This document shows positions 1 to 64,000 of a DNA stretch of 64,000 nucleotides, in pieces. Source of the DNA: Frondihabitans australicus (lineage in GTDB: Bacteria; Actinomycetota; Actinomycetes; Actinomycetales; Microbacteriaceae); the NCBI RefSeq assembly GCF_003634555.1, contig NZ_RBKS01000001.1, positions 2,790,001 to 2,854,000 of the forward strand, read 5' to 3'. Position numbers and translations under genes: made by a program. Below the pieces are notes generated by a model. That model did no database searches and was not told the origin of the DNA. It saw nothing but the letters and a program-made list of their open reading frames with translations. The stretch's first letter is position 1, and each line of letters begins with the position of its first letter.

Positions 1-976
1 TGTTGGTGTACTGCGTCCACGGCGAGTAGACGGTCCAGGTGCCGTCGCCGTTGAAGGTGAACGTCGTCGGGCCGGTGTAGAGGCAGCCGGGGCGCGGGAC
101 CGTCGAGGCGGTGAGGTCGCTCCGCGTCTCCTGGATCAGCGAGCCGATGGTCGACGGCATCTGAAGAAGGGGCGTGTAGGTGGGCTTGCTGATGCCGAAC
201 GTCGGCGTGCTGTTGCAGCCGGAGGGCACGACGTAGCCGTTCGGCACGGTGCTCGTCGGGGCCGAGGTGGTGACGGTGTTGTTGAACGTCGAGCCGCAGA
301 CCGTCAGAGTGTCGTTGCTGTGGACCGGACCGGAGATCGTGTCGCCCGCGGCGAACTGGATGATGCTGCACTTCGACGAGAGGCTGGCCGCCCACTGGTA
401 GGTCGACGTGGTGGGGCATCCCGTCGTCGAGGTGGCGGGATCTCCGAACTCCATGTCGGTGAAGTACATGTAGTCGAGGAAGCCCGACTGCTTGAGGCTG
501 GCGACCACCGTGCGCGTCGTCGTGCCGACCTTGCCCGTGGACTGGACGCGGAGGACGCCCGTCTTCGAGTACTGCGTGTTGTCGACGGCGTAGCGGTAGC
601 TGGGGCCGGTCGCGTTGGACGGATCGACGGGCTCCCACGACACGAAGGCGGGGTTGTTGTTCGTGCTCGTGAAGGTGCTGTCCTTGCTGAACGCCGAGGC
701 CGTGGTGCCGTACTGGCTGTAGCTGTTGTCGTTGGCGAGCTTGGCCTGGTAGTCCTCGACGCCCGCGTAGGCGGCCTGGCCGGCCGCGACCCAGTTCACG
801 TCGGTCTGAGCCTTCGTGGTGCCCGAGACCGAGACGGTGACGACCGTCGCGCTCATGAGGAGCAGGGCGGCGCCGAAGATGAGGACGGTGGCGAGGGCCA
901 TGCCACGCTCGTCGGACCGGTCGCCGAGCAGACGGGCGAGGCGACGCCCGATTCGAAAGCGGAGGAAGGTGATCAT
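1..976 (-). CDS. PilX-like minor pilin / pilus-associated protein (3' end beyond window)
   Basis: The reading frame is open from an ATG at 976 to the window edge (325 codons seen), so the C-terminus is missing. The N-terminus is basic and leads into one hydrophobic segment (GMALATVLIFGAALLLMSAT, residues 25-44) with an ERG-M junction, resembling the N-terminus of PilX-type pilus assembly proteins. The remainder is a Ser/Thr-rich extracellular region with several cysteines. The start overlaps the stop of the PilW-like gene as ATGA, so translation is probably coupled. Position at the distal end of the pilus operon supports a tip or adhesion role. The function is inferred from context and the N-terminal helix; no specific adhesin domain is recognised. 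Confidence 0.7.
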   Translation of the reverse strand, partial: MITFLRFRIGRRLARLLGDRSDERGMALATVLIFGAALLLMSATVVTVSVSGTTKAQTDVNWVAAGQAAYAGVEDYQAKLANDNSYSQYGTTASAFSKDSTFTSTNNNPAFVSWEPVDPSNATGPSYRYAVDNTQYSKTGVLRVQSTGKVGTTTRTVVASLKQSGFLDYMYFTDMEFGDPATSTTGCPTTSTYQWAASLSSKCSIIQFAAGDTISGPVHSNDTLTVCGSTFNNTVTTSAPTSTVPNGYVVPSGCNSTPTFGISKPTYTPLLQMPSTIGSLIQETRSDLTASTVPRPGCLYTGPTTFTFNGDGTWTVYSPWTQYTN

Positions 977-1680
977 TGGGCTGTCCTGGAGACATTCAGG
1001 TTGGGGAGGCCGACGATGTTGGTCAGCAGCGTGGACTGGCTGGCCGTGTTGGCCGTTCCGACCTGGAGGTTGACCTGCACGGCCGCGATGGCCGCGACGT
1101 TGGGGACGGCGCCGTTCGACATGGTGATCGCAGCGTTGTTCGTGTCGATGTACGTGAACAGGTTGGGGCCGCCGGCCGAGGGCAGCACGATCGGCGAGGC
1201 GACGACGCGGGTGGTCGCCGGCGTCGAGTTCGTGGACGGGAAGACGTAGTAGCCGTTCGTGAGCGTCGGCTGCCAGGTCTGCTCGATGAGGCTGGTGCCC
1301 GAGACGCTGAACTGCACCATCTCGGGCGACGAGGCCGACGTCGACGAGGTGTTGATGCTCGTGTAGAGGAGCATCGTGTTGGAGCCGGCCGTCGCGAATG
1401 CGGGCGCGGGCGCCGTCTGGTTGGCGACGCCGTTGGTGACCGCCCCGCGGATCACACGCGTGAGCTCGTTGATGCCGTTCGACGCGGAACCGGTGGTGTT
1501 GGTGATCTGCTTGTTCGTGACGCTCGCCGTGTTGGCGCTGACGAAGAAGCCGACGGTCATGGCGAGCAGGATCGAGAAGACCATCATGGCCACCAGCAGC
1601 TCGACGAGCGAGATTCCGCGATCCTGCGCCCGGTCGGAGCCGGTGACGGTCGCGAGGCGGCGACGGAAGGCGGCGATCAC
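973..1680 (-). CDS. PilW-like minor pilin (prepilin with type III-like cleavage motif)
   Basis: A 235-residue protein from a GTG start at 1680 that overlaps the preceding stop as GTGA. A longer upstream reading in the same frame was rejected because it is the shadow of the previous gene and does not look like protein. Residues about 17-42 read DRGISLVELLVAMMVFSILL, a classic prepilin peptidase site (G before I, Glu at +5) followed by the assembly helix. The rest is a Ser/Thr/Asn-rich globular domain. By family it would be a minor pilin that primes or caps the type IV pilus. It sits between the PilV-like and PilX-like genes with translational overlaps on both sides. Confidence 0.75.
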   Translation of the reverse strand: MIAAFRRRLATVTGSDRAQDRGISLVELLVAMMVFSILLAMTVGFFVSANTASVTNKQITNTTGSASNGINELTRVIRGAVTNGVANQTAPAPAFATAGSNTMLLYTSINTSSTSASSPEMVQFSVSGTSLIEQTWQPTLTNGYYVFPSTNSTPATTRVVASPIVLPSAGGPNLFTYIDTNNAAITMSNGAVPNVAAIAAVQVNLQVGTANTASQSTLLTNIVGLPNLNVSRTAQ

Positions 1681-3053
1681 GGGGTCACCCCGCGCGGGTC
1701 GAGGGTGACGGTGCTGTCGCTGTTGACGACGCCCGCCGTCTTGACGGACGACGGCTTCACCACGATGAGCGCAGCTGTGGTGATGCGCCACGTGCCGAAC
1801 GGGAGGGCGATGACGGGCGAGCCGGAAAGGGATCCGAAGCTGTAGGTGACGGCCGTCGAGCAGCCCGGGTCGCCGTTGGCGCTCGTGTTGACCTGGGTCG
1901 CCTGCAGGCTCAGCGTGCCAGACAGGGCGGGGAGCTGCACGACGCCCATCGGCACGTTGATCGTCGCCGTGCCGCCGGGCGAGGTCGGAGCCTGGAAGCT
2001 CGTGCCGACCTGCTTGGACGAGTTCTGCGTGATCCAGGCGCCGGGATCCACATTGACGCACGGTGTGTTCGACACGGTGCCGGAGCTGCCCACGATCGGC
2101 GCCACGTACGCGCCGGTCTCGTAGGTGTAGCCGCTCGTGAAGGGGAAAAGCGACACCGACGGGGTCGTCGCAGTCGTCTTGGCGCCCAGCTGGAACAGGT
2201 CCACGCCGCCCGTGGTGCTGTTGAACGTGGTGTCGAGGTTGGTGGGGAGCGTGGCCGTGCCGGAGTAGTTGCTCGCGTACTTGAGGGTCACGGTCGCGGC
2301 CGTGTCGTAGGTGAAGGGAACGGACGTCGCGGTGCCCGCGGTGACGACGACGGGGGTCGTGACCGGAGTGGTCGCCTGCGTGTAGTCGATGCCGTTCGCC
2401 CGGTTGATCGACACGGTGTAGTTGCCGGGCGTCACCTTGAGCGCGTACGTGCAGCCGTTCGAGTCGGTCACGGCGGGGGTGGCCACGGCGGCCGCGCCGT
2501 TGGGGTTGGACGACGCCGGGGCGATCGAGACGGAGACGCCCGAGGCGCCGCTGCCGTCGGCAGCTGTGACCGCCACGATGATGGTGCCGAGGGTGGGGTC
2601 GTTGAGACGGCTGTTCGGCGCGAGGTTGGTCGTCGAGACGACGGGGTTCGTCGTGCCGCTGCCCGGCCAGCTGACGGTGACCTTGACGATCTTGTACTGG
2701 AGCGTGCCGCTGCCGGTTCCACAGGCGTTCGACGTCGTGGCCGACGTCGACCAGGAGACCTTGCGAGCGATCGTGTAGGGGGTGTTCTGGACCGTGGTGG
2801 TCCAGGTCTTGGTCTGCACGTTCATGATGTCGGAGACCGAGCGGTCGAGGTCGAGATCCTGCGAGGCGAGGTTCTCGGCGACGGCGCGCGAGCGGGAGTC
2901 GCGCGTGATGACCAGGGAGTTCGTGATCGCGCCGGCGACGGTGAGGGCGATGATCGAGAAGACAGCGAGGGCGACGATGACCTCGATGAGCGTGAATCCC
3001 TCGTCGAGGGACGCCGACCTGTCGGAGCCGAGGATCTGGCGGATGCGCTTCAT
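1677..3053 (-). CDS. PilV-like minor pilin with a carboxypeptidase-regulatory-like beta domain
   Basis: The ATG at 3053 is preferred over a GTG at 3062 because the purine-rich AAGGGGGTG lies about 6 bases upstream of it; this gives 458 residues. Residues about 19-42 contain DEGFTLIEVIVALAVFSIIA, a prepilin cleavage site and N-terminal helix. About residues 155-250 look like a carboxypeptidase-regulatory or Ig-like beta-sandwich (VSVSIAPAS, TYALKVTPGNYTVSI), an unusual addition to a minor pilin. A Ser/Thr-rich C-terminal part with cysteines follows. The protein is probably a pilus-tip adhesin or assembly initiator. The stop overlaps the next start (GTGA). The fold assignment of the middle domain is by pattern only. 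Confidence 0.72.
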   Translation of the reverse strand: MKRIRQILGSDRSASLDEGFTLIEVIVALAVFSIIALTVAGAITNSLVITRDSRSRAVAENLASQDLDLDRSVSDIMNVQTKTWTTTVQNTPYTIARKVSWSTSATTSNACGTGSGTLQYKIVKVTVSWPGSGTTNPVVSTTNLAPNSRLNDPTLGTIIVAVTAADGSGASGVSVSIAPASSNPNGAAAVATPAVTDSNGCTYALKVTPGNYTVSINRANGIDYTQATTPVTTPVVVTAGTATSVPFTYDTAATVTLKYASNYSGTATLPTNLDTTFNSTTGGVDLFQLGAKTTATTPSVSLFPFTSGYTYETGAYVAPIVGSSGTVSNTPCVNVDPGAWITQNSSKQVGTSFQAPTSPGGTATINVPMGVVQLPALSGTLSLQATQVNTSANGDPGCSTAVTYSFGSLSGSPVIALPFGTWRITTAALIVVKPSSVKTAGVVNSDSTVTLDPRGVTP

Positions 3054-3125
3054 GGTGGTCACCCCCTTCGGGTGTGTGTCGCGAAGAAGAAGTCAGAGTG
3101 TGATGCGGGGTGGTGCTGATCCGGG

Positions 3126-3160
3126 CTCAGGGCGGACACCGTGTCGGTGCCCGCCCTGAG
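3126..3160 (-). terminator. Strong hairpin after the first pilin gene
   Basis: Arms at 3126-3139 and 3147-3160 pair in 13 of 14 positions around a 7-base loop, beginning 14 bases after the pilin stop. There is no T-run on the minus strand after it, so it may be a transcript-stabilising or partial-termination hairpin. That would lower minor-pilin expression relative to the major pilin. Confidence 0.55.
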
Positions 3161-3173
3161 GCTCGGGATGGAA

Positions 3174-3644
3174 CTAGGAGATGGTGCAGGCGGTGGTGCT
3201 GACACCCGACGACGCGGTGGCGTAGTAGGTGTTGCCGCCGGCGCTGATGCCGATGATGCAGAAGCTGTCGGTGGCCGAGGGGCCGTAGTTCAGCGACGTG
3301 GTGTTGCTGGAGAAGGTGGCGCCGGCCTGCGAGTAGGTCTGCGTCGAGCCGGTGATGGTCGGGAAGCTCGAGGCGCTCGTGATGGCGGCCGAGAACTTGC
3401 CGGGCAGGGCGTTGTTCGTGGTCTGCAGCGAGACGATGGCCGTCTTGAGGTTGGTGACGTCGTTCTGCGTGGCGGCGTTCTTGGCGTTGTTCTGGACACC
3501 GAGGTAGACCGGGATCGCGATCGCGGCGAGGATGCCGATGATGATCACGACGACGAGGAGCTCGATAAGGGTGAAGCCCTTGTCGTCCTGCGTGGCGAGG
3601 TTCTTGCGGCGAGCGTTGAGCTTGCCCATGAGAGTGAAGTACAT
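3174..3644 (-). CDS. pilA: Type IV major-type pilin (first copy)
   Basis: A 156-residue prepilin. The leader is about 22 residues with several Arg/Lys, followed by the cleavage motif DDKG-FTLIELLVVVIIIGIL and the continuation AAIAIPVYLGVQNNA, which is the conserved N-terminal assembly helix of type IVa and pseudo-pilins. The C-terminal part is small, Ser/Thr-rich and has two cysteines that could form a D-loop disulfide. AGGAAG lies about 8 bases before the ATG. It is a paralogue of the next upstream gene, with a nearly identical helix and a divergent head. A 284-base gap with a terminator separates the two pilin genes, so this one may have its own promoter and be the major subunit. Confidence 0.85.
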   Translation of the reverse strand: MYFTLMGKLNARRKNLATQDDKGFTLIELLVVVIIIGILAAIAIPVYLGVQNNAKNAATQNDVTNLKTAIVSLQTTNNALPGKFSAAITSASSFPTITGSTQTYSQAGATFSSNTTSLNYGPSATDSFCIIGISAGGNTYYATASSGVSTTACTIS

Positions 3645-3880
3645 GACGTGTCTTCCTGTCGGGATGGTTGGGTTGGGGGGTCTTGCTTTGTGCGATGTGG
3701 AGGCAAGCTCTGCCTGCCAAGAGAGACGCTATTGGCGAGGTACAGGGGTGCAGAATCCCTTACTCGGGGGGTTTTCGGCGTTTTCGTGTCCCCAGTCCGG
3801 GGCCCTCCCTTTCGGGTGAAACCCCAGTTGAGGGGCGACTTTCGACCTGGCCGCAGACCCCCCGGACGAGGCACGGAAAC

Positions 3881-3908
3881 GCCCCGCCGCTCACAGGAGC
3901 GACGGGGC
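3881..3908 (-). terminator. Rho-independent-like terminator after the second pilin
   Basis: The arms 3881-3892 and 3897-3908 pair at 11 of 12 bases around a 4-base loop, followed on the minus strand by GTTTCC. It lies in the 3645-3928 gap. The rest of that gap holds G/C-rich runs and the leader of the first pilin, with AGGAAG as its ribosome site. GCCAATAG at 3729-3736 resembles a sigma-28 -10 element but has no matching -35. Confidence 0.6.
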
Positions 3909-3928
3909 GCGAAAACGACGGATGTCGC

Positions 3929-4420
3929 CTAGGGTGCTGTCGACACGACCGTGGACGAGTAGGCTCCCGCTGTCGTGCAGGACCCCTTCTGGACGCCGGC
4001 CTGATCGGTGACGGCGAAACTGCTGCCGGTCACCGACGAGATGCCCAGCAGGCAGAAGCCCGTCGACGAGGGATAGAAGGTGAGACTCTTCGTCGAGGCG
4101 CCCCAGGTGGCCGTGCCGCCGGGAAGAGCCGTGGCCAGCCCGGCCGATGTCGTGTAGGACTGCTTGGTCGTGGCGTACGCGGTTCCCTGGGTCGCCTGAG
4201 CGCTGAGCACCGCCGACTTGAAGTTGCCGACGTCCGACTGCAGGCTCGAGTCCTTGGCGTTGTTCTGCACGCCGAGGTACACGGGGATGGCGATCGCGGC
4301 GAGGATGCCGATGATGATCACCACGACCAGGAGCTCGATCAGGGTGAAGCCCTCGTCGGGCTCCTGGAACATCGCCTTTCGACGGCGTCGTGCGACGTCG
4401 AGTGTCAGGGCGGTGGGCAT
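3929..4420 (-). CDS. Type IV pilin (second copy)
   Basis: A 163-residue prepilin with motif DEG-FTLIELLVVVIIIGIL and then AAIAIPVYLGVQNNA, almost identical to the other pilin across the assembly helix. The head domain differs and carries three cysteines. The ATG at 4420 has AGGA about 7 bases upstream, so the 24-residue leader MPTALTLDVARRRRKAMF is likely real; a second ATG eight residues before the cleavage site lacks a properly spaced ribosome site. The gene follows pilC by 28 bases in the same operon. Which of the two pilins is the bulk fibre subunit cannot be told from sequence. Confidence 0.82.
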   Translation of the reverse strand: MPTALTLDVARRRRKAMFQEPDEGFTLIELLVVVIIIGILAAIAIPVYLGVQNNAKDSSLQSDVGNFKSAVLSAQATQGTAYATTKQSYTTSAGLATALPGGTATWGASTKSLTFYPSSTGFCLLGISSVTGSSFAVTDQAGVQKGSCTTAGAYSSTVVSTAP

Positions 4421-4448
4421 GGGGGTGTCCTGTCGTGGTGCGTCGGGC

Positions 4449-5675
4449 TCAGTGGATGAGCGAGGTGATCTGGAAGATCGGCATGTAGAGGGCGACGATC
4501 ATGCCGCCGACGACGACGCCGAGGAAGGCGATGAGCAGCGGCTCGATGAGCGACGTGAGGGCCTCGGTGGTGGCCTGGACCTCGGCGTCGTAGAACGACG
4601 CGATCTTCTCGAGCATCGTCTCGAGCGAACCGGAGTCCTCGCCGACGGAGATCATCTGCGTGACCATCATCGGGAACACCTCGGTCTCGGTGAGCGGCGA
4701 GGCGATCGACTCGCCCTGGCGAACCGACTCGGCGACCTGGATCAGGGCCTTCTCGAGCACGTAGTTGCCCGACACCTCGCCGACGATGCGCAGCGCGGTG
4801 AGGATCGGCACGCCGGCGCCGATCATGTTCGAGAAGTTGCGGCTGAAGCGCGCGATGGCGATCTTCTGGCCGAGGGGGCCGAAGACGGGGAGCCGGAGCT
4901 TCAGCGGGTCGACGAAGGCGCGGACCTTCTCGTCGTTCTTGTGGCCGCGCCACCAGGCCGAGAAGGCGATGATCGCGACGATCAGGGGCGGGAGCACCCA
5001 CGGCATGGCGTGCGACAGGTCGACCAGGATCTGAGTCGGCAGCGGCAGCTGTCCGCCCAGCGAGGAGAACATCTTGGCGAAGATCGGCACGATGAAGGTC
5101 AGCATGATGACGACGGCGGCCAGCGACATGCACAGCACCACGACCGGGTAGGTCATCGCCGACTTGATGGTGCCCATCAGCTTGACCTCCTTCTCGAAGT
5201 TGGTGGCCAGCGAGTCGAGGGCGCCCTCGAGGAAGCCGCCGGTCTCACCCGCGCGCACCATGTTGATCATGATCGGCGGGAGGTACTGGGCGTGCTTGCC
5301 GACGGCGTCGGAGAACGAGACACCGGTCTCGACGTCTTCGCGGATCTCGGTGAGGATCTTCGCGAGCTTCGGGTTCTCGGTCTGCTCGGACAGGATCGAC
5401 AGGGTGCGCAGCAGCGACAGACCCGAGCCGATCATCGTCGACATCTGCCGGCTCATGATCGCGAGGTCTTTGAGCTTCACGCCCTTCGAGAGGCCCGGGA
5501 TGGAGATCTCGCGCTGGAGCCCGGTGCTCGACGACTCGGTGATCGCGATCGGCGAGACGCCCATCGTGCGCAGGCGGGTGACGACCGCGCCCTCGCTGGA
5601 TGCCTCGAGCTTGCCCTTGACGACCTTGCCGGCGGCGTCGCGGCCGCGGTAGGCGAAGGTGAGTGCTGCAGCCAT
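4449..5675 (-). CDS. pilC: Type IV pilus inner-membrane platform protein PilC
   Basis: A 408-residue member of the T2SS-F/PilC family. Two copies of the F domain are visible: one around residues 70-190, ending in a membrane segment (MTYPVVVLCMSLAAVVIMLT), and one around 275-400, ending in LLIAFLGVVVGGMIVALYMP. A membrane segment lies between them (PPLIVAIIAFSAWW). The typical N-terminus FAYRGRDAAGKVVKG is present. It forms the cytoplasmic-membrane platform on which the PilB and PilT motors act. Its start overlaps the pilT stop as TGATG, indicating coupled translation. Confidence 0.93.
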   Translation of the reverse strand: MAAALTFAYRGRDAAGKVVKGKLEASSEGAVVTRLRTMGVSPIAITESSSTGLQREISIPGLSKGVKLKDLAIMSRQMSTMIGSGLSLLRTLSILSEQTENPKLAKILTEIREDVETGVSFSDAVGKHAQYLPPIMINMVRAGETGGFLEGALDSLATNFEKEVKLMGTIKSAMTYPVVVLCMSLAAVVIMLTFIVPIFAKMFSSLGGQLPLPTQILVDLSHAMPWVLPPLIVAIIAFSAWWRGHKNDEKVRAFVDPLKLRLPVFGPLGQKIAIARFSRNFSNMIGAGVPILTALRIVGEVSGNYVLEKALIQVAESVRQGESIASPLTETEVFPMMVTQMISVGEDSGSLETMLEKIASFYDAEVQATTEALTSLIEPLLIAFLGVVVGGMIVALYMPIFQITSLIH

Positions 5676-7312
5676 CAGTGCTGTCCTCCCGAGAAGGCGT
5701 CACCGAAGTCGATGCCGCCGCCCATCATGTTGTTCGCGTTGCCGGTCTCGACACGCGTGACGAGGCGGTGGAAGCCCTCCTCGTCGTGGACCTTCTCCAT
5801 GGCCGCCTTGAGGGTGACCGTGCCCGCGTTGACGAGGTCGGCGAGATCCTGGTCCATGGTGTGCATGCCCAGGTCGCGGCCCGCCTGCATCGACGAGGCG
5901 ATCTGGTAGGTCTTGCCCTCGCGGATCAGGTTGCCGACGGCCGGGGTCATCATCATGACCTCGGTCGCGACGACGCGGCCCTTGCCGGAGGCGCGGGGCA
6001 CGAGGGTCTGGCAGACGACGCCCTGGAGCGTCGAGGCGAGCTGCGTGCGCACCTGGTCCTGCTGGTGCGGCGGGAACACGTCGATCACACGGTCGATGGT
6101 CTGCGCGGCGTCCTGGGTGTGCAGGGTCGCGAAGACGAGGTGGCCGGTCTCGGCGGCGGTCAGCGCCACCGAGATGGTCTCGAGGTCGCGGAGCTCGCCG
6201 ATGAGGATCACGTCGGGGTCCTGGCGCAGCACGTGCTTGAGCGCGTTCGCGAAGCTGTGCGTGTCGCCGCCGACCTCGCGCTGGTTGACGATCGACTTCT
6301 TGTGGTTGTGCATGAACTCGATCGGGTCTTCCACCGTCACGATGTGGTCGGCACGGGTCGAGTTCGCGAGGTCGATGAGGGCCGCGAGGGTCGTCGACTT
6401 GCCGGAGCCGGTGGGCCCGGTCACGAGGACGAGGCCGCGGGGCAGACCGGCGAACTTGCCGAGGTCGGGGTCGATGCCGAGCTGCTCGAGCGTCTTGATC
6501 TCGGTGGGGATGAGACGGAAGACGGCGCCGAGTGAGCCGCGCTGCTGGAAGAAGTTCACACGGAATCGGCTGTCGGCCGAGATCGTGTACGCGAAGTCGA
6601 GCTCGAGCTCGCGGTCGAAGTCGGCGAGGCGCTCTGGGGTCAGCAGGCTCGTGAGCGCGGCGCGGACCTTGTGGCGGTCCCAGGGCGCGGGCGAGATGGC
6701 CGGCTGCAGGCTGCCGTCGACACGGAGGGTCGGCGGGGCGTCGACGGTCACGTGGAGGTCGGAGCCGCCCTGGCGGACCACCTGGCACAGCGCCTCGATG
6801 AGGTCCTTGTCGGCCTTGGTCGCGGCGTGCTCGGCCAGCTCGACGTGCACGGCGGCACCGTTCGGGTCGAAGCCCGCAGGAGCAGCGGGCATCACCCTCG
6901 TGGTCGGAGCCGGGGCCGCGTCCAGGTCGAACACGGGGGCCGCGGCACTCGGCGCCGGCAGATCGAAGACGGCCGCGGCGGGCGCCTCATGCGCCTCGGC
7001 GACGGGCGCGGGGGCCGACCACGACTGCGGCGACGGGTACGACGACGGAGGCCACGCGGGCGAGTCGGTCGGCGCGGGGAGGTCGAACACCTTGGCCGAG
7101 CCGGGCGCGTGCGCCGACGACGGCGTGAAGGAGCGCTCGGGGGCGCCGAACTCGTCGGTCGCGGGCTCGTGCTCGCGGTTCCAGCGGCGGCTGCCCACGG
7201 GCGCGGGCGACCAGCCGCCGGCCGCGGGGACGTCGGTGGCATCGTCGAGCGAGTACACGGGGCGGTGCGCGCCCTCTGCCGGGGTCGGCAGGTCGTACAG
7301 CGGGTCACTCAT
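5675..7312 (-). CDS. pilT: Pilus retraction ATPase PilT with long N-terminal extension
   Basis: A 545-residue protein. The C-terminal 360 or so residues are a standard PilT: Walker A GPTGSGKSTT near residue 304, an Asp box VEDPIEF, Walker B DVILIGELRDLETI, a His box HLVFATLHT, and GNLIREGKTYQI matching the PilT AIRNLIRE signature. The first 185 residues are a Pro/Ala/Ser-rich low-complexity extension with repeated FDLPAP-type segments, which ordinary PilT (about 350 residues) lacks. GAAGGA precedes the ATG. PilT powers pilus disassembly, so the organism probably has retractile pili for twitching or DNA uptake. The extension may bind a partner, but this is only inference. Confidence 0.92.
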   Translation of the reverse strand: MSDPLYDLPTPAEGAHRPVYSLDDATDVPAAGGWSPAPVGSRRWNREHEPATDEFGAPERSFTPSSAHAPGSAKVFDLPAPTDSPAWPPSSYPSPQSWSAPAPVAEAHEAPAAAVFDLPAPSAAAPVFDLDAAPAPTTRVMPAAPAGFDPNGAAVHVELAEHAATKADKDLIEALCQVVRQGGSDLHVTVDAPPTLRVDGSLQPAISPAPWDRHKVRAALTSLLTPERLADFDRELELDFAYTISADSRFRVNFFQQRGSLGAVFRLIPTEIKTLEQLGIDPDLGKFAGLPRGLVLVTGPTGSGKSTTLAALIDLANSTRADHIVTVEDPIEFMHNHKKSIVNQREVGGDTHSFANALKHVLRQDPDVILIGELRDLETISVALTAAETGHLVFATLHTQDAAQTIDRVIDVFPPHQQDQVRTQLASTLQGVVCQTLVPRASGKGRVVATEVMMMTPAVGNLIREGKTYQIASSMQAGRDLGMHTMDQDLADLVNAGTVTLKAAMEKVHDEEGFHRLVTRVETGNANNMMGGGIDFGDAFSGGQH

Positions 7313-7373
7313 CGGTGGTTTTCCTTCGTGGTGGGTGTGTGCAGTCTCGGTTCGGTCTCGGCAGCCCCTGCGG

Positions 7374-9041
7374 CTACGCGACGACCCGGAGGATCTCTTC
7401 GACGCTGGTGAGGCCCATCTTGGCTTTCTCCCAGCCGTCCTGGCGGAGGGTCAACATGCCCTGTTCCTGGGCGAGTCGGCCGATCTCGGCGCTGGAGGCG
7501 CGCTTCACGGCGAGGCGTTCGATGTCTTCGGTCACGCTCATGACCTCGTGGAGGGCCACGCGGCCGCGGTAGCCCGTGTTGGAGCAGGACTGGCAGCCGA
7601 CCGGCTCGTAGATGGTCGGCATGGGCTGGTCGGGGTCGACGTGGAACTTGAGCGCGTTCAGGGCGATCGGCGTGTAGTCGGCCGGCATCTTGCACCGGTC
7701 GCAGAGGCGACGGGCGAGGCGCTGGGCGACGACGCAGTCGAGGGCGGAGCCGACGAGGAACGGCTCGATGTCCATCTCGGTGAGGCGGACGACGGCGCTG
7801 GGGGCGTCGTTCGTGTGGAGGGTCGACAGCACGAGGTGGCCGGTCAGCGAAGCCTCGATGGCGATCTGGGCGGTCTCGTGGTCGCGGATCTCACCAAGGA
7901 GCACGACGTCGGGGTCGGAGCGCAGGATGCTGCGGAGCGCGCTGGCGAACGTGAGGCCCGCCTTCGGGTTGACCTGCACCTGGTTGATGCCGGGCATCCG
8001 GTACTCGACCGGGTCCTCGACGGTGATGACGTTGATCTCGGGGCGGGCGACGGCGTTCAGCGTCGTGTAGAGCGTGGTCGACTTGCCGGAGCCGGTGGGC
8101 CCGGTGACGAGGATCATCCCGTAGGGCTTCGAGTACGACTCGGCGTACACGTCGAAGTTGCGCTCGAGGAGGTTCAGGTCGCGCAGGTTCATCGACGTGT
8201 TCGTGTTGTCGAGGATTCGCATGACGACCTTCTCGCCCCACACCGTGGGGAGGGTCGCGACGCGGAGGTCGATCTGCCGGTTGCCGTGGCGCACCGACAT
8301 GCGGCCGTCCTGAGGCTTGCGACGCTCGGCGATGTCGATGTCGCTCATGATCTTGAGGCGGGAGATGACGCCGTTCTGGATCGACTTCGGGGCCGGCTGC
8401 ATCTCGTGCAGCACGCCGTCGATGCGGTAGCGGACCCGCACCTCGCTCTCGCCGGGCTCGATGTGGATGTCGGAGGCCTGGTCCTGGATCGCCTGGCTGA
8501 CGAGGAGGTTCACGAAGCGGACGATCGGGACGTCGTCGTCGGGGCCGTTCGCGATGTCCATCGCGCCCTGCTCGGACGCGCTCGACTCCTCCTCGAGGGT
8601 CGACGTGAGGTCGTTGAGCTCGTCGTCGGCGCGGAGGTAGCGGTCGATGGCGGTCTTGAGGTCGCCCTTCTCGGCCATGACCCACTCGATGGGCATGCGG
8701 GAGGCGGCGCGCACGTCGTCGAGGGCGAACACGTTGCCGGCGTCCGACACGGCGACGAGCAGGAGGCCGTCGTGGATGGCGATGGGCAGCGCGTTGTGGC
8801 GGCGACAGACCGCGGCCGACACCATGGTGACGGCGTTGCGGTCGACGGGGTAGTCGAGGAGCTCGACGAAGTCCATGTTGGCGGCCTGGGCGCGGGCCTT
8901 GGCGATCTGGAGTTCCGAGACGACGCCGCGCTCGAGCAGGTCGCGCACCGACGCCTCTTCGTCGGACGGATTCGACATCAGGTCGAGCTGCTCGATCGGC
9001 AGGAGACCGTGCAAGATCAAGATCTCGGTCATCGACGCCAT
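7374..9041 (-). CDS. pilB: Pilus assembly ATPase PilB
   Basis: Starts at the ATG at 9041, six bases after GGAGG; the longer upstream frame is non-coding. The 555-residue protein has an MshEN/T2SSE N-terminal domain (about 1-150), then the GspE/PilB ATPase core with Walker A GPTGSGKSTT near residue 315, VEDPVEYR, Walker B DVVLLGEIRDHETA and HLVLSTLHTND. A tetracysteine zinc motif (CDRCKMP and CQSCSNTGYRG) lies around residues 450-490, as in PilB and GspE. It drives pilin polymerisation. It is the first gene of the pilus operon, which follows the rpoC terminator. Confidence 0.93.
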   Translation of the reverse strand: MASMTEILILHGLLPIEQLDLMSNPSDEEASVRDLLERGVVSELQIAKARAQAANMDFVELLDYPVDRNAVTMVSAAVCRRHNALPIAIHDGLLLVAVSDAGNVFALDDVRAASRMPIEWVMAEKGDLKTAIDRYLRADDELNDLTSTLEEESSASEQGAMDIANGPDDDVPIVRFVNLLVSQAIQDQASDIHIEPGESEVRVRYRIDGVLHEMQPAPKSIQNGVISRLKIMSDIDIAERRKPQDGRMSVRHGNRQIDLRVATLPTVWGEKVVMRILDNTNTSMNLRDLNLLERNFDVYAESYSKPYGMILVTGPTGSGKSTTLYTTLNAVARPEINVITVEDPVEYRMPGINQVQVNPKAGLTFASALRSILRSDPDVVLLGEIRDHETAQIAIEASLTGHLVLSTLHTNDAPSAVVRLTEMDIEPFLVGSALDCVVAQRLARRLCDRCKMPADYTPIALNALKFHVDPDQPMPTIYEPVGCQSCSNTGYRGRVALHEVMSVTEDIERLAVKRASSAEIGRLAQEQGMLTLRQDGWEKAKMGLTSVEEILRVVA

Positions 9042-9064
9042 ACGGAACCTCCAGTGGACAGTGG

Positions 9065-9096
9065 GGGCCGCACCGCTATCCGGATGCGTGCGGCCC
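9065..9096 (-). promoter_or_regulatory. Hairpin in the pilB leader
   Basis: Perfect 9-base arms (9065-9073 and 9088-9096, GGGCCGCAC/GTGCGGCCC) enclose a 14-base loop containing CCGGAT, ending about 14 bases before the GGAGG of pilB. It could expose a GGA in a loop to an RNA-binding protein or act as a translation control hairpin. A riboswitch was looked for and not recognised. Confidence 0.35.
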
Positions 9097-9232
9097 TGCC
9101 CGACATGGGTGGTCAGGCTCAGCCAGCATCGCGTCTTCCCGAGGAGGGGGCCATATCCCAAAGGGAGTGGCACCCCTGCGGGGGTGACGGTCGCCGGGGA
9201 GGTGTTCCGCTGCTCCTGCGCCCGGACACGAC

Positions 9233-9268
9233 GAAGGCCCCGCCGCACGGATGTGCGACGGGGCCTTC
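9233..9268 (-). terminator. rpoC terminator
   Basis: Arms 9233-9248 and 9253-9268 pair at 15 of 16 positions around a GGAT loop, 12 bases beyond the rpoC stop. No clear T-run follows on the minus strand, but the stem is very stable and separates rpoBC from the pilus operon. The rest of the 9042-9280 gap holds the pilB leader. Confidence 0.7.
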
Positions 9269-9280
9269 GATCGTGACTGT

Positions 9281-13162
<3,882 letters not shown>

Positions 13163-13207
13163 TGTGTAATCCCTTTGTCGAAAAGTTTCTGTACCGGAGG
13201 GTGAGGC

Positions 13208-16200
13208 TTAGATCTCGTCGATGTTCGACGACTCGAAGCGGGAGGAGATGTTGATGCCGAGCTCTTCCGCAGCGCGGAACACCTCGTCGTCGTTGTCGCG
13301 GAGGCTGACCGTCGTGCCGTCGGCCGACAGCACCTCGACGTTCAGGCAGAGCGACTGCATCTCCTTGATGAGCACCTTGAAGGACTCGGGGATGCCGGGC
13401 TCCTGGATGTTCTCGCCCTTGACGATCGCCTCGTAGACCTTCACGCGGCCGAGGATGTCGTCGGACTTGATGGTCAGGAGCTCCTGCAGGGCGTACGCGG
13501 CGCCGTAGGCCTCGAGGGCCCACACCTCCATCTCGCCGAAGCGCTGGCCACCGAACTGCGCCTTACCACCCAGCGGCTGCTGCGTGATCATCGAGTACGG
13601 GCCGGTCGAACGAGCGTGGATCTTGTCGTCGACCAGGTGGTGCAGCTTCAGGATGTACATGTAGCCGACCGAGACGGGCTCGGGGAACGGCTCGCCGGAG
13701 CGGCCGTCGAAGAGCTGCGCCTTGCCGGACGAGCCGATGAGGCGCTCGCCGTCGCGGGTGACGAGGGTCGAGTCGAGCAGACCCGCGATCTCGTCCTCCG
13801 AGGCGCCGTCGAACACCGGGGTGGCGACCTTCGTGCCGGCAGGAGCCGAGAGGGCCTCCTTGGGCAGGTTCTCGGCCCACTCCTGGATCCCCTCGACGTT
13901 CCAGCCCTGCTTGGCGATCCACCCGAGGTGGATCTCGAGCACCTGGCCGAAGTTCATTCGACCGGGCACGCCCAGCGGGTTGAGGATGATGTCGACCGGG
14001 GTTCCGTCGGCGAGGAACGGCATGTCCTCCACGGGGAGGATCGTCGAGATGACGCCCTTGTTGCCGTGGCGGCCGGCGAGCTTGTCGCCCGCCGTGATCT
14101 TGCGCTTCTGGGCGATGTAGACGACCACGCGCTGGTTGACGCCGGAGCCGAGCTCGTCGTCGCCGTCCTGCGCGTCGAAGACCTTGACGCCGATGATGGT
14201 GCCCTGCTCGCCGTGCGGCACCTTGAGGGAGGTGTCGCGGACTTCGCGGCTCTTCTCGTTGAAGATCGCGCGCAGCAGGCGCTCCTCGGCGCTCAGCTCG
14301 GTCTCGCCCTTCGGCGTGACCTTGCCGACGAGGATGTCGCCGGGGCGGACCTCGGCGCCGATGCGGATGATGCCGCGCTCGTCGAGGTCGGCCAGCAGGT
14401 CGGGGCTGACGTTGGGGAGGTCACGGGTGATCTCCTCCTTACCCAGCTTCGTGTCGCGGGCGTCGACCTCGTACTCCTCGATGTGGATCGAGGAGAGCGT
14501 GTCGTCCTTCACCAGGTTCTGGCTCAGGATCATCGCGTCTTCGTAGTTGTAGCCCTCCCACGGCATGAACGCCACGAGGAGGTTCTTGCCGAGCGCGAGC
14601 TCGCCGTTCTCGGTCGCGGGACCGTCGGCGAGGACCTCGCCGACCTCGACGCGCTGGCCGGCGTCGACGATCACGCGGTGGTTGTACGACGCACCCTGGT
14701 TCGAGCGGTCGAACTTGCGCAGGTAGTAGTCCTGCGTGCCGCCCTCGTCGAGCTGTACGGTGACGACGTCGGCCGAGACCTCGGAGACGACACCGGCCTT
14801 CTCGGCGGTGACGACGTCGCCGGCGTCGATGGCGGTGTAGCCCTCCATGCCGGTGCCGACGAGCGGCGACTCGCTGCGGACCAGCGGGACCGCCTGGCGC
14901 TGCATGTTCGCACCCATGAGGGCGCGGTTCGCGTCGTCGTGCTCGAGGAACGGGATGAGCGACGTCGCGACCGACACCATCTGGCGCGGCGAGACGTCCA
15001 TGTAGTCGACCTCGTCCTTGCCGACGAGCTCGACCTCGCCGCCCTTCTTGCGGACGAGGACCTTCTCGTCGACGAAGTTGAACTTGTCGTCGAGAGGCGC
15101 GTTCGCCTGGGCGACGACGTAGTCGTCCTCCTCGGAGGCGGTGAGGTAGTCGATCGTCGTCGTGACGTTGCCCTTGTTCACGCGGCGGTACGGCGTCTCG
15201 ATGAAGCCGAAGGAGTTGATGCGGGCGAACGACGCGAGCGAGCCGATCAGACCGATGTTCGGGCCTTCAGGGGTCTCGATCGGGCACATGCGGCCGTAGT
15301 GCGACGGGTGGACGTCGCGGACCTCGACGCCGGCGCGCTCACGCGACAGACCGCCGGGGCCGAGGGCCGAGAGGCGGCGCTTGTGGGTCAGGCCCGACAG
15401 CGGGTTGTTCTGGTCCATGAACTGCGAGAGCTGCGAGGTGCCGAAGAACTCCTTGATCGCGGCGACGACGGGTCGCACGTTGATCAGGGTCTGCGGAGTG
15501 ATCGCCTCGATGTCCTGCGTGGTCATGCGCTCGCGGACGACGCGCTCCATGCGCGACAGACCGGTGCGGACCTGGTTCTGGATGAGCTCGCCGACGGCGC
15601 GGATGCGACGGTTGCCGAAGTGGTCGATGTCGTCGACGTCGAGGCGGATCTCGACCGGCTCGCCGTCGCGGACGCCGGAGATGGTCTTCTGCTCGGCGTG
15701 GAGCGACACCAGGTACTTGATGGTCTTGACGATGTCCTCGACCGTGAGCACCGAGTCGGTGAGCGGGGCGTCCATGCCCAGCTTGCGGTTGATCTTGTAG
15801 CGACCCACCTTGGCCAGGTCGTAGCGCTTCGGGTTGAAGTAGAAGTTGTCGAGGAGCGCGCGCGCGGCCTCGGCAGCGACCTGCTCGCCCGGACGGAGCT
15901 TGCGGTAGATGTCCTTGAGCGCTTCCTCCTTGGTGAGGATGGCGTCCTTCTCGAGGGTCGCCTCGATCGACGCAAAGCCCTTGAACTCCTCGAGGATCTC
16001 CTCGCTCGTGAGGCCGAGGGCCTTGAGGAAGACGGTGACGCTCTGCTTGCGCTTGCGGTCGATGCGCACGCCGACCTGGTCGCGCTTGTCGATCTCGAAC
16101 TCGAGCCAGGCGCCGCGCGACGGGATGATGCGCGACGAGTAGACGTCCTTGTCGGAGGTCTTCTCGGGCGTGCGGTCGAAGTAGACGCCGGGCGAGCGGA

Positions 16201-16699
16201 CGAGCTGCGACACGACGACGCGCTCGGTGCCGTTGATGATGAACGTGCCGCGCTCGGTCATGAGCGGGAAGTCGCCCATGAACACGGTCTGCGTCTTGAT
16301 CTCGCCGGTGAGGTGATTCATGAACTCGGCGTTCACGTACAGCGGGGCGGCGTAGGTCTTGCCGCGCTCCTTGCACTCGTCGATCGAGTACTTGGGCTCT
16401 TCGAGCTCAGGCGCCGTGAACGAGAGCTGCATGGTCTCGCCGAGGTCTTCGATCGGGGAGATCTCCTCGAAGATCTCCTCCAGGCCGGAGTTCACCGCGA
16501 GGTCGGTGCGGCCCTGGGCCTGACCCTCGGCCAACCGCGTCTTCCACACGTCGTTGCCGACGAGCCAGTCGAAGCTCTCCGTCTGGAGGGCCAGGAGGTC
16601 GGGGACGGTCAGCGTGTCGGTGATCTTCGCGAACGAGAGGCGCGATGCGGCGCGGCCGTTCTTCGGTGAATTGGTGGATGCGTTGGGCGCAGCAGCCAA
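13208..16699 (-). CDS. rpoB: DNA-directed RNA polymerase subunit beta
   Basis: A 1163-residue beta subunit of the usual actinobacterial length. The start is TTG at 16699 with GGAGG 8 bases upstream. The rifampicin pocket, roughly residues 415-450, reads [20 protein letters not shown] and then [16 protein letters not shown], which is the drug-sensitive form at the usual resistance positions (Asp in FMDQ, His in THKR, Ser in LSAL). Other landmarks are [10 protein letters not shown] and the C-terminal [21 protein letters not shown] that contacts beta-prime. It is the first gene of the rpoBC unit, with a long leader and a good promoter upstream. Confidence 0.98.
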
Positions 16700-16769
16700 G
16701 GAAACTACCTCCGTGGCCCCAAGAGGGACCTATGTCGTCTGTCGGACAGTACGTTGTGGTGTTCTGCTC

Positions 16770-16791
16770 AGGTGAGACTCTGCTCACCTGA
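16770..16791. promoter_or_regulatory. Inverted repeat in the rpoB leader
   Basis: CAGGTGAG and CTCACCTG are perfect 8-base arms around ACTCTG, about 70 bases before the rpoB start and inside the predicted transcript. It may be an operator or an RNA hairpin. Confidence 0.45.
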
Positions 16792-16920
16792 GGTCGTGCG
16801 ACCCCGGTGCCCTGGAGTCGTGAGACTCAGACGGGACAGCCACTGATTCGCCGCGATATTCGAATCAGGCTCCAGACGACCGCAATATGACGACTGAACG
16901 CACGGGTAGCGCAAGGGTCA

Positions 16921-16950
16921 AGCATAGTTCGACGCGACGCGCCTTGTCTA
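16921..16950 (-). promoter_or_regulatory. Candidate vegetative promoter of rpoB-rpoC
   Basis: On the minus strand, TAGACA (16945-16950), an 18-base spacer and TATGCT (16921-16926) make a near-consensus housekeeping promoter, giving a leader of about 215 bases. A second TTGACC lies just downstream and could serve another start. The 302-base gap 16700-17001 holds these, the inverted repeat at 16770-16791, and a small CGGCC hairpin (16989-17000) just after lysE; no ORF was seen in it. Confidence 0.6.
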
Positions 16951-17001
16951 CCTGATCGTTGACCTTTTTTGCGAACACCTGTATAAGCGGCCGAGCGGCC
17001 G

Positions 17002-17649
17002 TCACATTCCCACCGCCAGGTGCACTCCGAGGGCGACCATCACGACGGCGATGATCCCGTCGAGCACGCGCCAGGCTGCCGGCCGGGCGAAGACGGGGCG
17101 CAGGAGCCGCGCGCCGAATCCGAGCGCCGAGAACCACAGGAACGAGCCGAGGACCGCGCCCGCGGCGAAGAACCAGCGCGCGTCGGGCCCCTGGTGGTTG
17201 GCGACGGAGCCGAGGAACAGCACGGTGTCGAGGTACACGTGGGGGTTCAGCCACGTGAAGGCGAGGGCGGTGACGATCGCCTTTCGGAGGGCGGAGGTGT
17301 CGGATCCTGCGCCCCGGGGGTTCGTGACGTCGTCGGCGGGGTCGAGCGAGCCGGGTCGGAACGCGCGGCGGGCGGCCATCAGCCCATAGACGATGAGGAA
17401 CCCCGAGCCGATCACCCGGATCACGATCAGCGCGACCGGCGCCGCCTGGATCAGCGCGCCGATGCCGGCGACGCCCGCCGAGATGAGCACCGCGTCGGAG
17501 AGCGCGCAGATCGCGACGACCGGCGCGATGACCTTCGCCCGACCGGCGATGCCGAGCCGCAGCACGAACGCGTTCTGCGCGCCGATCGCCACGATGAGCG
17601 ACAGGCCGGTGGCGAGGCCGAGCAGGGCGGCGAGGGCGGGCGAGGTCAT
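17002..17649 (-). CDS. lysE: LysE/ArgO family amino acid exporter
   Basis: A 215-residue polytopic membrane protein. The start is the ATG at 17649 (MTSPALAALLGLATGLSLIV); the longer frame upstream runs into the divergent regulator and is rejected. The family signature IVAIGAQNAFVLRLG occurs at residues 17-31, and five to six hydrophobic segments are seen. The family exports basic amino acids (lysine, arginine) in response to intracellular excess. It is divergent from a LysG/ArgP-type regulator 69 bases away, the classic lysE-lysG arrangement described in Corynebacterium. Substrate is inferred from the pairing. Confidence 0.87.
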   Translation of the reverse strand: MTSPALAALLGLATGLSLIVAIGAQNAFVLRLGIAGRAKVIAPVVAICALSDAVLISAGVAGIGALIQAAPVALIVIRVIGSGFLIVYGLMAARRAFRPGSLDPADDVTNPRGAGSDTSALRKAIVTALAFTWLNPHVYLDTVLFLGSVANHQGPDARWFFAAGAVLGSFLWFSALGFGARLLRPVFARPAAWRVLDGIIAVVMVALGVHLAVGM

Positions 17650-17718
17650 GGCCCCCACGCTAGGGAGCGCGCTGCATGAAGTACAGCTCACTTTTCTGAT
17701 GCTGCGTAAGCTCTGCTT
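17650..17718. promoter_or_regulatory. Shared lysE-lysG control region
   Basis: This 69-base divergent gap is relatively AT-rich and includes AGTACAGCTCACTTTTCTGA and TGCGTAAGCTCTGCTTATGC, the second an imperfect dyad. By analogy with lysE-lysG the regulator would bind here. Confidence 0.4.
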
Positions 17719-18669
17719 ATGCAGACGGAGCAGCTCGAGACTCTCGCCGCCCTCGTCGACGAGGGCACGTTCGACGCCGCCGCCCGCAAGCTGCATGTCA
17801 CGCCGTCAGCCGTGTCGCAGCGCGTGAAGGCGATGGAGCAGCAGGCCGGCCGCGTCCTCGTGCAGCGCACCACGCCGGTCACGCTCACGGAGGCGGGCGA
17901 CGTCATGCTGCGCTTCGCACGGCAGGTGGCGCTGCTCGAGGCCGACACGCTCCGCGAGCTCGGCGGCGGTGACGATCAGGCCGCAGGATCAGACTCCCCT
18001 CCAGGCGACCGCCCGCCCGCCACCCGCATGCCCCTCGCCGTGAACGCCGACAGCCTCGCGACCTGGTTCCTCGCCTCGCTCGCCGGGCTCGGCGACGAGA
18101 TCGGCGTCGTGTTCGACCTCCACCGCGAGGACCAGGAGCACACCACGCGGCTCCTCCGCCAGGGCGCGGTCATGGCGGCGGTCACCTCGACGCGCGAGCC
18201 GGTGCAGGGCTGCGTCACGAGCCCGCTCGGGGCGATGAGGTATCGGGCGGTGTGCTCGCCGGGGTTCCGCGAGCGGTGGCTGGGCGGGGGTGGCGAGGCG
18301 GGCGCAGGATCGGACGGGGGCGTCTCGGCCGGGCTCCTGCGGGCCCGGGTGGTGCACTTCGACCGCAACGACGACCTGCAGGAGGCCTTTCTGCGGGAGC
18401 GTCTCGGCGCCCCGGGAGCGGGGCCGCGGCACTGCATCCCGACGTCGGACGACTTCGCCCGCGCTGTGGCGCTCGGGTTCGGGTGGGGCGTGCTGCCCGA
18501 GCAGCAGTGCCTGGGCCTCATCGCTTCGGGGGCCTTGGTCGAGCTCGCGCCGGAGTCGCCGCTCGACGTGCCTCTTTACTGGCAGCGGTGGAACCTGCGG
18601 TCGACGCTGCTCGACGCCGTGTCGGCGGCGGTGGCACGCGGGGCGGCGGAGTCGCTGCGGCCCCTCTAG
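17719..18669 (+). CDS. lysG: LysR-family regulator, ArgP/LysG type
   Basis: A 316-residue LysR-type regulator. The N-terminal winged helix-turn-helix is seen at residues 1-60 (ETLAALVDEGTFDAAARKLH, then VTPSAVSQRVKAMEQQAGRV), and an effector domain follows. The ArgP/LysG subgroup is supported by the QTEQLETLAALVDEGTF opening and by divergence from lysE. It probably senses lysine, arginine or a related basic amino acid and activates the exporter. A Gly/Asp/Ser-rich insertion near residues 87-105 is longer than usual for the family. Confidence 0.85.
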   Translation: MQTEQLETLAALVDEGTFDAAARKLHVTPSAVSQRVKAMEQQAGRVLVQRTTPVTLTEAGDVMLRFARQVALLEADTLRELGGGDDQAAGSDSPPGDRPPATRMPLAVNADSLATWFLASLAGLGDEIGVVFDLHREDQEHTTRLLRQGAVMAAVTSTREPVQGCVTSPLGAMRYRAVCSPGFRERWLGGGGEAGAGSDGGVSAGLLRARVVHFDRNDDLQEAFLRERLGAPGAGPRHCIPTSDDFARAVALGFGWGVLPEQQCLGLIASGALVELAPESPLDVPLYWQRWNLRSTLLDAVSAAVARGAAESLRPL

Positions 18670-18681
18670 CCGGTGCCGACC

Positions 18682-18739
18682 GCGACACAACGCGACAACT
18701 GCGACGCTCTGGCGCGTCGCAGGTGTCGCGTTGTGTCGC
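18682..18739. terminator. Bidirectional hairpin between lysG and the SDR gene
   Basis: Two 26-base arms (18682-18707 and 18714-18739) match at 25 of 26 positions with a 6-base loop. It lies exactly between convergent genes and can act for both strands. The internal pattern of repeated GCGACA and CAACGC words is unusual. Confidence 0.75.
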
Positions 18740-18748
18740 AGGAGGAGG

Positions 18749-19519
18749 TCAGGCGCGGGGCGCGACGAACTTCTCGGCGCCCCAGAGCGCAGCGCGCTTC
18801 GGCAGGAGGCCGACGGTGTGCGCCAGCAGCGAGTTGCGCGGGCCGTCGACGACGCTCGGCCGGCCCTGGGCGAGCGCGCGCTTGGCGGTCGCGATGAGCT
18901 GGTCGGTGGTGCGCTTGGACTCGCCCGCGAAGTCCTCGCCGGCGATCTCGAAGAACGGGGTGTCGGTCGGGCCGGGGCAGAGGGCGAGCACGCGGACGCC
19001 GGTGCCCTTGACCTCGTGCCACAGCGCCTCGGTGAAGGAGAGCACGAACGCCTTCGTGGCCCCATAGGTCGCCATCGTGGGCAGCGGCTGGTAGGCGGCG
19101 TTGCTCGCCACGTTCACGATGGTGCCGTGGTGCCGTGCGATCATGCCGGGCAGGAAGCGCTGCGAGAGCTCGGTGACGACCTCGCAGTTGAGCCGCACCA
19201 TGGCGCCGAGGCGGTCGGGGTCGGAGTCGGCGACGGCGGCGTGGGCTCCGAAGCCGGCGTTGTTCATGAGGAAGTCGACGGTGATGCCCGCGGCGGCGAC
19301 GTCGTCGAACAGCGCGCGGCTGGCGCCGTCCTCCCCCAGGTCGCGAGCCAGCACCGTGACCGTCACGCCCGACTCGGCCCGGATCACGTCGGCCAGCTCG
19401 GAGAGCTTCTGCTCGCTGCGGGCGACGAGGACGAGGTCGAGGCCGTCTGCGGCGAGGCGGCGGGCGAACGCGGCGCCGATGCCGGTCGAGGCTCCGGTGA
19501 TGAGGGCGGTGTCGGTCAT
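18749..19519 (-). CDS. Short-chain dehydrogenase/reductase
   Basis: A 256-residue classical SDR. The cofactor motif TGASTGIG is at residues 8-15, NNAG around residue 88, the catalytic Ser in VASNAAY, and the YxxxK pair in YGATKAF near residue 150. A PGPTDT motif follows the active site. The Arg after the second glycine-rich strand (VARSEQKL) suggests NADP(H) preference. The substrate is unknown. TAGCAT lies shortly before the ATG, so the leader is probably very short. The 178-base gap to the divergent kinase (19520-19697) holds no other gene. Confidence 0.88.
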   Translation of the reverse strand: MTDTALITGASTGIGAAFARRLAADGLDLVLVARSEQKLSELADVIRAESGVTVTVLARDLGEDGASRALFDDVAAAGITVDFLMNNAGFGAHAAVADSDPDRLGAMVRLNCEVVTELSQRFLPGMIARHHGTIVNVASNAAYQPLPTMATYGATKAFVLSFTEALWHEVKGTGVRVLALCPGPTDTPFFEIAGEDFAGESKRTTDQLIATAKRALAQGRPSVVDGPRNSLLAHTVGLLPKRAALWGAEKFVAPRA

Positions 19520-19697
19520 GCTGTGGATGCTATCGGGGCCGCCTGCATCGCTCGTCGACGAGTGCGCATCGCGATCGCAGACCCCCAGTTGACGGCTGTT
19601 TTCGCCGCTCGGGGGTGATTCCGGCGACGGCCGTTGTTATGTTCGAGGCGTCGCGCAGACCCCGAGAGCGCGACATCGTTCGACCTGGATCAGAAGA

Positions 19698-20945
19698 ATG
19701 TCACTTCGCGAGTCCGAGCTCGCGCCGGTCCCACGACGGCGTGGGCCGCTGAAGCCGCTCACGCGGCTCTCCATCGAGCGCATCATCGGCCGTTCGGTGG
19801 CCGTCTTCAGCGTCGTCTTCGGGGCGCAGGCCGTCCCCTTCGCCATCGGGCAGCAGGACGAGCTGAAGCAGCCCTGGGGCGCGGTGCTCGCGATCCTGCT
19901 CTTCGGGGGTCTTCTGCTGACGGCCGTCGCCGGCTTCAGCGCCCGCCTCGTGTCGACGATCACCGCCATCGTGCCGATCATGTTCGTGGTGGCACTGATC
20001 ACCTGGCCGCTCTCCGTGAGCGATCCCGCCGTCGTGCAGCCGGCGCCGCCCTGGCTCTGGTTCATCTGCAACATCGCCCTGGCCGCCGCGGTCGTCGCGT
20101 TCAGCCCGCAGGTGACGGCGGTCTATCTCGTGGTCGTGCCCGCCGTCTACGCCGTGGTGCGGACGACGCCCTCGGGCGGCGGGGCCGACGTGCTGCACGC
20201 CGTGCTCGACGCCGTGTTCACGGCGATCCTGGGCGCTGCGATCCTCATCCTGGCCGAGCTGCTGCGACGGGCCTCCGACGGCGCCGACGCCGCGCAGGCC
20301 GGCGCCGTGGCGCGCTACGCCGAGGCGGTGCGCCAGCACGCCACCGAGGTCGAGCGCACCACCGTCGACTCGATCGTGCACGACGGCGTGCTCACCGCCA
20401 TGCTCTCGGCGGCGCGGGCCTTCACGGCGCGCGACCGGACGCTGGCCGTGGGCATGGCCGAGGCGAGCATGAACCGCCTCGCGTCGGCGGCGGCGACCCC
20501 GCTCGCAGGATCCGGCGCAGTCCCCCTCACCCTGGTGCGCGACCGCCTCGAGAAGACCATCGAGCGCCTCGCCCTCGACGCCGCGATCACCCCGCCCGAC
20601 GACGCCGGAGACATCGAGCTCTCGGGCGAGGTCGCGCAGTCGCTCGGCGACGCGGCCGTGCAGGCGCTCGTGAACAGCCGCCAGCACGCCGGCGACGGTG
20701 TGAACCGGTGGGTGTCCGTGACCGGCGACAACGGTGTGGCCGTGATCCGGGTCGGCGACGACGGCGCGGGGTTCGACCCCTCGGTGCGCTCGGAGCGGCT
20801 CGGCGTGCGCGTGTCGATCCTGGAGCGCGTCGCGGCGTCCGGCGGCCGCGCCGAGATCGAGAGCGCTCCCGGCGAGGGCACGATCATCACGCTCCGCTGG
20901 CCGCACGAGATCCCCGCAGCGCGCGACACCGAGCTCGACGACTGA
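19698..20945 (+). CDS. Orphan sensor histidine kinase
   Basis: A 415-residue membrane kinase. Five or six hydrophobic segments lie within residues 30-190 with almost no extracellular domain. A dimerisation helix with the likely phospho-accepting His follows (TTVDSIVHDGVLTAMLSA, near residue 228). The C-terminal HATPase domain has an N-box-like QALVNSRQHA and a G-box VGDDGAGFD, near residues 320-355. The DxHDGVL form resembles NarL-associated kinases. No response regulator is adjacent; the nearest is at 24451-25137. A G-run (CTCGGGGGTGATTCC, from 19608) lies upstream, resembling the dyads before the surface protein genes. Confidence 0.8.
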   Translation: MSLRESELAPVPRRRGPLKPLTRLSIERIIGRSVAVFSVVFGAQAVPFAIGQQDELKQPWGAVLAILLFGGLLLTAVAGFSARLVSTITAIVPIMFVVALITWPLSVSDPAVVQPAPPWLWFICNIALAAAVVAFSPQVTAVYLVVVPAVYAVVRTTPSGGGADVLHAVLDAVFTAILGAAILILAELLRRASDGADAAQAGAVARYAEAVRQHATEVERTTVDSIVHDGVLTAMLSAARAFTARDRTLAVGMAEASMNRLASAAATPLAGSGAVPLTLVRDRLEKTIERLALDAAITPPDDAGDIELSGEVAQSLGDAAVQALVNSRQHAGDGVNRWVSVTGDNGVAVIRVGDDGAGFDPSVRSERLGVRVSILERVAASGGRAEIESAPGEGTIITLRWPHEIPAARDTELDD

Positions 20946-20961
20946 CCACGCGAGACGCGGC

Positions 20962-21000
20962 TCGGCCGCCGGACCTCCACCGGGGAGGCGCGGCGGCCGA
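20962..21000. terminator. Hairpin between the kinase and surface protein gene
   Basis: TCGGCCGCC (20962-20970) pairs with GGCGGCCGA (20992-21000), with an inner CCTCC/GGAGG stem. It lies between convergent genes and could terminate both. Confidence 0.6.
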
Positions 21001-21022
21001 AGGCGTCTGTCGGCGGCGAGGG

Positions 21023-22771
21023 TTACGCCCGGCGGCGGCGCCGGACTCCTGCGACCACGCTGAGCACGAGGCCGAGACCCAGCAGCGATCCGGCCACGCC
21101 GAGCGGGCCGACCACGTCGGTGCCGGTGTAGGCGAGCGACGACGCCGTGTTCACGGGCGTGACGTCGGTGGCGGCAGGAGCCACGGGACCCCCGGCCGGC
21201 GCACCGCCCGCACCCGTCGTGCCGCCGCCGTTCCCGCCCGTCCCGGTGCCGCCCGGCGTTCCGGGAGCGCCCGGGCCGGTCGTCCCGTTGCCCGGGCCGG
21301 TCGGAGCGCCGCCGGCCGGCTGCGCGGTGACGACGGCCCAGTAGTCGTTGCTCGCCGTGACGTTCGAGGCGGAGGTGACGCCGGTCGCCGTGACCGTGCC
21401 GATGTCGTGGTGGTCGCCCGCGGCCGCGGCCACGCCCGAGAGGGACGCGGTGCAGTCGAAGGTGGCGCCCACGGGGAAGTGGCCGGAGAACGAGGTGCCC
21501 GACGCCGGACCGCCGAGGGCGGTGAAGTCGCAGGTGAGGCCCGTCACCGTGCCGTTCGCCAGCACCTGGTCGGCGACCTGGACGTTCGTGAGGGCGTCGG
21601 TGCCGGTGTTGGTGACGACGTACTCGAGCGTCGCCTCGCCGTCGGCGGGGAGGGTGGCCGCGGTCGCCTCGGTGTCGGCCGCGTTGCCCAGGCTGTCGCC
21701 CTTCGTGATCGCGACGGCCGCGACCGGGTTCGTGCCGACTCCGGTGCCGCCGCCCGTCGCCTGCGTGGTGGCCGACTGGACGCTCTGCGCGTGCGGGGTG
21801 CCCGCCGTCACCCACGAGACGTTCGCCGTGTTGCGGAACGTCTGGGCCGGCGTGGTGTCACCGGTGGCAGCCGCGAGGCTCGCGGCGATGCGCACGCGGT
21901 AGACGTGGCCCGCCACCTGGGCGCCGAACGACGCCGTGAGCGAGGTCGTGGTGCACGACTGCGCAGTCGGCGTCGCCGCCGTTGCGGAGACGAACTGGCC
22001 CTGCGCGTTGAGCGTGCCGTTCTGGAACTGGATCGTCGAGCAGTCGTAGGTCCAGGTCTGGCCGGCCGGCACCGCGTCGCGGATCGTGGCCGAGTCGAAC
22101 GGCCCCTCGGGCGTCGTGACGTGGAAGATGAGGAAGTCGGTCGGGTCGGTGCGGCCCTGGTCGGCACGGGCGAACGAGCCGTACTTCGTGGGCGACGCGG
22201 TGCCGGCGGGCGTGCCACCGGTCGGCGTGACGACGGTGCTGAAGGTCTGCCCGTCGCCGGTCGTCGACGTGAATGTCGTCGGCACGCCCGCCGGGACGGC
22301 CTGGGCGTTGAAGTTCGAGGTGACGAAGGCGGTGCCGTGCGTCTCGAAGTGCTGCGACGCGTAGGCCGTCATGGTGAACGTGATGACCGCCGGCGACGTG
22401 CTCGACAGCGTCGCGTTGGCAACGATGGCGCCGGTGGCCGGGTCGCGCAGCGCGAAGCCGAGCGGCAGGTTCTTGAGGTACGAGCTCAGCGTCAGGGTGA
22501 ACGTGTCTCCCTCCTGCGTGCCGTCGGGGACCTTCCAGTCGATGTTGGTCGTGACCTGTCCGCCCTCGGCAGGGGAGGTCGGCGTGATCGAGACGTCGGT
22601 GATGGCTCCGGAGATCATCGCGGCGGAGGCCGGAGCCGACAGGCCGAGCGTGGCACCCGCGATCGCGAGAGCCGCCACGGCGAGCGCCGCGAGGACGCGC
22701 GGGGCGCGACGGTGCGACGGGGCTTCGGGCGAGGATGTACGGCGGGCGCGGGAGGGCAGCGCGATGGACAT
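21023..22771 (-). CDS. LAxTG-anchored surface protein, larger paralogue
   Basis: A 582-residue secreted wall protein. The ATG at 22771 has AAGG upstream and opens a long actinobacterial signal peptide ending in APASAA near residue 52. Residues 53-350 resemble the paired Ig-like domains of Sdr-type fibrinogen or collagen adhesins (ISGAITDVSITPTSPAEGGQ, DWKVPDGTQEGDTFTLTL). A DUF11-like domain follows (EYVVTNTGTDALTNVQVAD), then a Gly/Pro/Thr-rich stalk. The C-terminus is the sorting signal LAYTG, a hydrophobic span and RRRRR, suited to a class E sortase. It is probably a surface adhesin; the ligand is unknown. The sortase is not in the window. Confidence 0.85.
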   Translation of the reverse strand: MSIALPSRARRTSSPEAPSHRRAPRVLAALAVAALAIAGATLGLSAPASAAMISGAITDVSITPTSPAEGGQVTTNIDWKVPDGTQEGDTFTLTLSSYLKNLPLGFALRDPATGAIVANATLSSTSPAVITFTMTAYASQHFETHGTAFVTSNFNAQAVPAGVPTTFTSTTGDGQTFSTVVTPTGGTPAGTASPTKYGSFARADQGRTDPTDFLIFHVTTPEGPFDSATIRDAVPAGQTWTYDCSTIQFQNGTLNAQGQFVSATAATPTAQSCTTTSLTASFGAQVAGHVYRVRIAASLAAATGDTTPAQTFRNTANVSWVTAGTPHAQSVQSATTQATGGGTGVGTNPVAAVAITKGDSLGNAADTEATAATLPADGEATLEYVVTNTGTDALTNVQVADQVLANGTVTGLTCDFTALGGPASGTSFSGHFPVGATFDCTASLSGVAAAAGDHHDIGTVTATGVTSASNVTASNDYWAVVTAQPAGGAPTGPGNGTTGPGAPGTPGGTGTGGNGGGTTGAGGAPAGGPVAPAATDVTPVNTASSLAYTGTDVVGPLGVAGSLLGLGLVLSVVAGVRRRRRA

Positions 22772-22891
22772 GCAGGACCTTCGGGACTCGGGTAGCAGGC
22801 CCTGCTGGCCTCCGTGCGCGCGAAGGTCTTGGGTGGACGAGCGCGCGCGTGATCGTTGGGGGCCGACAGCGCCAGAGCGGGTGTGGTGCCA

Positions 22892-22912
22892 CCCTAGCCC
22901 CCGAACGGGGGT
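22892..22912 (-). promoter_or_regulatory. CCCCC-GGGGG dyad and -10-like box before the larger surface gene
   Basis: On the minus strand GACCCCCGTTCGGGGGCTA runs into TAGGGT, a possible -10, about 120 bases before the start. The same arrangement at nearly the same distance precedes the paralogue. Confidence 0.45.
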
Positions 22913-22956
22913 CGAGAGAAGAGAACCTGAGAAAGAGTCGTTCGCTCGTCGAACAG

Positions 22957-23004
22957 CCGAACGGCCGTCGAACCGCCCCACGGGGAGGTTCGACGGCCGT
23001 TCGG
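22957..23004 (-). terminator. Terminator between the two surface protein genes
   Basis: Perfect 18-base arms (22957-22974 and 22987-23004) around a 12-base loop, just after the stop of the smaller paralogue. It implies that the two genes are transcribed separately. Confidence 0.75.
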
Positions 23005-23025
23005 CGGTGTCGTGCGGCCGGTCGC

Positions 23026-24285
23026 CTAGCGGGCGGCGCGGCGGCGGCGGACGCCGGCCACGACGGTCAGCGCACCGCCGAGGGCCAGGAGCCCGGCGGC
23101 GAGGGAAAGCGGCGCGCTCGTGTTCGAGCCCGTGAACGCGAGCTCGGTGCCCGCGTCGCCGGCCGAGGCGGCTGCTACGGCGCCGGTGGTTCCGCCGGTG
23201 GTCGTGTCGCCGGATCCTGTGCCATCGGTGCCGCCCGGGCCGCGAGGCGTGCCGACGCCCGTGCCGCCGTCGGACGACTGGGTGTTCGACGCGAAGACGG
23301 TGCTGTTCTGGGCGGTGCCGCCGGTCGGGGTCCAGTCGACCTCAGCCTGGTTGAGGAACGTCTGCGCGGCGGTCTCGGCGCCGGTGGCGGCCGGGAGGCT
23401 CACCGAGTACTGGATCGAGTCGAGGTGGCCCTCGGCGACGGGGCCGAAGGTGACGGAGATCGCGGTGGGCGTGCACGACTGCGACACGGGGGTCGTCGGC
23501 GCGTAGCTGTCGACGAAGCCGCTGGCGCCGAACGTGCCGTCGAGGACCTGGAGGGTGTCGCAGTCGAAGGTCCACGACTGGCCGGCGGGCACCGAGTCGG
23601 TGATCGTCGAGCCGTCGAGCGCGCCCTCGGGTGTGACGACCGTGTAGGCGAGGAAGTCGGTCGGGTCGGTGCGGCCCTGGTCGCCGCGGGTGTAGTCGCC
23701 GTACTTGTTGGGCGCCGCGGTGTCGCCGACCGTGCCCGTCGGCGTGATCACGGTGGTGAAGCTGCGGCCGTCGTTCGTCGTCGACGTGAACGGCGTCGCG
23801 ACGCCGGACGGGGTCGAGTTGGTGTCGAAGTCGCTCTTCACGAAGGCGGTGCCGTGCGTGGCGATGTGGGTCGACGCGTAGGCCGTCATGGTGAACGTGA
23901 CGACCGACGGGCTGGTGTCGGACAGCGTGGCGGTGGCCACGACCGCGCCGGTGGCGGGGTCTTTCAGGGAGAAGCCGCCGGGGAGGTCTTTGAGGTGGCT
24001 GCTGAGGGTGAGCGTGAAGGTGTCGCCCGCCTTGGTGTTGTCGGGCACCTTCCAGTCGATGCTGGTGGTCAGCTGGCTTCCCTGCTCGGGGTTGGTCGGG
24101 CCGACGGTCACGTTCGAGATCGCACCCGAGATGACGGCGGCGGACGCAGGAGCCGAAAGCCCGACGGTGAGGCCGGCGACCGCGAGCGCACCGGCGCCGA
24201 GGAGGGCGAGCAGTCGACGTGCGGAACGGCGGCGGGGAGCGGGCAGAGACGTGTCGAGGGCGCGGGAGGACTGCGCGACAGGCAT
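23026..24285 (-). CDS. LAxTG-anchored surface protein, smaller paralogue
   Basis: A 419-residue secreted protein with a long signal peptide ending APASAA near residue 50 and an adhesin-like region about 51-330. It is clearly homologous to the neighbouring 582-residue protein (DWKVPDNTKAGDTFTLTL against DWKVPDGTQEGDTFTLTL, and shared PTDFL). It lacks the DUF11 module. The C-terminus is ELAFTG, a hydrophobic segment and RRRRAAR, a LAxTG sorting signal. The tandem pair probably arose by duplication. GAAGG precedes the ATG. A two-component response regulator gene lies directly upstream. Confidence 0.85.
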   Translation of the reverse strand: MPVAQSSRALDTSLPAPRRRSARRLLALLGAGALAVAGLTVGLSAPASAAVISGAISNVTVGPTNPEQGSQLTTSIDWKVPDNTKAGDTFTLTLSSHLKDLPGGFSLKDPATGAVVATATLSDTSPSVVTFTMTAYASTHIATHGTAFVKSDFDTNSTPSGVATPFTSTTNDGRSFTTVITPTGTVGDTAAPNKYGDYTRGDQGRTDPTDFLAYTVVTPEGALDGSTITDSVPAGQSWTFDCDTLQVLDGTFGASGFVDSYAPTTPVSQSCTPTAISVTFGPVAEGHLDSIQYSVSLPAATGAETAAQTFLNQAEVDWTPTGGTAQNSTVFASNTQSSDGGTGVGTPRGPGGTDGTGSGDTTTGGTTGAVAAASAGDAGTELAFTGSNTSAPLSLAAGLLALGGALTVVAGVRRRRAAR

Positions 24286-24404
24286 GAAGCAACCTTCGTG
24301 GATCGGGTAGGTGGCTCGGACCGGCCTCGGCGGTCCGTCTCGCTTTGGGTGAGCGTGGCGGATCGCGATCGTGCTGAGGCCTGCAGAGCCGACGGGTCCT
24401 CACA

Positions 24405-24427
24405 AGAATAACCCCCGAATGAGGGGT
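24405..24427 (-). promoter_or_regulatory. CCCC-GGGGG dyad and -10-like box before the smaller surface gene
   Basis: Minus-strand CACCCCTCATTCGGGGGTTA leads into TATTCT, a plausible -10, about 120 bases before the start. It lies within the 165-base gap after the response regulator gene. Confidence 0.45.
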
Positions 24428-24450
24428 GCGTCCGCCTCGAGAATCCGTGC

Positions 24451-25137
24451 TCAGCGGAGGGCGAGCGCCATCGCCTGCGCCCGCGTCGTGACGCCAAGCT
24501 TCGCGAAGATCGTGTTCACGTGCGCCTTTACGGTCGCGACGCTGACGAAGAGCGCCGCCGCGATCTCGGGGTTCGAGCGGCCCTCGGCGATGAGGGCGAA
24601 GACCTCGGCCTCACGGGGGGTGAGGGCCGGGTGCCGGGTGCGGAGGGTGTCGGCGTCGAGGGCTGCTGATCCTGCGCCCGGAGCCTCGGAGGGCTGCGGC
24701 GTCGCGCCGTGGGTGAGGCTCTGCACGAGGAGGGCTCCGACCGAGGCGTCGAACGTCGACTGGCCCGCGGCGACGGCGCGGATGGCGCTCGTGAGCTCGG
24801 TGCGGCCGGCGTCCTTCGTGAGGTAGCCGCGGGCGCCGGCCCGGAGTGCGCCGACGATCGACTCGTCGTCGGCGAAGGTCGTGAGCACGAGCACAGCCAC
24901 CTCGGGGTGCGCCGCGAGCACGCGCTGGGTCGCCTCCGCGCCGCCGAGCTCGGGCATGCGGAGGTCCATCAGCACGACGTCGGGTGAGAGCTCGTCGACG
25001 AGGCGCACCGCCTCGAGACCGTTCGACGCCTCCCCCACGATCTCGAAGCCGTCGACCAGCGACAGCAGGGTGACCAGTCCGTCGCGCACGATGGCCTGGT
25101 CGTCGGCCACCAGGATCCGGATGCCCGCCTCGCTCAT
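24451..25137 (-). CDS. NarL/FixJ-type response regulator
   Basis: A 228-residue regulator. The receiver domain covers residues 7-122 with the acidic pair DD near residue 12, the phospho-acceptor in VVLMDLRMPE near residue 58, and the Lys in GYLTKDAG near residue 108. The LuxR-type helix-turn-helix is at about 165-225 (LTPREAEVFALIAEGRSN, then VSVATVKAHVNTIFAKLGV). Its start overlaps the kinase stop as ATGA. The kinase gene is 5' and the surface protein gene is 3', so a role in surface protein control is a reasonable inference. Confidence 0.9.
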   Translation of the reverse strand: MSEAGIRILVADDQAIVRDGLVTLLSLVDGFEIVGEASNGLEAVRLVDELSPDVVLMDLRMPELGGAEATQRVLAAHPEVAVLVLTTFADDESIVGALRAGARGYLTKDAGRTELTSAIRAVAAGQSTFDASVGALLVQSLTHGATPQPSEAPGAGSAALDADTLRTRHPALTPREAEVFALIAEGRSNPEIAAALFVSVATVKAHVNTIFAKLGVTTRAQAMALALR

Positions 25138-26372
25138 GCTTGTCCCCCTCCGGCTGCCGCCGCTGCCGCACCCGCGACCAGCCGCACGTCGACGACGAAC
25201 CGGCCGCCCTGCACGCCGCCCGTGAGGGTCGACGCGTCGCCCAGCTCGGCGATTCGCTCGCGCATGCCGAGGAGTCCGTGGCCGCCGCCGACGCCGTCGC
25301 CCGGACCGGCCTCGCCCGGCACGGAGGCCGGCACGCGGTTGGAGATGACGGTGCGCAGGATCCCGGACGACTCACGCCCGAACACGACCGAGACGTCTTC
25401 GCCCGGTGCATGCCGCCGGGCGTTGCTCAGCGCCTCGCGGGTGATCGCGGCGAGAGCCCGCCGATGCGGCCCGTCGAGCGTGGCGAGCACGTCGACGTCG
25501 CCTTCGTACCGACCTTCGACGATGGTGCGGCCGCCGAGTCCGGCGTGCGCGTCGAGCAGGTGGTCGACGGCGTCGGGGGCGGCGAGGCTGTCGGCGGCGC
25601 GCGACTCCTGCGACGGGTCGCGGAGGGCGGCGACGGCGCGGCGCGCCTCGCCCAGCCCGTCGGCTGCGAGCGTGCGGGCGGCGGTCACGCGGGCGGCCGC
25701 CTCGTCGGTGCGGCCCGCCTCGAGCAGCGCGTCGACGGCGTCGAGCTGGATCACGAGGCCGCCGAGGCTGTGGGCGAGGACGTCGTGGATGTCGCGCGCG
25801 ATCGTGGCCCGGTCGGCGAGCAGCGCACTCCGCTCGTGTTCACGGTCGGCTTCGGCGCGGCGTTCGACGAGCTCGATCTCGCGATCCTGCGCCAGGACGG
25901 CCTGTCTGCGGCTGTAGCCGACCACGACGCCCAGCGCGAAGCCGGCGCCGCAGCCGAGCAGGAAGATGCCGGAGTACTGGGTGAGGAGGGTGGTCGCGGT
26001 GACGATCGCCATGCCGACGACGGCGAGGACGCCGGAGAAGGCGATCGGCCGGCGACGATCGGCGCCCGCACCCGAGACGGCGATGACCGCGGTGGTGATG
26101 AGGAGTCCCTGCGTGGGTGCCGCCATCAGCGAGCCGCCGACGAGCATGATGCAGGTCAGAATGTCGCGCGGGAGACCGCTCGGGAACCGCACCCGCACGC
26201 CCCAGGCGGCGAGGGCGATGCAGCCGATGACGGCGATGGTGGGCGTGAGTCCGCCCTCGATGGTGTGACCCGAGAGCAGCCAGTAGCCGACGACGAGCAC
26301 CCCGACCGTGTTGAGCCACGGGCCGAGGCCGGTCGGCCTGGCGAGCGAGGGCGGCATGGTCACGACAGACAT
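25134..26372 (-). CDS. Sensor histidine kinase, HisKA_3 type
   Basis: A kinase of 412 residues from the ATG at 26372, or 428 from a GTG at 26420 that overlaps the upstream stop; neither start has a strong ribosome site. Six membrane segments are seen within the first 180 residues. The HisKA_3 motif ATIARDIHDVLAHSLGGLVI carries the phospho-His near residue 210. The HATPase domain follows (ITREALSNARRHAPGEDVSV, and a GHGLLGMRERI box). It pairs with the overlapping response regulator gene. There is no sizeable sensor domain outside the membrane, so the signal may be in the membrane or at the wall. Confidence 0.88.
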   Translation of the reverse strand: MSVVTMPPSLARPTGLGPWLNTVGVLVVGYWLLSGHTIEGGLTPTIAVIGCIALAAWGVRVRFPSGLPRDILTCIMLVGGSLMAAPTQGLLITTAVIAVSGAGADRRRPIAFSGVLAVVGMAIVTATTLLTQYSGIFLLGCGAGFALGVVVGYSRRQAVLAQDREIELVERRAEADREHERSALLADRATIARDIHDVLAHSLGGLVIQLDAVDALLEAGRTDEAAARVTAARTLAADGLGEARRAVAALRDPSQESRAADSLAAPDAVDHLLDAHAGLGGRTIVEGRYEGDVDVLATLDGPHRRALAAITREALSNARRHAPGEDVSVVFGRESSGILRTVISNRVPASVPGEAGPGDGVGGGHGLLGMRERIAELGDASTLTGGVQGGRFVVDVRLVAGAAAAAAGGGQA

Positions 26373-26412
26373 CCTGCCCTGAACCACGCCGCCCTCGCCT
26401 TCGTCCGCAGGG

Positions 26413-26916
26413 TCAGACACGGCTCATGACCGGAGCCGCGGGGATCTTGGCGTCGAGCACGAGCGCCCGGGCCGCGCGGTTCACGGCGACCGTGAGGAGG
26501 ATCACACCGGTCGCGGTGACCAGGTGCGCCCCCATGAAGCCGCCCGCCACGTCGAGGCCGACGCGGACCGCGATGAGCACCAGCCACAGGGCGGCGCCGA
26601 GGCCGCCGGTGCGAGCCTGAATCAGGCGGCCCTTCGAATCGGCCTGCGTGGCGCGACGGAACACGGTGATGCGGCCCATGACGAGGCCGAGACCGACCGA
26701 GATGAGCAGCTCGACGCCGATGAAGGCGATGTCGACGCCGGTGATCGTGAGGCCCTTCGACATGTTCGCGATCGAGACGACGCCGATGACGGCGAGGATG
26801 ATCGGCATGCGCCAGAGGCTGGACCGGTCGACGTAGCTCCACCGCATCTGCCGGAAGGCGAGGAAGCCCACCAGGGCGATGCCGATGACGATGTTCGAGA
26901 GAAGCTGGATGCTCAC
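26413..26916 (-). CDS. Multi-pass membrane protein, DUF1453/CcdC-like
   Basis: A 167-residue protein from the GTG at 26916, preceded by GAAAGG; the longer upstream frame is not protein-like. Four to five hydrophobic segments are seen (IVIGIALVGFLAF, PIILAVIGVVSIA, AFIGVELLISVGLGLVMG, ALWLVLIAVRVGLDV, ATGVILLTVAVN). The overall pattern recalls DUF1453/CcdC-type membrane proteins, but the family call is tentative. It is the first gene of the operon with the two-component system and may be a membrane partner of the kinase. Confidence 0.55.
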   Translation of the reverse strand: MSIQLLSNIVIGIALVGFLAFRQMRWSYVDRSSLWRMPIILAVIGVVSIANMSKGLTITGVDIAFIGVELLISVGLGLVMGRITVFRRATQADSKGRLIQARTGGLGAALWLVLIAVRVGLDVAGGFMGAHLVTATGVILLTVAVNRAARALVLDAKIPAAPVMSRV

Positions 26917-26929
26917 TTCAGTGCCTTTC

Positions 26930-26957
26930 TGTGCGATCTGACGCTTGTGCGATCTGA
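26930..26957 (-). repeat. Direct repeat just upstream of the membrane protein gene
   Basis: TGTGCGATCTGA occurs at 26930-26941 and again at 26946-26957, a 16-base period, starting 14 bases before the GTG start. It may be an operator or part of the leader. Confidence 0.45.
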
Positions 26958-27091
26958 TGCGCCCTTCCGGGCGCTTTCGAGCTGATTCCAGCGTCGTCGA
27001 ACTGCCACCCCGGGCCCACCACCCGAGGGTGGAACCCGGGTGGAGATCTGCCACGGAGGCCGGGTGGGGGCGGGCGTGGCAGGCTGGACGG

Positions 27092-27955
27092 ATGGCTTCC
27101 TCAGGGCAGGACTCGGATCCTGCGCCCTCGATCACGATCGGCGCCGGTCAGGCCCGCATCGACCCCGACCGGTACAGCCTCGGCTCGTACACGCTCGTGG
27201 TCGACGGCACCCCGCAGTCGCACGTCGACCTCGACGACCCGTCGCACCTGGTGTTCGAGTACGTGCGCAGGATCGGGCACGCCATCGACCTCCTGCCGCC
27301 CGGCCCCATCACCGCCCTCCACCTGGGCGCCGGGGCGCTCACGCTGCCGCGCTACGTCGAGGCGACGCGGCCCGGGTCGCGGCAGCAGGTGATCGAGCTC
27401 GAGAAAGACCTGGTCGACCTGGTGCGGGCGTCGCTGCCGCTGCCGCGCGGGGCATCGATGCGGATCCGCTACGGCGACGCCCGAGAGGTGATGGAGCGCC
27501 TGCCGGCGGGGCTGCGGGGCACGGTCGACCTGCTCGTGGTCGACGTGTTCGGCGGCTCCAGGATCCCGGCGCACGTCACCTCGCTGGAGTTCTACCAGGC
27601 CGCCGCGGCGTTCCTGTCGCCGCGGGGCATGCTCGTGGTGAACTCCGCCGACGGCGCCGGCCTCGCCTTCGCGCGCGGGCAGGCGTCGACCGTGTCGGCG
27701 GTGTTCGAGTCGGTGGCGGCGGTGGCCGATCCCGGCACGCTCAAGGGGCGGCGGTTCGGCAACGTCGTGCTGATCGGGTCGCACGCGCCGCTGCCGATCG
27801 ACGAGATGCCGCGGGTCTACTCGGCGGACCCGCTGCCGGCGAAAGTCGTGGCCGGGCGCGAGCTGCGCGACTTCACGGCCGGGGCGCCGATCGTCACGGA
27901 CGCCACCGCGGTGCCGTCGCCCGAGCCCTCCCGGAGTGTGTTCGGGGGGAGGTAG
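27092..27955 (+). CDS. Spermidine synthase-like methyltransferase-fold protein
   Basis: A 287-residue protein, started at the ATG at 27092 rather than the more upstream ATG at 26945, whose extra residues look non-coding. It has a Rossmann-like AdoMet fold: ALHLGAGALTLPRYVEATRP near residue 72, an acidic strand end QVIELEKDLVDLVR, then GDAREVM and VDLLVVDVFGGSRIP. This is the pattern of spermidine synthase-like proteins common in actinomycetes. The catalytic Asp of true spermidine synthases cannot be confirmed, so the substrate is open. The GTTTY-type aminopropyl loop is not clear. Confidence 0.7.
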   Translation: MASSGQDSDPAPSITIGAGQARIDPDRYSLGSYTLVVDGTPQSHVDLDDPSHLVFEYVRRIGHAIDLLPPGPITALHLGAGALTLPRYVEATRPGSRQQVIELEKDLVDLVRASLPLPRGASMRIRYGDAREVMERLPAGLRGTVDLLVVDVFGGSRIPAHVTSLEFYQAAAAFLSPRGMLVVNSADGAGLAFARGQASTVSAVFESVAAVADPGTLKGRRFGNVVLIGSHAPLPIDEMPRVYSADPLPAKVVAGRELRDFTAGAPIVTDATAVPSPEPSRSVFGGR

Positions 27956-27995
27956 CGGCACCCGAACCAGCGGGCACAGCCCGGGGAGGTAGCGG

Positions 27996-28265
27996 CTACT
28001 TGTCGCCGGAGGCCGGCGGATCGGCGGGCGGCGCCTGGCCGCCGAGCAGGTCGCGGAGGTTCGCCTCGGCGTCGGCCGACGAGGCGGCGGCGGCCTCGAC
28101 GTTCGCCTCGGTGACGGCGCGCACGACCTCTTCGCGCTGCACCTTCACGCCGCGCGGCGCGTCGATGCCGACCCGGATGCCGTCGCCCCGGGAGTCGAGG
28201 ATCGTCAGCACGATGTCGTCACCGATGAGGATCCTCTCCCCGACCTTGCGCGTCAGCACCAGCAT
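27996..28265 (-). CDS. csrA: Carbon storage / translational regulator CsrA
   Basis: An 89-residue CsrA. The core MLVLTRKVGERILIGDDIVL and then IRVGIDAPRGVKVQREEV is fully conserved (residues 1-50), including the Leu4 and Arg/Val positions of the RNA-binding face. The tail of about 35 residues is longer than usual and Ala-rich. It is the last gene of the fliM-to-csrA operon, 60 bases after the flhF-like gene. In Bacillus CsrA represses flagellin translation and is sequestered by FliW; fliW is also present here at 60939-61388. Candidate target hairpins are annotated in three flagellar leaders. Confidence 0.95.
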   Translation of the reverse strand: MLVLTRKVGERILIGDDIVLTILDSRGDGIRVGIDAPRGVKVQREEVVRAVTEANVEAAAASSADAEANLRDLLGGQAPPADPPASGDK

Positions 28266-28325
28266 TCGGCCAGCCTAGCGGGGGCCGAACGAAAACGACG
28301 GAAACCGCGTCGGCGACCCGGCAGG

Positions 28326-29408
28326 CTAGGCGTCGCGCCAGACCGCGGGCAGCGCCAGCGTGTCGACCGTCTCGGGCGTCGAGGTGCTGTCGAGGCCGTG
28401 CACGGCGAGTCCGTCGGCGACCACGGCGCCGGTCGCCTGAGCGAACCAGCGCTCGGTGTCGGCGTGTTTGCGGCCGGCGTCGACGGCGATGAGCACCTGG
28501 TCGGCGGCGAGGGCCTCGACGATGGCGCCGGCGGCGGACGGCGCGGCGGCGTCCCAGCCGAGGGCGACGATCGTGGCGCGGTCGAGCTCGACCCCGGCGG
28601 CGCGCGCGTCGAGGGCCGAGCGGCGGTCGTCGACGGCGACGAAGCGGCCGTTCACGGCGGTCCCGGCAACACGCACCGAGGGCCGGGTGCCGGTCGACCC
28701 CTCGGCGATCGCCTGCGCCACGCCGAGCACGTCGGGCCGCTCGCCGAGCACCACGATGAGGTCCCCCGGCCCGTCGAGCAGGGCCGGCGCCTCCTGCCCT
28801 CCGAAGCGCGAGGGCGCAGGATCCGCGCCCACGCCGCCCGACTCCACGTTCTGCCGCTCTTCCCGAACCTGAGCCGCATGTCCTGGAGTCGAGCCGGGCG
28901 CGACCACGGGCGACGGAGCAGGCGCGGGGGCGGGCACCACGCCGTTGAACGCGAGGTCGTCCATGAGCTCGGCGAACGCGTCGGAGCGCGTCGAGACCTT
29001 CGGCTGGGGTGGCACGGGAGGGGTGCTGGGAGCTGCGGGAGACGGCTCCTGCGACCCGGTCAGGATGCCGTCGAAGCCCTCGTCGGCGTCGTCGGCGTCG
29101 GCCAGCAGCGCTGCGAGGCCGACGCGCTGGGCGGGCGTGGGCGCGAAGACCTCGTCGGCCGAGGCGCCAGGTCCGGTCGCAGGATCGGCGGCAGGCCGCC
29201 CGGCGGCACGACGACCCCGCTCGGGCAGCTCGACCGTCGCCTCGACGTACCGCTTCTGAAAGAGGCCGGCGATGCCGATGCCGCCGGAGGTGACGCGGGC
29301 GGCCTCGACGATGCGGGCGCGCGGGCCGTGCTCTTCGCGGACCCGGGCGGCGATCTCGTCGAGGGACCTGCCCTTCATCACGATGCGCTGCCCGGCCATG
29401 GTCACCAT
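28326..29408 (-). CDS. FlhF-like protein lacking the SRP-GTPase P-loop
   Basis: A 360-residue protein from ATG 29408 (or ATG 29399). The N-terminus (RIVMKGRSLDEIAARVREEH) matches the B domain opening of FlhF. A Pro/Ala/Ser-rich linker covers about residues 75-200. The C-terminal region resembles an NTPase fold (GDLIVVLGERPDVLGVAQAI, later DQVLIAVDAGRKHADTE). The expected GKTTT P-loop is absent, so it probably cannot hydrolyse GTP. It lies between flhA and csrA, where FlhF is usual, and no FlhG/MinD-like gene follows. It may set flagellar number or position without nucleotide switching, but this is inference. Confidence 0.6.
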   Translation of the reverse strand: MVTMAGQRIVMKGRSLDEIAARVREEHGPRARIVEAARVTSGGIGIAGLFQKRYVEATVELPERGRRAAGRPAADPATGPGASADEVFAPTPAQRVGLAALLADADDADEGFDGILTGSQEPSPAAPSTPPVPPQPKVSTRSDAFAELMDDLAFNGVVPAPAPAPSPVVAPGSTPGHAAQVREERQNVESGGVGADPAPSRFGGQEAPALLDGPGDLIVVLGERPDVLGVAQAIAEGSTGTRPSVRVAGTAVNGRFVAVDDRRSALDARAAGVELDRATIVALGWDAAAPSAAGAIVEALAADQVLIAVDAGRKHADTERWFAQATGAVVADGLAVHGLDSTSTPETVDTLALPAVWRDA

Positions 29409-29440
29409 GCTAGAACGCCCCGATCAGCCGCGACGCTGGC

Positions 29441-31486
29441 TCAGGCGACGAGCGACTCGGTCGCGCGGACGACGCCGATGGTCTCGATCGTGCCGTTCGC
29501 CGCGGTGGCCTCCTGGTACGAGAGCACCGGCAGTCCGCCGTTCTGCGCCGACACGAGGCGGCGGATCGCGGGGCGGAGCGCGGGGGCGCAGACGAGCACG
29601 GCCGAGACGCCGTTCTCCTCCGCCACGGCGACGGACTGCTTGAGCGACGAGAGGATCGCCTCGATGCGGTGCCCGTCGAGCAGGATCTGAGTGCCCTGCT
29701 CGCTGGGGCGCAGACCCTCGAGCAGCGACTGCTCGAGCACCGGGTCGATCATGATGACGCGCAGCTTGCCCTCGTCGAGGTACTGCGCGGCGAGCGCCGG
29801 GCCGAGCGATGCGCGGGCGGCCTCGATCAAGCCCTCGGGCTCGGTCGACACCTTGGCGCGGAGGGTGAGCGCCTCGCAGATGCGGCCGAGGTCGTTGATC
29901 GGGATCTGCTCCTGAAGGAGGCCCTGCAGCACGCGCTGCAGCTCGGCCATCGACAGCATCGACGGGATCAGCTCGTCGACGGCGGAGGCGTTGACGGTCT
30001 TGACCCCCTCGACGAGCACGCGGACGTCCTCGCGGCTGAGGAGGCGGGCGGCGTTGTTCGTGATCATCGACGACAGGTGGGTGACGAGCACCGACACCCG
30101 GTCGATGACGGTCGCGCCGGTCATCTCGGCCGAGTGGCGCATCTCGGACGGGATCCACTTTCCGGAAAGGCCGAAGACGGGCTCGACGGTGGCGATGCCG
30201 GGCAGGGCGTCGAGGTAGTCGCCGAGGGCGAGGACCTTGCCGGCGGGGGCGGTGCCTCGGCCGGCCTCGACTCCCGCGATCCTGATGCTGTAGGTCGACG
30301 GGGGCAGCTCGACGTTGTCGCGCGTGCGGACGGGTGGCACGACGACTCCCAGCTCGAGTGCGATCTTGCGGCGCAGCGCCTTGACGCGACCGAGGAGGTC
30401 GTCGCTGGCGCCCGACACCATGTCGACGAGGTCGGGGGCGAGCAGGATCTCGAGGGCGTGCACGCGCATCTGCTCGAGCAGGTCTTCGGTGGTCTCCTTC
30501 GGCGCCTCGGGCTGGGTGAGGGCGGCCAGCTCGGCGGCCTTCGCCTCGGCCGTGGCCTTCGCCTTGATGCGCTGGGCGATCACGATGAGGGTCGCGCCGA
30601 CGAGGAGGAACGGCACGATCGGCATGCCCGGGATGAACGCCATGCCGCAGGCGGCGATGCCGGCGATCATGACGGCCGTGCGCGACTGGGTGAGCTGCGA
30701 GCCAGCGGTCGAGCCGAGGTCGGACTCCGCGTTCGAGCGGGTCACGATCATGCCGGTCGACACCGCCATGAGCAGCGCCGGGATCTGCGAGACGAGGCCG
30801 TCGCCGATGGTGAGGATGCCGTACTTCGACAGCGCGTCGCCGATGGCGAGTCCGCCCGACATCATGCCGGTCGCGATGCCTCCGATGAGGTTGATGACGA
30901 TGATCAGGATTCCCGCGATCGCGTCGCCCTTGACGAACTTCGAGGCGCCGTCCATGGCGCCGTAGAAGTCGGCCTCCGCCGCCACCTCGGCGCGGCGCTT
31001 CTTCGCGATCGCGTCGGTGATGAGGCCGGCGTTGAGGTCGGCGTCGATGGCCATCTGCTTGCCGGGCATGGCGTCGAGGGTGAAGCGGGCGCCCACCTCG
31101 GCGACGCGCTCGGCACCCTTCGTGACCACGACGAACTGGATCACGACCAGGATCAGGAAGATCACCGAGCCGATGATGATCGATCCTGCGACCGCGACGT
31201 GCCCGAAGGCCTGGATCACGTCACCGGCGAACCCCTTCGAGAGCACGAGCCGCGTCGAGGCGACGTTGAGGCCGAGGCGGAAGAGCGTCGCGACGAGCAG
31301 CAGCGACGGGAACACCGAGAAGTCCATCGGCTTCTTCACGAACATCGTCGTGAGCAGGATCACCAGCGCCAGCAGGATGTTGCAGATGATCAGGAAGTCG
31401 AGCAGGAACGACGGCACCGGCACGACGAGCAGCAGGACGATTCCTACGACGCCGAGCGGCACTGCGAGCTTGGGGAGATTCTTCAT
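29441..31486 (-). CDS. flhA: Flagellar export gate protein FlhA
   Basis: A 681-residue FlhA of normal length. Eight membrane segments occupy the first 320 residues, including LFRLGLNVASTRLVLSKG and the FHIPEP-like loop region where VAAEADFYGAMDGASKFVKG is seen. The cytoplasmic nonameric-ring domain follows. It forms the export gate that receives substrates and couples the proton motive force. Its start overlaps the flhB stop by four bases (ATGA). Confidence 0.97.
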   Translation of the reverse strand: MKNLPKLAVPLGVVGIVLLLVVPVPSFLLDFLIICNILLALVILLTTMFVKKPMDFSVFPSLLLVATLFRLGLNVASTRLVLSKGFAGDVIQAFGHVAVAGSIIIGSVIFLILVVIQFVVVTKGAERVAEVGARFTLDAMPGKQMAIDADLNAGLITDAIAKKRRAEVAAEADFYGAMDGASKFVKGDAIAGILIIVINLIGGIATGMMSGGLAIGDALSKYGILTIGDGLVSQIPALLMAVSTGMIVTRSNAESDLGSTAGSQLTQSRTAVMIAGIAACGMAFIPGMPIVPFLLVGATLIVIAQRIKAKATAEAKAAELAALTQPEAPKETTEDLLEQMRVHALEILLAPDLVDMVSGASDDLLGRVKALRRKIALELGVVVPPVRTRDNVELPPSTYSIRIAGVEAGRGTAPAGKVLALGDYLDALPGIATVEPVFGLSGKWIPSEMRHSAEMTGATVIDRVSVLVTHLSSMITNNAARLLSREDVRVLVEGVKTVNASAVDELIPSMLSMAELQRVLQGLLQEQIPINDLGRICEALTLRAKVSTEPEGLIEAARASLGPALAAQYLDEGKLRVIMIDPVLEQSLLEGLRPSEQGTQILLDGHRIEAILSSLKQSVAVAEENGVSAVLVCAPALRPAIRRLVSAQNGGLPVLSYQEATAANGTIETIGVVRATESLVA

Positions 31487-32685
31487 GAGAGTGCTCCGAT
31501 CAGGGAGGTGGTGGGGGCGAAGTCAGGGGTGGGCGCAGGATCCGAGACGATCTCGTCGGAGTCCTGCTCGTCGACGAGGGCGTCCTCGGGGTCGAGCGCG
31601 ATCGTTCCGCCGGGCATCGAGTGCGTGCCCTGCGCGTCGCGCGACCCCCGCGCCTTCAGCGCCATGACGAAGGTGAGGACGCGGGCGACCGGGGTGTAGA
31701 GGTCGACGGGGATCTCGTCGCCGAGCTCGCAGAGGCGGTGCAGGGCGCGGGTCAGCGGGATGTCCTTGACCATCGGGATGCCCTCGGCCTCGGCCTTCTC
31801 GCGGATGCCGCGGGCGACCTCGCCCTTGCCCTTCGCGATGACGCGCGGGGCGGAGCGGCCCGGCTCGTAGCGGAGGGCGACGGCGAACTCGGTCGGGTTG
31901 ATCATGACGACGTCGGCGTCGACGACCTTGGCCATCATGCGGTTCCGGCTCATCGCGATGGCGCGCTGGCGGCGCTGCTGCCGGATGTGCGGATCGCCGT
32001 CGGACTGCTTGTGCTCGTCCTTGATCTCCTTTTTCGTCATCCGCGTCTTCTTCCGGTTGCGGCGGATGACGACCATGACGTCGAGGCCGCCCATGGCGAG
32101 ACCCGCGGCGACGGCGGCGACGGTGATCGAGGAGACGCCGTGGCTTGCTGCGGCGAGGAGCGACTCGAGCGGAAGCCCGGAGTTCATCAGGATCGGCATG
32201 AGGCCCTTGATGACGACCCAGAGGACGAGCGCGACCGCGGCCGTCTTGAGGAGCACCTTCGCGCCGTTCCAGAGGGCCTGCGTGCCGAACATGTGCTTGA
32301 GGCCTGTGATCGGGTTGAAGTGCTCGAACTTCAAGATCGACTTCTTGAAGTGGACGCCGCCCTGCGCGACCGACACGGCGAGGACCGCGGCGGCGATGAC
32401 GACGAGCATCGGCAGGAGGATCCCGCCGATCGAGCCGAGGCCGTCGCGGAGCGCCTGCGTGGCGCGGGTCGTCGTCGGGTGGGCGATGACGTCCTGCACG
32501 CTGACCATCTGCATGAGGCCGGCGGCCTTCGCACGGGCGATCGTCGCGGGCATCATGAAGACGGCGGCGGCGACGCCGACCCAGGCGCCGAGATCCTGCG
32601 ACTTGGAGAGCTGGCCCTTGGAGCGGACCTCTTTCATCCGCTTCTCGGTGGCCTGCTCGGTCTTCTCTCCGGAGGCGTCGCTCAT
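31483..32685 (-). CDS. flhB: Flagellar export switch protein FlhB
   Basis: A 400-residue FlhB. The typical N-terminus SGEKTEQATEKRMKEVRSKG is followed by four membrane helices and the cytoplasmic domain. The autocleavage site that normally reads NPTH reads MINPTEFAVALRYEP near residue 273, replacing His by Glu. In the family Asn-Pro is the cleaved bond and the next residues tune it. A C-terminal extension of about 50 residues after the conserved domain is Asp/Glu-rich. Together with FliK it should switch export from rod and hook to filament. Adjacent to fliR without a gap. Confidence 0.95.
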   Translation of the reverse strand: MSDASGEKTEQATEKRMKEVRSKGQLSKSQDLGAWVGVAAAVFMMPATIARAKAAGLMQMVSVQDVIAHPTTTRATQALRDGLGSIGGILLPMLVVIAAAVLAVSVAQGGVHFKKSILKFEHFNPITGLKHMFGTQALWNGAKVLLKTAAVALVLWVVIKGLMPILMNSGLPLESLLAAASHGVSSITVAAVAAGLAMGGLDVMVVIRRNRKKTRMTKKEIKDEHKQSDGDPHIRQQRRQRAIAMSRNRMMAKVVDADVVMINPTEFAVALRYEPGRSAPRVIAKGKGEVARGIREKAEAEGIPMVKDIPLTRALHRLCELGDEIPVDLYTPVARVLTFVMALKARGSRDAQGTHSMPGGTIALDPEDALVDEQDSDEIVSDPAPTPDFAPTTSLIGALS

Positions 32686-33444
32686 CTAGATCACACCTCC
32701 CATCGCCTGGAAGGCCTGGTCGCCCAGGTGCGAGACGACCTGCGGCAGGGCGACGAACACCATGCCGCCGAGGCCGAGCGTGATCATGATCTTGAGCGGG
32801 TAGCCCATCTGGAAGGCGTTGAGGGCAGGAGCCACGCGGGTGAGCAGGCCGAGGCCGGCGTCGGTGAGGAAGAGGATCACGATGAGCGGACCGGCGATCT
32901 GCAGCGTCGCGAGGAACATCTGCGTCGTCGCGGTCACCATGAGGGCGGCCGGGTGCGCGAGGTCGAGGGCGCCGGTGACCGGCAGGACGTCGAAGGTGCG
33001 GGTGATGCCGCCGAGCACGAGCTGGTAGCCGCCCGAGGTGAACATGAGCACGAGAGCGGTCATCTGGAACAGGCGGGTGAACTGCGCGCCGTTGATCTGC
33101 ATGCCGGGGTCGTAGCCGGCGGCGATCTGGAAGCCGCCGAAGAGGTCGATCGCGGCACCGGCGGACTGCACGGCGGCGAAGACGAGCCAGACGAGGAAGC
33201 CGAGCGCTGCTCCTGCGACCACCTGGAGGATCAGGTCGACGAGGAAGGCGCCGGTGGTCTGCGCGGTGTAGCCCTGCGTCACGGCCGGGGCGACGGCGAG
33301 CGCCAGCCCGATCGACAGCATCGCCTTCACCCGCGCGGGGATCGTCGAGTACGAGAACGGGGGCGCGATGAAGAGGAAGGCGACGATGCGCACGCCGGCG
33401 AGCATCACGGCCTCCACCGCGTTCATGTCGAACCCCATGGCCAT
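32686..33444 (-). CDS. fliR: Flagellar export protein FliR
   Basis: A 252-residue membrane protein with about six hydrophobic segments (VRIVAFLFIAPPFSYSTIPA, AALGFLVWLVFAAVQSAGAA, LQIAGPLIVILFLTDAGLGL). FliR of the FliPQR export-gate complex. It follows fliQ by 5 bases and abuts flhB. Confidence 0.95.
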   Translation of the reverse strand: MAMGFDMNAVEAVMLAGVRIVAFLFIAPPFSYSTIPARVKAMLSIGLALAVAPAVTQGYTAQTTGAFLVDLILQVVAGAALGFLVWLVFAAVQSAGAAIDLFGGFQIAAGYDPGMQINGAQFTRLFQMTALVLMFTSGGYQLVLGGITRTFDVLPVTGALDLAHPAALMVTATTQMFLATLQIAGPLIVILFLTDAGLGLLTRVAPALNAFQMGYPLKIMITLGLGGMVFVALPQVVSHLGDQAFQAMGGVI

Positions 33445-33449
33445 GTCGG

Positions 33450-33725
33450 TCAGACCCCGCTCAGCAGGTGGGGGATCTCGTTGAAGAGCGTCTGCGTGAA
33501 CGTGACCATCGTCGAGATCATCCAGCTGCCGCAGACGACCAGCGCGATGGCGACGGCGACGGCCTTCGGCACGAACGCGAGGGTCGCCTCCTGGATCTGC
33601 GTGATCGACTGCAGCAGCGAGATGGCGAAGCCGACCACGAGCGACGTGACGAGCACGGGCGCGGCGAGCTTGGCGGCGACCAGGAGGGCCTGGATGCCGA
33701 CGTCGAGGACTCCGGACTGATCCAT
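33450..33725 (-). CDS. fliQ: Flagellar export protein FliQ
   Basis: A 91-residue protein with two membrane helices and the signature PVLVTSLVVGFAISLLQSIT then TQIQEATLAFVPK, a standard FliQ. Its start overlaps the fliP stop as TGATG. Confidence 0.95.
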   Translation of the reverse strand: MDQSGVLDVGIQALLVAAKLAAPVLVTSLVVGFAISLLQSITQIQEATLAFVPKAVAVAIALVVCGSWMISTMVTFTQTLFNEIPHLLSGV

Positions 33726-34798
33726 CAGTTGTAGCTTTCGATCAGGCTCTTGATGACCAGGCCCCAGCCGTCGACGAGGACGAAGAGCAGGATCTTGAAG
33801 GGCAGCGAGATCATCACCGGCGGAAGCATCATCATGCCCATGGACATGAGGGCCGCGGAGACGACGAGGTCGATGACGAGGAAGGGGATGAAGATGACGA
33901 AGCCGATGATGAACGCGCTGCGGAGCTCGGAGATCATGAACGCCGGGATCAGCGTGAGCATCGGCGTCTTCTCCATCGATGCGGGGTTCGGCTTGTGGGC
34001 CGCGCGGGTCATCAGGGCGATGTCCTCTTCGCGGGTGTGAGGTGCCATGAAGTGCCGGATCGGCCCCTCCGCCAGTTGGATGGCGTGCGTGAAGTCGATC
34101 TTCCCGTTGAGGTAGGGCTGCAGCGCGAGGTCGTTCACGTGCATGAGCACCGGGCCCATGATGAACAGGCTGAGGAAGAGCGCGAGGCCGGCGATGACCT
34201 GGTTCGGCGGGATCGACTGGAGGCCGAGGGCGTTGCGGGTCATCGACAGCACCACGAAGATCTTCGTGAAGCTCGTCATCATGATCAGCAGCGACGGGGC
34301 GACGCTCAGCAGCGTGATGCCGAGGAGGGTCGTGACGGCCGACGAGGGCTTGCCGTCGGGGCCGTTGATGTCGAGCGAGATGCCGTCGGAGCCGGTCGTG
34401 GTGGCGCTGGTCGCGGCACTCGTGACGGTGGGCGCCGCCGGGGCGGTCGGAGCCGTCGGCGCGGTCGGGGCGGCGTGGCCGACGCCCGCGGTGACGAGCA
34501 GGACGCCCACGACGATGGCGAGCACGGCGATCACGATGGCGACGATGCGCAGGATCGCGATGACGGTGTCGCGGCGGTCACGGCTGTAGTGCAGCGTCGT
34601 GACGAGCTTCGGCTCCTGCGGCCGGGCGCTGACGCCGCGACCGAGGAGGCGGGCGCTCAGCGAGTGCTCCCAGCCGAGCTTCAGGACCGACAGCACGCGC
34701 GAGGCGGCGGTGGGCTTCAGCTCGCCGAAGAGGACGGCCGCGGGCGCGCCGGACGGAGCCGCGGCCCACGAGGAGCGGCGGCGGGGCTCGGCGGTCAT
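33725..34798 (-). CDS. fliP: Flagellar export protein FliP with long N-terminal region
   Basis: A 357-residue protein. The conserved FliP core covers about residues 145-357 (TLLSVAPSLLIMMTSFTKIF, GLQSIPPNQVIAGLALFLSL, LVIDLVVSAALMSMGMMMLP). A hydrophobic segment with a possible signal peptidase site (VLLVTAGVGHAAP) is near residue 105. It is preceded by about 80 residues of basic, non-membrane sequence that ordinary FliP lacks. The ATG at 34798 overlaps the fliO stop (ATGA), supporting the long form, but an internal start such as the GTG at VLSVLK remains possible. FliP with FliQ and FliR forms the export pore. Confidence 0.9.
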   Translation of the reverse strand: MTAEPRRRSSWAAAPSGAPAAVLFGELKPTAASRVLSVLKLGWEHSLSARLLGRGVSARPQEPKLVTTLHYSRDRRDTVIAILRIVAIVIAVLAIVVGVLLVTAGVGHAAPTAPTAPTAPAAPTVTSAATSATTTGSDGISLDINGPDGKPSSAVTTLLGITLLSVAPSLLIMMTSFTKIFVVLSMTRNALGLQSIPPNQVIAGLALFLSLFIMGPVLMHVNDLALQPYLNGKIDFTHAIQLAEGPIRHFMAPHTREEDIALMTRAAHKPNPASMEKTPMLTLIPAFMISELRSAFIIGFVIFIPFLVIDLVVSAALMSMGMMMLPPVMISLPFKILLFVLVDGWGLVIKSLIESYN

Positions 34799-35334
34799 GC
34801 TCTGCGCTGCTGTCTCATGGCGGCGGCGGCCTGCTTCCAGGTGGCGGCCGAGAGGATCGAGCCGGCGACGGGTGAGGTCGCGGGAGCCGGTGCCGCGGCG
34901 GCGGCGCGCGCGGCGCGGCGCGGGCTGAGGGCGACCGGAGCCGCGGGGGCGGGCTCCGCGACGACGGCGGTCCCGGCCGTCGTCGCGGTGGTCGTGGCGG
35001 TGCTCGTGGCCTGGGCGGCGAGGGTCTCGGCGAAGCTCGGGGCTGCGGGGGCGACCGGCGCGATCGGGGTGACCCGTGCCTCCTGCGGCGCCTCGCCCAC
35101 GCTGAGCACGTTCACCGACTGCTCGGTGACGCCCAGCACGTAGCGGGCTCCGTCGACGTCGATGACGGCGACGGAGGCCTTGCCGGAGATGCCCTGGCGG
35201 GCGACGACGGAGATGTGCTTGGCCTTCTTGGCGACGGACCCCGACTTCGAGACCTTGCGCTGGATCACCCAGAGGAGGGCGAGCACGGCCCCGAGTGAGA
35301 CCACGACCCGGAGGCCGACGAAGAGGGTGTCCAC
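34795..35334 (-). CDS. fliO: Flagellar protein FliO
   Basis: A 179-residue protein from a GTG three bases after the fliN stop. There is one N-terminal membrane helix (GLRVVVSLGAVLALLWVIQR) followed by a small FliO beta domain (SVVARQGISGKASVAVIDVD, RYVLGVTEQSVNVL). The long tail is Ala/Pro/Thr-rich and basic. FliO helps assemble the FliP ring. Sequence conservation in this family is low; position between fliN and fliP decides the call. Confidence 0.85.
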   Translation of the reverse strand: MDTLFVGLRVVVSLGAVLALLWVIQRKVSKSGSVAKKAKHISVVARQGISGKASVAVIDVDGARYVLGVTEQSVNVLSVGEAPQEARVTPIAPVAPAAPSFAETLAAQATSTATTTATTAGTAVVAEPAPAAPVALSPRRAARAAAAAPAPATSPVAGSILSAATWKQAAAAMRQQRRA

Positions 35335-35337
35335 GGG

Positions 35338-36042
35338 TCAGTTCTGCCCGTCTGCGATGTCGAGGATCTTGGTGATGCGGACCGCGTAGTCCTGGTCGAC
35401 GACGACGACCTCGCCGTGGGCGATGAGTCGGCCGTTGAGCAGCACGTCGGCGGGAGCGCCGGCCGAGCGGTCGAGCTCGATGACGGCGCCGGGCTCGAGG
35501 CCGAGCACGTCGCGGACGCTCATGCGCGTGCGGCCGATCTCGACGGTCAGCGCCATCTCGACGTTGTTGATGCGGCCGAGCTTGTCGGCGACCGACGAGC
35601 CGGCGAAGGCCGAGCCGAAGGCGGCAGGAGCCGAGGCGCCCACGGTGCCGTTCTCGCGGATCCGCACGACGAACCAGCCCGCCGGGCGGCCGGCGTCGAC
35701 CAGCTCGAACGCGACGCTCTCGGGGTCGCCGGCGAGCGCCGAGCCGCCGTCGCGGCGGACGTCGCCGAGGACGCCGGCGCCGAGCGCGGAGCCCGCGGCC
35801 TCGAGGGCCGGGCGGAGGAGGTCGGTGGCCTGGAGGCCGGCTTCGGCGGCTCCGGGCAGCTCGGCGATGACGAGCGCGAAGTCGGCCGAGACGCCGCCGA
35901 CGTACGAGGCGGTGACGGCGTCGCCGAGGATCCCTGCCGGCACGTCGCCGGTGGCCTGGATCGTGAGGGGAGCGCCCGAGGGCAGCTGCGAGGCCAGGGC
36001 CTTCGCCGCGTCGTTGTGGAGGGCGGTGATGGTCGAGGTCAT
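35338..36042 (-). CDS. fliN: Flagellar motor switch protein FliN
   Basis: A 234-residue protein from the ATG at 36042, which overlaps the fliM stop as ATGA; the longer frame upstream is a fliM shadow. The C-terminal SpoA/FliN domain is clear (VEMALTVEIGRTRMSVRDVL and LNGRLIAHGEVVVVDQDYAV, residues 155-230). The N-terminal 150 residues form an extra domain longer than in enteric FliN and reminiscent of FliY. CheC-type phosphatase motifs are not evident. It belongs to the rotor C-ring. Confidence 0.93.
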   Translation of the reverse strand: MTSTITALHNDAAKALASQLPSGAPLTIQATGDVPAGILGDAVTASYVGGVSADFALVIAELPGAAEAGLQATDLLRPALEAAGSALGAGVLGDVRRDGGSALAGDPESVAFELVDAGRPAGWFVVRIRENGTVGASAPAAFGSAFAGSSVADKLGRINNVEMALTVEIGRTRMSVRDVLGLEPGAVIELDRSAGAPADVLLNGRLIAHGEVVVVDQDYAVRITKILDIADGQN

Positions 36043-36959
36043 GCGAGTCTCTCTTCGGTGGTGACGATGATGCCGGCGAGGCGGGAGCCGTTGGCTCCGA
36101 CGGCCGCGCGGCCGACGGGCTCGCCCCCGACGGTGACGTCGAGGGGGCGGTGCTCCGGGTGCGGGAGGGCGACGAGGTCGCCGACCTTGAGGTCGAGCAC
36201 GTCGCTCGGCAGCACCCGCGCGGGGAGGAAGCCGAGGGCGACGTCGACGGGGACGGCCGCGAGCTGCTGGTCGATGAGGTCGCGGGCGCCGACGGTGGTC
36301 GAGGTGGGGTTCGACTCGCCGAGCTGCGGGAGGAGCACCTCGGCGGGGAGCGCGAGGGTCGCAGGAGCGGCGGCCTCGCCGACGCGGATCTCGAACGACG
36401 CGACGATCATGAGGTCGCTCTTCGAGGCGGCCTGGGCGAACTGCGAGTTGTACTGGAAGCCGCCGACGGAGATCGGGGCGACGAGCAGCGAGCCGAGCGA
36501 GTAGCGGAGGTCTTCGAGGGCGTCGTCCATGAGGCGGCGCACGAGGGCCTGCTCGACCGGGGTGAACTTGCGCTCGGGCAGGCTCTGGCCGGCCGGGTTG
36601 CCGCCCAGCATGTGCGTGACCCAGCCGAGGGCGGACGCCGACGGGAACTGGATCACGGCCTTGGCGCTCGCGCCCTCGAGGGGGCAGAGCACCATGGCGG
36701 TGGTGGCGGGCAGCGACGCGGCGAACTCGTCGTAGGTGGTCATCGAGACGGTCTCGCAGGTGACCTGCGAGAGCACGCGCACCTTGGCGGTGAGCTGGGT
36801 GCCCCACTGGCGGGCGAAGGTGTCGAACGCGAGCTCGAGCACGCGCGAGTGCTCGCGGGCGAGCGTCGTGGGGCGACGGAAGTCGTAGACGTCGACCGAT
36901 TTCGGCTGCGCCTGGGCGTCACGGAGTGCGCCGGGGGCGGTCTGGTCGAGGAGGGTCAC
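36039..36959 (-). CDS. fliM: Flagellar motor switch protein FliM
   Basis: A 306-residue FliM. Residues 22-30 read VYDFRRPTT, a common family opening, followed by the CheC-like middle domain (LGGNPAGQSLPERKFTPVEQ near residue 118) and a C-terminal SpoA domain (LKVGDLVALPHPEHRPLDVT). An N-terminal CheY-binding motif of the LSQ-EID type is not visible. The start is GTG at 36959, only about 8 bases downstream of the sigma-28 -10 box, so the transcript is leaderless or nearly so. It is the first gene of the ten-gene operon ending in csrA. Confidence 0.95.
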   Translation of the reverse strand: MTLLDQTAPGALRDAQAQPKSVDVYDFRRPTTLAREHSRVLELAFDTFARQWGTQLTAKVRVLSQVTCETVSMTTYDEFAASLPATTAMVLCPLEGASAKAVIQFPSASALGWVTHMLGGNPAGQSLPERKFTPVEQALVRRLMDDALEDLRYSLGSLLVAPISVGGFQYNSQFAQAASKSDLMIVASFEIRVGEAAAPATLALPAEVLLPQLGESNPTSTTVGARDLIDQQLAAVPVDVALGFLPARVLPSDVLDLKVGDLVALPHPEHRPLDVTVGGEPVGRAAVGANGSRLAGIIVTTEERLA

Positions 36960-36967
36960 GTGAACCC

Positions 36968-36994
36968 TTATCGGCAGACCGCCGCACGGCGTTA
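36968..36994 (-). promoter_or_regulatory. Sigma-28 (FliA) promoter of fliM operon
   Basis: On the minus strand TAAC (36991-36994), a 15-base spacer and GCCGATAA (36968-36975) match the FliA consensus TAAA-N15-GCCGATAA closely. The start codon of fliM lies only 8 bases after the box. Confidence 0.85.
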
Positions 36995-37016
36995 GGAAAG
37001 TGTCTCGATTCGTGTA

Positions 37017-38000
37017 CTACTTCGTCGCGGCGGCCTCCGCGGCAGCGATCTTGGGGATGAGCGCGTTGACGTCGTCCGTCTGGTTCGACAGCACCACGAT
37101 GTCGACGCGGCGGTTCTTCGCGAGGTCGGCGTCGGTCGTGCCCGAGACGAGCGGTCTCGACGACCCGTAGCCGACCGACTGGATGCGATCGGGCGGCATG
37201 CCGCCGCGCTCGACCAGGTCGCGCAGCACTGTCGTCGCGCGGGCGGCCGAGAGCTCCCAGTTCGTCGGGTACGGCGCAGCGGAGTCCCGGGAGTCGGCGT
37301 GACCCTCCACCGAGACGTCGTGGTTCGCCGTCTTCAGGACGGGTGCGATCGCGTTCATGACCTGCTCCGCCATCGGCGACAGCGCCGCCGAGTTCGAGCC
37401 GAAGAACGTCTCCGAGCCGACGAGTCGCACGGTGAGGCCGCGCGAGTCGATGACGAACTGGACGTCCTGCGTGAGCCCCTGCGAGGCGAGGTTCTTCTGG
37501 ATCGCCTTCTGGATCGCCGAGAGGTCGTCGACCTCCTTCGTCGCGGCCTTCGTGTTGGCCGCGAGCTGTGCGGGGGTCTCCTTCACGGCGGGGGCGGTGG
37601 AGGCGGAGGAGGACGAGGTGCTCGTCGCGGTCGAGCCGCCGGATCCTGCGGCATCGCTGTTGGTCGCCTTGACGCCGTTCGCGGCCGTGGCTGTCTTCGC
37701 GCTCGTCTTCGACGCGGAGTAGCCGTCGCCCTTCTTCGTGACCTGGTCGGGCTTGACCACGGTGCCCGACGACGTGTCGACGAACTTCGTGTGGCTGACG
37801 CCGAAGCCGGTGGCGAGCGACTCCTTGAGGGCGGCGAACTTGTTCGCGTCGACGCTCGACATGGCGAAGAGCACGATGAACATGCACATGAGCACGGTGA
37901 TCATGTCCATGTACGACGCCATCCAGCGCTCGTCGGGGTGGTCGTCGCCGTGCTCCTCGGCGCCGTGGCCGCCCTTGCGGCGGGAACGTGACGCGCTCAT
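37017..38000 (-). CDS. motB: Flagellar stator protein MotB
   Basis: A 327-residue MotB. The membrane helix has the conserved proton-carrying Asp (RWMASYMDMITVLMCMFIVL, Asp near residue 32). A Ser/Thr/Ala-rich linker of about 100 residues, with a long run of serines, precedes the OmpA-like peptidoglycan domain (VSVEGHADSRD, SAARATTVLRDLVERGG, KNRRVDIVVL). Its start overlaps the motA stop. No fliL gene follows; fliM begins after a 57-base gap that carries the fliM promoter. Confidence 0.95.
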   Translation of the reverse strand: MSASRSRRKGGHGAEEHGDDHPDERWMASYMDMITVLMCMFIVLFAMSSVDANKFAALKESLATGFGVSHTKFVDTSSGTVVKPDQVTKKGDGYSASKTSAKTATAANGVKATNSDAAGSGGSTATSTSSSSASTAPAVKETPAQLAANTKAATKEVDDLSAIQKAIQKNLASQGLTQDVQFVIDSRGLTVRLVGSETFFGSNSAALSPMAEQVMNAIAPVLKTANHDVSVEGHADSRDSAAPYPTNWELSAARATTVLRDLVERGGMPPDRIQSVGYGSSRPLVSGTTDADLAKNRRVDIVVLSNQTDDVNALIPKIAAAEAAATK

Positions 38001-38803
38001 GCTGCGACGTCCTCGCTGACCTTCTTCGACTTGACGACCTTGCCCTCGGCCGGCAGGTCGGTCTTGGGCACCATGGCGCGAAGACGCGAGCCCAGGAGCC
38101 GAGGCTGGGTGCCCTCCTGGATCGCGAGCACGCCCTCCATGAGCAGCGTCATGCTGGCGACCTGCAGCTCCATGACCCGCTTGATGCGGCCGGCGATGGG
38201 CAGCCAGATGAGGTTCGCGCTGAGGAGGCCCCAGAGCGTCGCGACGAACGCCGAGGCGATGAGCGGGCCGAGTTTGTCGGGGGTGGAGAGGTTCTCGAGC
38301 ACGTGGGTCAGCGACACGACCGTGCCGATGATGCCGACGGTCGGGGCGTAGCCGCCGAGGCTCATGAAGAACTTGGCCGCCTGGCGCGCCTGCGCCGTGC
38401 GCGAGACGATCTCGTCCTCGAGCAGCTCGCGCAGCTCGTCGCCGTCGGTGCCGTCGGCGACCGACTGCAGCGCCCCCTTGAGGAACGCGTCGTCGACTCC
38501 CTCGGCCTCCTGCTCGAGGGCGAGCAGGCCGTTGGCACGTGCCTTCTCGGCGATGCCGACGAGGTCGTCGATCGCCTTCTGGGCGTTCGGCTTCTTGGCG
38601 AGGATCGCCGGGGCGATCGACTTGAACGAGTTGATGGTGTCTTTGAGGGCGCCGGAGGCGAGGCCCACGCCGAGCGTCGTGCCGAACACGAGCATGAGGG
38701 GGCCGGGCAGGAAGATCGACATGATGGAGACGTGTTCCATGGTCATCATTCCGACGAGGGCGCCGAACGCGAGGACGAGTCCGATGAGGGATGCGGGATC
38801 CAT
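37997..38803 (-). CDS. motA: Flagellar stator protein MotA
   Basis: A 268-residue MotA/TolQ/ExbB-family protein with four membrane helices and the conserved region GGYAPTVGIIGTVVSLTHVL. The cytoplasmic loop has the charged residues that contact FliG. A basic C-terminal tail (KVVKSKKVSEDVAA) is present. With MotB it forms the proton-driven stator. It begins two bases after flbD. Confidence 0.96.
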   Translation of the reverse strand: MDPASLIGLVLAFGALVGMMTMEHVSIMSIFLPGPLMLVFGTTLGVGLASGALKDTINSFKSIAPAILAKKPNAQKAIDDLVGIAEKARANGLLALEQEAEGVDDAFLKGALQSVADGTDGDELRELLEDEIVSRTAQARQAAKFFMSLGGYAPTVGIIGTVVSLTHVLENLSTPDKLGPLIASAFVATLWGLLSANLIWLPIAGRIKRVMELQVASMTLLMEGVLAIQEGTQPRLLGSRLRAMVPKTDLPAEGKVVKSKKVSEDVAA

Positions 38804-38805
38804 GA

Positions 38806-39087
38806 TCAGCGCCCCCTGTGGTCGTCGAGGGAGACGGGGTCGTGGCCGACGAGGGAGAGCGGGCGGCTGTGCGCCTGCTCCTGCGGCTCGTCGTCGACGT
38901 AGGCGAGGGAGACGATCCGCGAGCGGTACCGGGCCACGAGGTCGATGACCTCGGCCATCGTCTCGCGGACGATGTACTTCGCGCCGTCCACCATCACGAG
39001 GGTGGTGTCGGGGGTTTCGTGAATTCGCTCGATCAAGTCGGGGTTGATCGCGAACTGACTGTCATTGAGTCGTGTGACGACGATCAT
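38806..39087 (-). CDS. flbD: FlbD family flagellar protein
   Basis: A 93-residue protein beginning MIVVTRLNDSQFAINPDLIE, a typical small FlbD of Gram-positive and spirochaete motility operons, with the conserved RIHETPDTTLVMVDG and YIVRE patches. The role is not fully known; it accompanies motA and motB in many genomes. The C-terminal 25 residues are variable. It is the first gene of the flbD-motA-motB operon, which has its own sigma-28 promoter and a leader of about 70 bases. Confidence 0.9.
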   Translation of the reverse strand: MIVVTRLNDSQFAINPDLIERIHETPDTTLVMVDGAKYIVRETMAEVIDLVARYRSRIVSLAYVDDEPQEQAHSRPLSLVGHDPVSLDDHRGR

Positions 39088-39111
39088 CGGCCCGTCCTAG
39101 GTCTGTACTTC

Positions 39112-39133
39112 CGCGGTCCATCCGTGTCCCGCG
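39112..39133 (-). promoter_or_regulatory. Candidate CsrA-binding hairpin in the flbD leader
   Basis: On the minus strand arms CGCGG and CCGCG enclose a 12-base loop with ACGGAT exactly at its centre. The same core occurs in hairpin loops before fliC and flgB. Confidence 0.5.
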
Positions 39134-39163
39134 CCGCGCGCGTCCTGCGCTGCGTACTTCCCA

Positions 39164-39190
39164 CTATCGGCCGGGGCCCGCCTGCCGTAA
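39164..39190 (-). promoter_or_regulatory. Sigma-28 (FliA) promoter of flbD-motA-motB
   Basis: Minus-strand TTAC (39187-39190), a 15-base spacer and GCCGATAG (39164-39171). The -35 differs by one base from the TAAC of the other four flagellar promoters. Confidence 0.75.
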
Positions 39191-39273
39191 GTCGTCTCCT
39201 GCCGCATTTCGCGACCGATTTCCGCTCCGCGCCCCCTGACGGCAGTCACGGGTGTGACCGGCGGCCGGATCCT

Positions 39274-39289
39274 GTCGCGAATTCGCGAC
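39274..39289. promoter_or_regulatory. Perfect 16-base palindrome
   Basis: GTCGCGAATTCGCGAC is fully self-complementary and lies upstream of the flbD promoter, beyond the HAD-gene terminator. TTTCGCGACC nearby at 39209 repeats half of it. It could be an operator; no neighbouring regulator gene was found. The remainder of 39088-39360 contains the flbD promoter and leader and no ORF. Confidence 0.4.
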
Positions 39290-39310
39290 CGGGGTGGTCA
39301 CGGGCGTGTT

Positions 39311-39332
39311 CGGGAGGAACTTCGTCCTCCCG
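39311..39332 (-). terminator. Hairpin after the HAD gene
   Basis: CGGGAGGA (39311-39318) and TCCTCCCG (39325-39332) are perfect 8-base arms with a 6-base loop, about 30 bases after the HAD stop. Confidence 0.6.
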
Positions 39333-39360
39333 ACGTGCGCTTGCCGGGCGCTCCGCCGCG

Positions 39361-40071
39361 TCAGACGGCGACCCGGCCTGGAAGATCGACGAGACTGCCG
39401 ATGCGGTGAGCGTCGGGCACGCCGACGACCGACGACGGGGCGACGAGCATGGAGGCGATGCCGGCGGCACGCGGCCCGTCGTAGTCGTTGGTCTTCGAAT
39501 CACCGACGAAGAGGCACTCCGACCGATCGACGCCCGCGGCGGCGAGGGCGGCCTCGTAGATCGCCGGGTGCGGCTTGCGCCAGCCGACGTCGAGGCTGGT
39601 GACGACCGCGTCGACGAGCCCGTCGACTCCGAGACCGCGAAGGGTGCGCTGGACGAGGTCGGACGCGTGGGTGTTCGACACGATCACGAGTCGCGCGTCG
39701 CTGCCGAGACGATCGAGGGCCTCGCCCATCCCCTCGATGGCCAGGATCCCGCGCCCCCAGTCGTCGAGGTACGCCTCGGCGCCCGCAACCGCCAGAGCCT
39801 CGGCCGGCTCGCGCCCGAGGAGCGTCCGAAACGCGACTCGCCCGACCTCGGCCATGGAATACTCGCGCATCGACACGGCGGTCTCGGCATCGAGATCGCC
39901 GAACGCGGCATCCCAGGTGGCGACGGCGGCATCGGCCGACACCTCGATGCCGTGCTCGCGGCAGAACGTCTCGGTCGTCGGCGTGGTGGTCGGCACCCGC
40001 GACGGGTCGTAGTCGACGAGGGTGCCGAAGAAATCGAGCAGGAGCACGCGAAAGCGCCCCGGCGAGGGCAT
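39361..40071 (-). CDS. HAD superfamily hydrolase
   Basis: A 236-residue HAD-type hydrolase. Motif I LLLDFFGTLVDYD is at residues 10-22 (the second acidic residue is replaced by Phe-Gly, as in haloacid dehalogenase-like members). Motif II is VIVSNTH, motif III the Lys in WRKPHPAIY, and motif IV FVGDSKTNDYDGPRAAG. A helical cap lies between motifs I and II. The substrate is unknown. Its ATG overlaps the stop of the RimB-like gene (TGATG), so the two are cotranscribed. Confidence 0.9.
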   Translation of the reverse strand: MPSPGRFRVLLLDFFGTLVDYDPSRVPTTTPTTETFCREHGIEVSADAAVATWDAAFGDLDAETAVSMREYSMAEVGRVAFRTLLGREPAEALAVAGAEAYLDDWGRGILAIEGMGEALDRLGSDARLVIVSNTHASDLVQRTLRGLGVDGLVDAVVTSLDVGWRKPHPAIYEAALAAAGVDRSECLFVGDSKTNDYDGPRAAGIASMLVAPSSVVGVPDAHRIGSLVDLPGRVAV

Positions 40072-40553
40072 CAGGCGCGACCGCGATTGCGGCGGCGGAC
40101 GTCGCGCGGTGCGCGGCCGCCCACGAACGAGCGGGCAGGATCGACGAGAAAGCCCTGCCGCAGGGCCTCGCGGCCGACCAGCATCCTGAAGCCCATCTGA
40201 TCGCGGTTGCTGAGTGTCGTCTCGGCGAGGACCGTCCGCCCGAGAAGGACGATCTCGGTCTGCACGACGAACCGCTCCTCCGTGTGACCCGACGACGAGC
40301 GGACGACTCGGCGGTCGTGGATGTCGCACTCGAGGGTGGCCTGGTCGGCGTCGGTGTCCTGCCAGGGGTGCACGGAGAACCGCACGCGGTCGCCGGGCAG
40401 CTCTTCGAGGTCGAAGGCGTGGAGGGCGCTCGACCTGGCGCCGGTGTCGAGTTTCACCTTGATCCAGCCGATGTCGATCTGGGGCAGGGCGGCCCACTCT
40501 CGCCAGCCCGCGATGAGGGGCGTGCGGCCGCTTCGGGACGGATCGTCGCTCAT
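40071..40553 (-). CDS. RimB-like / putative ATP-dependent zinc protease family protein
   Basis: A 160-residue protein with the aspartic-protease-like signature VKLDTGARSSALHAFDLEEL near residue 32 (Asp-Thr-Gly), and FRMLVGREAL near residue 123. It matches the small retropepsin-like family PF05618 often found with RimK ligases. In Pseudomonas the RimB member is reported to trim the glutamate tail that RimK adds to ribosomal protein S6. It is divergent from the RimK-type gene with only 17 bases between start codons, so a writer and eraser pair is likely. Confidence 0.8.
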   Translation of the reverse strand: MSDDPSRSGRTPLIAGWREWAALPQIDIGWIKVKLDTGARSSALHAFDLEELPGDRVRFSVHPWQDTDADQATLECDIHDRRVVRSSSGHTEERFVVQTEIVLLGRTVLAETTLSNRDQMGFRMLVGREALRQGFLVDPARSFVGGRAPRDVRRRNRGRA

Positions 40554-40570
40554 GCCCCTATCTTGGCAGG

Positions 40571-41815
40571 GTGAAACTCGCGATCCTGTCACGCGCACCG
40601 CAGGCGTACTCGACGAGGCGGCTCCGCGCCGCCGCGGTCGACAGGGGGCACGACGTCAAAGTGCTCAATACGCTGCGGTTCGCCATCGACCTGTCGGGCG
40701 AGCTGCCCGACCTCCAGTACCGAGGAAAGCTCCTCAGTGATTACGATGCGATCCTGCCCAGGATCGGCAACTCGATCACCTACTACGGCACGGCCGTGGT
40801 GCGCCAGTTCGAGCAGATGGACGTCTACACGCCGAACACGGCGAACGGCATCGTGAACTCGCGCGACAAGCTGCGGGCGAACCAGATCCTGTCGCGGCAC
40901 AACATCGGGATGCCGGCGACCGCGTTCGTCAACGGTCGGGCCGACGTGCGGATGGCGATCGAGCAGGTCGGCGGGGCTCCGGTCGTGATCAAGCTGCTCG
41001 AGGGCACGCAGGGCATCGGCGTGATCCTCGCGCCGGAGGCGAAGGTCGCCGAGTCGATCGTCGAGACCCTGCACTCGACGAAGCAGAACGTGCTGATCCA
41101 GAGCTTCATCTCGGAGTCGCGGGGCAAGGACATCCGGGCTCTCGTCGTCGGCGACAGGGTCGTCGCCGCGATGCGGCGCACCGCGTCGGGCGACGAGTTC
41201 CGGTCGAACGTGCACCGCGGCGGCACCGTCGAGAAGGTGTCGCTCTCGCCGGAGTACGAGCAGGCCGCGGTGCGGTCGGCGCAGATCATGGGGCTGCGGG
41301 TCGCCGGAGTCGACATGCTCGAGGGCAACGACGGGCCGCTCGTCATGGAGGTCAACTCCTCCCCCGGCCTCGAGGGCATCGAGCGGGCCACCGGGCTCGA
41401 CGTCGCCGGCGCGATCATCGACTACATCGCGAACCAGGTCGCGTTCCCCGAGATCGACGTGCGCCAGCGGCTGAGCGTGTCGACGGGGTACGGGGTCGCG
41501 GAGCTCCTGGTGCATGCCAATGCCGATCTCGTCGGGAAGACGATCAAGGAGACCGGGCTGTGGGACCGCGACATCACGGTGCTCACGCTGCACCGGGGCA
41601 CGACGGTGATCCCGAACCCGCGGTCGGGTGTCGCGCTGGAGCCGGGCGACCGGCTGCTGTGCTTCGGCAAGCTCGACGAGATGCGCTCGATGCTGCCGGA
41701 GAAGCGGCGCCGGCGCGCCAAGCTGCGGAAGCTGCCGGCCGAGGCGGTCGCGGAGCACTCGGAGACGGCTGCTGCTGCTGCCGCTGCCGCAGCTGCGTCC
41801 TCGTCCGACCGCTGA
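40571..41815 (+). CDS. rimK: RimK-type ATP-grasp ligase with C-terminal TrkA_C domain
   Basis: A 414-residue protein from a GTG at 40571; TATCTT ends 6 bases before it, so the mRNA may be leaderless. Residues 1-290 are RimK-like (KLAILSRAPQAYSTRRL, RGKDIRALVVGDRVVAAMRR, VAGVDMLEGNDGPLVMEVNS with SPGLEG), which adds glutamates to a protein C-terminus in the known cases. Residues about 300-380 match a TrkA_C/RCK-C ligand-binding domain (ELLVHANADLVGKTIKETGL and ALEPGDRLLCFGKLDEM). The tail has a run of about 11 alanines. The regulatory domain suggests control by a small ligand. Confidence 0.88.
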   Translation: MKLAILSRAPQAYSTRRLRAAAVDRGHDVKVLNTLRFAIDLSGELPDLQYRGKLLSDYDAILPRIGNSITYYGTAVVRQFEQMDVYTPNTANGIVNSRDKLRANQILSRHNIGMPATAFVNGRADVRMAIEQVGGAPVVIKLLEGTQGIGVILAPEAKVAESIVETLHSTKQNVLIQSFISESRGKDIRALVVGDRVVAAMRRTASGDEFRSNVHRGGTVEKVSLSPEYEQAAVRSAQIMGLRVAGVDMLEGNDGPLVMEVNSSPGLEGIERATGLDVAGAIIDYIANQVAFPEIDVRQRLSVSTGYGVAELLVHANADLVGKTIKETGLWDRDITVLTLHRGTTVIPNPRSGVALEPGDRLLCFGKLDEMRSMLPEKRRRRAKLRKLPAEAVAEHSETAAAAAAAAAASSSDR

Positions 41816-41822
41816 CGCAGAA

Positions 41823-41880
41823 AACCTCCGCCCGGCGAACGAACCGCCCCGAGGGGAGGTGCGTTCGCCGAACGGAGGTT
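41823..41880. terminator. Bidirectional terminator between rimK and flgE
   Basis: Outer arms AACCTCCG (41823-41830) and CGGAGGTT (41873-41880), inner arms GGCGAACG (41834-41841) and CGTTCGCC (41862-41869), and a further CCCC/GGGG stem at the top. It lies between the convergent rimK and flgE genes. Confidence 0.75.
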
Positions 41881-41903
41881 CGTGGCGGCGGCGGGCCGAG
41901 CGA

Positions 41904-43076
41904 CTAGCGCTTGAGGTCGATCAGCTCCTGCAGCACCGAGTCGGACGTCGTGATGATGCGGGCGTTCGCCTGGAAGCCGCGCTGGGCGACGATCAGGTTG
42001 GTGAACTCCTGCGACAGGTCGACGTTCGACATCTCGAGGGTGCCGCCGGCGAGCGAGCCGCGGCCGGGCGCGCCGGGGGTGCCGAGCGACACGGGGCCCG
42101 AGTTGCTCGAGGCGACGTAGCCGGACGACCCGACCTTCTCGAGACCGGCGGGGTTCGTGAAGGTGGCGAGGGCGATCTGGCCGAGGGCCTGCGTCTGGCC
42201 GTTCGAGAACGAGCCGATCAGCGTGCCGTCGTTCGAGATCGTGTAGCCGTTGAGCGTGCCGGCCTCGCGGCCGTCGACGTCCTGGATGGCGGCGGTGGAG
42301 AGCTGGGCGTAGCCGGTGACGCCGGAGAGGTCGGCGGTGATGCCGCCCACGGTGACCGACGAGGCCGCGGTCTGCTTGCCGTCGGTGAACGAGAGGGTCG
42401 TGGTGCCGGTGTTGCCCTGGCCGTCGTCGGCGGCGACGTCGTAGCCGGTCGCGGTCTTGGTGAAGTCGAGCGTGAAGGTGTGCTTCGTGCCCTGCTTGTC
42501 GTAGACGTCGACGTCGCGGGTGATGACGGTTCCGACAGCGGCGTCGCCGGGGAGGTTGCCGGCGACGGTCGCCTTCGAGGTGGCCTCGGCGGGCGAGGTC
42601 GCGCCGACGGGCAGCGTGATGTCGGTGAGGCCGCCGTTGCTGTTCACGGTGCCGTCGACGGCGGGGTACCCCTGGACGATCTTGCCGTCGGTGGTGGTGA
42701 GGCGTCCCTGCGAGTCGAAGTCGAAGGATCCTGCGCGGGTGTAGACGTTCTCGTTGCCCGAGCGCGTGACGAAGAAGCCGTCGCCCGAGATCATGAGGTC
42801 GGTCGCCTTGCCGGTCGACTGCGCCGAGCCCTGCGAGAAGTTCGTCGAGATGCCGGCGACCTGCACGCCGAGGCCGACCTGGGCGGGGTTCGTGCCGCCG
42901 AGGCCCTCCTGCGGGCCGCCGGCGCCGTGGGTGATCTGCGACAGGGTGTCCTCGAACACGGTCGACGACGACTTGAAGCCGACGGTGTTGACGTTGGCGA
43001 TGTTGTTGCCGGTGACGTCGAGCATGGTCTGGTGGGCGCGGAGGCCGGCGATGCCGGAGTAGAGCGAGCGGAGCAT
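41904..43076 (-). CDS. flgE: Flagellar hook protein FlgE
   Basis: A 390-residue hook protein. The N-terminal rod motif MLRSLYSGIAGLRAHQTMLD then VTGNNIANVNTVGFKSS is canonical, as is the C-terminal VDLSQEFTNLIVAQRGFQAN. Middle domain strands such as TRAGSFDFDSQGRL lie in between. No flgF or flgG follows, so it is the last gene of the flgB operon and closes with the terminator shared with rimK. Confidence 0.95.
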   Translation of the reverse strand: MLRSLYSGIAGLRAHQTMLDVTGNNIANVNTVGFKSSSTVFEDTLSQITHGAGGPQEGLGGTNPAQVGLGVQVAGISTNFSQGSAQSTGKATDLMISGDGFFVTRSGNENVYTRAGSFDFDSQGRLTTTDGKIVQGYPAVDGTVNSNGGLTDITLPVGATSPAEATSKATVAGNLPGDAAVGTVITRDVDVYDKQGTKHTFTLDFTKTATGYDVAADDGQGNTGTTTLSFTDGKQTAASSVTVGGITADLSGVTGYAQLSTAAIQDVDGREAGTLNGYTISNDGTLIGSFSNGQTQALGQIALATFTNPAGLEKVGSSGYVASSNSGPVSLGTPGAPGRGSLAGGTLEMSNVDLSQEFTNLIVAQRGFQANARIITTSDSVLQELIDLKR

Positions 43077-43132
43077 GGTGAGTGCCTTTCGGTGGAAGAA
43101 GGGTGACGTGTGTGAGGTGCTGGGGCGGCCGG

Positions 43133-43178
43133 GCGGGAGCTAGGCCGAGGTGCTGGCGGGCGCTAGGCCGAGGTGCCG
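43133..43178 (-). repeat. Tandem 23-base repeat over the flgD stop codon
   Basis: 43133-43155 and 43156-43178 match at 21 of 23 positions. Each copy contains ACCTCGGCCTAG, so the end of flgD and its stop are duplicated downstream. A recent slippage or duplication is likely. The 86-base flgD-flgE gap otherwise holds the flgE ribosome site. Confidence 0.6.
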
Positions 43179-43624
43179 GAGGTGCTGGATGACGCCGACG
43201 ACGAGTCGACGATCCCCGAGATGGAGTCGAGGGGGATGTCCTTGCCGCCGACGCTGACCGTCGGCACCGAGCCGGCGAACGAGACGGAGGCGGCGGTGCC
43301 CGAGACGTCCTTGCCGGTCGTGGAGTCGGTGTAGGTCACCTGCTTGCCGACGAGGTTCGCGGCCGAGATGCGCATCTGCAGCGAGAAGTTCTCGTTGCCG
43401 GTGGTCGTGTTGTTCGAGATGGACTCCATCATCGCCAGCTGCGTGGTCTGGCTGATCATGGCGTTGGTGTCCATCGGCGACGACGGGTCCTGGTTCTGCA
43501 GCTGGGTGACCATGAGCTGCATGAACATGTCGCTGTCCATCGTCTGTTTGGGGGCGGGGGTGGTCGCGCTGGTGGAGGCGGGCACGGTCGCTGTGACCGT
43601 GCCGGTGATTCCGTCGAGTGCCAT
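43163..43624 (-). CDS. flgD: Flagellar hook assembly protein FlgD (short form)
   Basis: A 153-residue hook cap protein. The conserved segment DSDMFMQLMVTQLQNQDPSS then PMDTNAMISQTTQLAMMESI is at residues 30-70. Only a small C-terminal beta domain follows (VGKQVTYTDSTTGKDVSGTA), so it lacks the Tudor/Fn3 extensions of enteric FlgD (about 230 residues). It scaffolds hook polymerisation. It follows fliK by 32 bases. Confidence 0.93.
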   Translation of the reverse strand: MALDGITGTVTATVPASTSATTPAPKQTMDSDMFMQLMVTQLQNQDPSSPMDTNAMISQTTQLAMMESISNNTTTGNENFSLQMRISAANLVGKQVTYTDSTTGKDVSGTAASVSFAGSVPTVSVGGKDIPLDSISGIVDSSSASSSTSGTSA

Positions 43625-43656
43625 AACAGTTCCTATCGGTCGCGGGCGGCTGCCCG

Positions 43657-45516
43657 TCAGGCCATCACGTCGATCGAGGTGGACGAGGTCGGGGTGACGC
43701 GGGTGGCGTCGGGGGCGGCAGGGCCCTCGGCGCGGCCGGCGAAGCCGTCGCGAGGGGTGTCGCCGCGGAAGCCGTGCGGGGTCGCCTGGCCCTGGGGGTT
43801 CTGGGGGGTGCCGTTCTGGCCTGCTCCTGCGCCCAGCTGGTTCTGGAGCGCCTGCTGGGCGCTGTTCTGCTGGCCCGAGCCCTGCTGGCCGCTCGGCTGG
43901 TTCTGACTCGAGACGTCGACGCTCGTCGACAGCCCCGTGCCCTGCAGGTCGCGGCGGAGGTCGGGCAGCACGGCGCGAACGGCCTCGCGGGAGGCGTCGG
44001 ACTGCGCGAAGAGCTCGACGTGCATGGTCTGGGCTCCGACGTGGGCGCGCACGGTGACCGGGCCGAGGGCCTCGGGCGAGACCTGCACGGTGATGACGTG
44101 CTCGCCGTGGCCGGCGGCGGCCAGCGTGAAGACGGGTCGCGTCAGCTGGGCGGCGAGAGGCTGCGGCTGGGGTGCGGGCGCCGCGGTCGTGGCGGCGGTG
44201 GCGCTGACGGGCGCAGGAGCAGCGGACTGCCCCGCCACCTGGGCTCCTGCCGCCGCGAAGGCCGCCGCGCTGGAGTCCGCGGCGGTCATCGCGACCTGCG
44301 TCGTGGCGCCCGTCGCGCCTGCGCCGGTGCCTCCCGCCGCACTCTGACCGTTGCCGGCCGAGGACGACGTGCTGCCGGAGTCGGCGGACCCGCCCCCGGC
44401 GCCACCGACTGCGGCGACGACGACCGGTGCCGCGTCGGTCGCGGACTGGGTGGTGACCGCAGGGGTGGCGGCCGCGACCGCCGCGCCCTTGCCTGTGCCC
44501 GCGCCCGTGTTCGGCAATTCAGGCTGCGCGTGCGCGCCGCCCGCCGACACGCCGCCGAGCCCCGGGGTCGTGCCGAGCAGAGCCTGAATTGCCGTGGGGG
44601 TCGACGCCGTGCCCGGCGTGCCGAGCCCGGCGGCCGGCGAGGCGGAACCGGCGGAACCGGCCGCGGCCGCCCCCTTCGGCAATTCAGGCTGCACGTGCGC
44701 GGCACCCGCCGACACGCCGCCGAGCCCCGGGGTCGTGCCGAGCAGAGCCTGAATTGCCGTAGAGGTGGACGCCGTGCCCGGCGTGCCGAGCCCGGCGGCC
44801 GGCGCGGCGGAGCCTGCGGGACCCGCGGAGCCGGCGGCACCGGCGGAAACCGCGGCGGCCCCCTTCGGCAATTCAGGCTGCGCGTGCGCGGCGGCCGCCG
44901 ACACGCCGGTGAGCCCGGCGGCGGCGACGAGAGGAACCTGAATTGCCGTGGCGGCGAGGCCGGCGGCGGCAGGAGCAGCCGAGGCGGCGCCGACCGAGGC
45001 AGCGGCGGCGAGCGACGCCTGCGTCGCGGGCGCCCCGGCGACGGCGTGCGGCATTTTAGGCTGCGGCTGCGCGGCGAGACCCGCGCCGAAGGCGAGGCCT
45101 GGCTGCTGGACGAGGGCGTCCTGAGTCACCGAGGACGACGCGGCCGAAGACGATGCTGCGGAGGACGACGCTGCGGAGGACGACGCGGCCGAAGCCCGGT
45201 GCCCGGCCGCTCGCGACTTCGGCTTCGCCTCGCGCGATTCCGCGACGTCACGCCGATCGCGCGAGCTGGAGCGCGTCGGACGATCGGCGGACGAGCGCGA
45301 CGGACGATCTGCCGCCGCACGATCCGCCGACGGGGCGCCCGCCGACGATGCCGGGCGGTCGAGCGTGGTGTCGCGCGGGGTCTGCACCTGCTCCTGCGCG
45401 TCCATCGCTTCACCGAACGACGCCGCCGACGCCGGCGACGAGTCGTCGTCACGGCCGGGGCGCTGCGCTTGCGAAGGCGCGAGGTCGGTGAGAGAGGTGG
45501 TGGTCACGGTGCTCAT
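43657..45516 (-). CDS. fliK: Flagellar hook-length control protein FliK with internal repeats
   Basis: A 619-residue FliK from the ATG at 45516, which overlaps the preceding stop as ATGA. Residues 1-130 are Ser/Arg/Ala-rich with four tandem ASSSA units. Residues 190-360 hold three long repeats containing AQPELPKG-type and GTPGTAST-type segments. The C-terminal conserved FliK core is about residues 470-560 (GEHVITVQVSPEALGPVTVR, then LRRDLQGTGLSTSVDV), followed by a Gln/Gly-rich tail. FliK acts as a molecular ruler and switches FlhB, so repeat number should affect hook length. Confidence 0.9.
   Translation of the reverse strand: MSTVTTTSLTDLAPSQAQRPGRDDDSSPASAASFGEAMDAQEQVQTPRDTTLDRPASSAGAPSADRAAADRPSRSSADRPTRSSSRDRRDVAESREAKPKSRAAGHRASAASSSAASSSAASSSAASSSVTQDALVQQPGLAFGAGLAAQPQPKMPHAVAGAPATQASLAAAASVGAASAAPAAAGLAATAIQVPLVAAAGLTGVSAAAAHAQPELPKGAAAVSAGAAGSAGPAGSAAPAAGLGTPGTASTSTAIQALLGTTPGLGGVSAGAAHVQPELPKGAAAAGSAGSASPAAGLGTPGTASTPTAIQALLGTTPGLGGVSAGGAHAQPELPNTGAGTGKGAAVAAATPAVTTQSATDAAPVVVAAVGGAGGGSADSGSTSSSAGNGQSAAGGTGAGATGATTQVAMTAADSSAAAFAAAGAQVAGQSAAPAPVSATAATTAAPAPQPQPLAAQLTRPVFTLAAAGHGEHVITVQVSPEALGPVTVRAHVGAQTMHVELFAQSDASREAVRAVLPDLRRDLQGTGLSTSVDVSSQNQPSGQQGSGQQNSAQQALQNQLGAGAGQNGTPQNPQGQATPHGFRGDTPRDGFAGRAEGPAAPDATRVTPTSSTSIDVMA
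44511..44930 (-). repeat. Three long in-frame repeats inside fliK
   Basis: TCGGCAATTCAGGCTGC begins at 44511, 44676 and 44865 (periods 165 and 189 bases), each followed by a GCCGACACGCC segment and, in two copies, a nearly identical stretch ending in CAGAGCCTGAATTGCCGT. The reading frame is kept. A separate 15-base repeat lies at about 45132-45191. Confidence 0.75.
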
Positions 45517-46400
45517 GCGGAGGCTCCGTTCGAGATCAGGCGCTGGAGGGCCGCCGTGAGGAGGTCGGACTGGGACGAGGTCGACGTCGAGCCGAGGCCC
45601 GAGCTGCCGAGGCCGGAGCCGGTGAGGCCGGAGAGCGCCGAGAGGAGCGACGCCGACGAGAGCGACGACGTGCCGGCGGAGCCCGCTGAGGCGCCGGAGC
45701 CGGAGCCGGTGCCCGACGGCACGATGCGGCGGATGGTGCCGATCTGCGACTCCGACAGCCACTCCTTGCGCAGCTTGACGTTCTCGCCCGGCTTCGGGGC
45801 CTCGAGGATCTGCCCGTTGCCGGCGTAGATCTGGATGTGGCCGGAGCCCTTCTCGACGATGAGGTCGCCGGGCTTCGCCTGGGCGAGCGAGGGCACCTCG
45901 ACGCCCATCTTCGCCTGGTCGGGCACGACGCGCGGCATGGTGATGCCGAGGTCTTTGAAGACGGTCTGGACGAGGCCCGAGCAGTCCATGCCCGAGGTCG
46001 TGGTGCCGCCGAAGACGTAGGGCACGCCGAGGTACTTCTTGGCGTCGGCGAGGACGTCGGCTCCGGTGACGCTCTTGTGCACGAGGCCGCCGACCGGGTT
46101 CGAGGCCGATGCCGACCCCGCCGCAGCGTCGATCGAGTCGCCCGAGCCGGTCGAACCCGTGCCCGCCAGCGCGGCCAGCTCTGCGGCCAGTGACGACGAC
46201 GACAGGGACGACGTGCCGTCGGTGCCGTCCGTGCCGTCGGACGTGCCGGCCGCGGCGAGCGCCGACGCGAAGTCGGCGGCCGTGGCGGCGTCGGAGGCGG
46301 TCGACGACGAGTCGGTCAACGACGGCAGCTGCCCGGACTGGATCTGGGCGATCGTGCTCTGGATCTCGCTGATGCGCGACATCACGTCGGAGACGCTCAC
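45513..46400 (-). CDS. NlpC/P60 cell-wall hydrolase in the flagellar operon
   Basis: A 295-residue protein from a GTG overlapping the fliJ stop (GTGA). The N-terminal third carries a helix MSRISEIQSTIAQIQSGQLP and a Ser/Ala-rich linker. The C-terminal NlpC/P60 domain is at about residues 115-230: YVFGGTTTSGMDCSGLVQ (catalytic Cys), GSGHIQIYAGNG (catalytic His) and ILEAPKPGENVKL. No signal peptide is visible, so it may be exported through the flagellar apparatus. It probably cuts peptidoglycan for rod growth, the task of FlgJ in enterics. Position between fliJ and fliK supports this. Confidence 0.85.
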   Translation of the reverse strand: MSVSDVMSRISEIQSTIAQIQSGQLPSLTDSSSTASDAATAADFASALAAAGTSDGTDGTDGTSSLSSSSLAAELAALAGTGSTGSGDSIDAAAGSASASNPVGGLVHKSVTGADVLADAKKYLGVPYVFGGTTTSGMDCSGLVQTVFKDLGITMPRVVPDQAKMGVEVPSLAQAKPGDLIVEKGSGHIQIYAGNGQILEAPKPGENVKLRKEWLSESQIGTIRRIVPSGTGSGSGASAGSAGTSSLSSASLLSALSGLTGSGLGSSGLGSTSTSSQSDLLTAALQRLISNGASA

Positions 46401-46852
46401 GAGGCACCCCCCTCGAGGGAAGGCGCAGGAGCCGACGACGGCCGCGAGTTCGCGATCTCGTCGAGGGCGATCTGCTCGACGCGCAGTTCCTCGGCGGCGG
46501 CGGCGACCCCGTGGCGCTCCTCGAGCTTCTCGAGGGCGATCGAACGGGCGCGGGCCTCGTTGTAGGCGGTCTGCGCGTCGGACGCGGCGGCCTCGTGCGC
46601 CGAGGCCATGGCGTCGAGCTCGGCGAGCATGCCGCGCGTCGAGGCGCGGGCCGCGGCGATGGCCGTGAGCGTGGCGGCGTCGGTGACGACGTCCTTCGAG
46701 CCGACGGCGGACTCCAGGATCCGCGTCGCTGCCGCACGGCGCTCGGCGACGTCGCGCACGCGCTGGTTCGCCAGCGAGAGCTCGGCCATGGCCTTCTGCT
46801 GCTGGGCGTGGCGCACGCGCAGGAGTCCGGCGAGCGAGAATGCGCGGGCCAT
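46397..46852 (-). CDS. fliJ: Flagellar export protein FliJ
   Basis: A 151-residue protein predicted to be almost entirely alpha-helical coiled coil (LLRVRHAQQQKAMAELSLAN then QRVRDVAERRAA). The start is the ATG at 46852, sharing a base with the fliI stop (TGATG). FliJ stimulates the FliI ATPase and escorts chaperones. The family is poorly conserved; the call rests on position, size and heptad pattern. Confidence 0.85.
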   Translation of the reverse strand: MARAFSLAGLLRVRHAQQQKAMAELSLANQRVRDVAERRAAATRILESAVGSKDVVTDAATLTAIAAARASTRGMLAELDAMASAHEAAASDAQTAYNEARARSIALEKLEERHGVAAAAEELRVEQIALDEIANSRPSSAPAPSLEGGAS

Positions 46853-48177
46853 CAGGCAGCACCCCCGCCCAGCGCGGCCGAGAGCGCGGCGAGCTGCTCC
46901 CACGACGCCGAGGCCGGCGTCTGGTCGTCCATCCGCTGCTGCAGGAACGCGTCGATCGCGCCCTGGTACGTGACGGCGGCGTCGACGAGGGGGTTGGTGC
47001 CGGGCTGGTACGCGCCGACGTCGATCAGATCCTGCGCCTGGCGGCGGGCGGCCATGACCGAGCGGAGGGTGCGCGCATCCTGCGACTGCGACGGGGTGAT
47101 CACCTTCGAGGCGACGCGCGAGATCGAGCCGAGCACGTCGATCGACGGGAAGTGGCCGGTGACGGCGAGCTTGCGGTCGAGCACGATGTGGCCGTCGAGG
47201 ATGGAGCGGGCGGCGTCGGCGATCGGCTCGTTGTGGTCGTCGCCGTCGACGAGCACGGTGTACAGGCCCGTGACGGAGCCGACGCGGTCGGTTCCGGCGC
47301 GCTCGAGCAGCGAGGCGAGCGTCGAGAACGTCGACGGCGGGTAGCCGCGGGTGGCGGGCGGTTCGCCGACCGAGAGGCCGATCTCGCGCTGGGCCATGGC
47401 GACGCGGGTGAGGGAGTCCATCATCAGCACCACGTCGGATCCGGCGTCGCGGAACGACTCGGCGATGCGGGTCGCGACGAACGCGGCGCGCAGCCGCATG
47501 AGGGCGGGCTCGTCGCTGGTGGCGACGACGACGATCGAGCGGGCGAGGCCCTCGGGGCCGAGGTCGTCCTCGAGGAACTCGCGCACCTCGCGGCCGCGCT
47601 CGCCGACGAGGGCGACGACGGAGACCTCGGCCTCGGTGCCGCGGGCGATCATCGACAGCAGCGACGACTTGCCGACGCCGGAGCCGGCGAAGAGACCCAT
47701 GCGCTGGCCGCGGCCGGCGGTGGTGAGGGTGTCGAGGGCGCGGACGCCGAGCTGCAGCGGCTGCGCGATGCGGGCGCGCTCCATGGAGTTCGGGGTGGGG
47801 TGGTCGATCGGCACGAGCGCGTCGGCGTGGAGCGGGCCCTTGCCGTCGATGGGGCGTCCGAGCCCGTCGAGAACGCGACCGAAGAGGGCCCGACCGGTGG
47901 GCACCAGGATCGGGCGGCCCGTCGGGCGAACCGTCATCCCGGCCCGGATCCCGGTCATCGGCCCGAGCGGCATGCAGCGCACGCCGGTCGAGTCGGCCGC
48001 GACGACCTCGGCGGTGCGGTCGATGCCGCTGCCGTCGTCGGCGCCGACCTTCACGACCTCCCCGACGGCGCAGTCGAGGCCGGCGACGGTGAGGCCGAGG
48101 CCCACGACGCTGTCGACGACGCCGACGCGCTGCGGGCGCACCGCGGCGAGCGCGGGGCTGAGATCGACGAGGGTCAC
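46852..48177 (-). CDS. fliI: Flagellum-specific ATPase FliI
   Basis: A 441-residue F1-beta-like ATPase. Walker A is GLFAGSGVGKSSLLSMIARG near residue 164, Walker B DVVLMMDSLTRVAMAQREIG near residue 250, and the conserved PPATRGYPPSTFSTLASLLE follows. It unfolds and feeds export substrates with FliH and FliJ. Its start overlaps the fliH stop by four bases. Confidence 0.97.
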   Translation of the reverse strand: MTLVDLSPALAAVRPQRVGVVDSVVGLGLTVAGLDCAVGEVVKVGADDGSGIDRTAEVVAADSTGVRCMPLGPMTGIRAGMTVRPTGRPILVPTGRALFGRVLDGLGRPIDGKGPLHADALVPIDHPTPNSMERARIAQPLQLGVRALDTLTTAGRGQRMGLFAGSGVGKSSLLSMIARGTEAEVSVVALVGERGREVREFLEDDLGPEGLARSIVVVATSDEPALMRLRAAFVATRIAESFRDAGSDVVLMMDSLTRVAMAQREIGLSVGEPPATRGYPPSTFSTLASLLERAGTDRVGSVTGLYTVLVDGDDHNEPIADAARSILDGHIVLDRKLAVTGHFPSIDVLGSISRVASKVITPSQSQDARTLRSVMAARRQAQDLIDVGAYQPGTNPLVDAAVTYQGAIDAFLQQRMDDQTPASASWEQLAALSAALGGGAA

Positions 48178-48833
48178 GCGAGACCCCCTGCGTGCGAGGC
48201 GGCGTCGGTCGCAGGAGCAGCCGACACCCCCGGCCCGAGCAGTGCGACGCGGGCGCGCTCGAGTGCCGACCCGAGTGCCGCGTCGACGAAGCCTCGCGGC
48301 AGGTCGGCCCGGGCGTCGCCGCGGCCGAGAGAGCCGTCCGCGAGAAGGGGAACTCCGAGCGATTCGCTCGCGTCCGACGGCAGCACGGAGAGGTCGTCGG
48401 GGTTGAGGCGCACGGCGACGACGTTCGCCGCCTCCGGGGTGTCGAGGGCGCGGGCGAGGGCGGCGAGCACGGTCGAGGACTGGTTCGTGCGGATCTCGTA
48501 GCCGAGGATCGCCTCGGCGAGGGCCAGGGCGGTCTCGACCAGCGTCTCCTGCACCTCGGTGCGGAGGTTCTCGCGGGCGGTGTCGAGCGCGGCGGCGGCG
48601 GTGACGAGCACCTGCGAGGCGCGGTCGGCGCGGGCGTTGGCGTGCGAGGTGACGGCGCGGGTCTCGGCCTCGAGGGATTCGCGGAGCGAGGCGGTCGACG
48701 CGGCGGCGGCGCGGAGGCCGGCCGCGTAGCCGGCGGCGTGGCCGCGCTCGGCGGCCTCCTCTTCGCGAGCCTGGGTCGCGGGGTCGCGGAGCACCGGGAA
48801 GGCGACGCGGGCGAAGGCGGGAGCGCTACTCAA
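48174..48833 (-). CDS. fliH: Flagellar assembly protein FliH
   Basis: A 219-residue protein. Residues 30-120 form a long Ala/Glu/Arg-rich coiled coil; the C-terminal domain has VETALALAEAILGYEIRTNQ and VRLNPDDLSVLPSDASE, as in FliH/YscL. The first residues VAFPVLRDP are like the FlhA-contacting tip. FliH holds FliI at the export gate. It overlaps both fliG and fliI. Confidence 0.88.
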   Translation of the reverse strand: MSSAPAFARVAFPVLRDPATQAREEEAAERGHAAGYAAGLRAAAASTASLRESLEAETRAVTSHANARADRASQVLVTAAAALDTARENLRTEVQETLVETALALAEAILGYEIRTNQSSTVLAALARALDTPEAANVVAVRLNPDDLSVLPSDASESLGVPLLADGSLGRGDARADLPRGFVDAALGSALERARVALLGPGVSAAPATDAASHAGGLA

Positions 48834-49851
48834 TGAGGGCCTCCTCGTCGCCGCGCTGCACGGTGATCGCGCCCTCGGCCGCGAGCTCGCGGATCGAGCG
48901 GACGACGCTGGCGCGGGCCTCCTCGACCTGCGACATGCGGACCGGGCCGGCGGCGCGGATCTCGTCGTCGAGCAGCTCGCGGTTGCGCTCCGACACGTTG
49001 GCGCGGATGACCTCGGTGACGGCCTCGGGCGCGCCCTTCATGGCGAGCGCGAGGACGGCCGCGTCGATGCCGCGGAGCACCTGCTGGATGTCGCGGGCGT
49101 CGAGCTTGACGATGTCGACGAAGGTGAGCATGCGCGAGCGGACCTCTTCGGCCAGCTGCGGGTCGCGGGCCTCGAGGCTCTCGAGCAGGATCCGCTCGGT
49201 CGCAGCGTCGGAGCGGTTGAGGATGTCGACGAGCGGCTGGATGCCGCCGACGGCCTCGACCTGCTCGCGCGGGGCGACGACGGCTCCGGCGCGCACCTTG
49301 AGGGTCTGCGCGACGATGCCGACGGCCTCGGGTGTCGCGGTGCCCATGGTGGCGATCGCCTGCGCGACGTCGGTGCGCTCGTCGGCGTCGAGGCCGGCGA
49401 GCACGGCCGAGGCCTGGTCGGGCGCGAGGTGGGCGAGCACGAGGGCGCGGGTCTGCGGCAGCTCTCCGTCGAGCAGCGTGAGCAGCTGCCCGGAGTCGAC
49501 GCCGTCGAGGAACTCGAACGAGCGGCCGGCCATCGACGAGGCGAGGCGCTCCATGACGCCCTGGGCCTTCTCCGAGCCGAACGACGCCTCGAGGAGGCCC
49601 ACGGCGAAGTCGCGGCCGCCGCGGCGGGTGACGCGGCCCTGGACGGTGAGGTCGTGGAACTCCGACACCGCGGTGTCGGCGGTCGTCGAGTCGACGCGGC
49701 GCATCTTCACGAGCTCGGCCGTGATCTCGTCGGCCTCCTGCTCGCTGAACTTCTGCATGACGGCGGCGGCGCGCGCCTGGTCCATCTGCATGAGGATCAC
49801 GGCGACCTTCTGGGCGCCGGTCAGCTCGGCCTGGGCGGCTGCGGGGCTCAT
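48826..49851 (-). CDS. fliG: Flagellar motor switch protein FliG
   Basis: A 341-residue FliG with N-terminal (GAQKVAVILMQMDQARAAAV), middle (ALVLAHLAPDQASAVLAGLD) and C-terminal torque domain (LALAMKGAPEAVTEVIRANV then SERNRELLDDEIRAAGPVR) in order. The charged torque-helix residues that meet MotA are kept. The start overlaps the fliF stop. Confidence 0.96.
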   Translation of the reverse strand: MSPAAAQAELTGAQKVAVILMQMDQARAAAVMQKFSEQEADEITAELVKMRRVDSTTADTAVSEFHDLTVQGRVTRRGGRDFAVGLLEASFGSEKAQGVMERLASSMAGRSFEFLDGVDSGQLLTLLDGELPQTRALVLAHLAPDQASAVLAGLDADERTDVAQAIATMGTATPEAVGIVAQTLKVRAGAVVAPREQVEAVGGIQPLVDILNRSDAATERILLESLEARDPQLAEEVRSRMLTFVDIVKLDARDIQQVLRGIDAAVLALAMKGAPEAVTEVIRANVSERNRELLDDEIRAAGPVRMSQVEEARASVVRSIRELAAEGAITVQRGDEEALIE

Positions 49852-51536
49852 ACGGTCTGCCGATCATCGAGCAGGCCGCGCAGGAGCTCGGCGGTGCGGT
49901 CGGGGTCGCCGGCGGCGAGTGCGTCGATCTCGGCGCGCTTGCGCTCGATCGAGGCTCCCTCCGCGTCGAGCGACGGAAGCTGCACGGTCGGCGCCGTCGG
50001 CGTCGGGCCGCCGGCCTCGAGGAGGCGGCGGGCGGCCGCGTCGTCGAGGGCGGGCTGCGCGGCGGCCGGCCAGGTGCCGGCCTGCGCCGAGGCGCCGGCC
50101 GAGGTGGCGTCGAGCTCGCCGAGGTCGATCTCCTCGCGCTCGGTCCGGCGACCGCGGCGGGTGAGCATGAACAGGGCCAGGATCAGCGGAACGCCGATCG
50201 CGGCGGCGATGAGGCCGGTGCGGATCGTCTGCCACATCGAGTCGCTGGCGGCCTGGGCGTTCGCGGCGGCGAGCGCCTGCTGAGCCGCCTTGGCTCCTGC
50301 GCCGTTGAAGCTCACGGCCTGCACGCTGAGCGAGTCGCCGCGGGTGGGGTCGATGCCGGCCGCCTTGGCGACGAGGTCCTGGATGTTGCCCATGTTGACG
50401 TTCTTCGCGACCTTCGAGTTGATCGCGACCGAGACCGTCTGCTTGGTCAGCGTGCCGGCGGGGATCGTGGTCGATTCGGTGGTCTTGTCGACGGCGTTGT
50501 TCTTCGTCGAGGACTCGTTCACGTAGCCGGATCCGGAGCCCGTGGCGGAGGCGCCCGACGTCGCGGAGCCCGAGGGGACGGCGATGTTGTCGGGGCCGAG
50601 GACACCGGTGGCGCCCGAGCTCGACGATCCTGCGCCCGACCCGCCGTACGACTCGGTCGACGACGACTCGGAGAGCGGCGACGCGCCGCCGGTCGGGTTG
50701 GTGTACGACTCGGTGACCTTCGTGCCGGAGTCCTGGCTCATGTCCGCGGCGACCACGACCGTCGAGTTGCCGGCGCCGAGCACCTTGTCGAGCATGGCCT
50801 GGACGTTCGCCTGCACCTGAGACTGGTACGCCGACTGCTGCTGCGACGACGACCCGGTGGTGCCGCCTCCCACGGTGGAGAGGACGTTGCCCTGGGCGTC
50901 GACGACCGACACGTCGGTGGCCTTCATGCCCTCGATCGACGCCGAGGTGAGGTGGACGATCGCCTCGACCTGCGACGAGGTCAGCGTGACGCCCGGCATC
51001 TCGGCGACGAACACCGACGCGGTGGGGTCCTGCTTGCTGTCGGTGAAGACGGTCTGCTGCGGGATCGCGAGCTGGACGCTCGCGGTCTTCACGCCCTGCA
51101 TGGCCTCGATGGTCTTGGCGAGCTCGCCCTCGATGGCGCGCTTGTAGGTGACGTTCTGCGTGAACTCCGACGCGGTGACGCCCATCTGGTCGAGAAGCGC
51201 GTAGCCCTGCGTGTTGTCGGCGGGGAGGCCGGCCGCGGCGACCTTGAGGCGCTCGGAGTAGACGTCGGCGTTCGGCACGAGGATCGTCGAGCCGCCGTCG
51301 GAGAGCTGGTACTGAACGCCGTCGGTCTGCAGCTGCTGCACCACCGCCGAGGCGTCGGTGGCGGCGAGACCCGTGAACAGCGGGGTGTACGTGGGCTTCG
51401 TCAGGTACGACGTGACGAAGACGCCACCGAGCACCAGGATCGCGACACCGAGCACGGCCAGCACGCGCTGGCCGATGGTGAACGCCTTGACCCGGTCGCC
51501 GAGCGACGTGAGAAGGGAGCGAAGGGCGGGAGGCAT
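49848..51536 (-). CDS. fliF: Flagellar MS-ring protein FliF
   Basis: A 562-residue protein with two membrane helices (about 25-45 and 430-450), the first ring-building motif (YTPLFTGLAATDASAVVQQL) and TYKRAIEGELAKTIEAMQGV. A Ser/Gly-rich periplasmic segment occupies about residues 290-360. The C-terminal cytoplasmic tail carries the FliG-binding end (TAELLRGLLDDRQTV). It is the base on which the rod and C-ring assemble. Confidence 0.96.
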   Translation of the reverse strand: MPPALRSLLTSLGDRVKAFTIGQRVLAVLGVAILVLGGVFVTSYLTKPTYTPLFTGLAATDASAVVQQLQTDGVQYQLSDGGSTILVPNADVYSERLKVAAAGLPADNTQGYALLDQMGVTASEFTQNVTYKRAIEGELAKTIEAMQGVKTASVQLAIPQQTVFTDSKQDPTASVFVAEMPGVTLTSSQVEAIVHLTSASIEGMKATDVSVVDAQGNVLSTVGGGTTGSSSQQQSAYQSQVQANVQAMLDKVLGAGNSTVVVAADMSQDSGTKVTESYTNPTGGASPLSESSSTESYGGSGAGSSSSGATGVLGPDNIAVPSGSATSGASATGSGSGYVNESSTKNNAVDKTTESTTIPAGTLTKQTVSVAINSKVAKNVNMGNIQDLVAKAAGIDPTRGDSLSVQAVSFNGAGAKAAQQALAAANAQAASDSMWQTIRTGLIAAAIGVPLILALFMLTRRGRRTEREEIDLGELDATSAGASAQAGTWPAAAQPALDDAAARRLLEAGGPTPTAPTVQLPSLDAEGASIERKRAEIDALAAGDPDRTAELLRGLLDDRQTV

Positions 51537-51883
51537 CAGGCCTGCATCCTCATGATCTCGTTGAAGGCGTCGACGGCCTTCGAGCGGACGGCGGAGACGA
51601 GCTCGAGGGTGACCTGAGCGCGGGTGGCGGCGATGGTGGCGGTGTGGACGTCGTCGGCATTGCCGGTGACGGCCTTGACCGCGAGGCTCTCGGACTGGCC
51701 CTGAAGGGACTGCAGTCCGTCGATCACGCTGCCGAAGCTGGAGGCGGAGGCGGTGTCGCCGGTGCCCTGGGTGGCGTCGAGGCCGTTCGCGGCCGAGGCC
51801 GCCTGGTTGGCGTCGATCTGCGAGGCGCTGGTCAGCGCCGTGGAGCCGGTGGGGAAGGCGCCGTTCACGGGGTAGATGGGCAT
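51536..51883 (-). CDS. fliE: Flagellar hook-basal body protein FliE
   Basis: A 115-residue protein ending VTLELVSAVRSKAVDAFNEI and then MRMQA, the FliE signature. The start is the ATG at 51883, overlapping the flgC stop (TGATG). It joins the MS ring to the rod and is an early export substrate. Confidence 0.92.
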   Translation of the reverse strand: MPIYPVNGAFPTGSTALTSASQIDANQAASAANGLDATQGTGDTASASSFGSVIDGLQSLQGQSESLAVKAVTGNADDVHTATIAATRAQVTLELVSAVRSKAVDAFNEIMRMQA

Positions 51884-52278
51884 CAGCTGCGTCCGATCTC
51901 GAGGCCGGCCTGGTACATGTCCTTGGCGCGGTCGACGACGGCGGCGTTGGCCTGGTACCCGCGCTGGGCCATGATCAGGTCGCTCATCTGGGTGGAGAGG
52001 TCGATGTCCGGCATGCGGACGTAGCCGTTCTTGTCGGCCTCGGGGTTCTCGGGGTCGTAGGTGACGCGGCCCTGGGCGGAGCCGTAGGTGGCGCCCTTGA
52101 CGTACACGCCGGAGACCCCCTGCCCCTCCTGCACCTCGATGTAGCGGGCCTGGAAGGCCGACTCCGACATCGGCTTGACCGTGTTGACGTTGGCGATGTT
52201 GTCGGAGATGGCGTCGAGCCACTTGCGGTGCACGGTGAGGCCGGTGCTCGCGATCCCGATCGCGTCGAACATTCCCAT
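51883..52278 (-). CDS. flgC: Flagellar proximal rod protein FlgC
   Basis: A 131-residue rod protein with N-terminal MGMFDAIGIASTGLTVHRKW, LDAISDNIANVNTVK and C-terminal MSDLIMAQRGYQANAAVVDR. The ATG at 52278 shares the flgB stop and has AAGGA upstream. The sequence is intact. Confidence 0.96.
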   Translation of the reverse strand: MGMFDAIGIASTGLTVHRKWLDAISDNIANVNTVKPMSESAFQARYIEVQEGQGVSGVYVKGATYGSAQGRVTYDPENPEADKNGYVRMPDIDLSTQMSDLIMAQRGYQANAAVVDRAKDMYQAGLEIGRS

Positions 52279-52619
52279 CAGGCGTCCTTCAGAACGGCGC
52301 GGACGCTGGTGAGAACCTGGTTCTCGGCCTGCGACGCGAACTGGTACTGCAGCACGGTCGTGCTGTTGCTCAGGGTCTCGGTGTCGAGGTTGACGTTGTT
52401 GCCGTCCTCGTTGGTGGGCTCCAGGCTCCTGGCCATGGTCGCCTGCACGGAGCCGTTGCCGTTCGCGACCGACTGCGCGAGGGCGTCCTCGAACGACACG
52501 CGCTCGGCGGTGTAGCCGGGGGTGTTGATGTTCGCGATGTTGTTCGCGATGGCCTTCTGGCGCATCGAGAGACCGTCGAGGGCGCTCTCGAGCGCTCTCG
52601 AGGTTACGGATTCCAGCAC
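52278..52619 (-). CDS. flgB: Flagellar proximal rod protein FlgB
   Basis: A 113-residue rod protein from a GTG at 52619, where the sequence begins as in other FlgB proteins (LESVTSRALESALDGLSMRQ, KAIANNIANINTPGYTAERV). A TTG at 52655 would add 12 residues and cannot be excluded. It is the first gene of a twelve-gene operon, downstream of a sigma-28 promoter and two hairpins that may bind CsrA. Confidence 0.93.
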   Translation of the reverse strand: MLESVTSRALESALDGLSMRQKAIANNIANINTPGYTAERVSFEDALAQSVANGNGSVQATMARSLEPTNEDGNNVNLDTETLSNSTTVLQYQFASQAENQVLTSVRAVLKDA

Positions 52620-52666
52620 GGACGGCTCGCTTCCCCGCGCGATCGCGCGGTGCAAGAGGGGGAGGC

Positions 52667-52681
52667 GGCCGATCCGTGGCC
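52667..52681 (-). promoter_or_regulatory. Candidate CsrA hairpin 2 in the flgB leader
   Basis: Minus-strand GGCCACGGATCGGCC: a 4-base stem with ACGGATC in the loop, about 48 bases before the GTG start of flgB. Confidence 0.5.
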
Positions 52682-52688
52682 TGACGTG

Positions 52689-52707
52689 GTGAGCGATCCG
52701 TGCTCAC
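52689..52707 (-). promoter_or_regulatory. Candidate CsrA hairpin 1 in the flgB leader
   Basis: Minus-strand GTGAGCACGGATCGCTCAC: a 6-base perfect stem with the same ACGGATC loop as the neighbouring hairpin. It would lie at the very 5' end of the transcript. Confidence 0.55.
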
Positions 52708-52713
52708 TACGCT

Positions 52714-52740
52714 CTATCGGCCCGGGGCAGGGCGACGTTA
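52714..52740 (-). promoter_or_regulatory. Sigma-28 (FliA) promoter of the flgB operon
   Basis: Minus-strand TAAC (52737-52740), a 15-base spacer and GCCGATAG (52714-52721). The box and spacing are identical to those of fliC and flgN. Confidence 0.85.
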
Positions 52741-52762
52741 GGGGTGGTTTGGTGCCCACCTA

Positions 52763-52776
52763 CCCCGACTTCGGGG
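52763..52776. promoter_or_regulatory. CCCCGA-TCGGGG dyad between flgB and doxX-like genes
   Basis: CCCCGACTTCGGGG has perfect 6-base arms with a 2-base centre. It lies upstream of both divergent genes, 23 bases beyond the flgB -35. Confidence 0.4.
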
Positions 52777-52809
52777 GCCAGTCGGGGCGTCAGGGGGCAG
52801 GATCGAAGA

Positions 52810-53202
52810 ATGCACCCCATCCGCACCCTCGCCCGCCTCGCACTCGGCGCCGTCCTCGTGTTCGCCGGCGTCTCCCACCTCTCGTTCGCGCGCCAGGCCT
52901 TCCGCGCCCAGGTGCCGAAGTCGCTCACCGACAATCTGCCGGTGTCGGAGGACGACGTCGTGGTCGCGTCGGGTGTCGCGGAGATCGGGCTCGGCGGGCT
53001 CCTGCTGCTCGTGAACCGCCGGTGGGTGGGCACGCTGGCGGCGGTGTTCTTCGTCGCGGTGTTCCCCGGCAACATCGCGCAGCTCGTGAACCGGCGCACG
53101 GCGTTCGGGCTCGACACGAACGACCGGCGTCTGCTGCGCCTGCTCGGGCAGCCCCTGCTCGTCGCGGTCGCGCTCGCCGGTCGTCCGAAGAAGCGCTCCT
53201 AG
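52810..53202 (+). CDS. DoxX-like small membrane protein
   Basis: A 130-residue protein from the ATG at 52810. The first helix TLARLALGAVLVFAGVSHLS is typical of DoxX/DUF4267-type proteins; three more hydrophobic segments follow (VASGVAEIGLGGLLLL, LAAVFFVAVFPGNIAQLV, GQPLLVAVALAG). The function is unknown; some relatives act in redox or thiol handling. It is the only non-flagellar gene between the rod and filament operons and ends 2 bases from the convergent FliT-like gene, without a terminator. Confidence 0.7.
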   Translation: MHPIRTLARLALGAVLVFAGVSHLSFARQAFRAQVPKSLTDNLPVSEDDVVVASGVAEIGLGGLLLLVNRRWVGTLAAVFFVAVFPGNIAQLVNRRTAFGLDTNDRRLLRLLGQPLLVAVALAGRPKKRS

Positions 53203-53204
53203 CG

Positions 53205-53504
53205 CTACGCGGAGGCGTCGAGGTAGACCGAAGCGTCGCGATCGCGCGCGGCGGGGACCGTCTTCAGCGCGGTGATGTGCTTGACGACGCGGCGACGCGC
53301 GTCGAGGACCCGCTGGAGAGCCGACCGCTGCGCGGCCTGGACCTCCTGCGCACGCTCGACCAGGTCGAGGGGCAGCGGGCCGAGGTCGTGCGTCGGCGTG
53401 AACGGCGACGGCTTGAAGTCGGGGTCGCCGGCACGACCGGCGAGGGCCTCCATTTCGGCGAGGGCCTCGAGCCAGGCGGCGCGGGTCTCCTCCGCCCTAG
53501 GCAA
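53205..53504 (-). CDS. Small protein at the FliT position
   Basis: A 99-residue protein overlapping the fliS stop by 8 bases. It is mostly helical (ALAEMEALAGRAG, VERAQEVQAAQRSALQRVLD, ARRRVVKHITALK) with a Pro-rich middle (SPFTPTHDLGPLPLD). FliD, FliS and then a small helical gene is the usual place for the FliD chaperone FliT. Sequence similarity to FliT is not evident, so this is a position-based guess. Confidence 0.5.
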   Translation of the reverse strand: MPRAEETRAAWLEALAEMEALAGRAGDPDFKPSPFTPTHDLGPLPLDLVERAQEVQAAQRSALQRVLDARRRVVKHITALKTVPAARDRDASVYLDASA

Positions 53505-53922
53505 CTCCGACGCTCCCCGACAGCAGCGGCGAGGCGGCGGGCGCCTGCGCGGCGGCCTCGTGCCAGGCCTGACGGAGCGGCTCCAGCAGCGTGATGCACT
53601 CCGAAGTCAGCTTCACGTCACGGTGCACGTTGGCGTTGACCATCGCGACCCGCACGTACGTGTACAGCGCCTGGAGGTCCGAAGCGCCGTCCCACACGTC
53701 CATGCGGAGCGACGACGACAGCTCGGCGATGATCGCCTGAGCGTGCACCAGGTTCGTCGAGGCGGTGCCCCAGTCCTGCCCGTTCTGAGCGACCTGGGCA
53801 CGGCCGAGGTCGACCAGCAGACGGTCGTAGAGCATGGTCAGGAGCCGGGCCGGCGTGGCCGAGAGGACGGCCTCGCGCCCGTAGGCGTTGCGCTGGGCGC
53901 TGGCGGAGAAGGTGAGGGTCAT
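53497..53922 (-). CDS. fliS: Flagellin chaperone FliS
   Basis: A 141-residue four-helix chaperone from the ATG at 53922. The motif YGREAVLSATPARLLTMLYD and RLLVDLGRAQVA is the FliS opening, and the last helices contain YTYVRVAMVNANVHRDVKL. It keeps flagellin soluble before export and in Bacillus also affects FliW release. A C-terminal Ala/Ser tail is slightly longer than usual. It follows fliD by 8 bases. Confidence 0.94.
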   Translation of the reverse strand: MTLTFSASAQRNAYGREAVLSATPARLLTMLYDRLLVDLGRAQVAQNGQDWGTASTNLVHAQAIIAELSSSLRMDVWDGASDLQALYTYVRVAMVNANVHRDVKLTSECITLLEPLRQAWHEAAAQAPAASPLLSGSVGVA

Positions 53923-53930
53923 GAGGGTTC

Positions 53931-55349
53931 CTAGGCGCCGGTGTAGACGGCGGGGACGCTGGCGAGGCCGGAGGTGAGCGACGACGACTGGGAGTTGAGC
54001 TGCGACAGCTGCACCTCGAGGTTCGAGTACTGCGCCTCGAGCGCGGTGCGACGGGCGGCGAGACGGATGTCCCACTGGCTGATCTGGTCGTTCATGGTGT
54101 CGACCATCGACTGCTGACCGGTGATCACGCCCGTGAGCTGCCCGGAGTACTTGTCGGAGATCTGCGTGCCGGCGTCGGCGACGCGCGAGGCGAGGGCCGA
54201 GAGCATCGACTGAGTGCCGGCCGGGTCGCTGGCGAGCGCCGTCTGGAACTTGTCCTGGTCGAAGTCGAGCGTGCCGTCCTTGTTGATCGAGATGCCGATC
54301 TCCGACGGCGAGTGCCCGTTGATCGGCATCGACGCGGCGCTGACGAGGGCGTCGTTCGCGCCGCGGACCGTGCTGTCGCCGGTGAACGGGCCGCCCGAGA
54401 CGACCTTGTTGCCCGACGAGTCGGTGCTGTTGACGACGGCGCTCTTCGTCGAGATGAGCGCGAACACGCCGTTGAGCGCGGAGACGAGGCCCGACGCGAC
54501 CGCCGTGGCTCCTGCGGTGTCCTGCGCCACGCCGACGGTGATCGAGTCGGTGGAGGCCTTGTTGACGGTGAGGTTCACGCCCGGCAGGAGATCGCTGAAG
54601 GTGTTCGTCGACGACGAGATCTTCTGCTCGGCGGCGGTGCCGGCGTAGAGGGTGACCTGGGCGTCCTGCGCCGGCTTGATCACGGCGGCGCCCGTGGCGG
54701 TGAGGATGTTCGTGGCGGTGCCGGCGTCGACGTCCGATGAGGTGCCCGAGTAGATCTGGAAGTCGCTCTGGGCGCCGGTCGTCGTCGACTGCAGTTGGAT
54801 GCGGTACTGGGCGGTGCCGGAGGAGTCGGTGCCGGCCGCGACCTTGAGCGCCTTGACGCCGGCGGTCGACGACGCGTTGATCGCGGTGACGATGGCGTCG
54901 ATCGAGTTCGACGAGGGGGTGACGTCGACCTTCGTGCCGTCCGCCTTGACGATCGTCACGGCGGGCGTGGTCGATCCTGAGCCCGAAGCCGGCCAGGTCG
55001 ACATGGCGGCCGAGACGCCGACCTTGGCCTGGGCGACCTGGTTGACGACCACGTCGAACGTGCCGGCGGTCGCGTTGGTGCCGGCCGTCGCGGTCGCATT
55101 CGCCGACGACGACGTGGTGGTGAAGAGCGAGAGGGAGGTCGACGACTTCGACGTCGTCGCGAGGGTGGTCAGCGAGGCGATCTGAGTGTTCAGGCCCTGC
55201 AGCGCCGTGATGGTCGTCTGCGTGTTCGTGACCTGGGTCTTCAGCTGCGTCTGGGGCTCGGCCTCCGCGGTCATCAGCGAGTTGATGAGCGAGGTGGTGT
55301 CGAGACCCGAGACGAGGCCGTCGACTCCGAGTCCTGACACGGAGGCCAT
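53931..55349 (-). CDS. fliD: Flagellar filament cap protein FliD
   Basis: A 472-residue FliD. The start is the ATG at 55349 (ASVSGLGVDGLVSGLDTTSL) with AAGGA upstream. FliD_N is at 10-105, a Thr/Ser-rich middle follows, and FliD_C covers about 230-450 (GISINKDGTLDFDQDKFQTA, then IRLAARRTALEAQYSNLEVQ). It caps the filament and guides flagellin folding. It is separated from fliC by a hairpin; no sigma-28 box lies in the gap, so it is likely reached by read-through. Confidence 0.95.
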   Translation of the reverse strand: MASVSGLGVDGLVSGLDTTSLINSLMTAEAEPQTQLKTQVTNTQTTITALQGLNTQIASLTTLATTSKSSTSLSLFTTTSSSANATATAGTNATAGTFDVVVNQVAQAKVGVSAAMSTWPASGSGSTTPAVTIVKADGTKVDVTPSSNSIDAIVTAINASSTAGVKALKVAAGTDSSGTAQYRIQLQSTTTGAQSDFQIYSGTSSDVDAGTATNILTATGAAVIKPAQDAQVTLYAGTAAEQKISSSTNTFSDLLPGVNLTVNKASTDSITVGVAQDTAGATAVASGLVSALNGVFALISTKSAVVNSTDSSGNKVVSGGPFTGDSTVRGANDALVSAASMPINGHSPSEIGISINKDGTLDFDQDKFQTALASDPAGTQSMLSALASRVADAGTQISDKYSGQLTGVITGQQSMVDTMNDQISQWDIRLAARRTALEAQYSNLEVQLSQLNSQSSSLTSGLASVPAVYTGA

Positions 55350-55428
55350 GCGAGTTTCCTTCCGACCGGGCCTGACGCCCGAGAGCGGGCCTGTGCCCGG
55401 GGTTTCCGATTGAGAAGTGTGTGCGGGG

Positions 55429-55466
55429 CGGGTGACGAGAGAACCCGAACTTCCTCTCGTCACCCG
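55429..55466 (-). terminator. Hairpin after fliC
   Basis: CGGGTGACGAGAG (55429-55441) pairs with CTCTCGTCACCCG (55454-55466) perfectly, extended by a CGGGG/CCCCG stem with a one-base bulge. It would cut most fliC transcripts before fliD. Confidence 0.75.
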
Positions 55467-55506
55467 ACCCCGGGGTGGTGCTGAGTTACTTCAACCTGCC
55501 TGGTGA

Positions 55507-56694
55507 CTAGCCGCGGAGCAGCGACAGAACACCCGAGGTGCTCTGGTTCGCCTGCGCGAGCATCGAGGTGCCGGCCTGGCTCAGGATGTTCGCACGGGTG
55601 TACTTCACCATCTCCGACGCCATGTCGGTGTCGGTGATGCGCGACTCGGCGCTGGTCAGGTTCTCCTGCGCGACGTTCGTGACGTTGATCGCGTGGTCGA
55701 ACCGGTTCTGGACGGCACCGATGTTGGCGCGGGCGGTCGAGACAGCGGTGATCTGCGCGTCGATGGCCGTGATGGCCGCCTGAGCGTGAGCCGCGGTGTC
55801 GAACTTGATGCCCACGGTCGACGGTGCGGAGGTTCCGCCCGAGACGCCGCCCTCGGGGGCGGTGGTGTCGACCGTGCCGCCGTCCTTGGCCGTGACGACG
55901 ATGCCCGTCGAGGCACCGTTGGCGTCCTTGGTCGTCGAGACCGAGAACTTCGCCGAGAACGAGGCGTCGCTCGAGAGAGCGGCCGCGTACTCGTCGACGC
56001 TCTTGAACGAGCCGCCGGTGCCGGTGCCCGAGAGGGTGCCGGTCGTGACCGTGGTCACGGCGCCGCCGTTGGTCGACTTGAACGTCGCAGCGCCGGAGGC
56101 GAGCGTCGTCGTGTCGACGGTCCAGGAGGTGCCGCCGGTGGCGGTGGTGCCGCTGGCGAGCGTGTTCGCGATGTTCTTCACGTTCGCGCCCGACAGGTCG
56201 ACGGTGATCTGGCTGGCCGCGTCGCCGTTGGCGCCGACCTGGAAGGCCAGCTTTCCGGAGCCGCCGCCGGCCGAGCCGTCGAGCAGGTTGATGCCGTTGA
56301 AGTTGGTCGAAGCCGAGATGCGCGAGAGCTCGTCCGTGAGGGCCGAGACCTCGGTGGTGATCGCCTGGCGCGAGTCCGCGTTGTTCGAGTCGTTACCGGC
56401 CTGGACGGCCAGGTCGCGCATGCGCTGGAGGATCGACTGCGTCTCGGTGAGGCCACCTTCAGCGGTCTGGACGACGGAGACGCCGTCCTGGGCGTTGCGG
56501 GCCGCGACCGTGAGGCCACCGACCTGCGACTTGAGGCCCTCGGAGATGGCGAGGCCGGCCGCGTCGTCAGCAGCGTGGTTGATGCGGAGACCCGACGAGA
56601 GCTTCTCGAGAGAAGACGAGAGGTCGTTCTGCGTGCTGTTGAGGTTGCGGTAGGTGTTGTTCGCCGCGAGGTTGTTGTTGATCTGGAAACCCAT
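55507..56694 (-). CDS. fliC: Flagellin
   Basis: A 395-residue flagellin. The conserved N-terminal D0/D1 (QINNNLAANNTYRNLNSTQN, LSSGLRINHAADDAAGLAIS) and C-terminal D1/D0 (SRITDTDMASEMVKYTRANI then LSQAGTSMLAQANQSTSGVL) are intact; the surface-exposed middle is Gly/Thr/Ser-rich. It is the only flagellin gene in the window. The leader of about 60 bases has a sigma-28 promoter, a hairpin with ACGGAT, and a GGA that overlaps the Shine-Dalgarno, pointing to CsrA control. Confidence 0.97.
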   Translation of the reverse strand: MGFQINNNLAANNTYRNLNSTQNDLSSSLEKLSSGLRINHAADDAAGLAISEGLKSQVGGLTVAARNAQDGVSVVQTAEGGLTETQSILQRMRDLAVQAGNDSNNADSRQAITTEVSALTDELSRISASTNFNGINLLDGSAGGGSGKLAFQVGANGDAASQITVDLSGANVKNIANTLASGTTATGGTSWTVDTTTLASGAATFKSTNGGAVTTVTTGTLSGTGTGGSFKSVDEYAAALSSDASFSAKFSVSTTKDANGASTGIVVTAKDGGTVDTTAPEGGVSGGTSAPSTVGIKFDTAAHAQAAITAIDAQITAVSTARANIGAVQNRFDHAINVTNVAQENLTSAESRITDTDMASEMVKYTRANILSQAGTSMLAQANQSTSGVLSLLRG

Positions 56695-56705
56695 GATGAA
56701 ACTCT

Positions 56706-56750
56706 CTTCCGTGATTTATATGGGGGTGGTGCTGCCGCCCATCCGTGGGC
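56706..56750 (-). promoter_or_regulatory. Candidate CsrA sites in the fliC leader
   Basis: Site 1 (56737-56750): minus-strand GCCCACGGATGGGC, a 5-base stem with CGGA as loop. Site 2 (56706-56712): ACGGAAG, whose GGAAG is part of the ribosome site of fliC. The spacing is like the two CsrA sites on Bacillus hag mRNA. Confidence 0.65.
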
Positions 56751-56762
56751 TGACACTGAGAG

Positions 56763-56789
56763 CTATCGGCTGCTGCGTCGCAGGCGTTA
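56763..56789 (-). promoter_or_regulatory. Sigma-28 (FliA) promoter of fliC
   Basis: Minus-strand TAAC (56786-56789), a 15-base spacer and GCCGATAG (56763-56770), about 69 bases before the start codon. Confidence 0.9.
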
Positions 56790-56820
56790 GCGAATTCGTG
56801 AAAAGTTTTTGACGCGGGCC

Positions 56821-57648
56821 TCAGGAGGCGACGGCTCGCGCCGCGACCGGGGCGTTCGCCTGCTGCATGGCACGGCCGATGCCGACCACCGCACCCGACG
56901 CCACGCGCGAGAGGTACGCGGCCCGACGCGCGGGAGCGGTCTTCGACTCGTAGACGACCTCGGTCGCCTCGTCGTCGGCGTAGTGGGTGTTGAGCGCGTC
57001 GCGCAGGAGGCGGATCGCCTCGGTGCGCTGCTGCGACACAGCCGAGTGGGTGATGCCGAGCTCCTCGGCGATCTCGGTGACGCTCGAGTCGCCGAAGTAG
57101 ACCTTCTCGACGATGTAGCGCATCTTCTCGGGGAGGGCCTCCACTGCGGCGCGGAGGTAGCAGGTGCGCTCCTGCTCGAGGAGGGTCTCCTCGGGAAGGA
57201 TGATCTCGGCGGCCAGCTGGTCGGCGACCGTCTCGTCGATGGCGGTGACGGTGCGGGCGGCGTCGGTGAGCGCGTCCGCGGCGGTCTGGCGGTCGACGCC
57301 GAGCGACGAGGCGATCTCGTCGACGCTGGGGGTGCGGCCGAGGGCGGCGGTCAGGGTCTCCTGCGTGGCCAGGGTCTCCTTGATGCGCTTGCGGGTGCCG
57401 CGGCTGGCCCAGTCGCTCGAGCGCATGTCGTCGGCGAACGCGCCCATGATGCGGGTGCGGGCGTAGGCGCCGAAGGGGACGCCCTGCTCCGGGTCGAACG
57501 CGTCGGCCGCCTGCACGAGGGCGAGGGCGCCGGCCGAGGCGAGGTCGTCACGGCTGAGGTGCGTCGCACGGGCGCACACCTCGGAGACGAGGTAACCGAC
57601 GAGAGGGAGGTTCTGCACCACCATCGCGTTGCGCTCGATCTTGTTCAT
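56821..57648 (-). CDS. fliA: FliA/WhiG-type RNA polymerase sigma factor
   Basis: A 275-residue sigma-70-family factor from the ATG at 57648, with AGGGG upstream. Region 2 reads LASAGALALVQAADAFDPEQ with GVPFGAYARTRIMGAF; region 3 TRKRIKETLATQETLTAALG; region 4 VYFGDSSVTEIAEELGITHS ending in the helix-turn-helix. It should recognise the five GCCGATAG boxes in the window. No FlgM anti-sigma gene is seen. A Pro/Ala tail of about 35 residues follows region 4. Its own promoter is not clearly a sigma-28 box. Confidence 0.93.
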   Translation of the reverse strand: MNKIERNAMVVQNLPLVGYLVSEVCARATHLSRDDLASAGALALVQAADAFDPEQGVPFGAYARTRIMGAFADDMRSSDWASRGTRKRIKETLATQETLTAALGRTPSVDEIASSLGVDRQTAADALTDAARTVTAIDETVADQLAAEIILPEETLLEQERTCYLRAAVEALPEKMRYIVEKVYFGDSSVTEIAEELGITHSAVSQQRTEAIRLLRDALNTHYADDEATEVVYESKTAPARRAAYLSRVASGAVVGIGRAMQQANAPVAARAVAS

Positions 57649-58097
57649 GACTGGCCCCTGACCTGGCTTTCGGCACGACGAATAACGCCTCTGCAAGGCG
57701 TTCGTCGAATGGAAGTCGAGAGCGGAGTGCTCTCCGGCCGGATGCTCCCTGTGCTTCCGACCCGCCGGGGTGATCTCCCGACAACGTCAACGCTATCCAG
57801 CCGCTGAGGGGTTAAACCAGGGAAAAAAGGCCCCACTGCGGGGGGATGAGGTGTCGTCATTTTGGAGGACACGGCCCGTTTTTCGGCCGAATTCACCCCC
57901 GAAGAGGGAGTGTTTGGCGGGCTCCTGCGTGCACTAGTCGGACACCTGTCGACCAAACCGTTTCGTCCGAAACTTAAGACGACCCTGAACCGTCTAACGC
58001 GCCTCCTGCGACGGCCGATAGGTGACGGTGAGAGCGCAACCGCTCTCTGCGTCGGTCGCCACGAGTGCACCGCAGCAGACCTATAAGGAGAGGGACC
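57649..58097. other. fliA-flgN divergent intergenic region
   Basis: This 449-base gap has no credible gene. It contains a bulged hairpin in the fliA leader (57676-57707); a CCCC/GGGG stem followed by six T on the minus strand (57823-57843), which looks like a weak terminator or attenuator before fliA; a C-run/G-run element (CACTCCCTCTTCGGGGGTGA on the minus strand, 57893-57912) like those before the surface protein genes; and the flgN promoter. A short minus-strand RNA between the G-run element and the T-run is possible but unproven. Confidence 0.45.
57995..58021 (+). promoter_or_regulatory. Sigma-28 (FliA) promoter of flgN-flgK-flgL-fliW
   Basis: TAAC (57995-57998), a 15-base spacer and GCCGATAG (58014-58021), about 76 bases before flgN. 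A GAGAGCG/CGCTCTC hairpin lies in the leader. Confidence 0.85.
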
Positions 58098-58586
58098 GTG
58101 GGCGTGAACGAACTGTCCGCCGTGCTCTGGCGTGAGAGAGAGCTCCTGGAGCTGCTCACGTTCAAGCTGGAGGAGGAGCAGCTGCTCCTCACCGCCGGGA
58201 AGTCCCGGTGGATCGAGCACGCCACGCGTGAGGTCGAGCAGGTGCTCGAGCGTCTCCGCGCGGCCGGACTCGAGCGGACCGTCGAGGTCGCCGTCGTCGC
58301 CGAGGAGTGGGGCACCGACGAAACCACGCCGCTGCGCGAGCTGATCCAGCACGCCCCCGACGGCCCCTGGGCCGACATCTTCACCTCCCACCTGCGCGCC
58401 ATGACCGAGCTCACCACGCAGATCCGCCAGCTCCGCGACGAGAACGAGCAGTTCCTGCGGGCCGCGGCGCGGTCGACGCAGGAGACGCTGGCCACCGCCG
58501 CCTCGGATCCCGCGCTCTACGACGCCTCGGGCACCGGGCGCAGCGCGTCCGCGACGAGCAGCCACTTCTTCGACGGGCGGCTCTAG
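58098..58586 (+). CDS. flgN: FlgN-like flagellar chaperone
   Basis: A 162-residue, mostly helical protein from a GTG at 58098, seven bases after AAGGAG. The start LSAVLWRERELLELLTFKLE then EEQLLLTAGKSRWIEHATRE is the FlgN pattern. FlgN escorts FlgK and FlgL to the export gate, and it lies directly before flgK. The C-terminal region is variable and Ser/Ala-rich. Confidence 0.85.
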   Translation: MGVNELSAVLWRERELLELLTFKLEEEQLLLTAGKSRWIEHATREVEQVLERLRAAGLERTVEVAVVAEEWGTDETTPLRELIQHAPDGPWADIFTSHLRAMTELTTQIRQLRDENEQFLRAAARSTQETLATAASDPALYDASGTGRSASATSSHFFDGRL

Positions 58587-58588
58587 CG

Positions 58589-60013
58589 ATGAGCACCTTC
58601 GGCAGCCTGAACACCGCCTACCGCGGACTCACCGCGGCTCGGGCCGGCCTCGACATCACCGGCCAGAACATCTCGAACGCGTCGACCGACGGCTACACGC
58701 GCCAGCGCGTCACCACGTCGTCGATCGAGGCGGTGCAGCCCGGCCTCTTCTCGACCGGCACCGGAATCGGCCAGGGCGTGTCGATCGACGGCTACCAGCG
58801 CATCGGCGACGCCACCCTCGACCAGAACGTTCGGCAGACCGCCTCGAGCTCCGGTTACTCCGGCGTGCGCTCGAGCGTGCTGTCGAACCTCGAGTCGTCG
58901 CTGAACGAGCCGGGCACCTCGGGCCTCTCGGCGCAGCTGCAGGGGCTCTGGTCGGCGTGGGGCGACGTGTCGAACTCCCCCGGCACCGCGGCTCCTGCCT
59001 CGACGCTGCTCGGCCAGGCGCAGTCGATGGCCGACACGATCAAGACCGGCTACCAGGCCGTGTCGTCGCAGTGGTCGCAGGTCCGCTCGACGGTCGACAC
59101 CCAGGCCGCCGACCTCAACAGCGACGCGAAGCAGATCGCGCAGCTCAACTCGCAGATCCAGCAGGGTCTCTCGACCGGCGGCGACGTGAACGAGCTGATC
59201 GACAAGCGCAACACGCTCACCGAGGACGTCGCGAAGCTCGCCGGCGGCACCGTCCACGCGAACTCCGACGGCACCGTCGACGTGCTGATCGGCGGGAACG
59301 CCCTGGTCAGCGGCTCCGACTACCGCACCGTTCAGGTGAGCGGCGGGGCCACACTCGAGGGAGCCGCGGCCTCGCCCGTGCAGCTCGAGTGGACGCACCG
59401 CCCCGGCGCCTCGGTCGGCCTCGACGGCGGCGAGCTCGCCGGATCGCTCTCGGTCCTCGCACCCGCCGACGGCAACGGCACCGGCGGAGTCCTCGCCGAG
59501 GCTGCGGCGTCGTACAACTCGTTCGCCACGCAGCTGGCGACGGCCATCAACAGCGTCTACTCGACGGGTGCCACGCCCTCGGGCACGACCGGTGCCAACT
59601 TCTACTCCTTCTCGGGCACCGGCCCCGCCGCGACCAGCCTCACCGTCGTGCCGCAGTCGGCCGCCGACCTGCAGAGCGGCGCCGTGGGCGCAGGAGCGCT
59701 CGACGGCACGGTCGCCGACCAGATCGCCACCCTCGGCACGGGCACGAACGCACCCGACCGCGCCTGGGCCGGCATCGTCACCGCGATCGGCTCGGCCGCC
59801 AAGACCGAGATCGCCGCCTCCGACCGCGCCACCACGGCCGCAACGAGCGCGAAGACGCAGCAGAACTCCACCGCCGGCGTCGACCTCGACGAAGAGAACG
59901 TGAACCTGCTGCAGTACCAGCACGCCTACCAGGGCGCCGCCCGCGTGATGACGGCCGTCGACCAGATGCTCGACACCCTCATCAACCACGTCGGACTCGT
60001 GGGGATCAGCTGA
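58589..60013 (+). CDS. flgK: Flagellar hook-associated protein 1 (FlgK)
   Basis: A 474-residue FlgK from the ATG at 58589, two bases after flgN. The rod-type N-terminus FGSLNTAYRGLTAARAGLDI then TGQNISNASTDGYTRQRV and the C-terminus GVDLDEENVNLLQYQHAYQG are both canonical. It joins hook to filament. The long upstream frame is a flgN shadow. Confidence 0.96.
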   Translation: MSTFGSLNTAYRGLTAARAGLDITGQNISNASTDGYTRQRVTTSSIEAVQPGLFSTGTGIGQGVSIDGYQRIGDATLDQNVRQTASSSGYSGVRSSVLSNLESSLNEPGTSGLSAQLQGLWSAWGDVSNSPGTAAPASTLLGQAQSMADTIKTGYQAVSSQWSQVRSTVDTQAADLNSDAKQIAQLNSQIQQGLSTGGDVNELIDKRNTLTEDVAKLAGGTVHANSDGTVDVLIGGNALVSGSDYRTVQVSGGATLEGAAASPVQLEWTHRPGASVGLDGGELAGSLSVLAPADGNGTGGVLAEAAASYNSFATQLATAINSVYSTGATPSGTTGANFYSFSGTGPAATSLTVVPQSAADLQSGAVGAGALDGTVADQIATLGTGTNAPDRAWAGIVTAIGSAAKTEIAASDRATTAATSAKTQQNSTAGVDLDEENVNLLQYQHAYQGAARVMTAVDQMLDTLINHVGLVGIS

Positions 60014-60942
60014 TGCTCGGCCGCGTGACCAACCAGACCGCCACCTTCCAGGCGCAGCGGTCGCTCCAGTACAACGCCGCGCGCCTCGCGCAGCTCACCG
60101 ACCAGGCGTCGTCGCTCAAGGCGATCTCGGTGCCCTCCGACGACCCCACGGCGACCGGGCAGTCGATGCTCGTGCGTTCGCAGCAGGCCAACAACGCGCA
60201 GTACACGCGCAACACGACCGACGGTGTGGGCTGGCTGTCGACGACCGACTCCGCGCTCGGCGACACCACCAACATCCTGAACAGGATCCGAGACCTCACC
60301 GTCCAGGGCGCGAACGACGGCACCATGTCGGCCACCTCCCGCGAGGCGATCGCCACCGAGCTCGTCGGCCTCAAGAGCGACCTGCTCGCGAGCGCCAACA
60401 CGACCTACAACGGCCGCTCGATCTTCGCGGGGTCCTCCGATGCGGGCGCCGCCTACACCGCCGGCACGACGACCACCGACCCGACCACGGGCGTCACGAC
60501 CACCACCGAGCCGACCTTCAACGGCGTCGCGGGCTCCAGCGTGCAGCGCAGGATCGCGGACGGCACCACGGTGAGGGTCGACACCGACGGCTCGGCCGTC
60601 TTCGGCACCGGCACCGACTCGGTCTTCTCGATGGTCGACTCGATCGTGAGCGACCTCCGCAGCGGCGTCAACATCTCGTCGCACATCAACGACATCGACT
60701 CGCGCCTCACCGCCGTCCGGGGCGCCTGGGGCGACGTCGGCTCGCGCGAGGCCCAGCTCACGCGCGCCCAGACCACGCTCGCCAACTCGTCGACCTCGCT
60801 CGAGAACCAGCGGTCGAGCGTCGAGGACGTCGACATGGCGAAAGTCATCCTCGACCTCAAGACCCAAGAAGTGACCTACCAATCCGCCCTCGCGGTCACC
60901 GCCAAGGTGATCCAACCGACCCTGATGGACTTCCTGAGATGA
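60013..60942 (+). CDS. flgL: Flagellar hook-associated protein 3 (FlgL)
   Basis: A 309-residue flagellin-like junction protein beginning MLGRVTNQTATFQAQRSLQY, with ISVPSDDPTATGQSMLVRSQ and the C-terminal VDMAKVILDLKTQEVTYQSA. The start shares a base with the flgK stop (TGATG). It is the filament-side partner of FlgK. Confidence 0.95.
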   Translation: MLGRVTNQTATFQAQRSLQYNAARLAQLTDQASSLKAISVPSDDPTATGQSMLVRSQQANNAQYTRNTTDGVGWLSTTDSALGDTTNILNRIRDLTVQGANDGTMSATSREAIATELVGLKSDLLASANTTYNGRSIFAGSSDAGAAYTAGTTTTDPTTGVTTTTEPTFNGVAGSSVQRRIADGTTVRVDTDGSAVFGTGTDSVFSMVDSIVSDLRSGVNISSHINDIDSRLTAVRGAWGDVGSREAQLTRAQTTLANSSTSLENQRSSVEDVDMAKVILDLKTQEVTYQSALAVTAKVIQPTLMDFLR

Positions 60943-61388
60943 GCGCTTCACTGACCTTCGTGACTCCCCCTCCCGGCCTCGACCCGGTCGTCGACTTCAC
61001 CCTCGACGAGGTCGCAGGAGCCGCGGGCCTGTACTCCCTGCACTCGACGTCCGAGCCGCTCACACGCCTCTTCGTGCTCGACGCCGGCGTGCACCTGCCC
61101 GAGTACTCGCCCGTCATCTCGCAGGAGCAGGGAGACTCCCTCGGCGTCACCGACCCCGACCAGGCGATGCTGCTCGTGGTCGCGAACCCCGCGCCCTCGG
61201 GCACCACGGTCAACCTCATGGCCCCGATCGTCGTGAACTCCGCGACCGGAGCCTCGGCGCAGGTGATCCTCGAGAACCAGGACTTCGAGCTGCGGCACGC
61301 GCTGCGGCCGCGCGGCGCTGCCGCTGCTCCTGCGACCGCGCGCGCCACGCCGGCCACGGTCGCCGCCCGCGTTCCCGTCGCCGTCTGA
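60939..61388 (+). CDS. fliW: Flagellar assembly factor FliW
   Basis: A 149-residue FliW overlapping flgL by four bases (ATGA). Landmarks are the opening VTPPPGLDPVVDFTLDEVAG and SLGVTDPDQAMLLVVANPAP, then VNLMAPIVVNSATGASAQVI and LENQDFELRHAL at the end of the domain. An Ala/Pro tail of about 25 residues follows. In Bacillus FliW binds either flagellin or CsrA, so free flagellin controls its own translation. csrA is 33 kb away in another flagellar operon. Confidence 0.93.
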   Translation: MSASLTFVTPPPGLDPVVDFTLDEVAGAAGLYSLHSTSEPLTRLFVLDAGVHLPEYSPVISQEQGDSLGVTDPDQAMLLVVANPAPSGTTVNLMAPIVVNSATGASAQVILENQDFELRHALRPRGAAAAPATARATPATVAARVPVAV

Positions 61389-61454
61389 GTATCGGGTTAT
61401 ATTCAGTATTTCACGGTAGTCTCGTCGTTTTCCTCGACGCAAAGGACTACTTCC

Positions 61455-62537
61455 ATGCCCACGTTCCGCATGCTCGCGGCCGGCGCCGCAGCGCTCGCCG
61501 CCGTCACCCTTTCGGTCGGCCCGCTCGCGACTGCGGCGCACGCCGCGCCCTCGACGCAGGGTCTCGTCTCGTCGATCCAGCTGGTGACGCAGGACAGCGG
61601 CAATCGCTGGCTCGGTGCCAATAGCGACTTCACCTGGACGGTCTACCCGACGAAGGCTGCGGCCGAAGCAGGCGCCGCCCGCTAGGGGGTGATCCCCTCG
61701 GTCGCCACGGGTGCACCCGCGGATGCCTTCTCGTTCCAGCCCCCGGGCGCGCCGGCGGATCAGTGCATGAAGATCGACGTGATCGCGTCGCTGACATCCT
61801 GTTCCAGCCGCAGCACCGCCTTCACCGAGGCATCCCCCGGCCTCTTTCAGTACGCGGACTACCTCGGGCGTCCCGTGTACATCAACAAGGACGCCCTTGC
61901 TGGCAAGGTGGGCGACACCAGCGATCCGCTCAACGCGGCGACCATGACGCAGTCGGTGCACAGCGACGAGACCGGTGCCCGCGTCGACCTCGCGCAGACG
62001 AACCTCCGCGACGGCGACACGTACCGCCTCGGCACCAACGTGTTCTCGGGCACCGGCACCCCCGGCGGCACGGTGACCCTCGAGACGACGAGCTTCACCA
62101 GCTCTCCGGTCTCGACCACGGTGGCCGATGACGGCAGGTGGAGTCTCGCCCGCTCGCTCGGCACCGGGCCGTACACGGTGAAGCTCACGCAGACCGCCCA
62201 GGGGTCGACCGACGTCATCGACGGAATCCGCCTCAGCCTGTTCGTGCAGCCGACCGTCAAGCCGTTCACCGTCTCGGCGAAGAACGGCGACACCTACCGC
62301 GTCGGCAACGTCACGTTCACCGGCACGGGCGACGGGACCGCGGCGAACACGGTCACGCTCGACGTGACCAGCCCCAAAGGACTGGGCTCCGTCACCGTGC
62401 CCGTCGCGAAGGACGGCACCTGGACCCTCGTCCGCCCCATGGGGACCGGCCCGTACACGGTGTCCTTCACTGAGAAGACGGCGTCCGGCGCCGTTCTGGG
62501 CGTCGTCGGCGGGATCACGCTCCGGCCGAACGCCTGA
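61455..62537 (+). pseudogene. Secreted beta-repeat protein interrupted by in-frame TAG
   Basis: The ATG at 61455 (AAAGGA upstream) opens a signal peptide ending AAHAAPS near residue 32 and 76 codons to a TAG at 61683-61685. The same frame continues without another stop to 62537 for about 284 codons, with clear protein-like sequence from VATGAPADAFSFQPP onward. It contains two related beta-sandwich repeats (GDTYRLGTNVFSGTGT and GDTYRVGNVTFTGTGD, each ending in a GTGPYTV segment). The second part has no signal peptide of its own. A nonsense mutation, a sequence error or stop read-through are the options. Function unknown. Confidence 0.75.
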
Positions 62538-62575
62538 CCGAGGCGACCGCCTCGCGGCACGTCTCATGGCGCGCG

Positions 62576-62598
62576 GGCGGCCCGGGGTACGGGCCGCC
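62576..62598 (+). terminator. Hairpin after the interrupted gene
   Basis: GGCGGCCC (62576-62583) and GGGCCGCC (62591-62598) with a 7-base loop; a smaller CGAGGCG/CGCCTCG hairpin lies just before it at about 62539-62554. Confidence 0.55.
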
Positions 62599-62646
62599 GG
62601 TGTGCCGGGAGGCGATCGGGGGGCGACACGACTACCCTCAAAGGCG

Positions 62647-64000
62647 ATGACCGAGCACGACCACTCCGACGACTCCGCGCACGGTGGCCTCACCGACCAC
62701 CCCGTGCCCGAGACGCTGGCGGCACCCATCGTGCCGACCGGCCCGTTGACCGCGCACTTCGACCCCGTGAGCCTGCGACCCGCGATCGACGCCGCAGCGA
62801 TCGAGGGGCGCCTCGCCGAGCTCGGCGCGAGCCGGAGCACCGCCGCCCTCGGCGAGCGAGCCGACCTGCTGCGCATGCTGGGCCGCCTCGACGATGCGCT
62901 CGCGATCAGCGAGGAGGCCTTCCGCCTCGCCCACTTCACCGGCGACCGAGCCGACTCGACCGCCGCGCGCATCCGCCGCGCCTACGTCTTCAAAGAGCAG
63001 GGCCGCCTCGAGCGCGCGCTCAACGACCTGCACACCAGCCGCATCAGCGCCGCCACCGAGGAGTGGAGCGCGCTCGAGGCCGCCGCCGCCGAGCTCGAGG
63101 GCTACACGCTGTACGACCTCGGCCGGTACGAGGAGTCGCGCGAGTCGCTCGGCGCCGCCCTGGCCGCGTACGAGAAGTCGGGCGCCCCGGCGGAGCGCAC
63201 GAACGGGCTGCGCGTGGCGATCGAGGGCGTGATGCGGGCGATCCTGCAGAAGAACAGCCCCGACCCGGTCGAGGATGAACCCGCGGTGGCGCCGACCGGC
63301 GAGGCAGCCGCGCCCTCGCCCGCCGAGGTGCCGAGCGGGGCGGAGACGCTTCCCGAGGCTCCGGCCGTCGCCGATCCTGCGCCCACCCTGGCCACCGCCC
63401 CCGACGACTTCGACGCCGTGGTGCGACCCGTCGTCCTCGACAGCCCCGGCTACCTGGGCGGCGAGTCGGCGGCGCCTCAGCATGCCGCGCCCGATGCGAG
63501 CGACGAAGACGACGACGACGTGATCGAGGCCGAGGCCTTCCTCGAGGGCGCGGGCGAGACATCCGCCCCGGCCGCCGAAGACGAGCCCGGTCACGTCGAC
63601 GAGGTCGTCGTGGCCGAGGTCGAGGGCGACGACGACGAGTCCGACGTCGAGGACACCGACCCGGCCCCGCTCTTCCGCACGACGGGCTCGCCGGCGTTCC
63701 TCGGCAGCCCGGCCGAGCGGCCCGCGCCGCAGCGGCTCGACCCCGACGCGGGCGCCCGGCTCGACCCCGACGCTCCCGCCGACGAGGCGATCCCCGATGC
63801 GGCGTCGATCGGCGTCGAGACGCAGGCGATCGCGATCCCGCACGCCACGGCCCCGGGTCGTGCCCGCCGGATCATCGACGACGAAGACCGCAACGAAGAC
63901 GACGACGAGCAGCCGAGCAACGGCTTCGACGCCGAGGTCAACCGCGCCCGCAAGGCCGCTCGCTCGATCTGGGGCGCGTTCGACGCGACGAACGACGACT
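62647..64000 (+). CDS. TPR-like protein with acidic low-complexity region (3' end beyond window)
   Basis: An open frame from the ATG at 62647 to the window edge (451 codons seen). Residues about 55-200 form helical repeats of TPR type (GRLDDALAISEEAFRLAHF, GRLERALNDLHTSRISAA, YDLGRYEESRESLGAALAAY). The following 250 residues are rich in Asp, Glu, Pro and Ala, including a stretch of DEDDDD and basic islands. No membrane segment or signal peptide is seen. Its role is not recognised; it may be a cytoplasmic scaffold. Confidence 0.7.
   Translation, partial: MTEHDHSDDSAHGGLTDHPVPETLAAPIVPTGPLTAHFDPVSLRPAIDAAAIEGRLAELGASRSTAALGERADLLRMLGRLDDALAISEEAFRLAHFTGDRADSTAARIRRAYVFKEQGRLERALNDLHTSRISAATEEWSALEAAAAELEGYTLYDLGRYEESRESLGAALAAYEKSGAPAERTNGLRVAIEGVMRAILQKNSPDPVEDEPAVAPTGEAAAPSPAEVPSGAETLPEAPAVADPAPTLATAPDDFDAVVRPVVLDSPGYLGGESAAPQHAAPDASDEDDDDVIEAEAFLEGAGETSAPAAEDEPGHVDEVVVAEVEGDDDESDVEDTDPAPLFRTTGSPAFLGSPAERPAPQRLDPDAGARLDPDAPADEAIPDAASIGVETQAIAIPHATAPGRARRIIDDEDRNEDDDEQPSNGFDAEVNRARKAARSIWGAFDATNDD

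Follow-up and report, generated by a model that had tools for sequence, protein, structure and literature searches.

Five flagellar promoters were recognised in the window (the whole analysed stretch of 64,000 nucleotides from Frondihabitans australicus), all of them sigma-28-like in appearance, and FlgM was not found in the genome of this strain. The order of flagellar assembly would then need to be imposed at the RNA level. Both csrA and fliW are located within the flagellar cluster, and the encoded CsrA has kept Leu4 and Arg44, which we take to be its key RNA-binding residues.

ACGGAT hairpins in the flagellar leaders

The initial annotation had proposed that hairpins with an ACGGAT core before flgB (two) and flbD place the rod and motor operons under the control of CsrA. 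These hairpins are real (Table 1), and each lies between a sigma-28-like -10 box, GCCGATA, and the first gene of its operon. GCCGATA occurs five times in the window, a number reached by 17 of 100 shuffles; since this count is unremarkable, the boxes were taken as promoters by their position and by a -35-like sequence found by eye, not by count. ACGGAT itself is rarer in the 64-kb window than in shuffles (13 copies, shuffle mean 32). Four of the 13 copies fall inside the five short flagellar leaders (330 nt in total), where 0.03 would be expected at the window rate, so that the claimed excess over chance holds (Poisson P ~5e-8, with the leaders chosen after the fact). As stated before, the copies belong to three of the five leaders, those of flgB, flbD and flagellin, the last contributing the fourth copy; the leaders of flgN and of the nearly leaderless fliM operon have none.

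Table 1. Genes, -10 boxes and putative CsrA sites in the window (positions counted from its first letter)
Feature	Position	Strand	Remarks
csrA, presumed reader of GGA sites	27996..28265	-	PF02599; aligned to PDB 2jpp chain; Leu4 and Arg44 kept
flbD	38806..39087	-	Pfam PF06289
AGGA in flbD Shine-Dalgarno region (AGGACGG), candidate third site	39095..39098	-	missed in initial annotation
flbD leader hairpin b, CGCGG-GACACGGATGGA-CCGCG (CGCGG-GA-C-ACGGAT-G-GA-CCGCG)	39112..39133	-	
flbD leader hairpin a, GCGC-AGGA-CGCGC	39138..39150	-	missed in initial annotation
-10 box GCCGATA before flbD, sigma-28-like	39165..39171	-	by position
flgB	52278..52619	-	start GTG at 52619, placed by conservation in relatives
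flgB leader hairpin 2, GGCC-ACGGATC-GGCC	52667..52681	-	24 nt loop to loop
flgB leader hairpin 1, GTGAGC-ACGGATC-GCTCAC	52689..52707	-	at or near the putative mRNA 5' end
-10 box GCCGATA of flgB operon, sigma-28-like	52715..52721	-	by position; -35-like CTAACGTC by eye
Flagellin gene	55507..56694	-	Pfam PF00669/PF00700
ACGGAAGAG at flagellin Shine-Dalgarno, candidate second site (with GGA)	56704..56712	-	missed in initial annotation
Flagellin leader hairpin, GCCC-ACGGAT-GGGC	56737..56750	-	ACGGAT at 56741-56746
-10 box GCCGATA of flagellin, sigma-28-like	56764..56770	-	by position
fliW, presumed antagonist of CsrA	60939..61388	+	PF02623

In the flagellin leader a candidate site lies over the Shine-Dalgarno sequence, as in hag-type leaders, and the ribosome-site region of flagellin leaders contains GGA in 65/65 and A-N-GGA in 64/65 cases. 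A GGA of this kind together with a hairpin is how leaders repressed by CsrA are arranged; the combination occurs in flagellin and, in some genera, also before flbD. In a selection of 23 flbD leaders from Frondihabitans, Frigoribacterium, Curtobacterium and one more relative, three GGA cores do not vary. A strict hairpin test was passed by 58 of 133 flbD leaders, and by eye the hairpins are missing in Arthrobacter and in most of Cryobacterium. Conservation of the flbD hairpins thus extends over the genus and two genera next to it and is patchy beyond, with weaker support than for those of flgB. The predicted control by CsrA is therefore strengthened for the rod operon, by conservation of the flgB hairpins, their A-N-GGA core and the co-occurrence of csrA, and stands less firmly for the motor operon.

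The hairpin pair before flgB in related genomes

Conservation in relatives, on which the initial annotation had made its proposal depend, was found for flgB. Both hairpins are kept in all seven genomes of the genus (F. australicus and six congeners), although hairpin 1 has only 4 bp in one of them. Tandem GGA-loop hairpins precede flgB in 60 of 62 distinct leaders of the family, compared with a mean of 1.06 and a maximum of 5 in shuffles. Elsewhere in the order, 53 of the 57 leaders of other families have them (shuffle mean 1.83, maximum 5). The family set was reduced from 68 leaders to 62 by removing matches to proteins other than FlgB and those with E > 1e-10. GGA was the best of the 64 loop trinucleotides in both sets, and at least one hairpin with an A-N-GGA loop is present in 62/62 family leaders. 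The second loop base varies among these, with ACGGA in 49, AUGGA in 20, AGGGA in 11 and AAGGA in 2 (hairpin counts overlap). A constant A-N-GGA, while this base and some stem pairs change between relatives, is the recognition rule of CsrA.

GGA hairpins were seen in 98% of flgB and fliC leaders, and those of flgN, motA, fliF, flgE, fliA, csrA and flgC showed no clear excess; from this comparison the FliM row was left out (its query was a wrongly started FliN frame), no usable flhA leaders were available and fliG provided only 6. The covariance search suggested earlier had a single match in the own genome at E up to 0.01, the flgB leader, and also matched flgB leaders from further families of the class. 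A lone further match in 198 genomes of the phylum beyond the class was taken as chance, none of 18 tested flagellar proteins having matched there. Among the Rfam families none matched the element; a single hit of 7 bits was to the model of a human lncRNA, for which the cut-off is 70 bits. The csrA gene was found in 62/62 family genomes having flagellin and flbD (199 family genomes searched). Four genomes of the order have flgB without a csrA match, and their assemblies are broken into 570-1060 contigs; a clean flagellated genome without csrA, to serve as negative control, was not found in the order. CsrA very probably binds the flgB leader element, and one CsrA dimer would likely bridge the two A-N-GGA loops, which are mostly 22-24 nt apart.

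The same palindromes could be operators in the DNA, bound by a transcription factor immediately after the promoter, as their distance from the -10 box is fixed and the commonest arms (GAGC/GCTC and GGCC/GGCC) are nearly invariant. In Actinosynnema, the DNA-binding regulator PhoP acts on a flgB promoter, although its box is some 140 bp ahead of the start (PMC9019756, cited part). However, the GGA core is one-sided, is found in the transcribed strand and persists where the arms have changed, and the same loop recurs with unrelated arms in the flagellin and flbD leaders, which makes an operator very unlikely.

Covariation of the stems was analysed in two alignments. A2 consisted of 82 of 113 distinct leaders, after removal of close relatives and of L100, L101, L229 and L290, in which another pair had been picked and which remain positives in the tandem-hairpin count through that pair. 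In A2, 40 cells had both sides of a pair changed versus 19.2 in shuffles (reached by 0 of 500), and 83.5% of the cells were paired versus 28-42% when slid. Weaker measures were the pairs changed on both sides (5 versus 3.4, reached by 34 of 500 shuffles) and further pair types (17 versus 15.1, reached by 50 of 500). A3, in which 3 of 99 sources without a match (L295, L318, L328) were left out, had 20 cells changed on both sides versus 2.2, and 97.7% paired. Paired changes thus seem to have kept the flgB stems, at a modest level, as two of the five A2 measures are weak and A3 was fitted to the model. RNAalifold did not predict the flgB hairpins on A2; we ascribe this to register shifts between the rows and still count it against the element.

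In the minimum-energy fold of the own full-length flgB leader, hairpin 1 is kept and hairpin 2 is paired with the ribosome-binding region; folding of the isolated 5' segment gives both hairpins. Over 111 full leaders, the median predicted probability was 0.28 for hairpin 1 and 0.015 for hairpin 2, and the real downstream sequence competes with the hairpins more than shuffled sequence does (6.3 versus 5.0 kcal/mol). The sets used for folding and accessibility were without L264, L077, L098, L229, L100, L101, L290, L302 and leaders lacking the pair.

Predicted effect of CsrA on the rod operon

A -10 box was recognised in 56 of the 62 family leaders, and in 53 of these the loop of hairpin 1 follows it by 13-16 nt, so that hairpin 1 probably opens the flgB transcript. 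Loop 2 lies 34-66 nt upstream of the flgB start codon in the family. A GGA in the ribosome-site region occurs in 33 of the 62 leaders and is absent (-20 to -4) in 29, including 5 of 7 in the genus, so that the second site over the ribosome site known from hag is no general property of flgB leaders; these geometry counts keep a few rows with wrongly parsed positions (such as L103, L233, L243, L244). The location of the element at the expected transcription start, the distance of loop 2 from the start codon and the lack of a ribosome-site GGA in about half of the leaders point to an activation of the rod operon by CsrA. Bound CsrA would raise its expression, either as a shield of the mRNA 5' end or by keeping the leader open, for which we see an even chance. 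Taken as a whole, the explanation that the 5' end of the flgB leader is a two-hairpin CsrA-binding element through which CsrA activates the rod operon is likewise evenly poised.

CsrA bound to the element might instead repress the operon, the dimer reaching the ribosome site or promoting decay. Repression is the commonest mode of CsrA in the cited part of PMC7652899, and it would fit the 33 leaders with a ribosome-site GGA as well as the own leader, in which hairpin 2 competes with pairing over the ribosome-site region. It agrees poorly with the 29 leaders without this GGA and with the remote loop 2, and we consider it possible but doubtful. Stabilisation of the mRNA 5' end by structure alone, without CsrA, could be assumed from hairpins that lie at the putative 5' end and both form in the isolated 5' segment; it is highly improbable, as it explains neither the GGA loops in the 53 leaders of other families nor the same core in the flagellin and flbD leaders. 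It is extremely improbable that the flgB leader is a sponge which titrates CsrA and is not regulated by it. Two sites do occur together here, and titration of CsrA by the flaA mRNA is described for C. jejuni in the cited part of PMC4894983, but flgB mRNA would hardly exceed flagellin mRNA, which has its own sites.

A switch at the ribosome site was considered and dropped. With both hairpins forced, the accessibility predicted for the site rose in 51 of the 111 leaders, fell in 23 and stayed the same in 37 (Wilcoxon P = 3e-4), but shuffled downstream sequence changed accessibility alike (P = 0.45); since the forced hairpins free the ribosome site no more than in shuffled controls, a translational switch is unsupported. 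Pairing between loop and coding region was also rejected. In 42 of the 62 family leaders, UCCGU, the complement of ACGGA, occurs among the initial 24 nt of flgB, and UCC accounts for 46 of 68 serines at flgB codon 4, a clear excess over serine codons of all kinds close to the starts of other flagellar genes (Fisher P = 3e-7). This was too weak, as the numbers among UCN codons are 46 of 67 versus 137 of 251 and the sequences are related.

If CsrA activates the rod operon, CsrA that is not captured by FliW would promote the assembly of rod and hook and hold back the filament, and also the motor where flbD carries sites. CsrA-FliW might even form a two-way post-transcriptional checkpoint that replaces the FlgM/sigma-28 checkpoint in flagellated actinobacteria, which we regard as rather unlikely. 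With the hook unfinished, free CsrA would stabilise the rod operon mRNA and silence flagellin, in some genera also the flbD-motAB operon; as flagellin leaves the cell, FliW would capture CsrA and both effects would reverse.

A conserved pair of CsrA-type hairpins at the start of the rod mRNA in many actinobacteria suggests that CsrA also helps to time the building of the flagellar base. In actinobacteria, a link between CsrA and the filament gene has so far been no more than predicted, and neither CsrA binding data nor a tested CsrA target was found in the literature on these bacteria. The predicted regulon is extended here beyond the filament and takes in the flagellar base. A specific RNA element at the beginning of the rod operon in many flagellated actinobacteria offers a way to explain the order of assembly when the recognised promoters look alike.

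Comparison with known CsrA systems

The CsrA of the window aligns with the RsmE chain of PDB 2jpp, in which the Pseudomonas hcnA site is bound by RsmE. The hcnA site has an ACGGAU hexaloop, as in the loops described here, and, unlike here, it overlaps its Shine-Dalgarno sequence. For Kineococcus, it was proposed earlier that CsrA acts on flagellin via a BS2-like site; the proposal is for flagellin only, and the cited part of the source does not mention hairpins or the flgB leader (PMC2587704). In C. jejuni, CsrA binds several flagellar leaders besides flagellin, and compensatory changes support the two A-N-GGA stem-loops of the flaA leader, as described in the cited part of PMC4894983. The same part reports flgB enriched at most 1.6-fold in a CsrA pull-down, which we count against our proposal. 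The flagellin leader resembles B. subtilis hag with its CsrA-FliW system, as csrA and fliW are present and a hairpin site is combined with a Shine-Dalgarno site; hag is repressed by CsrA via the latter (PMC7652899, cited part). The flgB leader is unlike hag in the 29 family sequences without a ribosome-site GGA. In E. coli flhDC, two CsrA sites near the 5' end protect the mRNA from RNase E, again according to the cited part of PMC7652899. The flgB leader would likewise have two, here predicted, sites near the putative mRNA 5' end of a flagellar operon, although flhDC encodes a transcription activator and the target here is the structural rod operon. Since hairpin 1 is the probable beginning of the transcript and GGA is often missing from the ribosome site, unlike in flagellin, the arrangement before flgB resembles the protection of flhDC by CsrA more than repression of the hag type.

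Flagellar leaders of the window

The flagellar cluster of the 4.04 Mb Frondihabitans australicus genome, of which the window covers positions 2,790,001-2,854,000, extends from csrA to fliW. Five GCCGATA boxes, similar to the -10 box of sigma-28, are located upstream of flagellin, flgB, flbD, flgN and fliM. They are termed promoters by position, because a count of five was reached in 17 of 100 shuffles and the word frequency is not above chance. Re-reading of the window sequence confirmed positions and sequences of the hairpins before flgB and flbD, for which the initial annotation had proposed control by CsrA. The window contains fewer copies of ACGGAT than its shuffles (13 vs 32), and 4 of the 13 lie inside the five flagellar leaders. 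GCCGATA followed by ACGGAT within 8-38 nt occurs five times in the whole genome, twice in the flgB leader, once in the flagellin leader and twice elsewhere; the spacing before flbD exceeds this range. The fliM start is found about 9 nt past its box, and the fliM mRNA may be nearly leaderless. The flgN leader carries a strong hairpin (GAGAGCG-CAAC-CGCTCTC) with a loop lacking GGA.

Coordinates of the features in the window and in loci of relatives
Feature	Sequence	Position	Strand
csrA	window	27996-28265	
fliM	window	36039-36959	
GCCGATA box and fliM start	window	36957-36975	-
flbD hairpin	window	39133-39112	-
flgB start	window	52599-52619	-
Palindrome CGCGCGATCGCGCG	window	52636-52649	
flgB hairpin 2	window	52681-52667	-
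flgB hairpin 1	window	52707-52689	-
flgN leader hairpin	window	58030-58047	+
fliW	window	60939-61388	
Extra tandem element	locus L226	12335-12483	+
R1 match, genome G453	locus L360	~1180-1221	-
R1 match, genome G453	locus L361	~934-976	-
Four tandem flagellin genes	genome G196	G196:C29:159068-163406	

A conserved two-hairpin element heads the rod operon

The two flgB hairpins with ACGGATC loops, reported by the initial annotation, proved to be conserved as a pair throughout the genus (7 of 7 genomes); the stem of hairpin 1 is shorter in one of them, and the linker and the remaining leader are divergent. Within the Microbacteriaceae, flgB was detected in 61 of 199 genomes. After addition of congeners and removal of false matches and duplicates, 62 distinct leaders were available. 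All of them contain at least one hairpin with the CsrA recognition core A-N-GGA (shuffles: mean 3.1, maximum 7), 58 contain two by a coarse strict count, and 60 contain a pair with any GGA loop at a spacing of 18-28 nt. The loop-to-loop spacing is 22-24 nt in 51 of the 62. FlgB was detected in 90 of 297 genomes of the order, 82 of which are outside the family, and leaders of 57 of these, from 14 families, were fetched. The GGA-loop pair was present in 53 of the 57, including L290, which was scored via a different pair, and absent from L270, L295, L311 and L319. GGA ranks top of the 64 loop trinucleotides in both sets.

In alignments of the element, most measures show more paired changes in the stems than shuffles do. 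Within the family, the most frequent arms (GAGC/GCUC and GGCC/GGCC) vary little, and some lineages have quite different stems yet retain the core (e.g., L310, L312, L317, L318, L320 and L328). When the element is folded by itself, hairpin 1 forms in 97% of 111 leaders and hairpin 2 in 96% (predicted probability above 0.5). Within whole leaders, downstream sequence competes with the hairpins and does so more strongly than shuffled sequence; in the predicted fold of the window's own leader, pairing over the ribosome site takes the place of hairpin 2. A hairpin-based switch at this site found no support in a test of predicted accessibility.

Immediately upstream of the flgB ribosome site lies a palindrome, CGCGCGATCGCGCG, which was not seen in the leaders of six congeners; of these, L008 has another short hairpin there. 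The flgB start of the window and of relatives often reads GA(A/U)UCCGU, which complements the ACGGA loops. The first 24 nt of flgB contain UCCGU in 42 of the 62 family leaders, and the codon bias linked to it is only partly above that near other starts.

Genomic distribution of the element

Of 113 distinct flgB elements, 82 were used to build a covariance model, R1. Over 46 loci (859 kb) it gave 47 matches at E < 0.05, namely the flgB leader of every locus and one extra copy in L226. This copy, located between fliI and a fliJ-like frame, has its own GCCGATA box and is, to judge by its sequence, a promoter-plus-leader cassette repeated within the flagellar operon. At E up to 0.01 the model matched 37 of 394 class genomes, with 42 matches in total, under strict filters with which genomes lacking a match say little; the flgB leader was the single match in the window's own genome. 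The best 24 (E up to 7.2e-4) comprise 22 before flgB, one of them placed through the L326 locus and the others by a flagellar-protein neighbourhood test, and 2 at other places within a single genome's flagellar cluster. Of the 18 weaker matches, 3 precede flgB, and the other 15 have none of the 18 tested flagellar proteins nearby. Two matches lie in the flagellar cluster of G453; fliO and fliP flank one of them, fliG and fliI the other. The element has no match of note in Rfam.

CsrA and comparison with other leaders

GGA hairpins of -5 kcal/mol or better were found in 98% of 62 flgB leaders (25% in shuffles), 98% of 65 fliC leaders (26%) and 69% of 70 flbD leaders (47%), the last sampled from 133 that include Arthrobacter, which belongs to another family. 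No clear excess over shuffles was seen in leaders of flgN, motA, fliF, flgE, fliA, csrA and flgC. What counts for GGA at the ribosome site is how the genes compare with one another (flagellin 65/65, flbD 124/133, flgB 33/62). Genome G196 has four tandem flagellin genes with equally matching starts; each has a GGA hairpin upstream as well as GGA in its ribosome site.

Conservation of the flbD hairpins is limited to part of the family. All 7 genus leaders retain two GGA hairpins together with a GGA close to the start, with paired stem changes by eye, and all three cores are invariant in 23 leaders chosen among those that align. By eye, the hairpins are absent from Arthrobacter and most Cryobacterium leaders or replaced by one without GGA. 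The Cryobacterium leaders L063, L068, L074 and L082 retain a different hairpin without GGA (e.g., GACGGTTACTTGAACCGTC).

csrA, flbD and flagellin were each found in the same 62 of 199 family genomes, and flgB in 61 of those 62. csrA was detected in 87 of the 297 genomes of the order. Four fragmented assemblies yielded FlgB alone and one genome csrA alone; otherwise the csrA and FlgB sets coincide. Among flgB leaders the base between A and GGA is C, U, G or A, and GGA is invariant. The CsrA of the window aligns with RsmE of PDB 2jpp across the RNA-binding core, and the RNA partner in that structure presumably has an ACGGAU loop. CsrA very probably reads the flgB element, which we regard as a candidate site. 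Our best guess from position alone, evenly balanced, is that its effect on the rod operon would be positive. A PF04316 search of one genome, that of the window, found no FlgM, a small and divergent protein.

CsrA sites in actinobacterial flgB leaders did not come up in searches of open-licence papers. The main text of a 2023 survey on the flagella of actinobacteria mentions CsrA and FliW one time each, within a protein list (PMC10746217). CsrA control of the Kineococcus flagellin was proposed in 2008 from a BS2-like match, in a paper that also reported csrA adjoining flagellar genes in other actinobacteria (PMC2587704). According to a review, CsrA represses hag via a Shine-Dalgarno site and protects flhDC via two sites near the 5' end (PMC7652899). 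Judged by its layout, the flgB element, being paired and near the predicted 5' end, differs in build from the hairpin plus Shine-Dalgarno site of the flagellin and flbD leaders. Its loop motif A-N-GGA matches that of C. jejuni CsrA targets, where a pull-down yielded A-N-GGA in 324 of 328 targets (PMC4894983).
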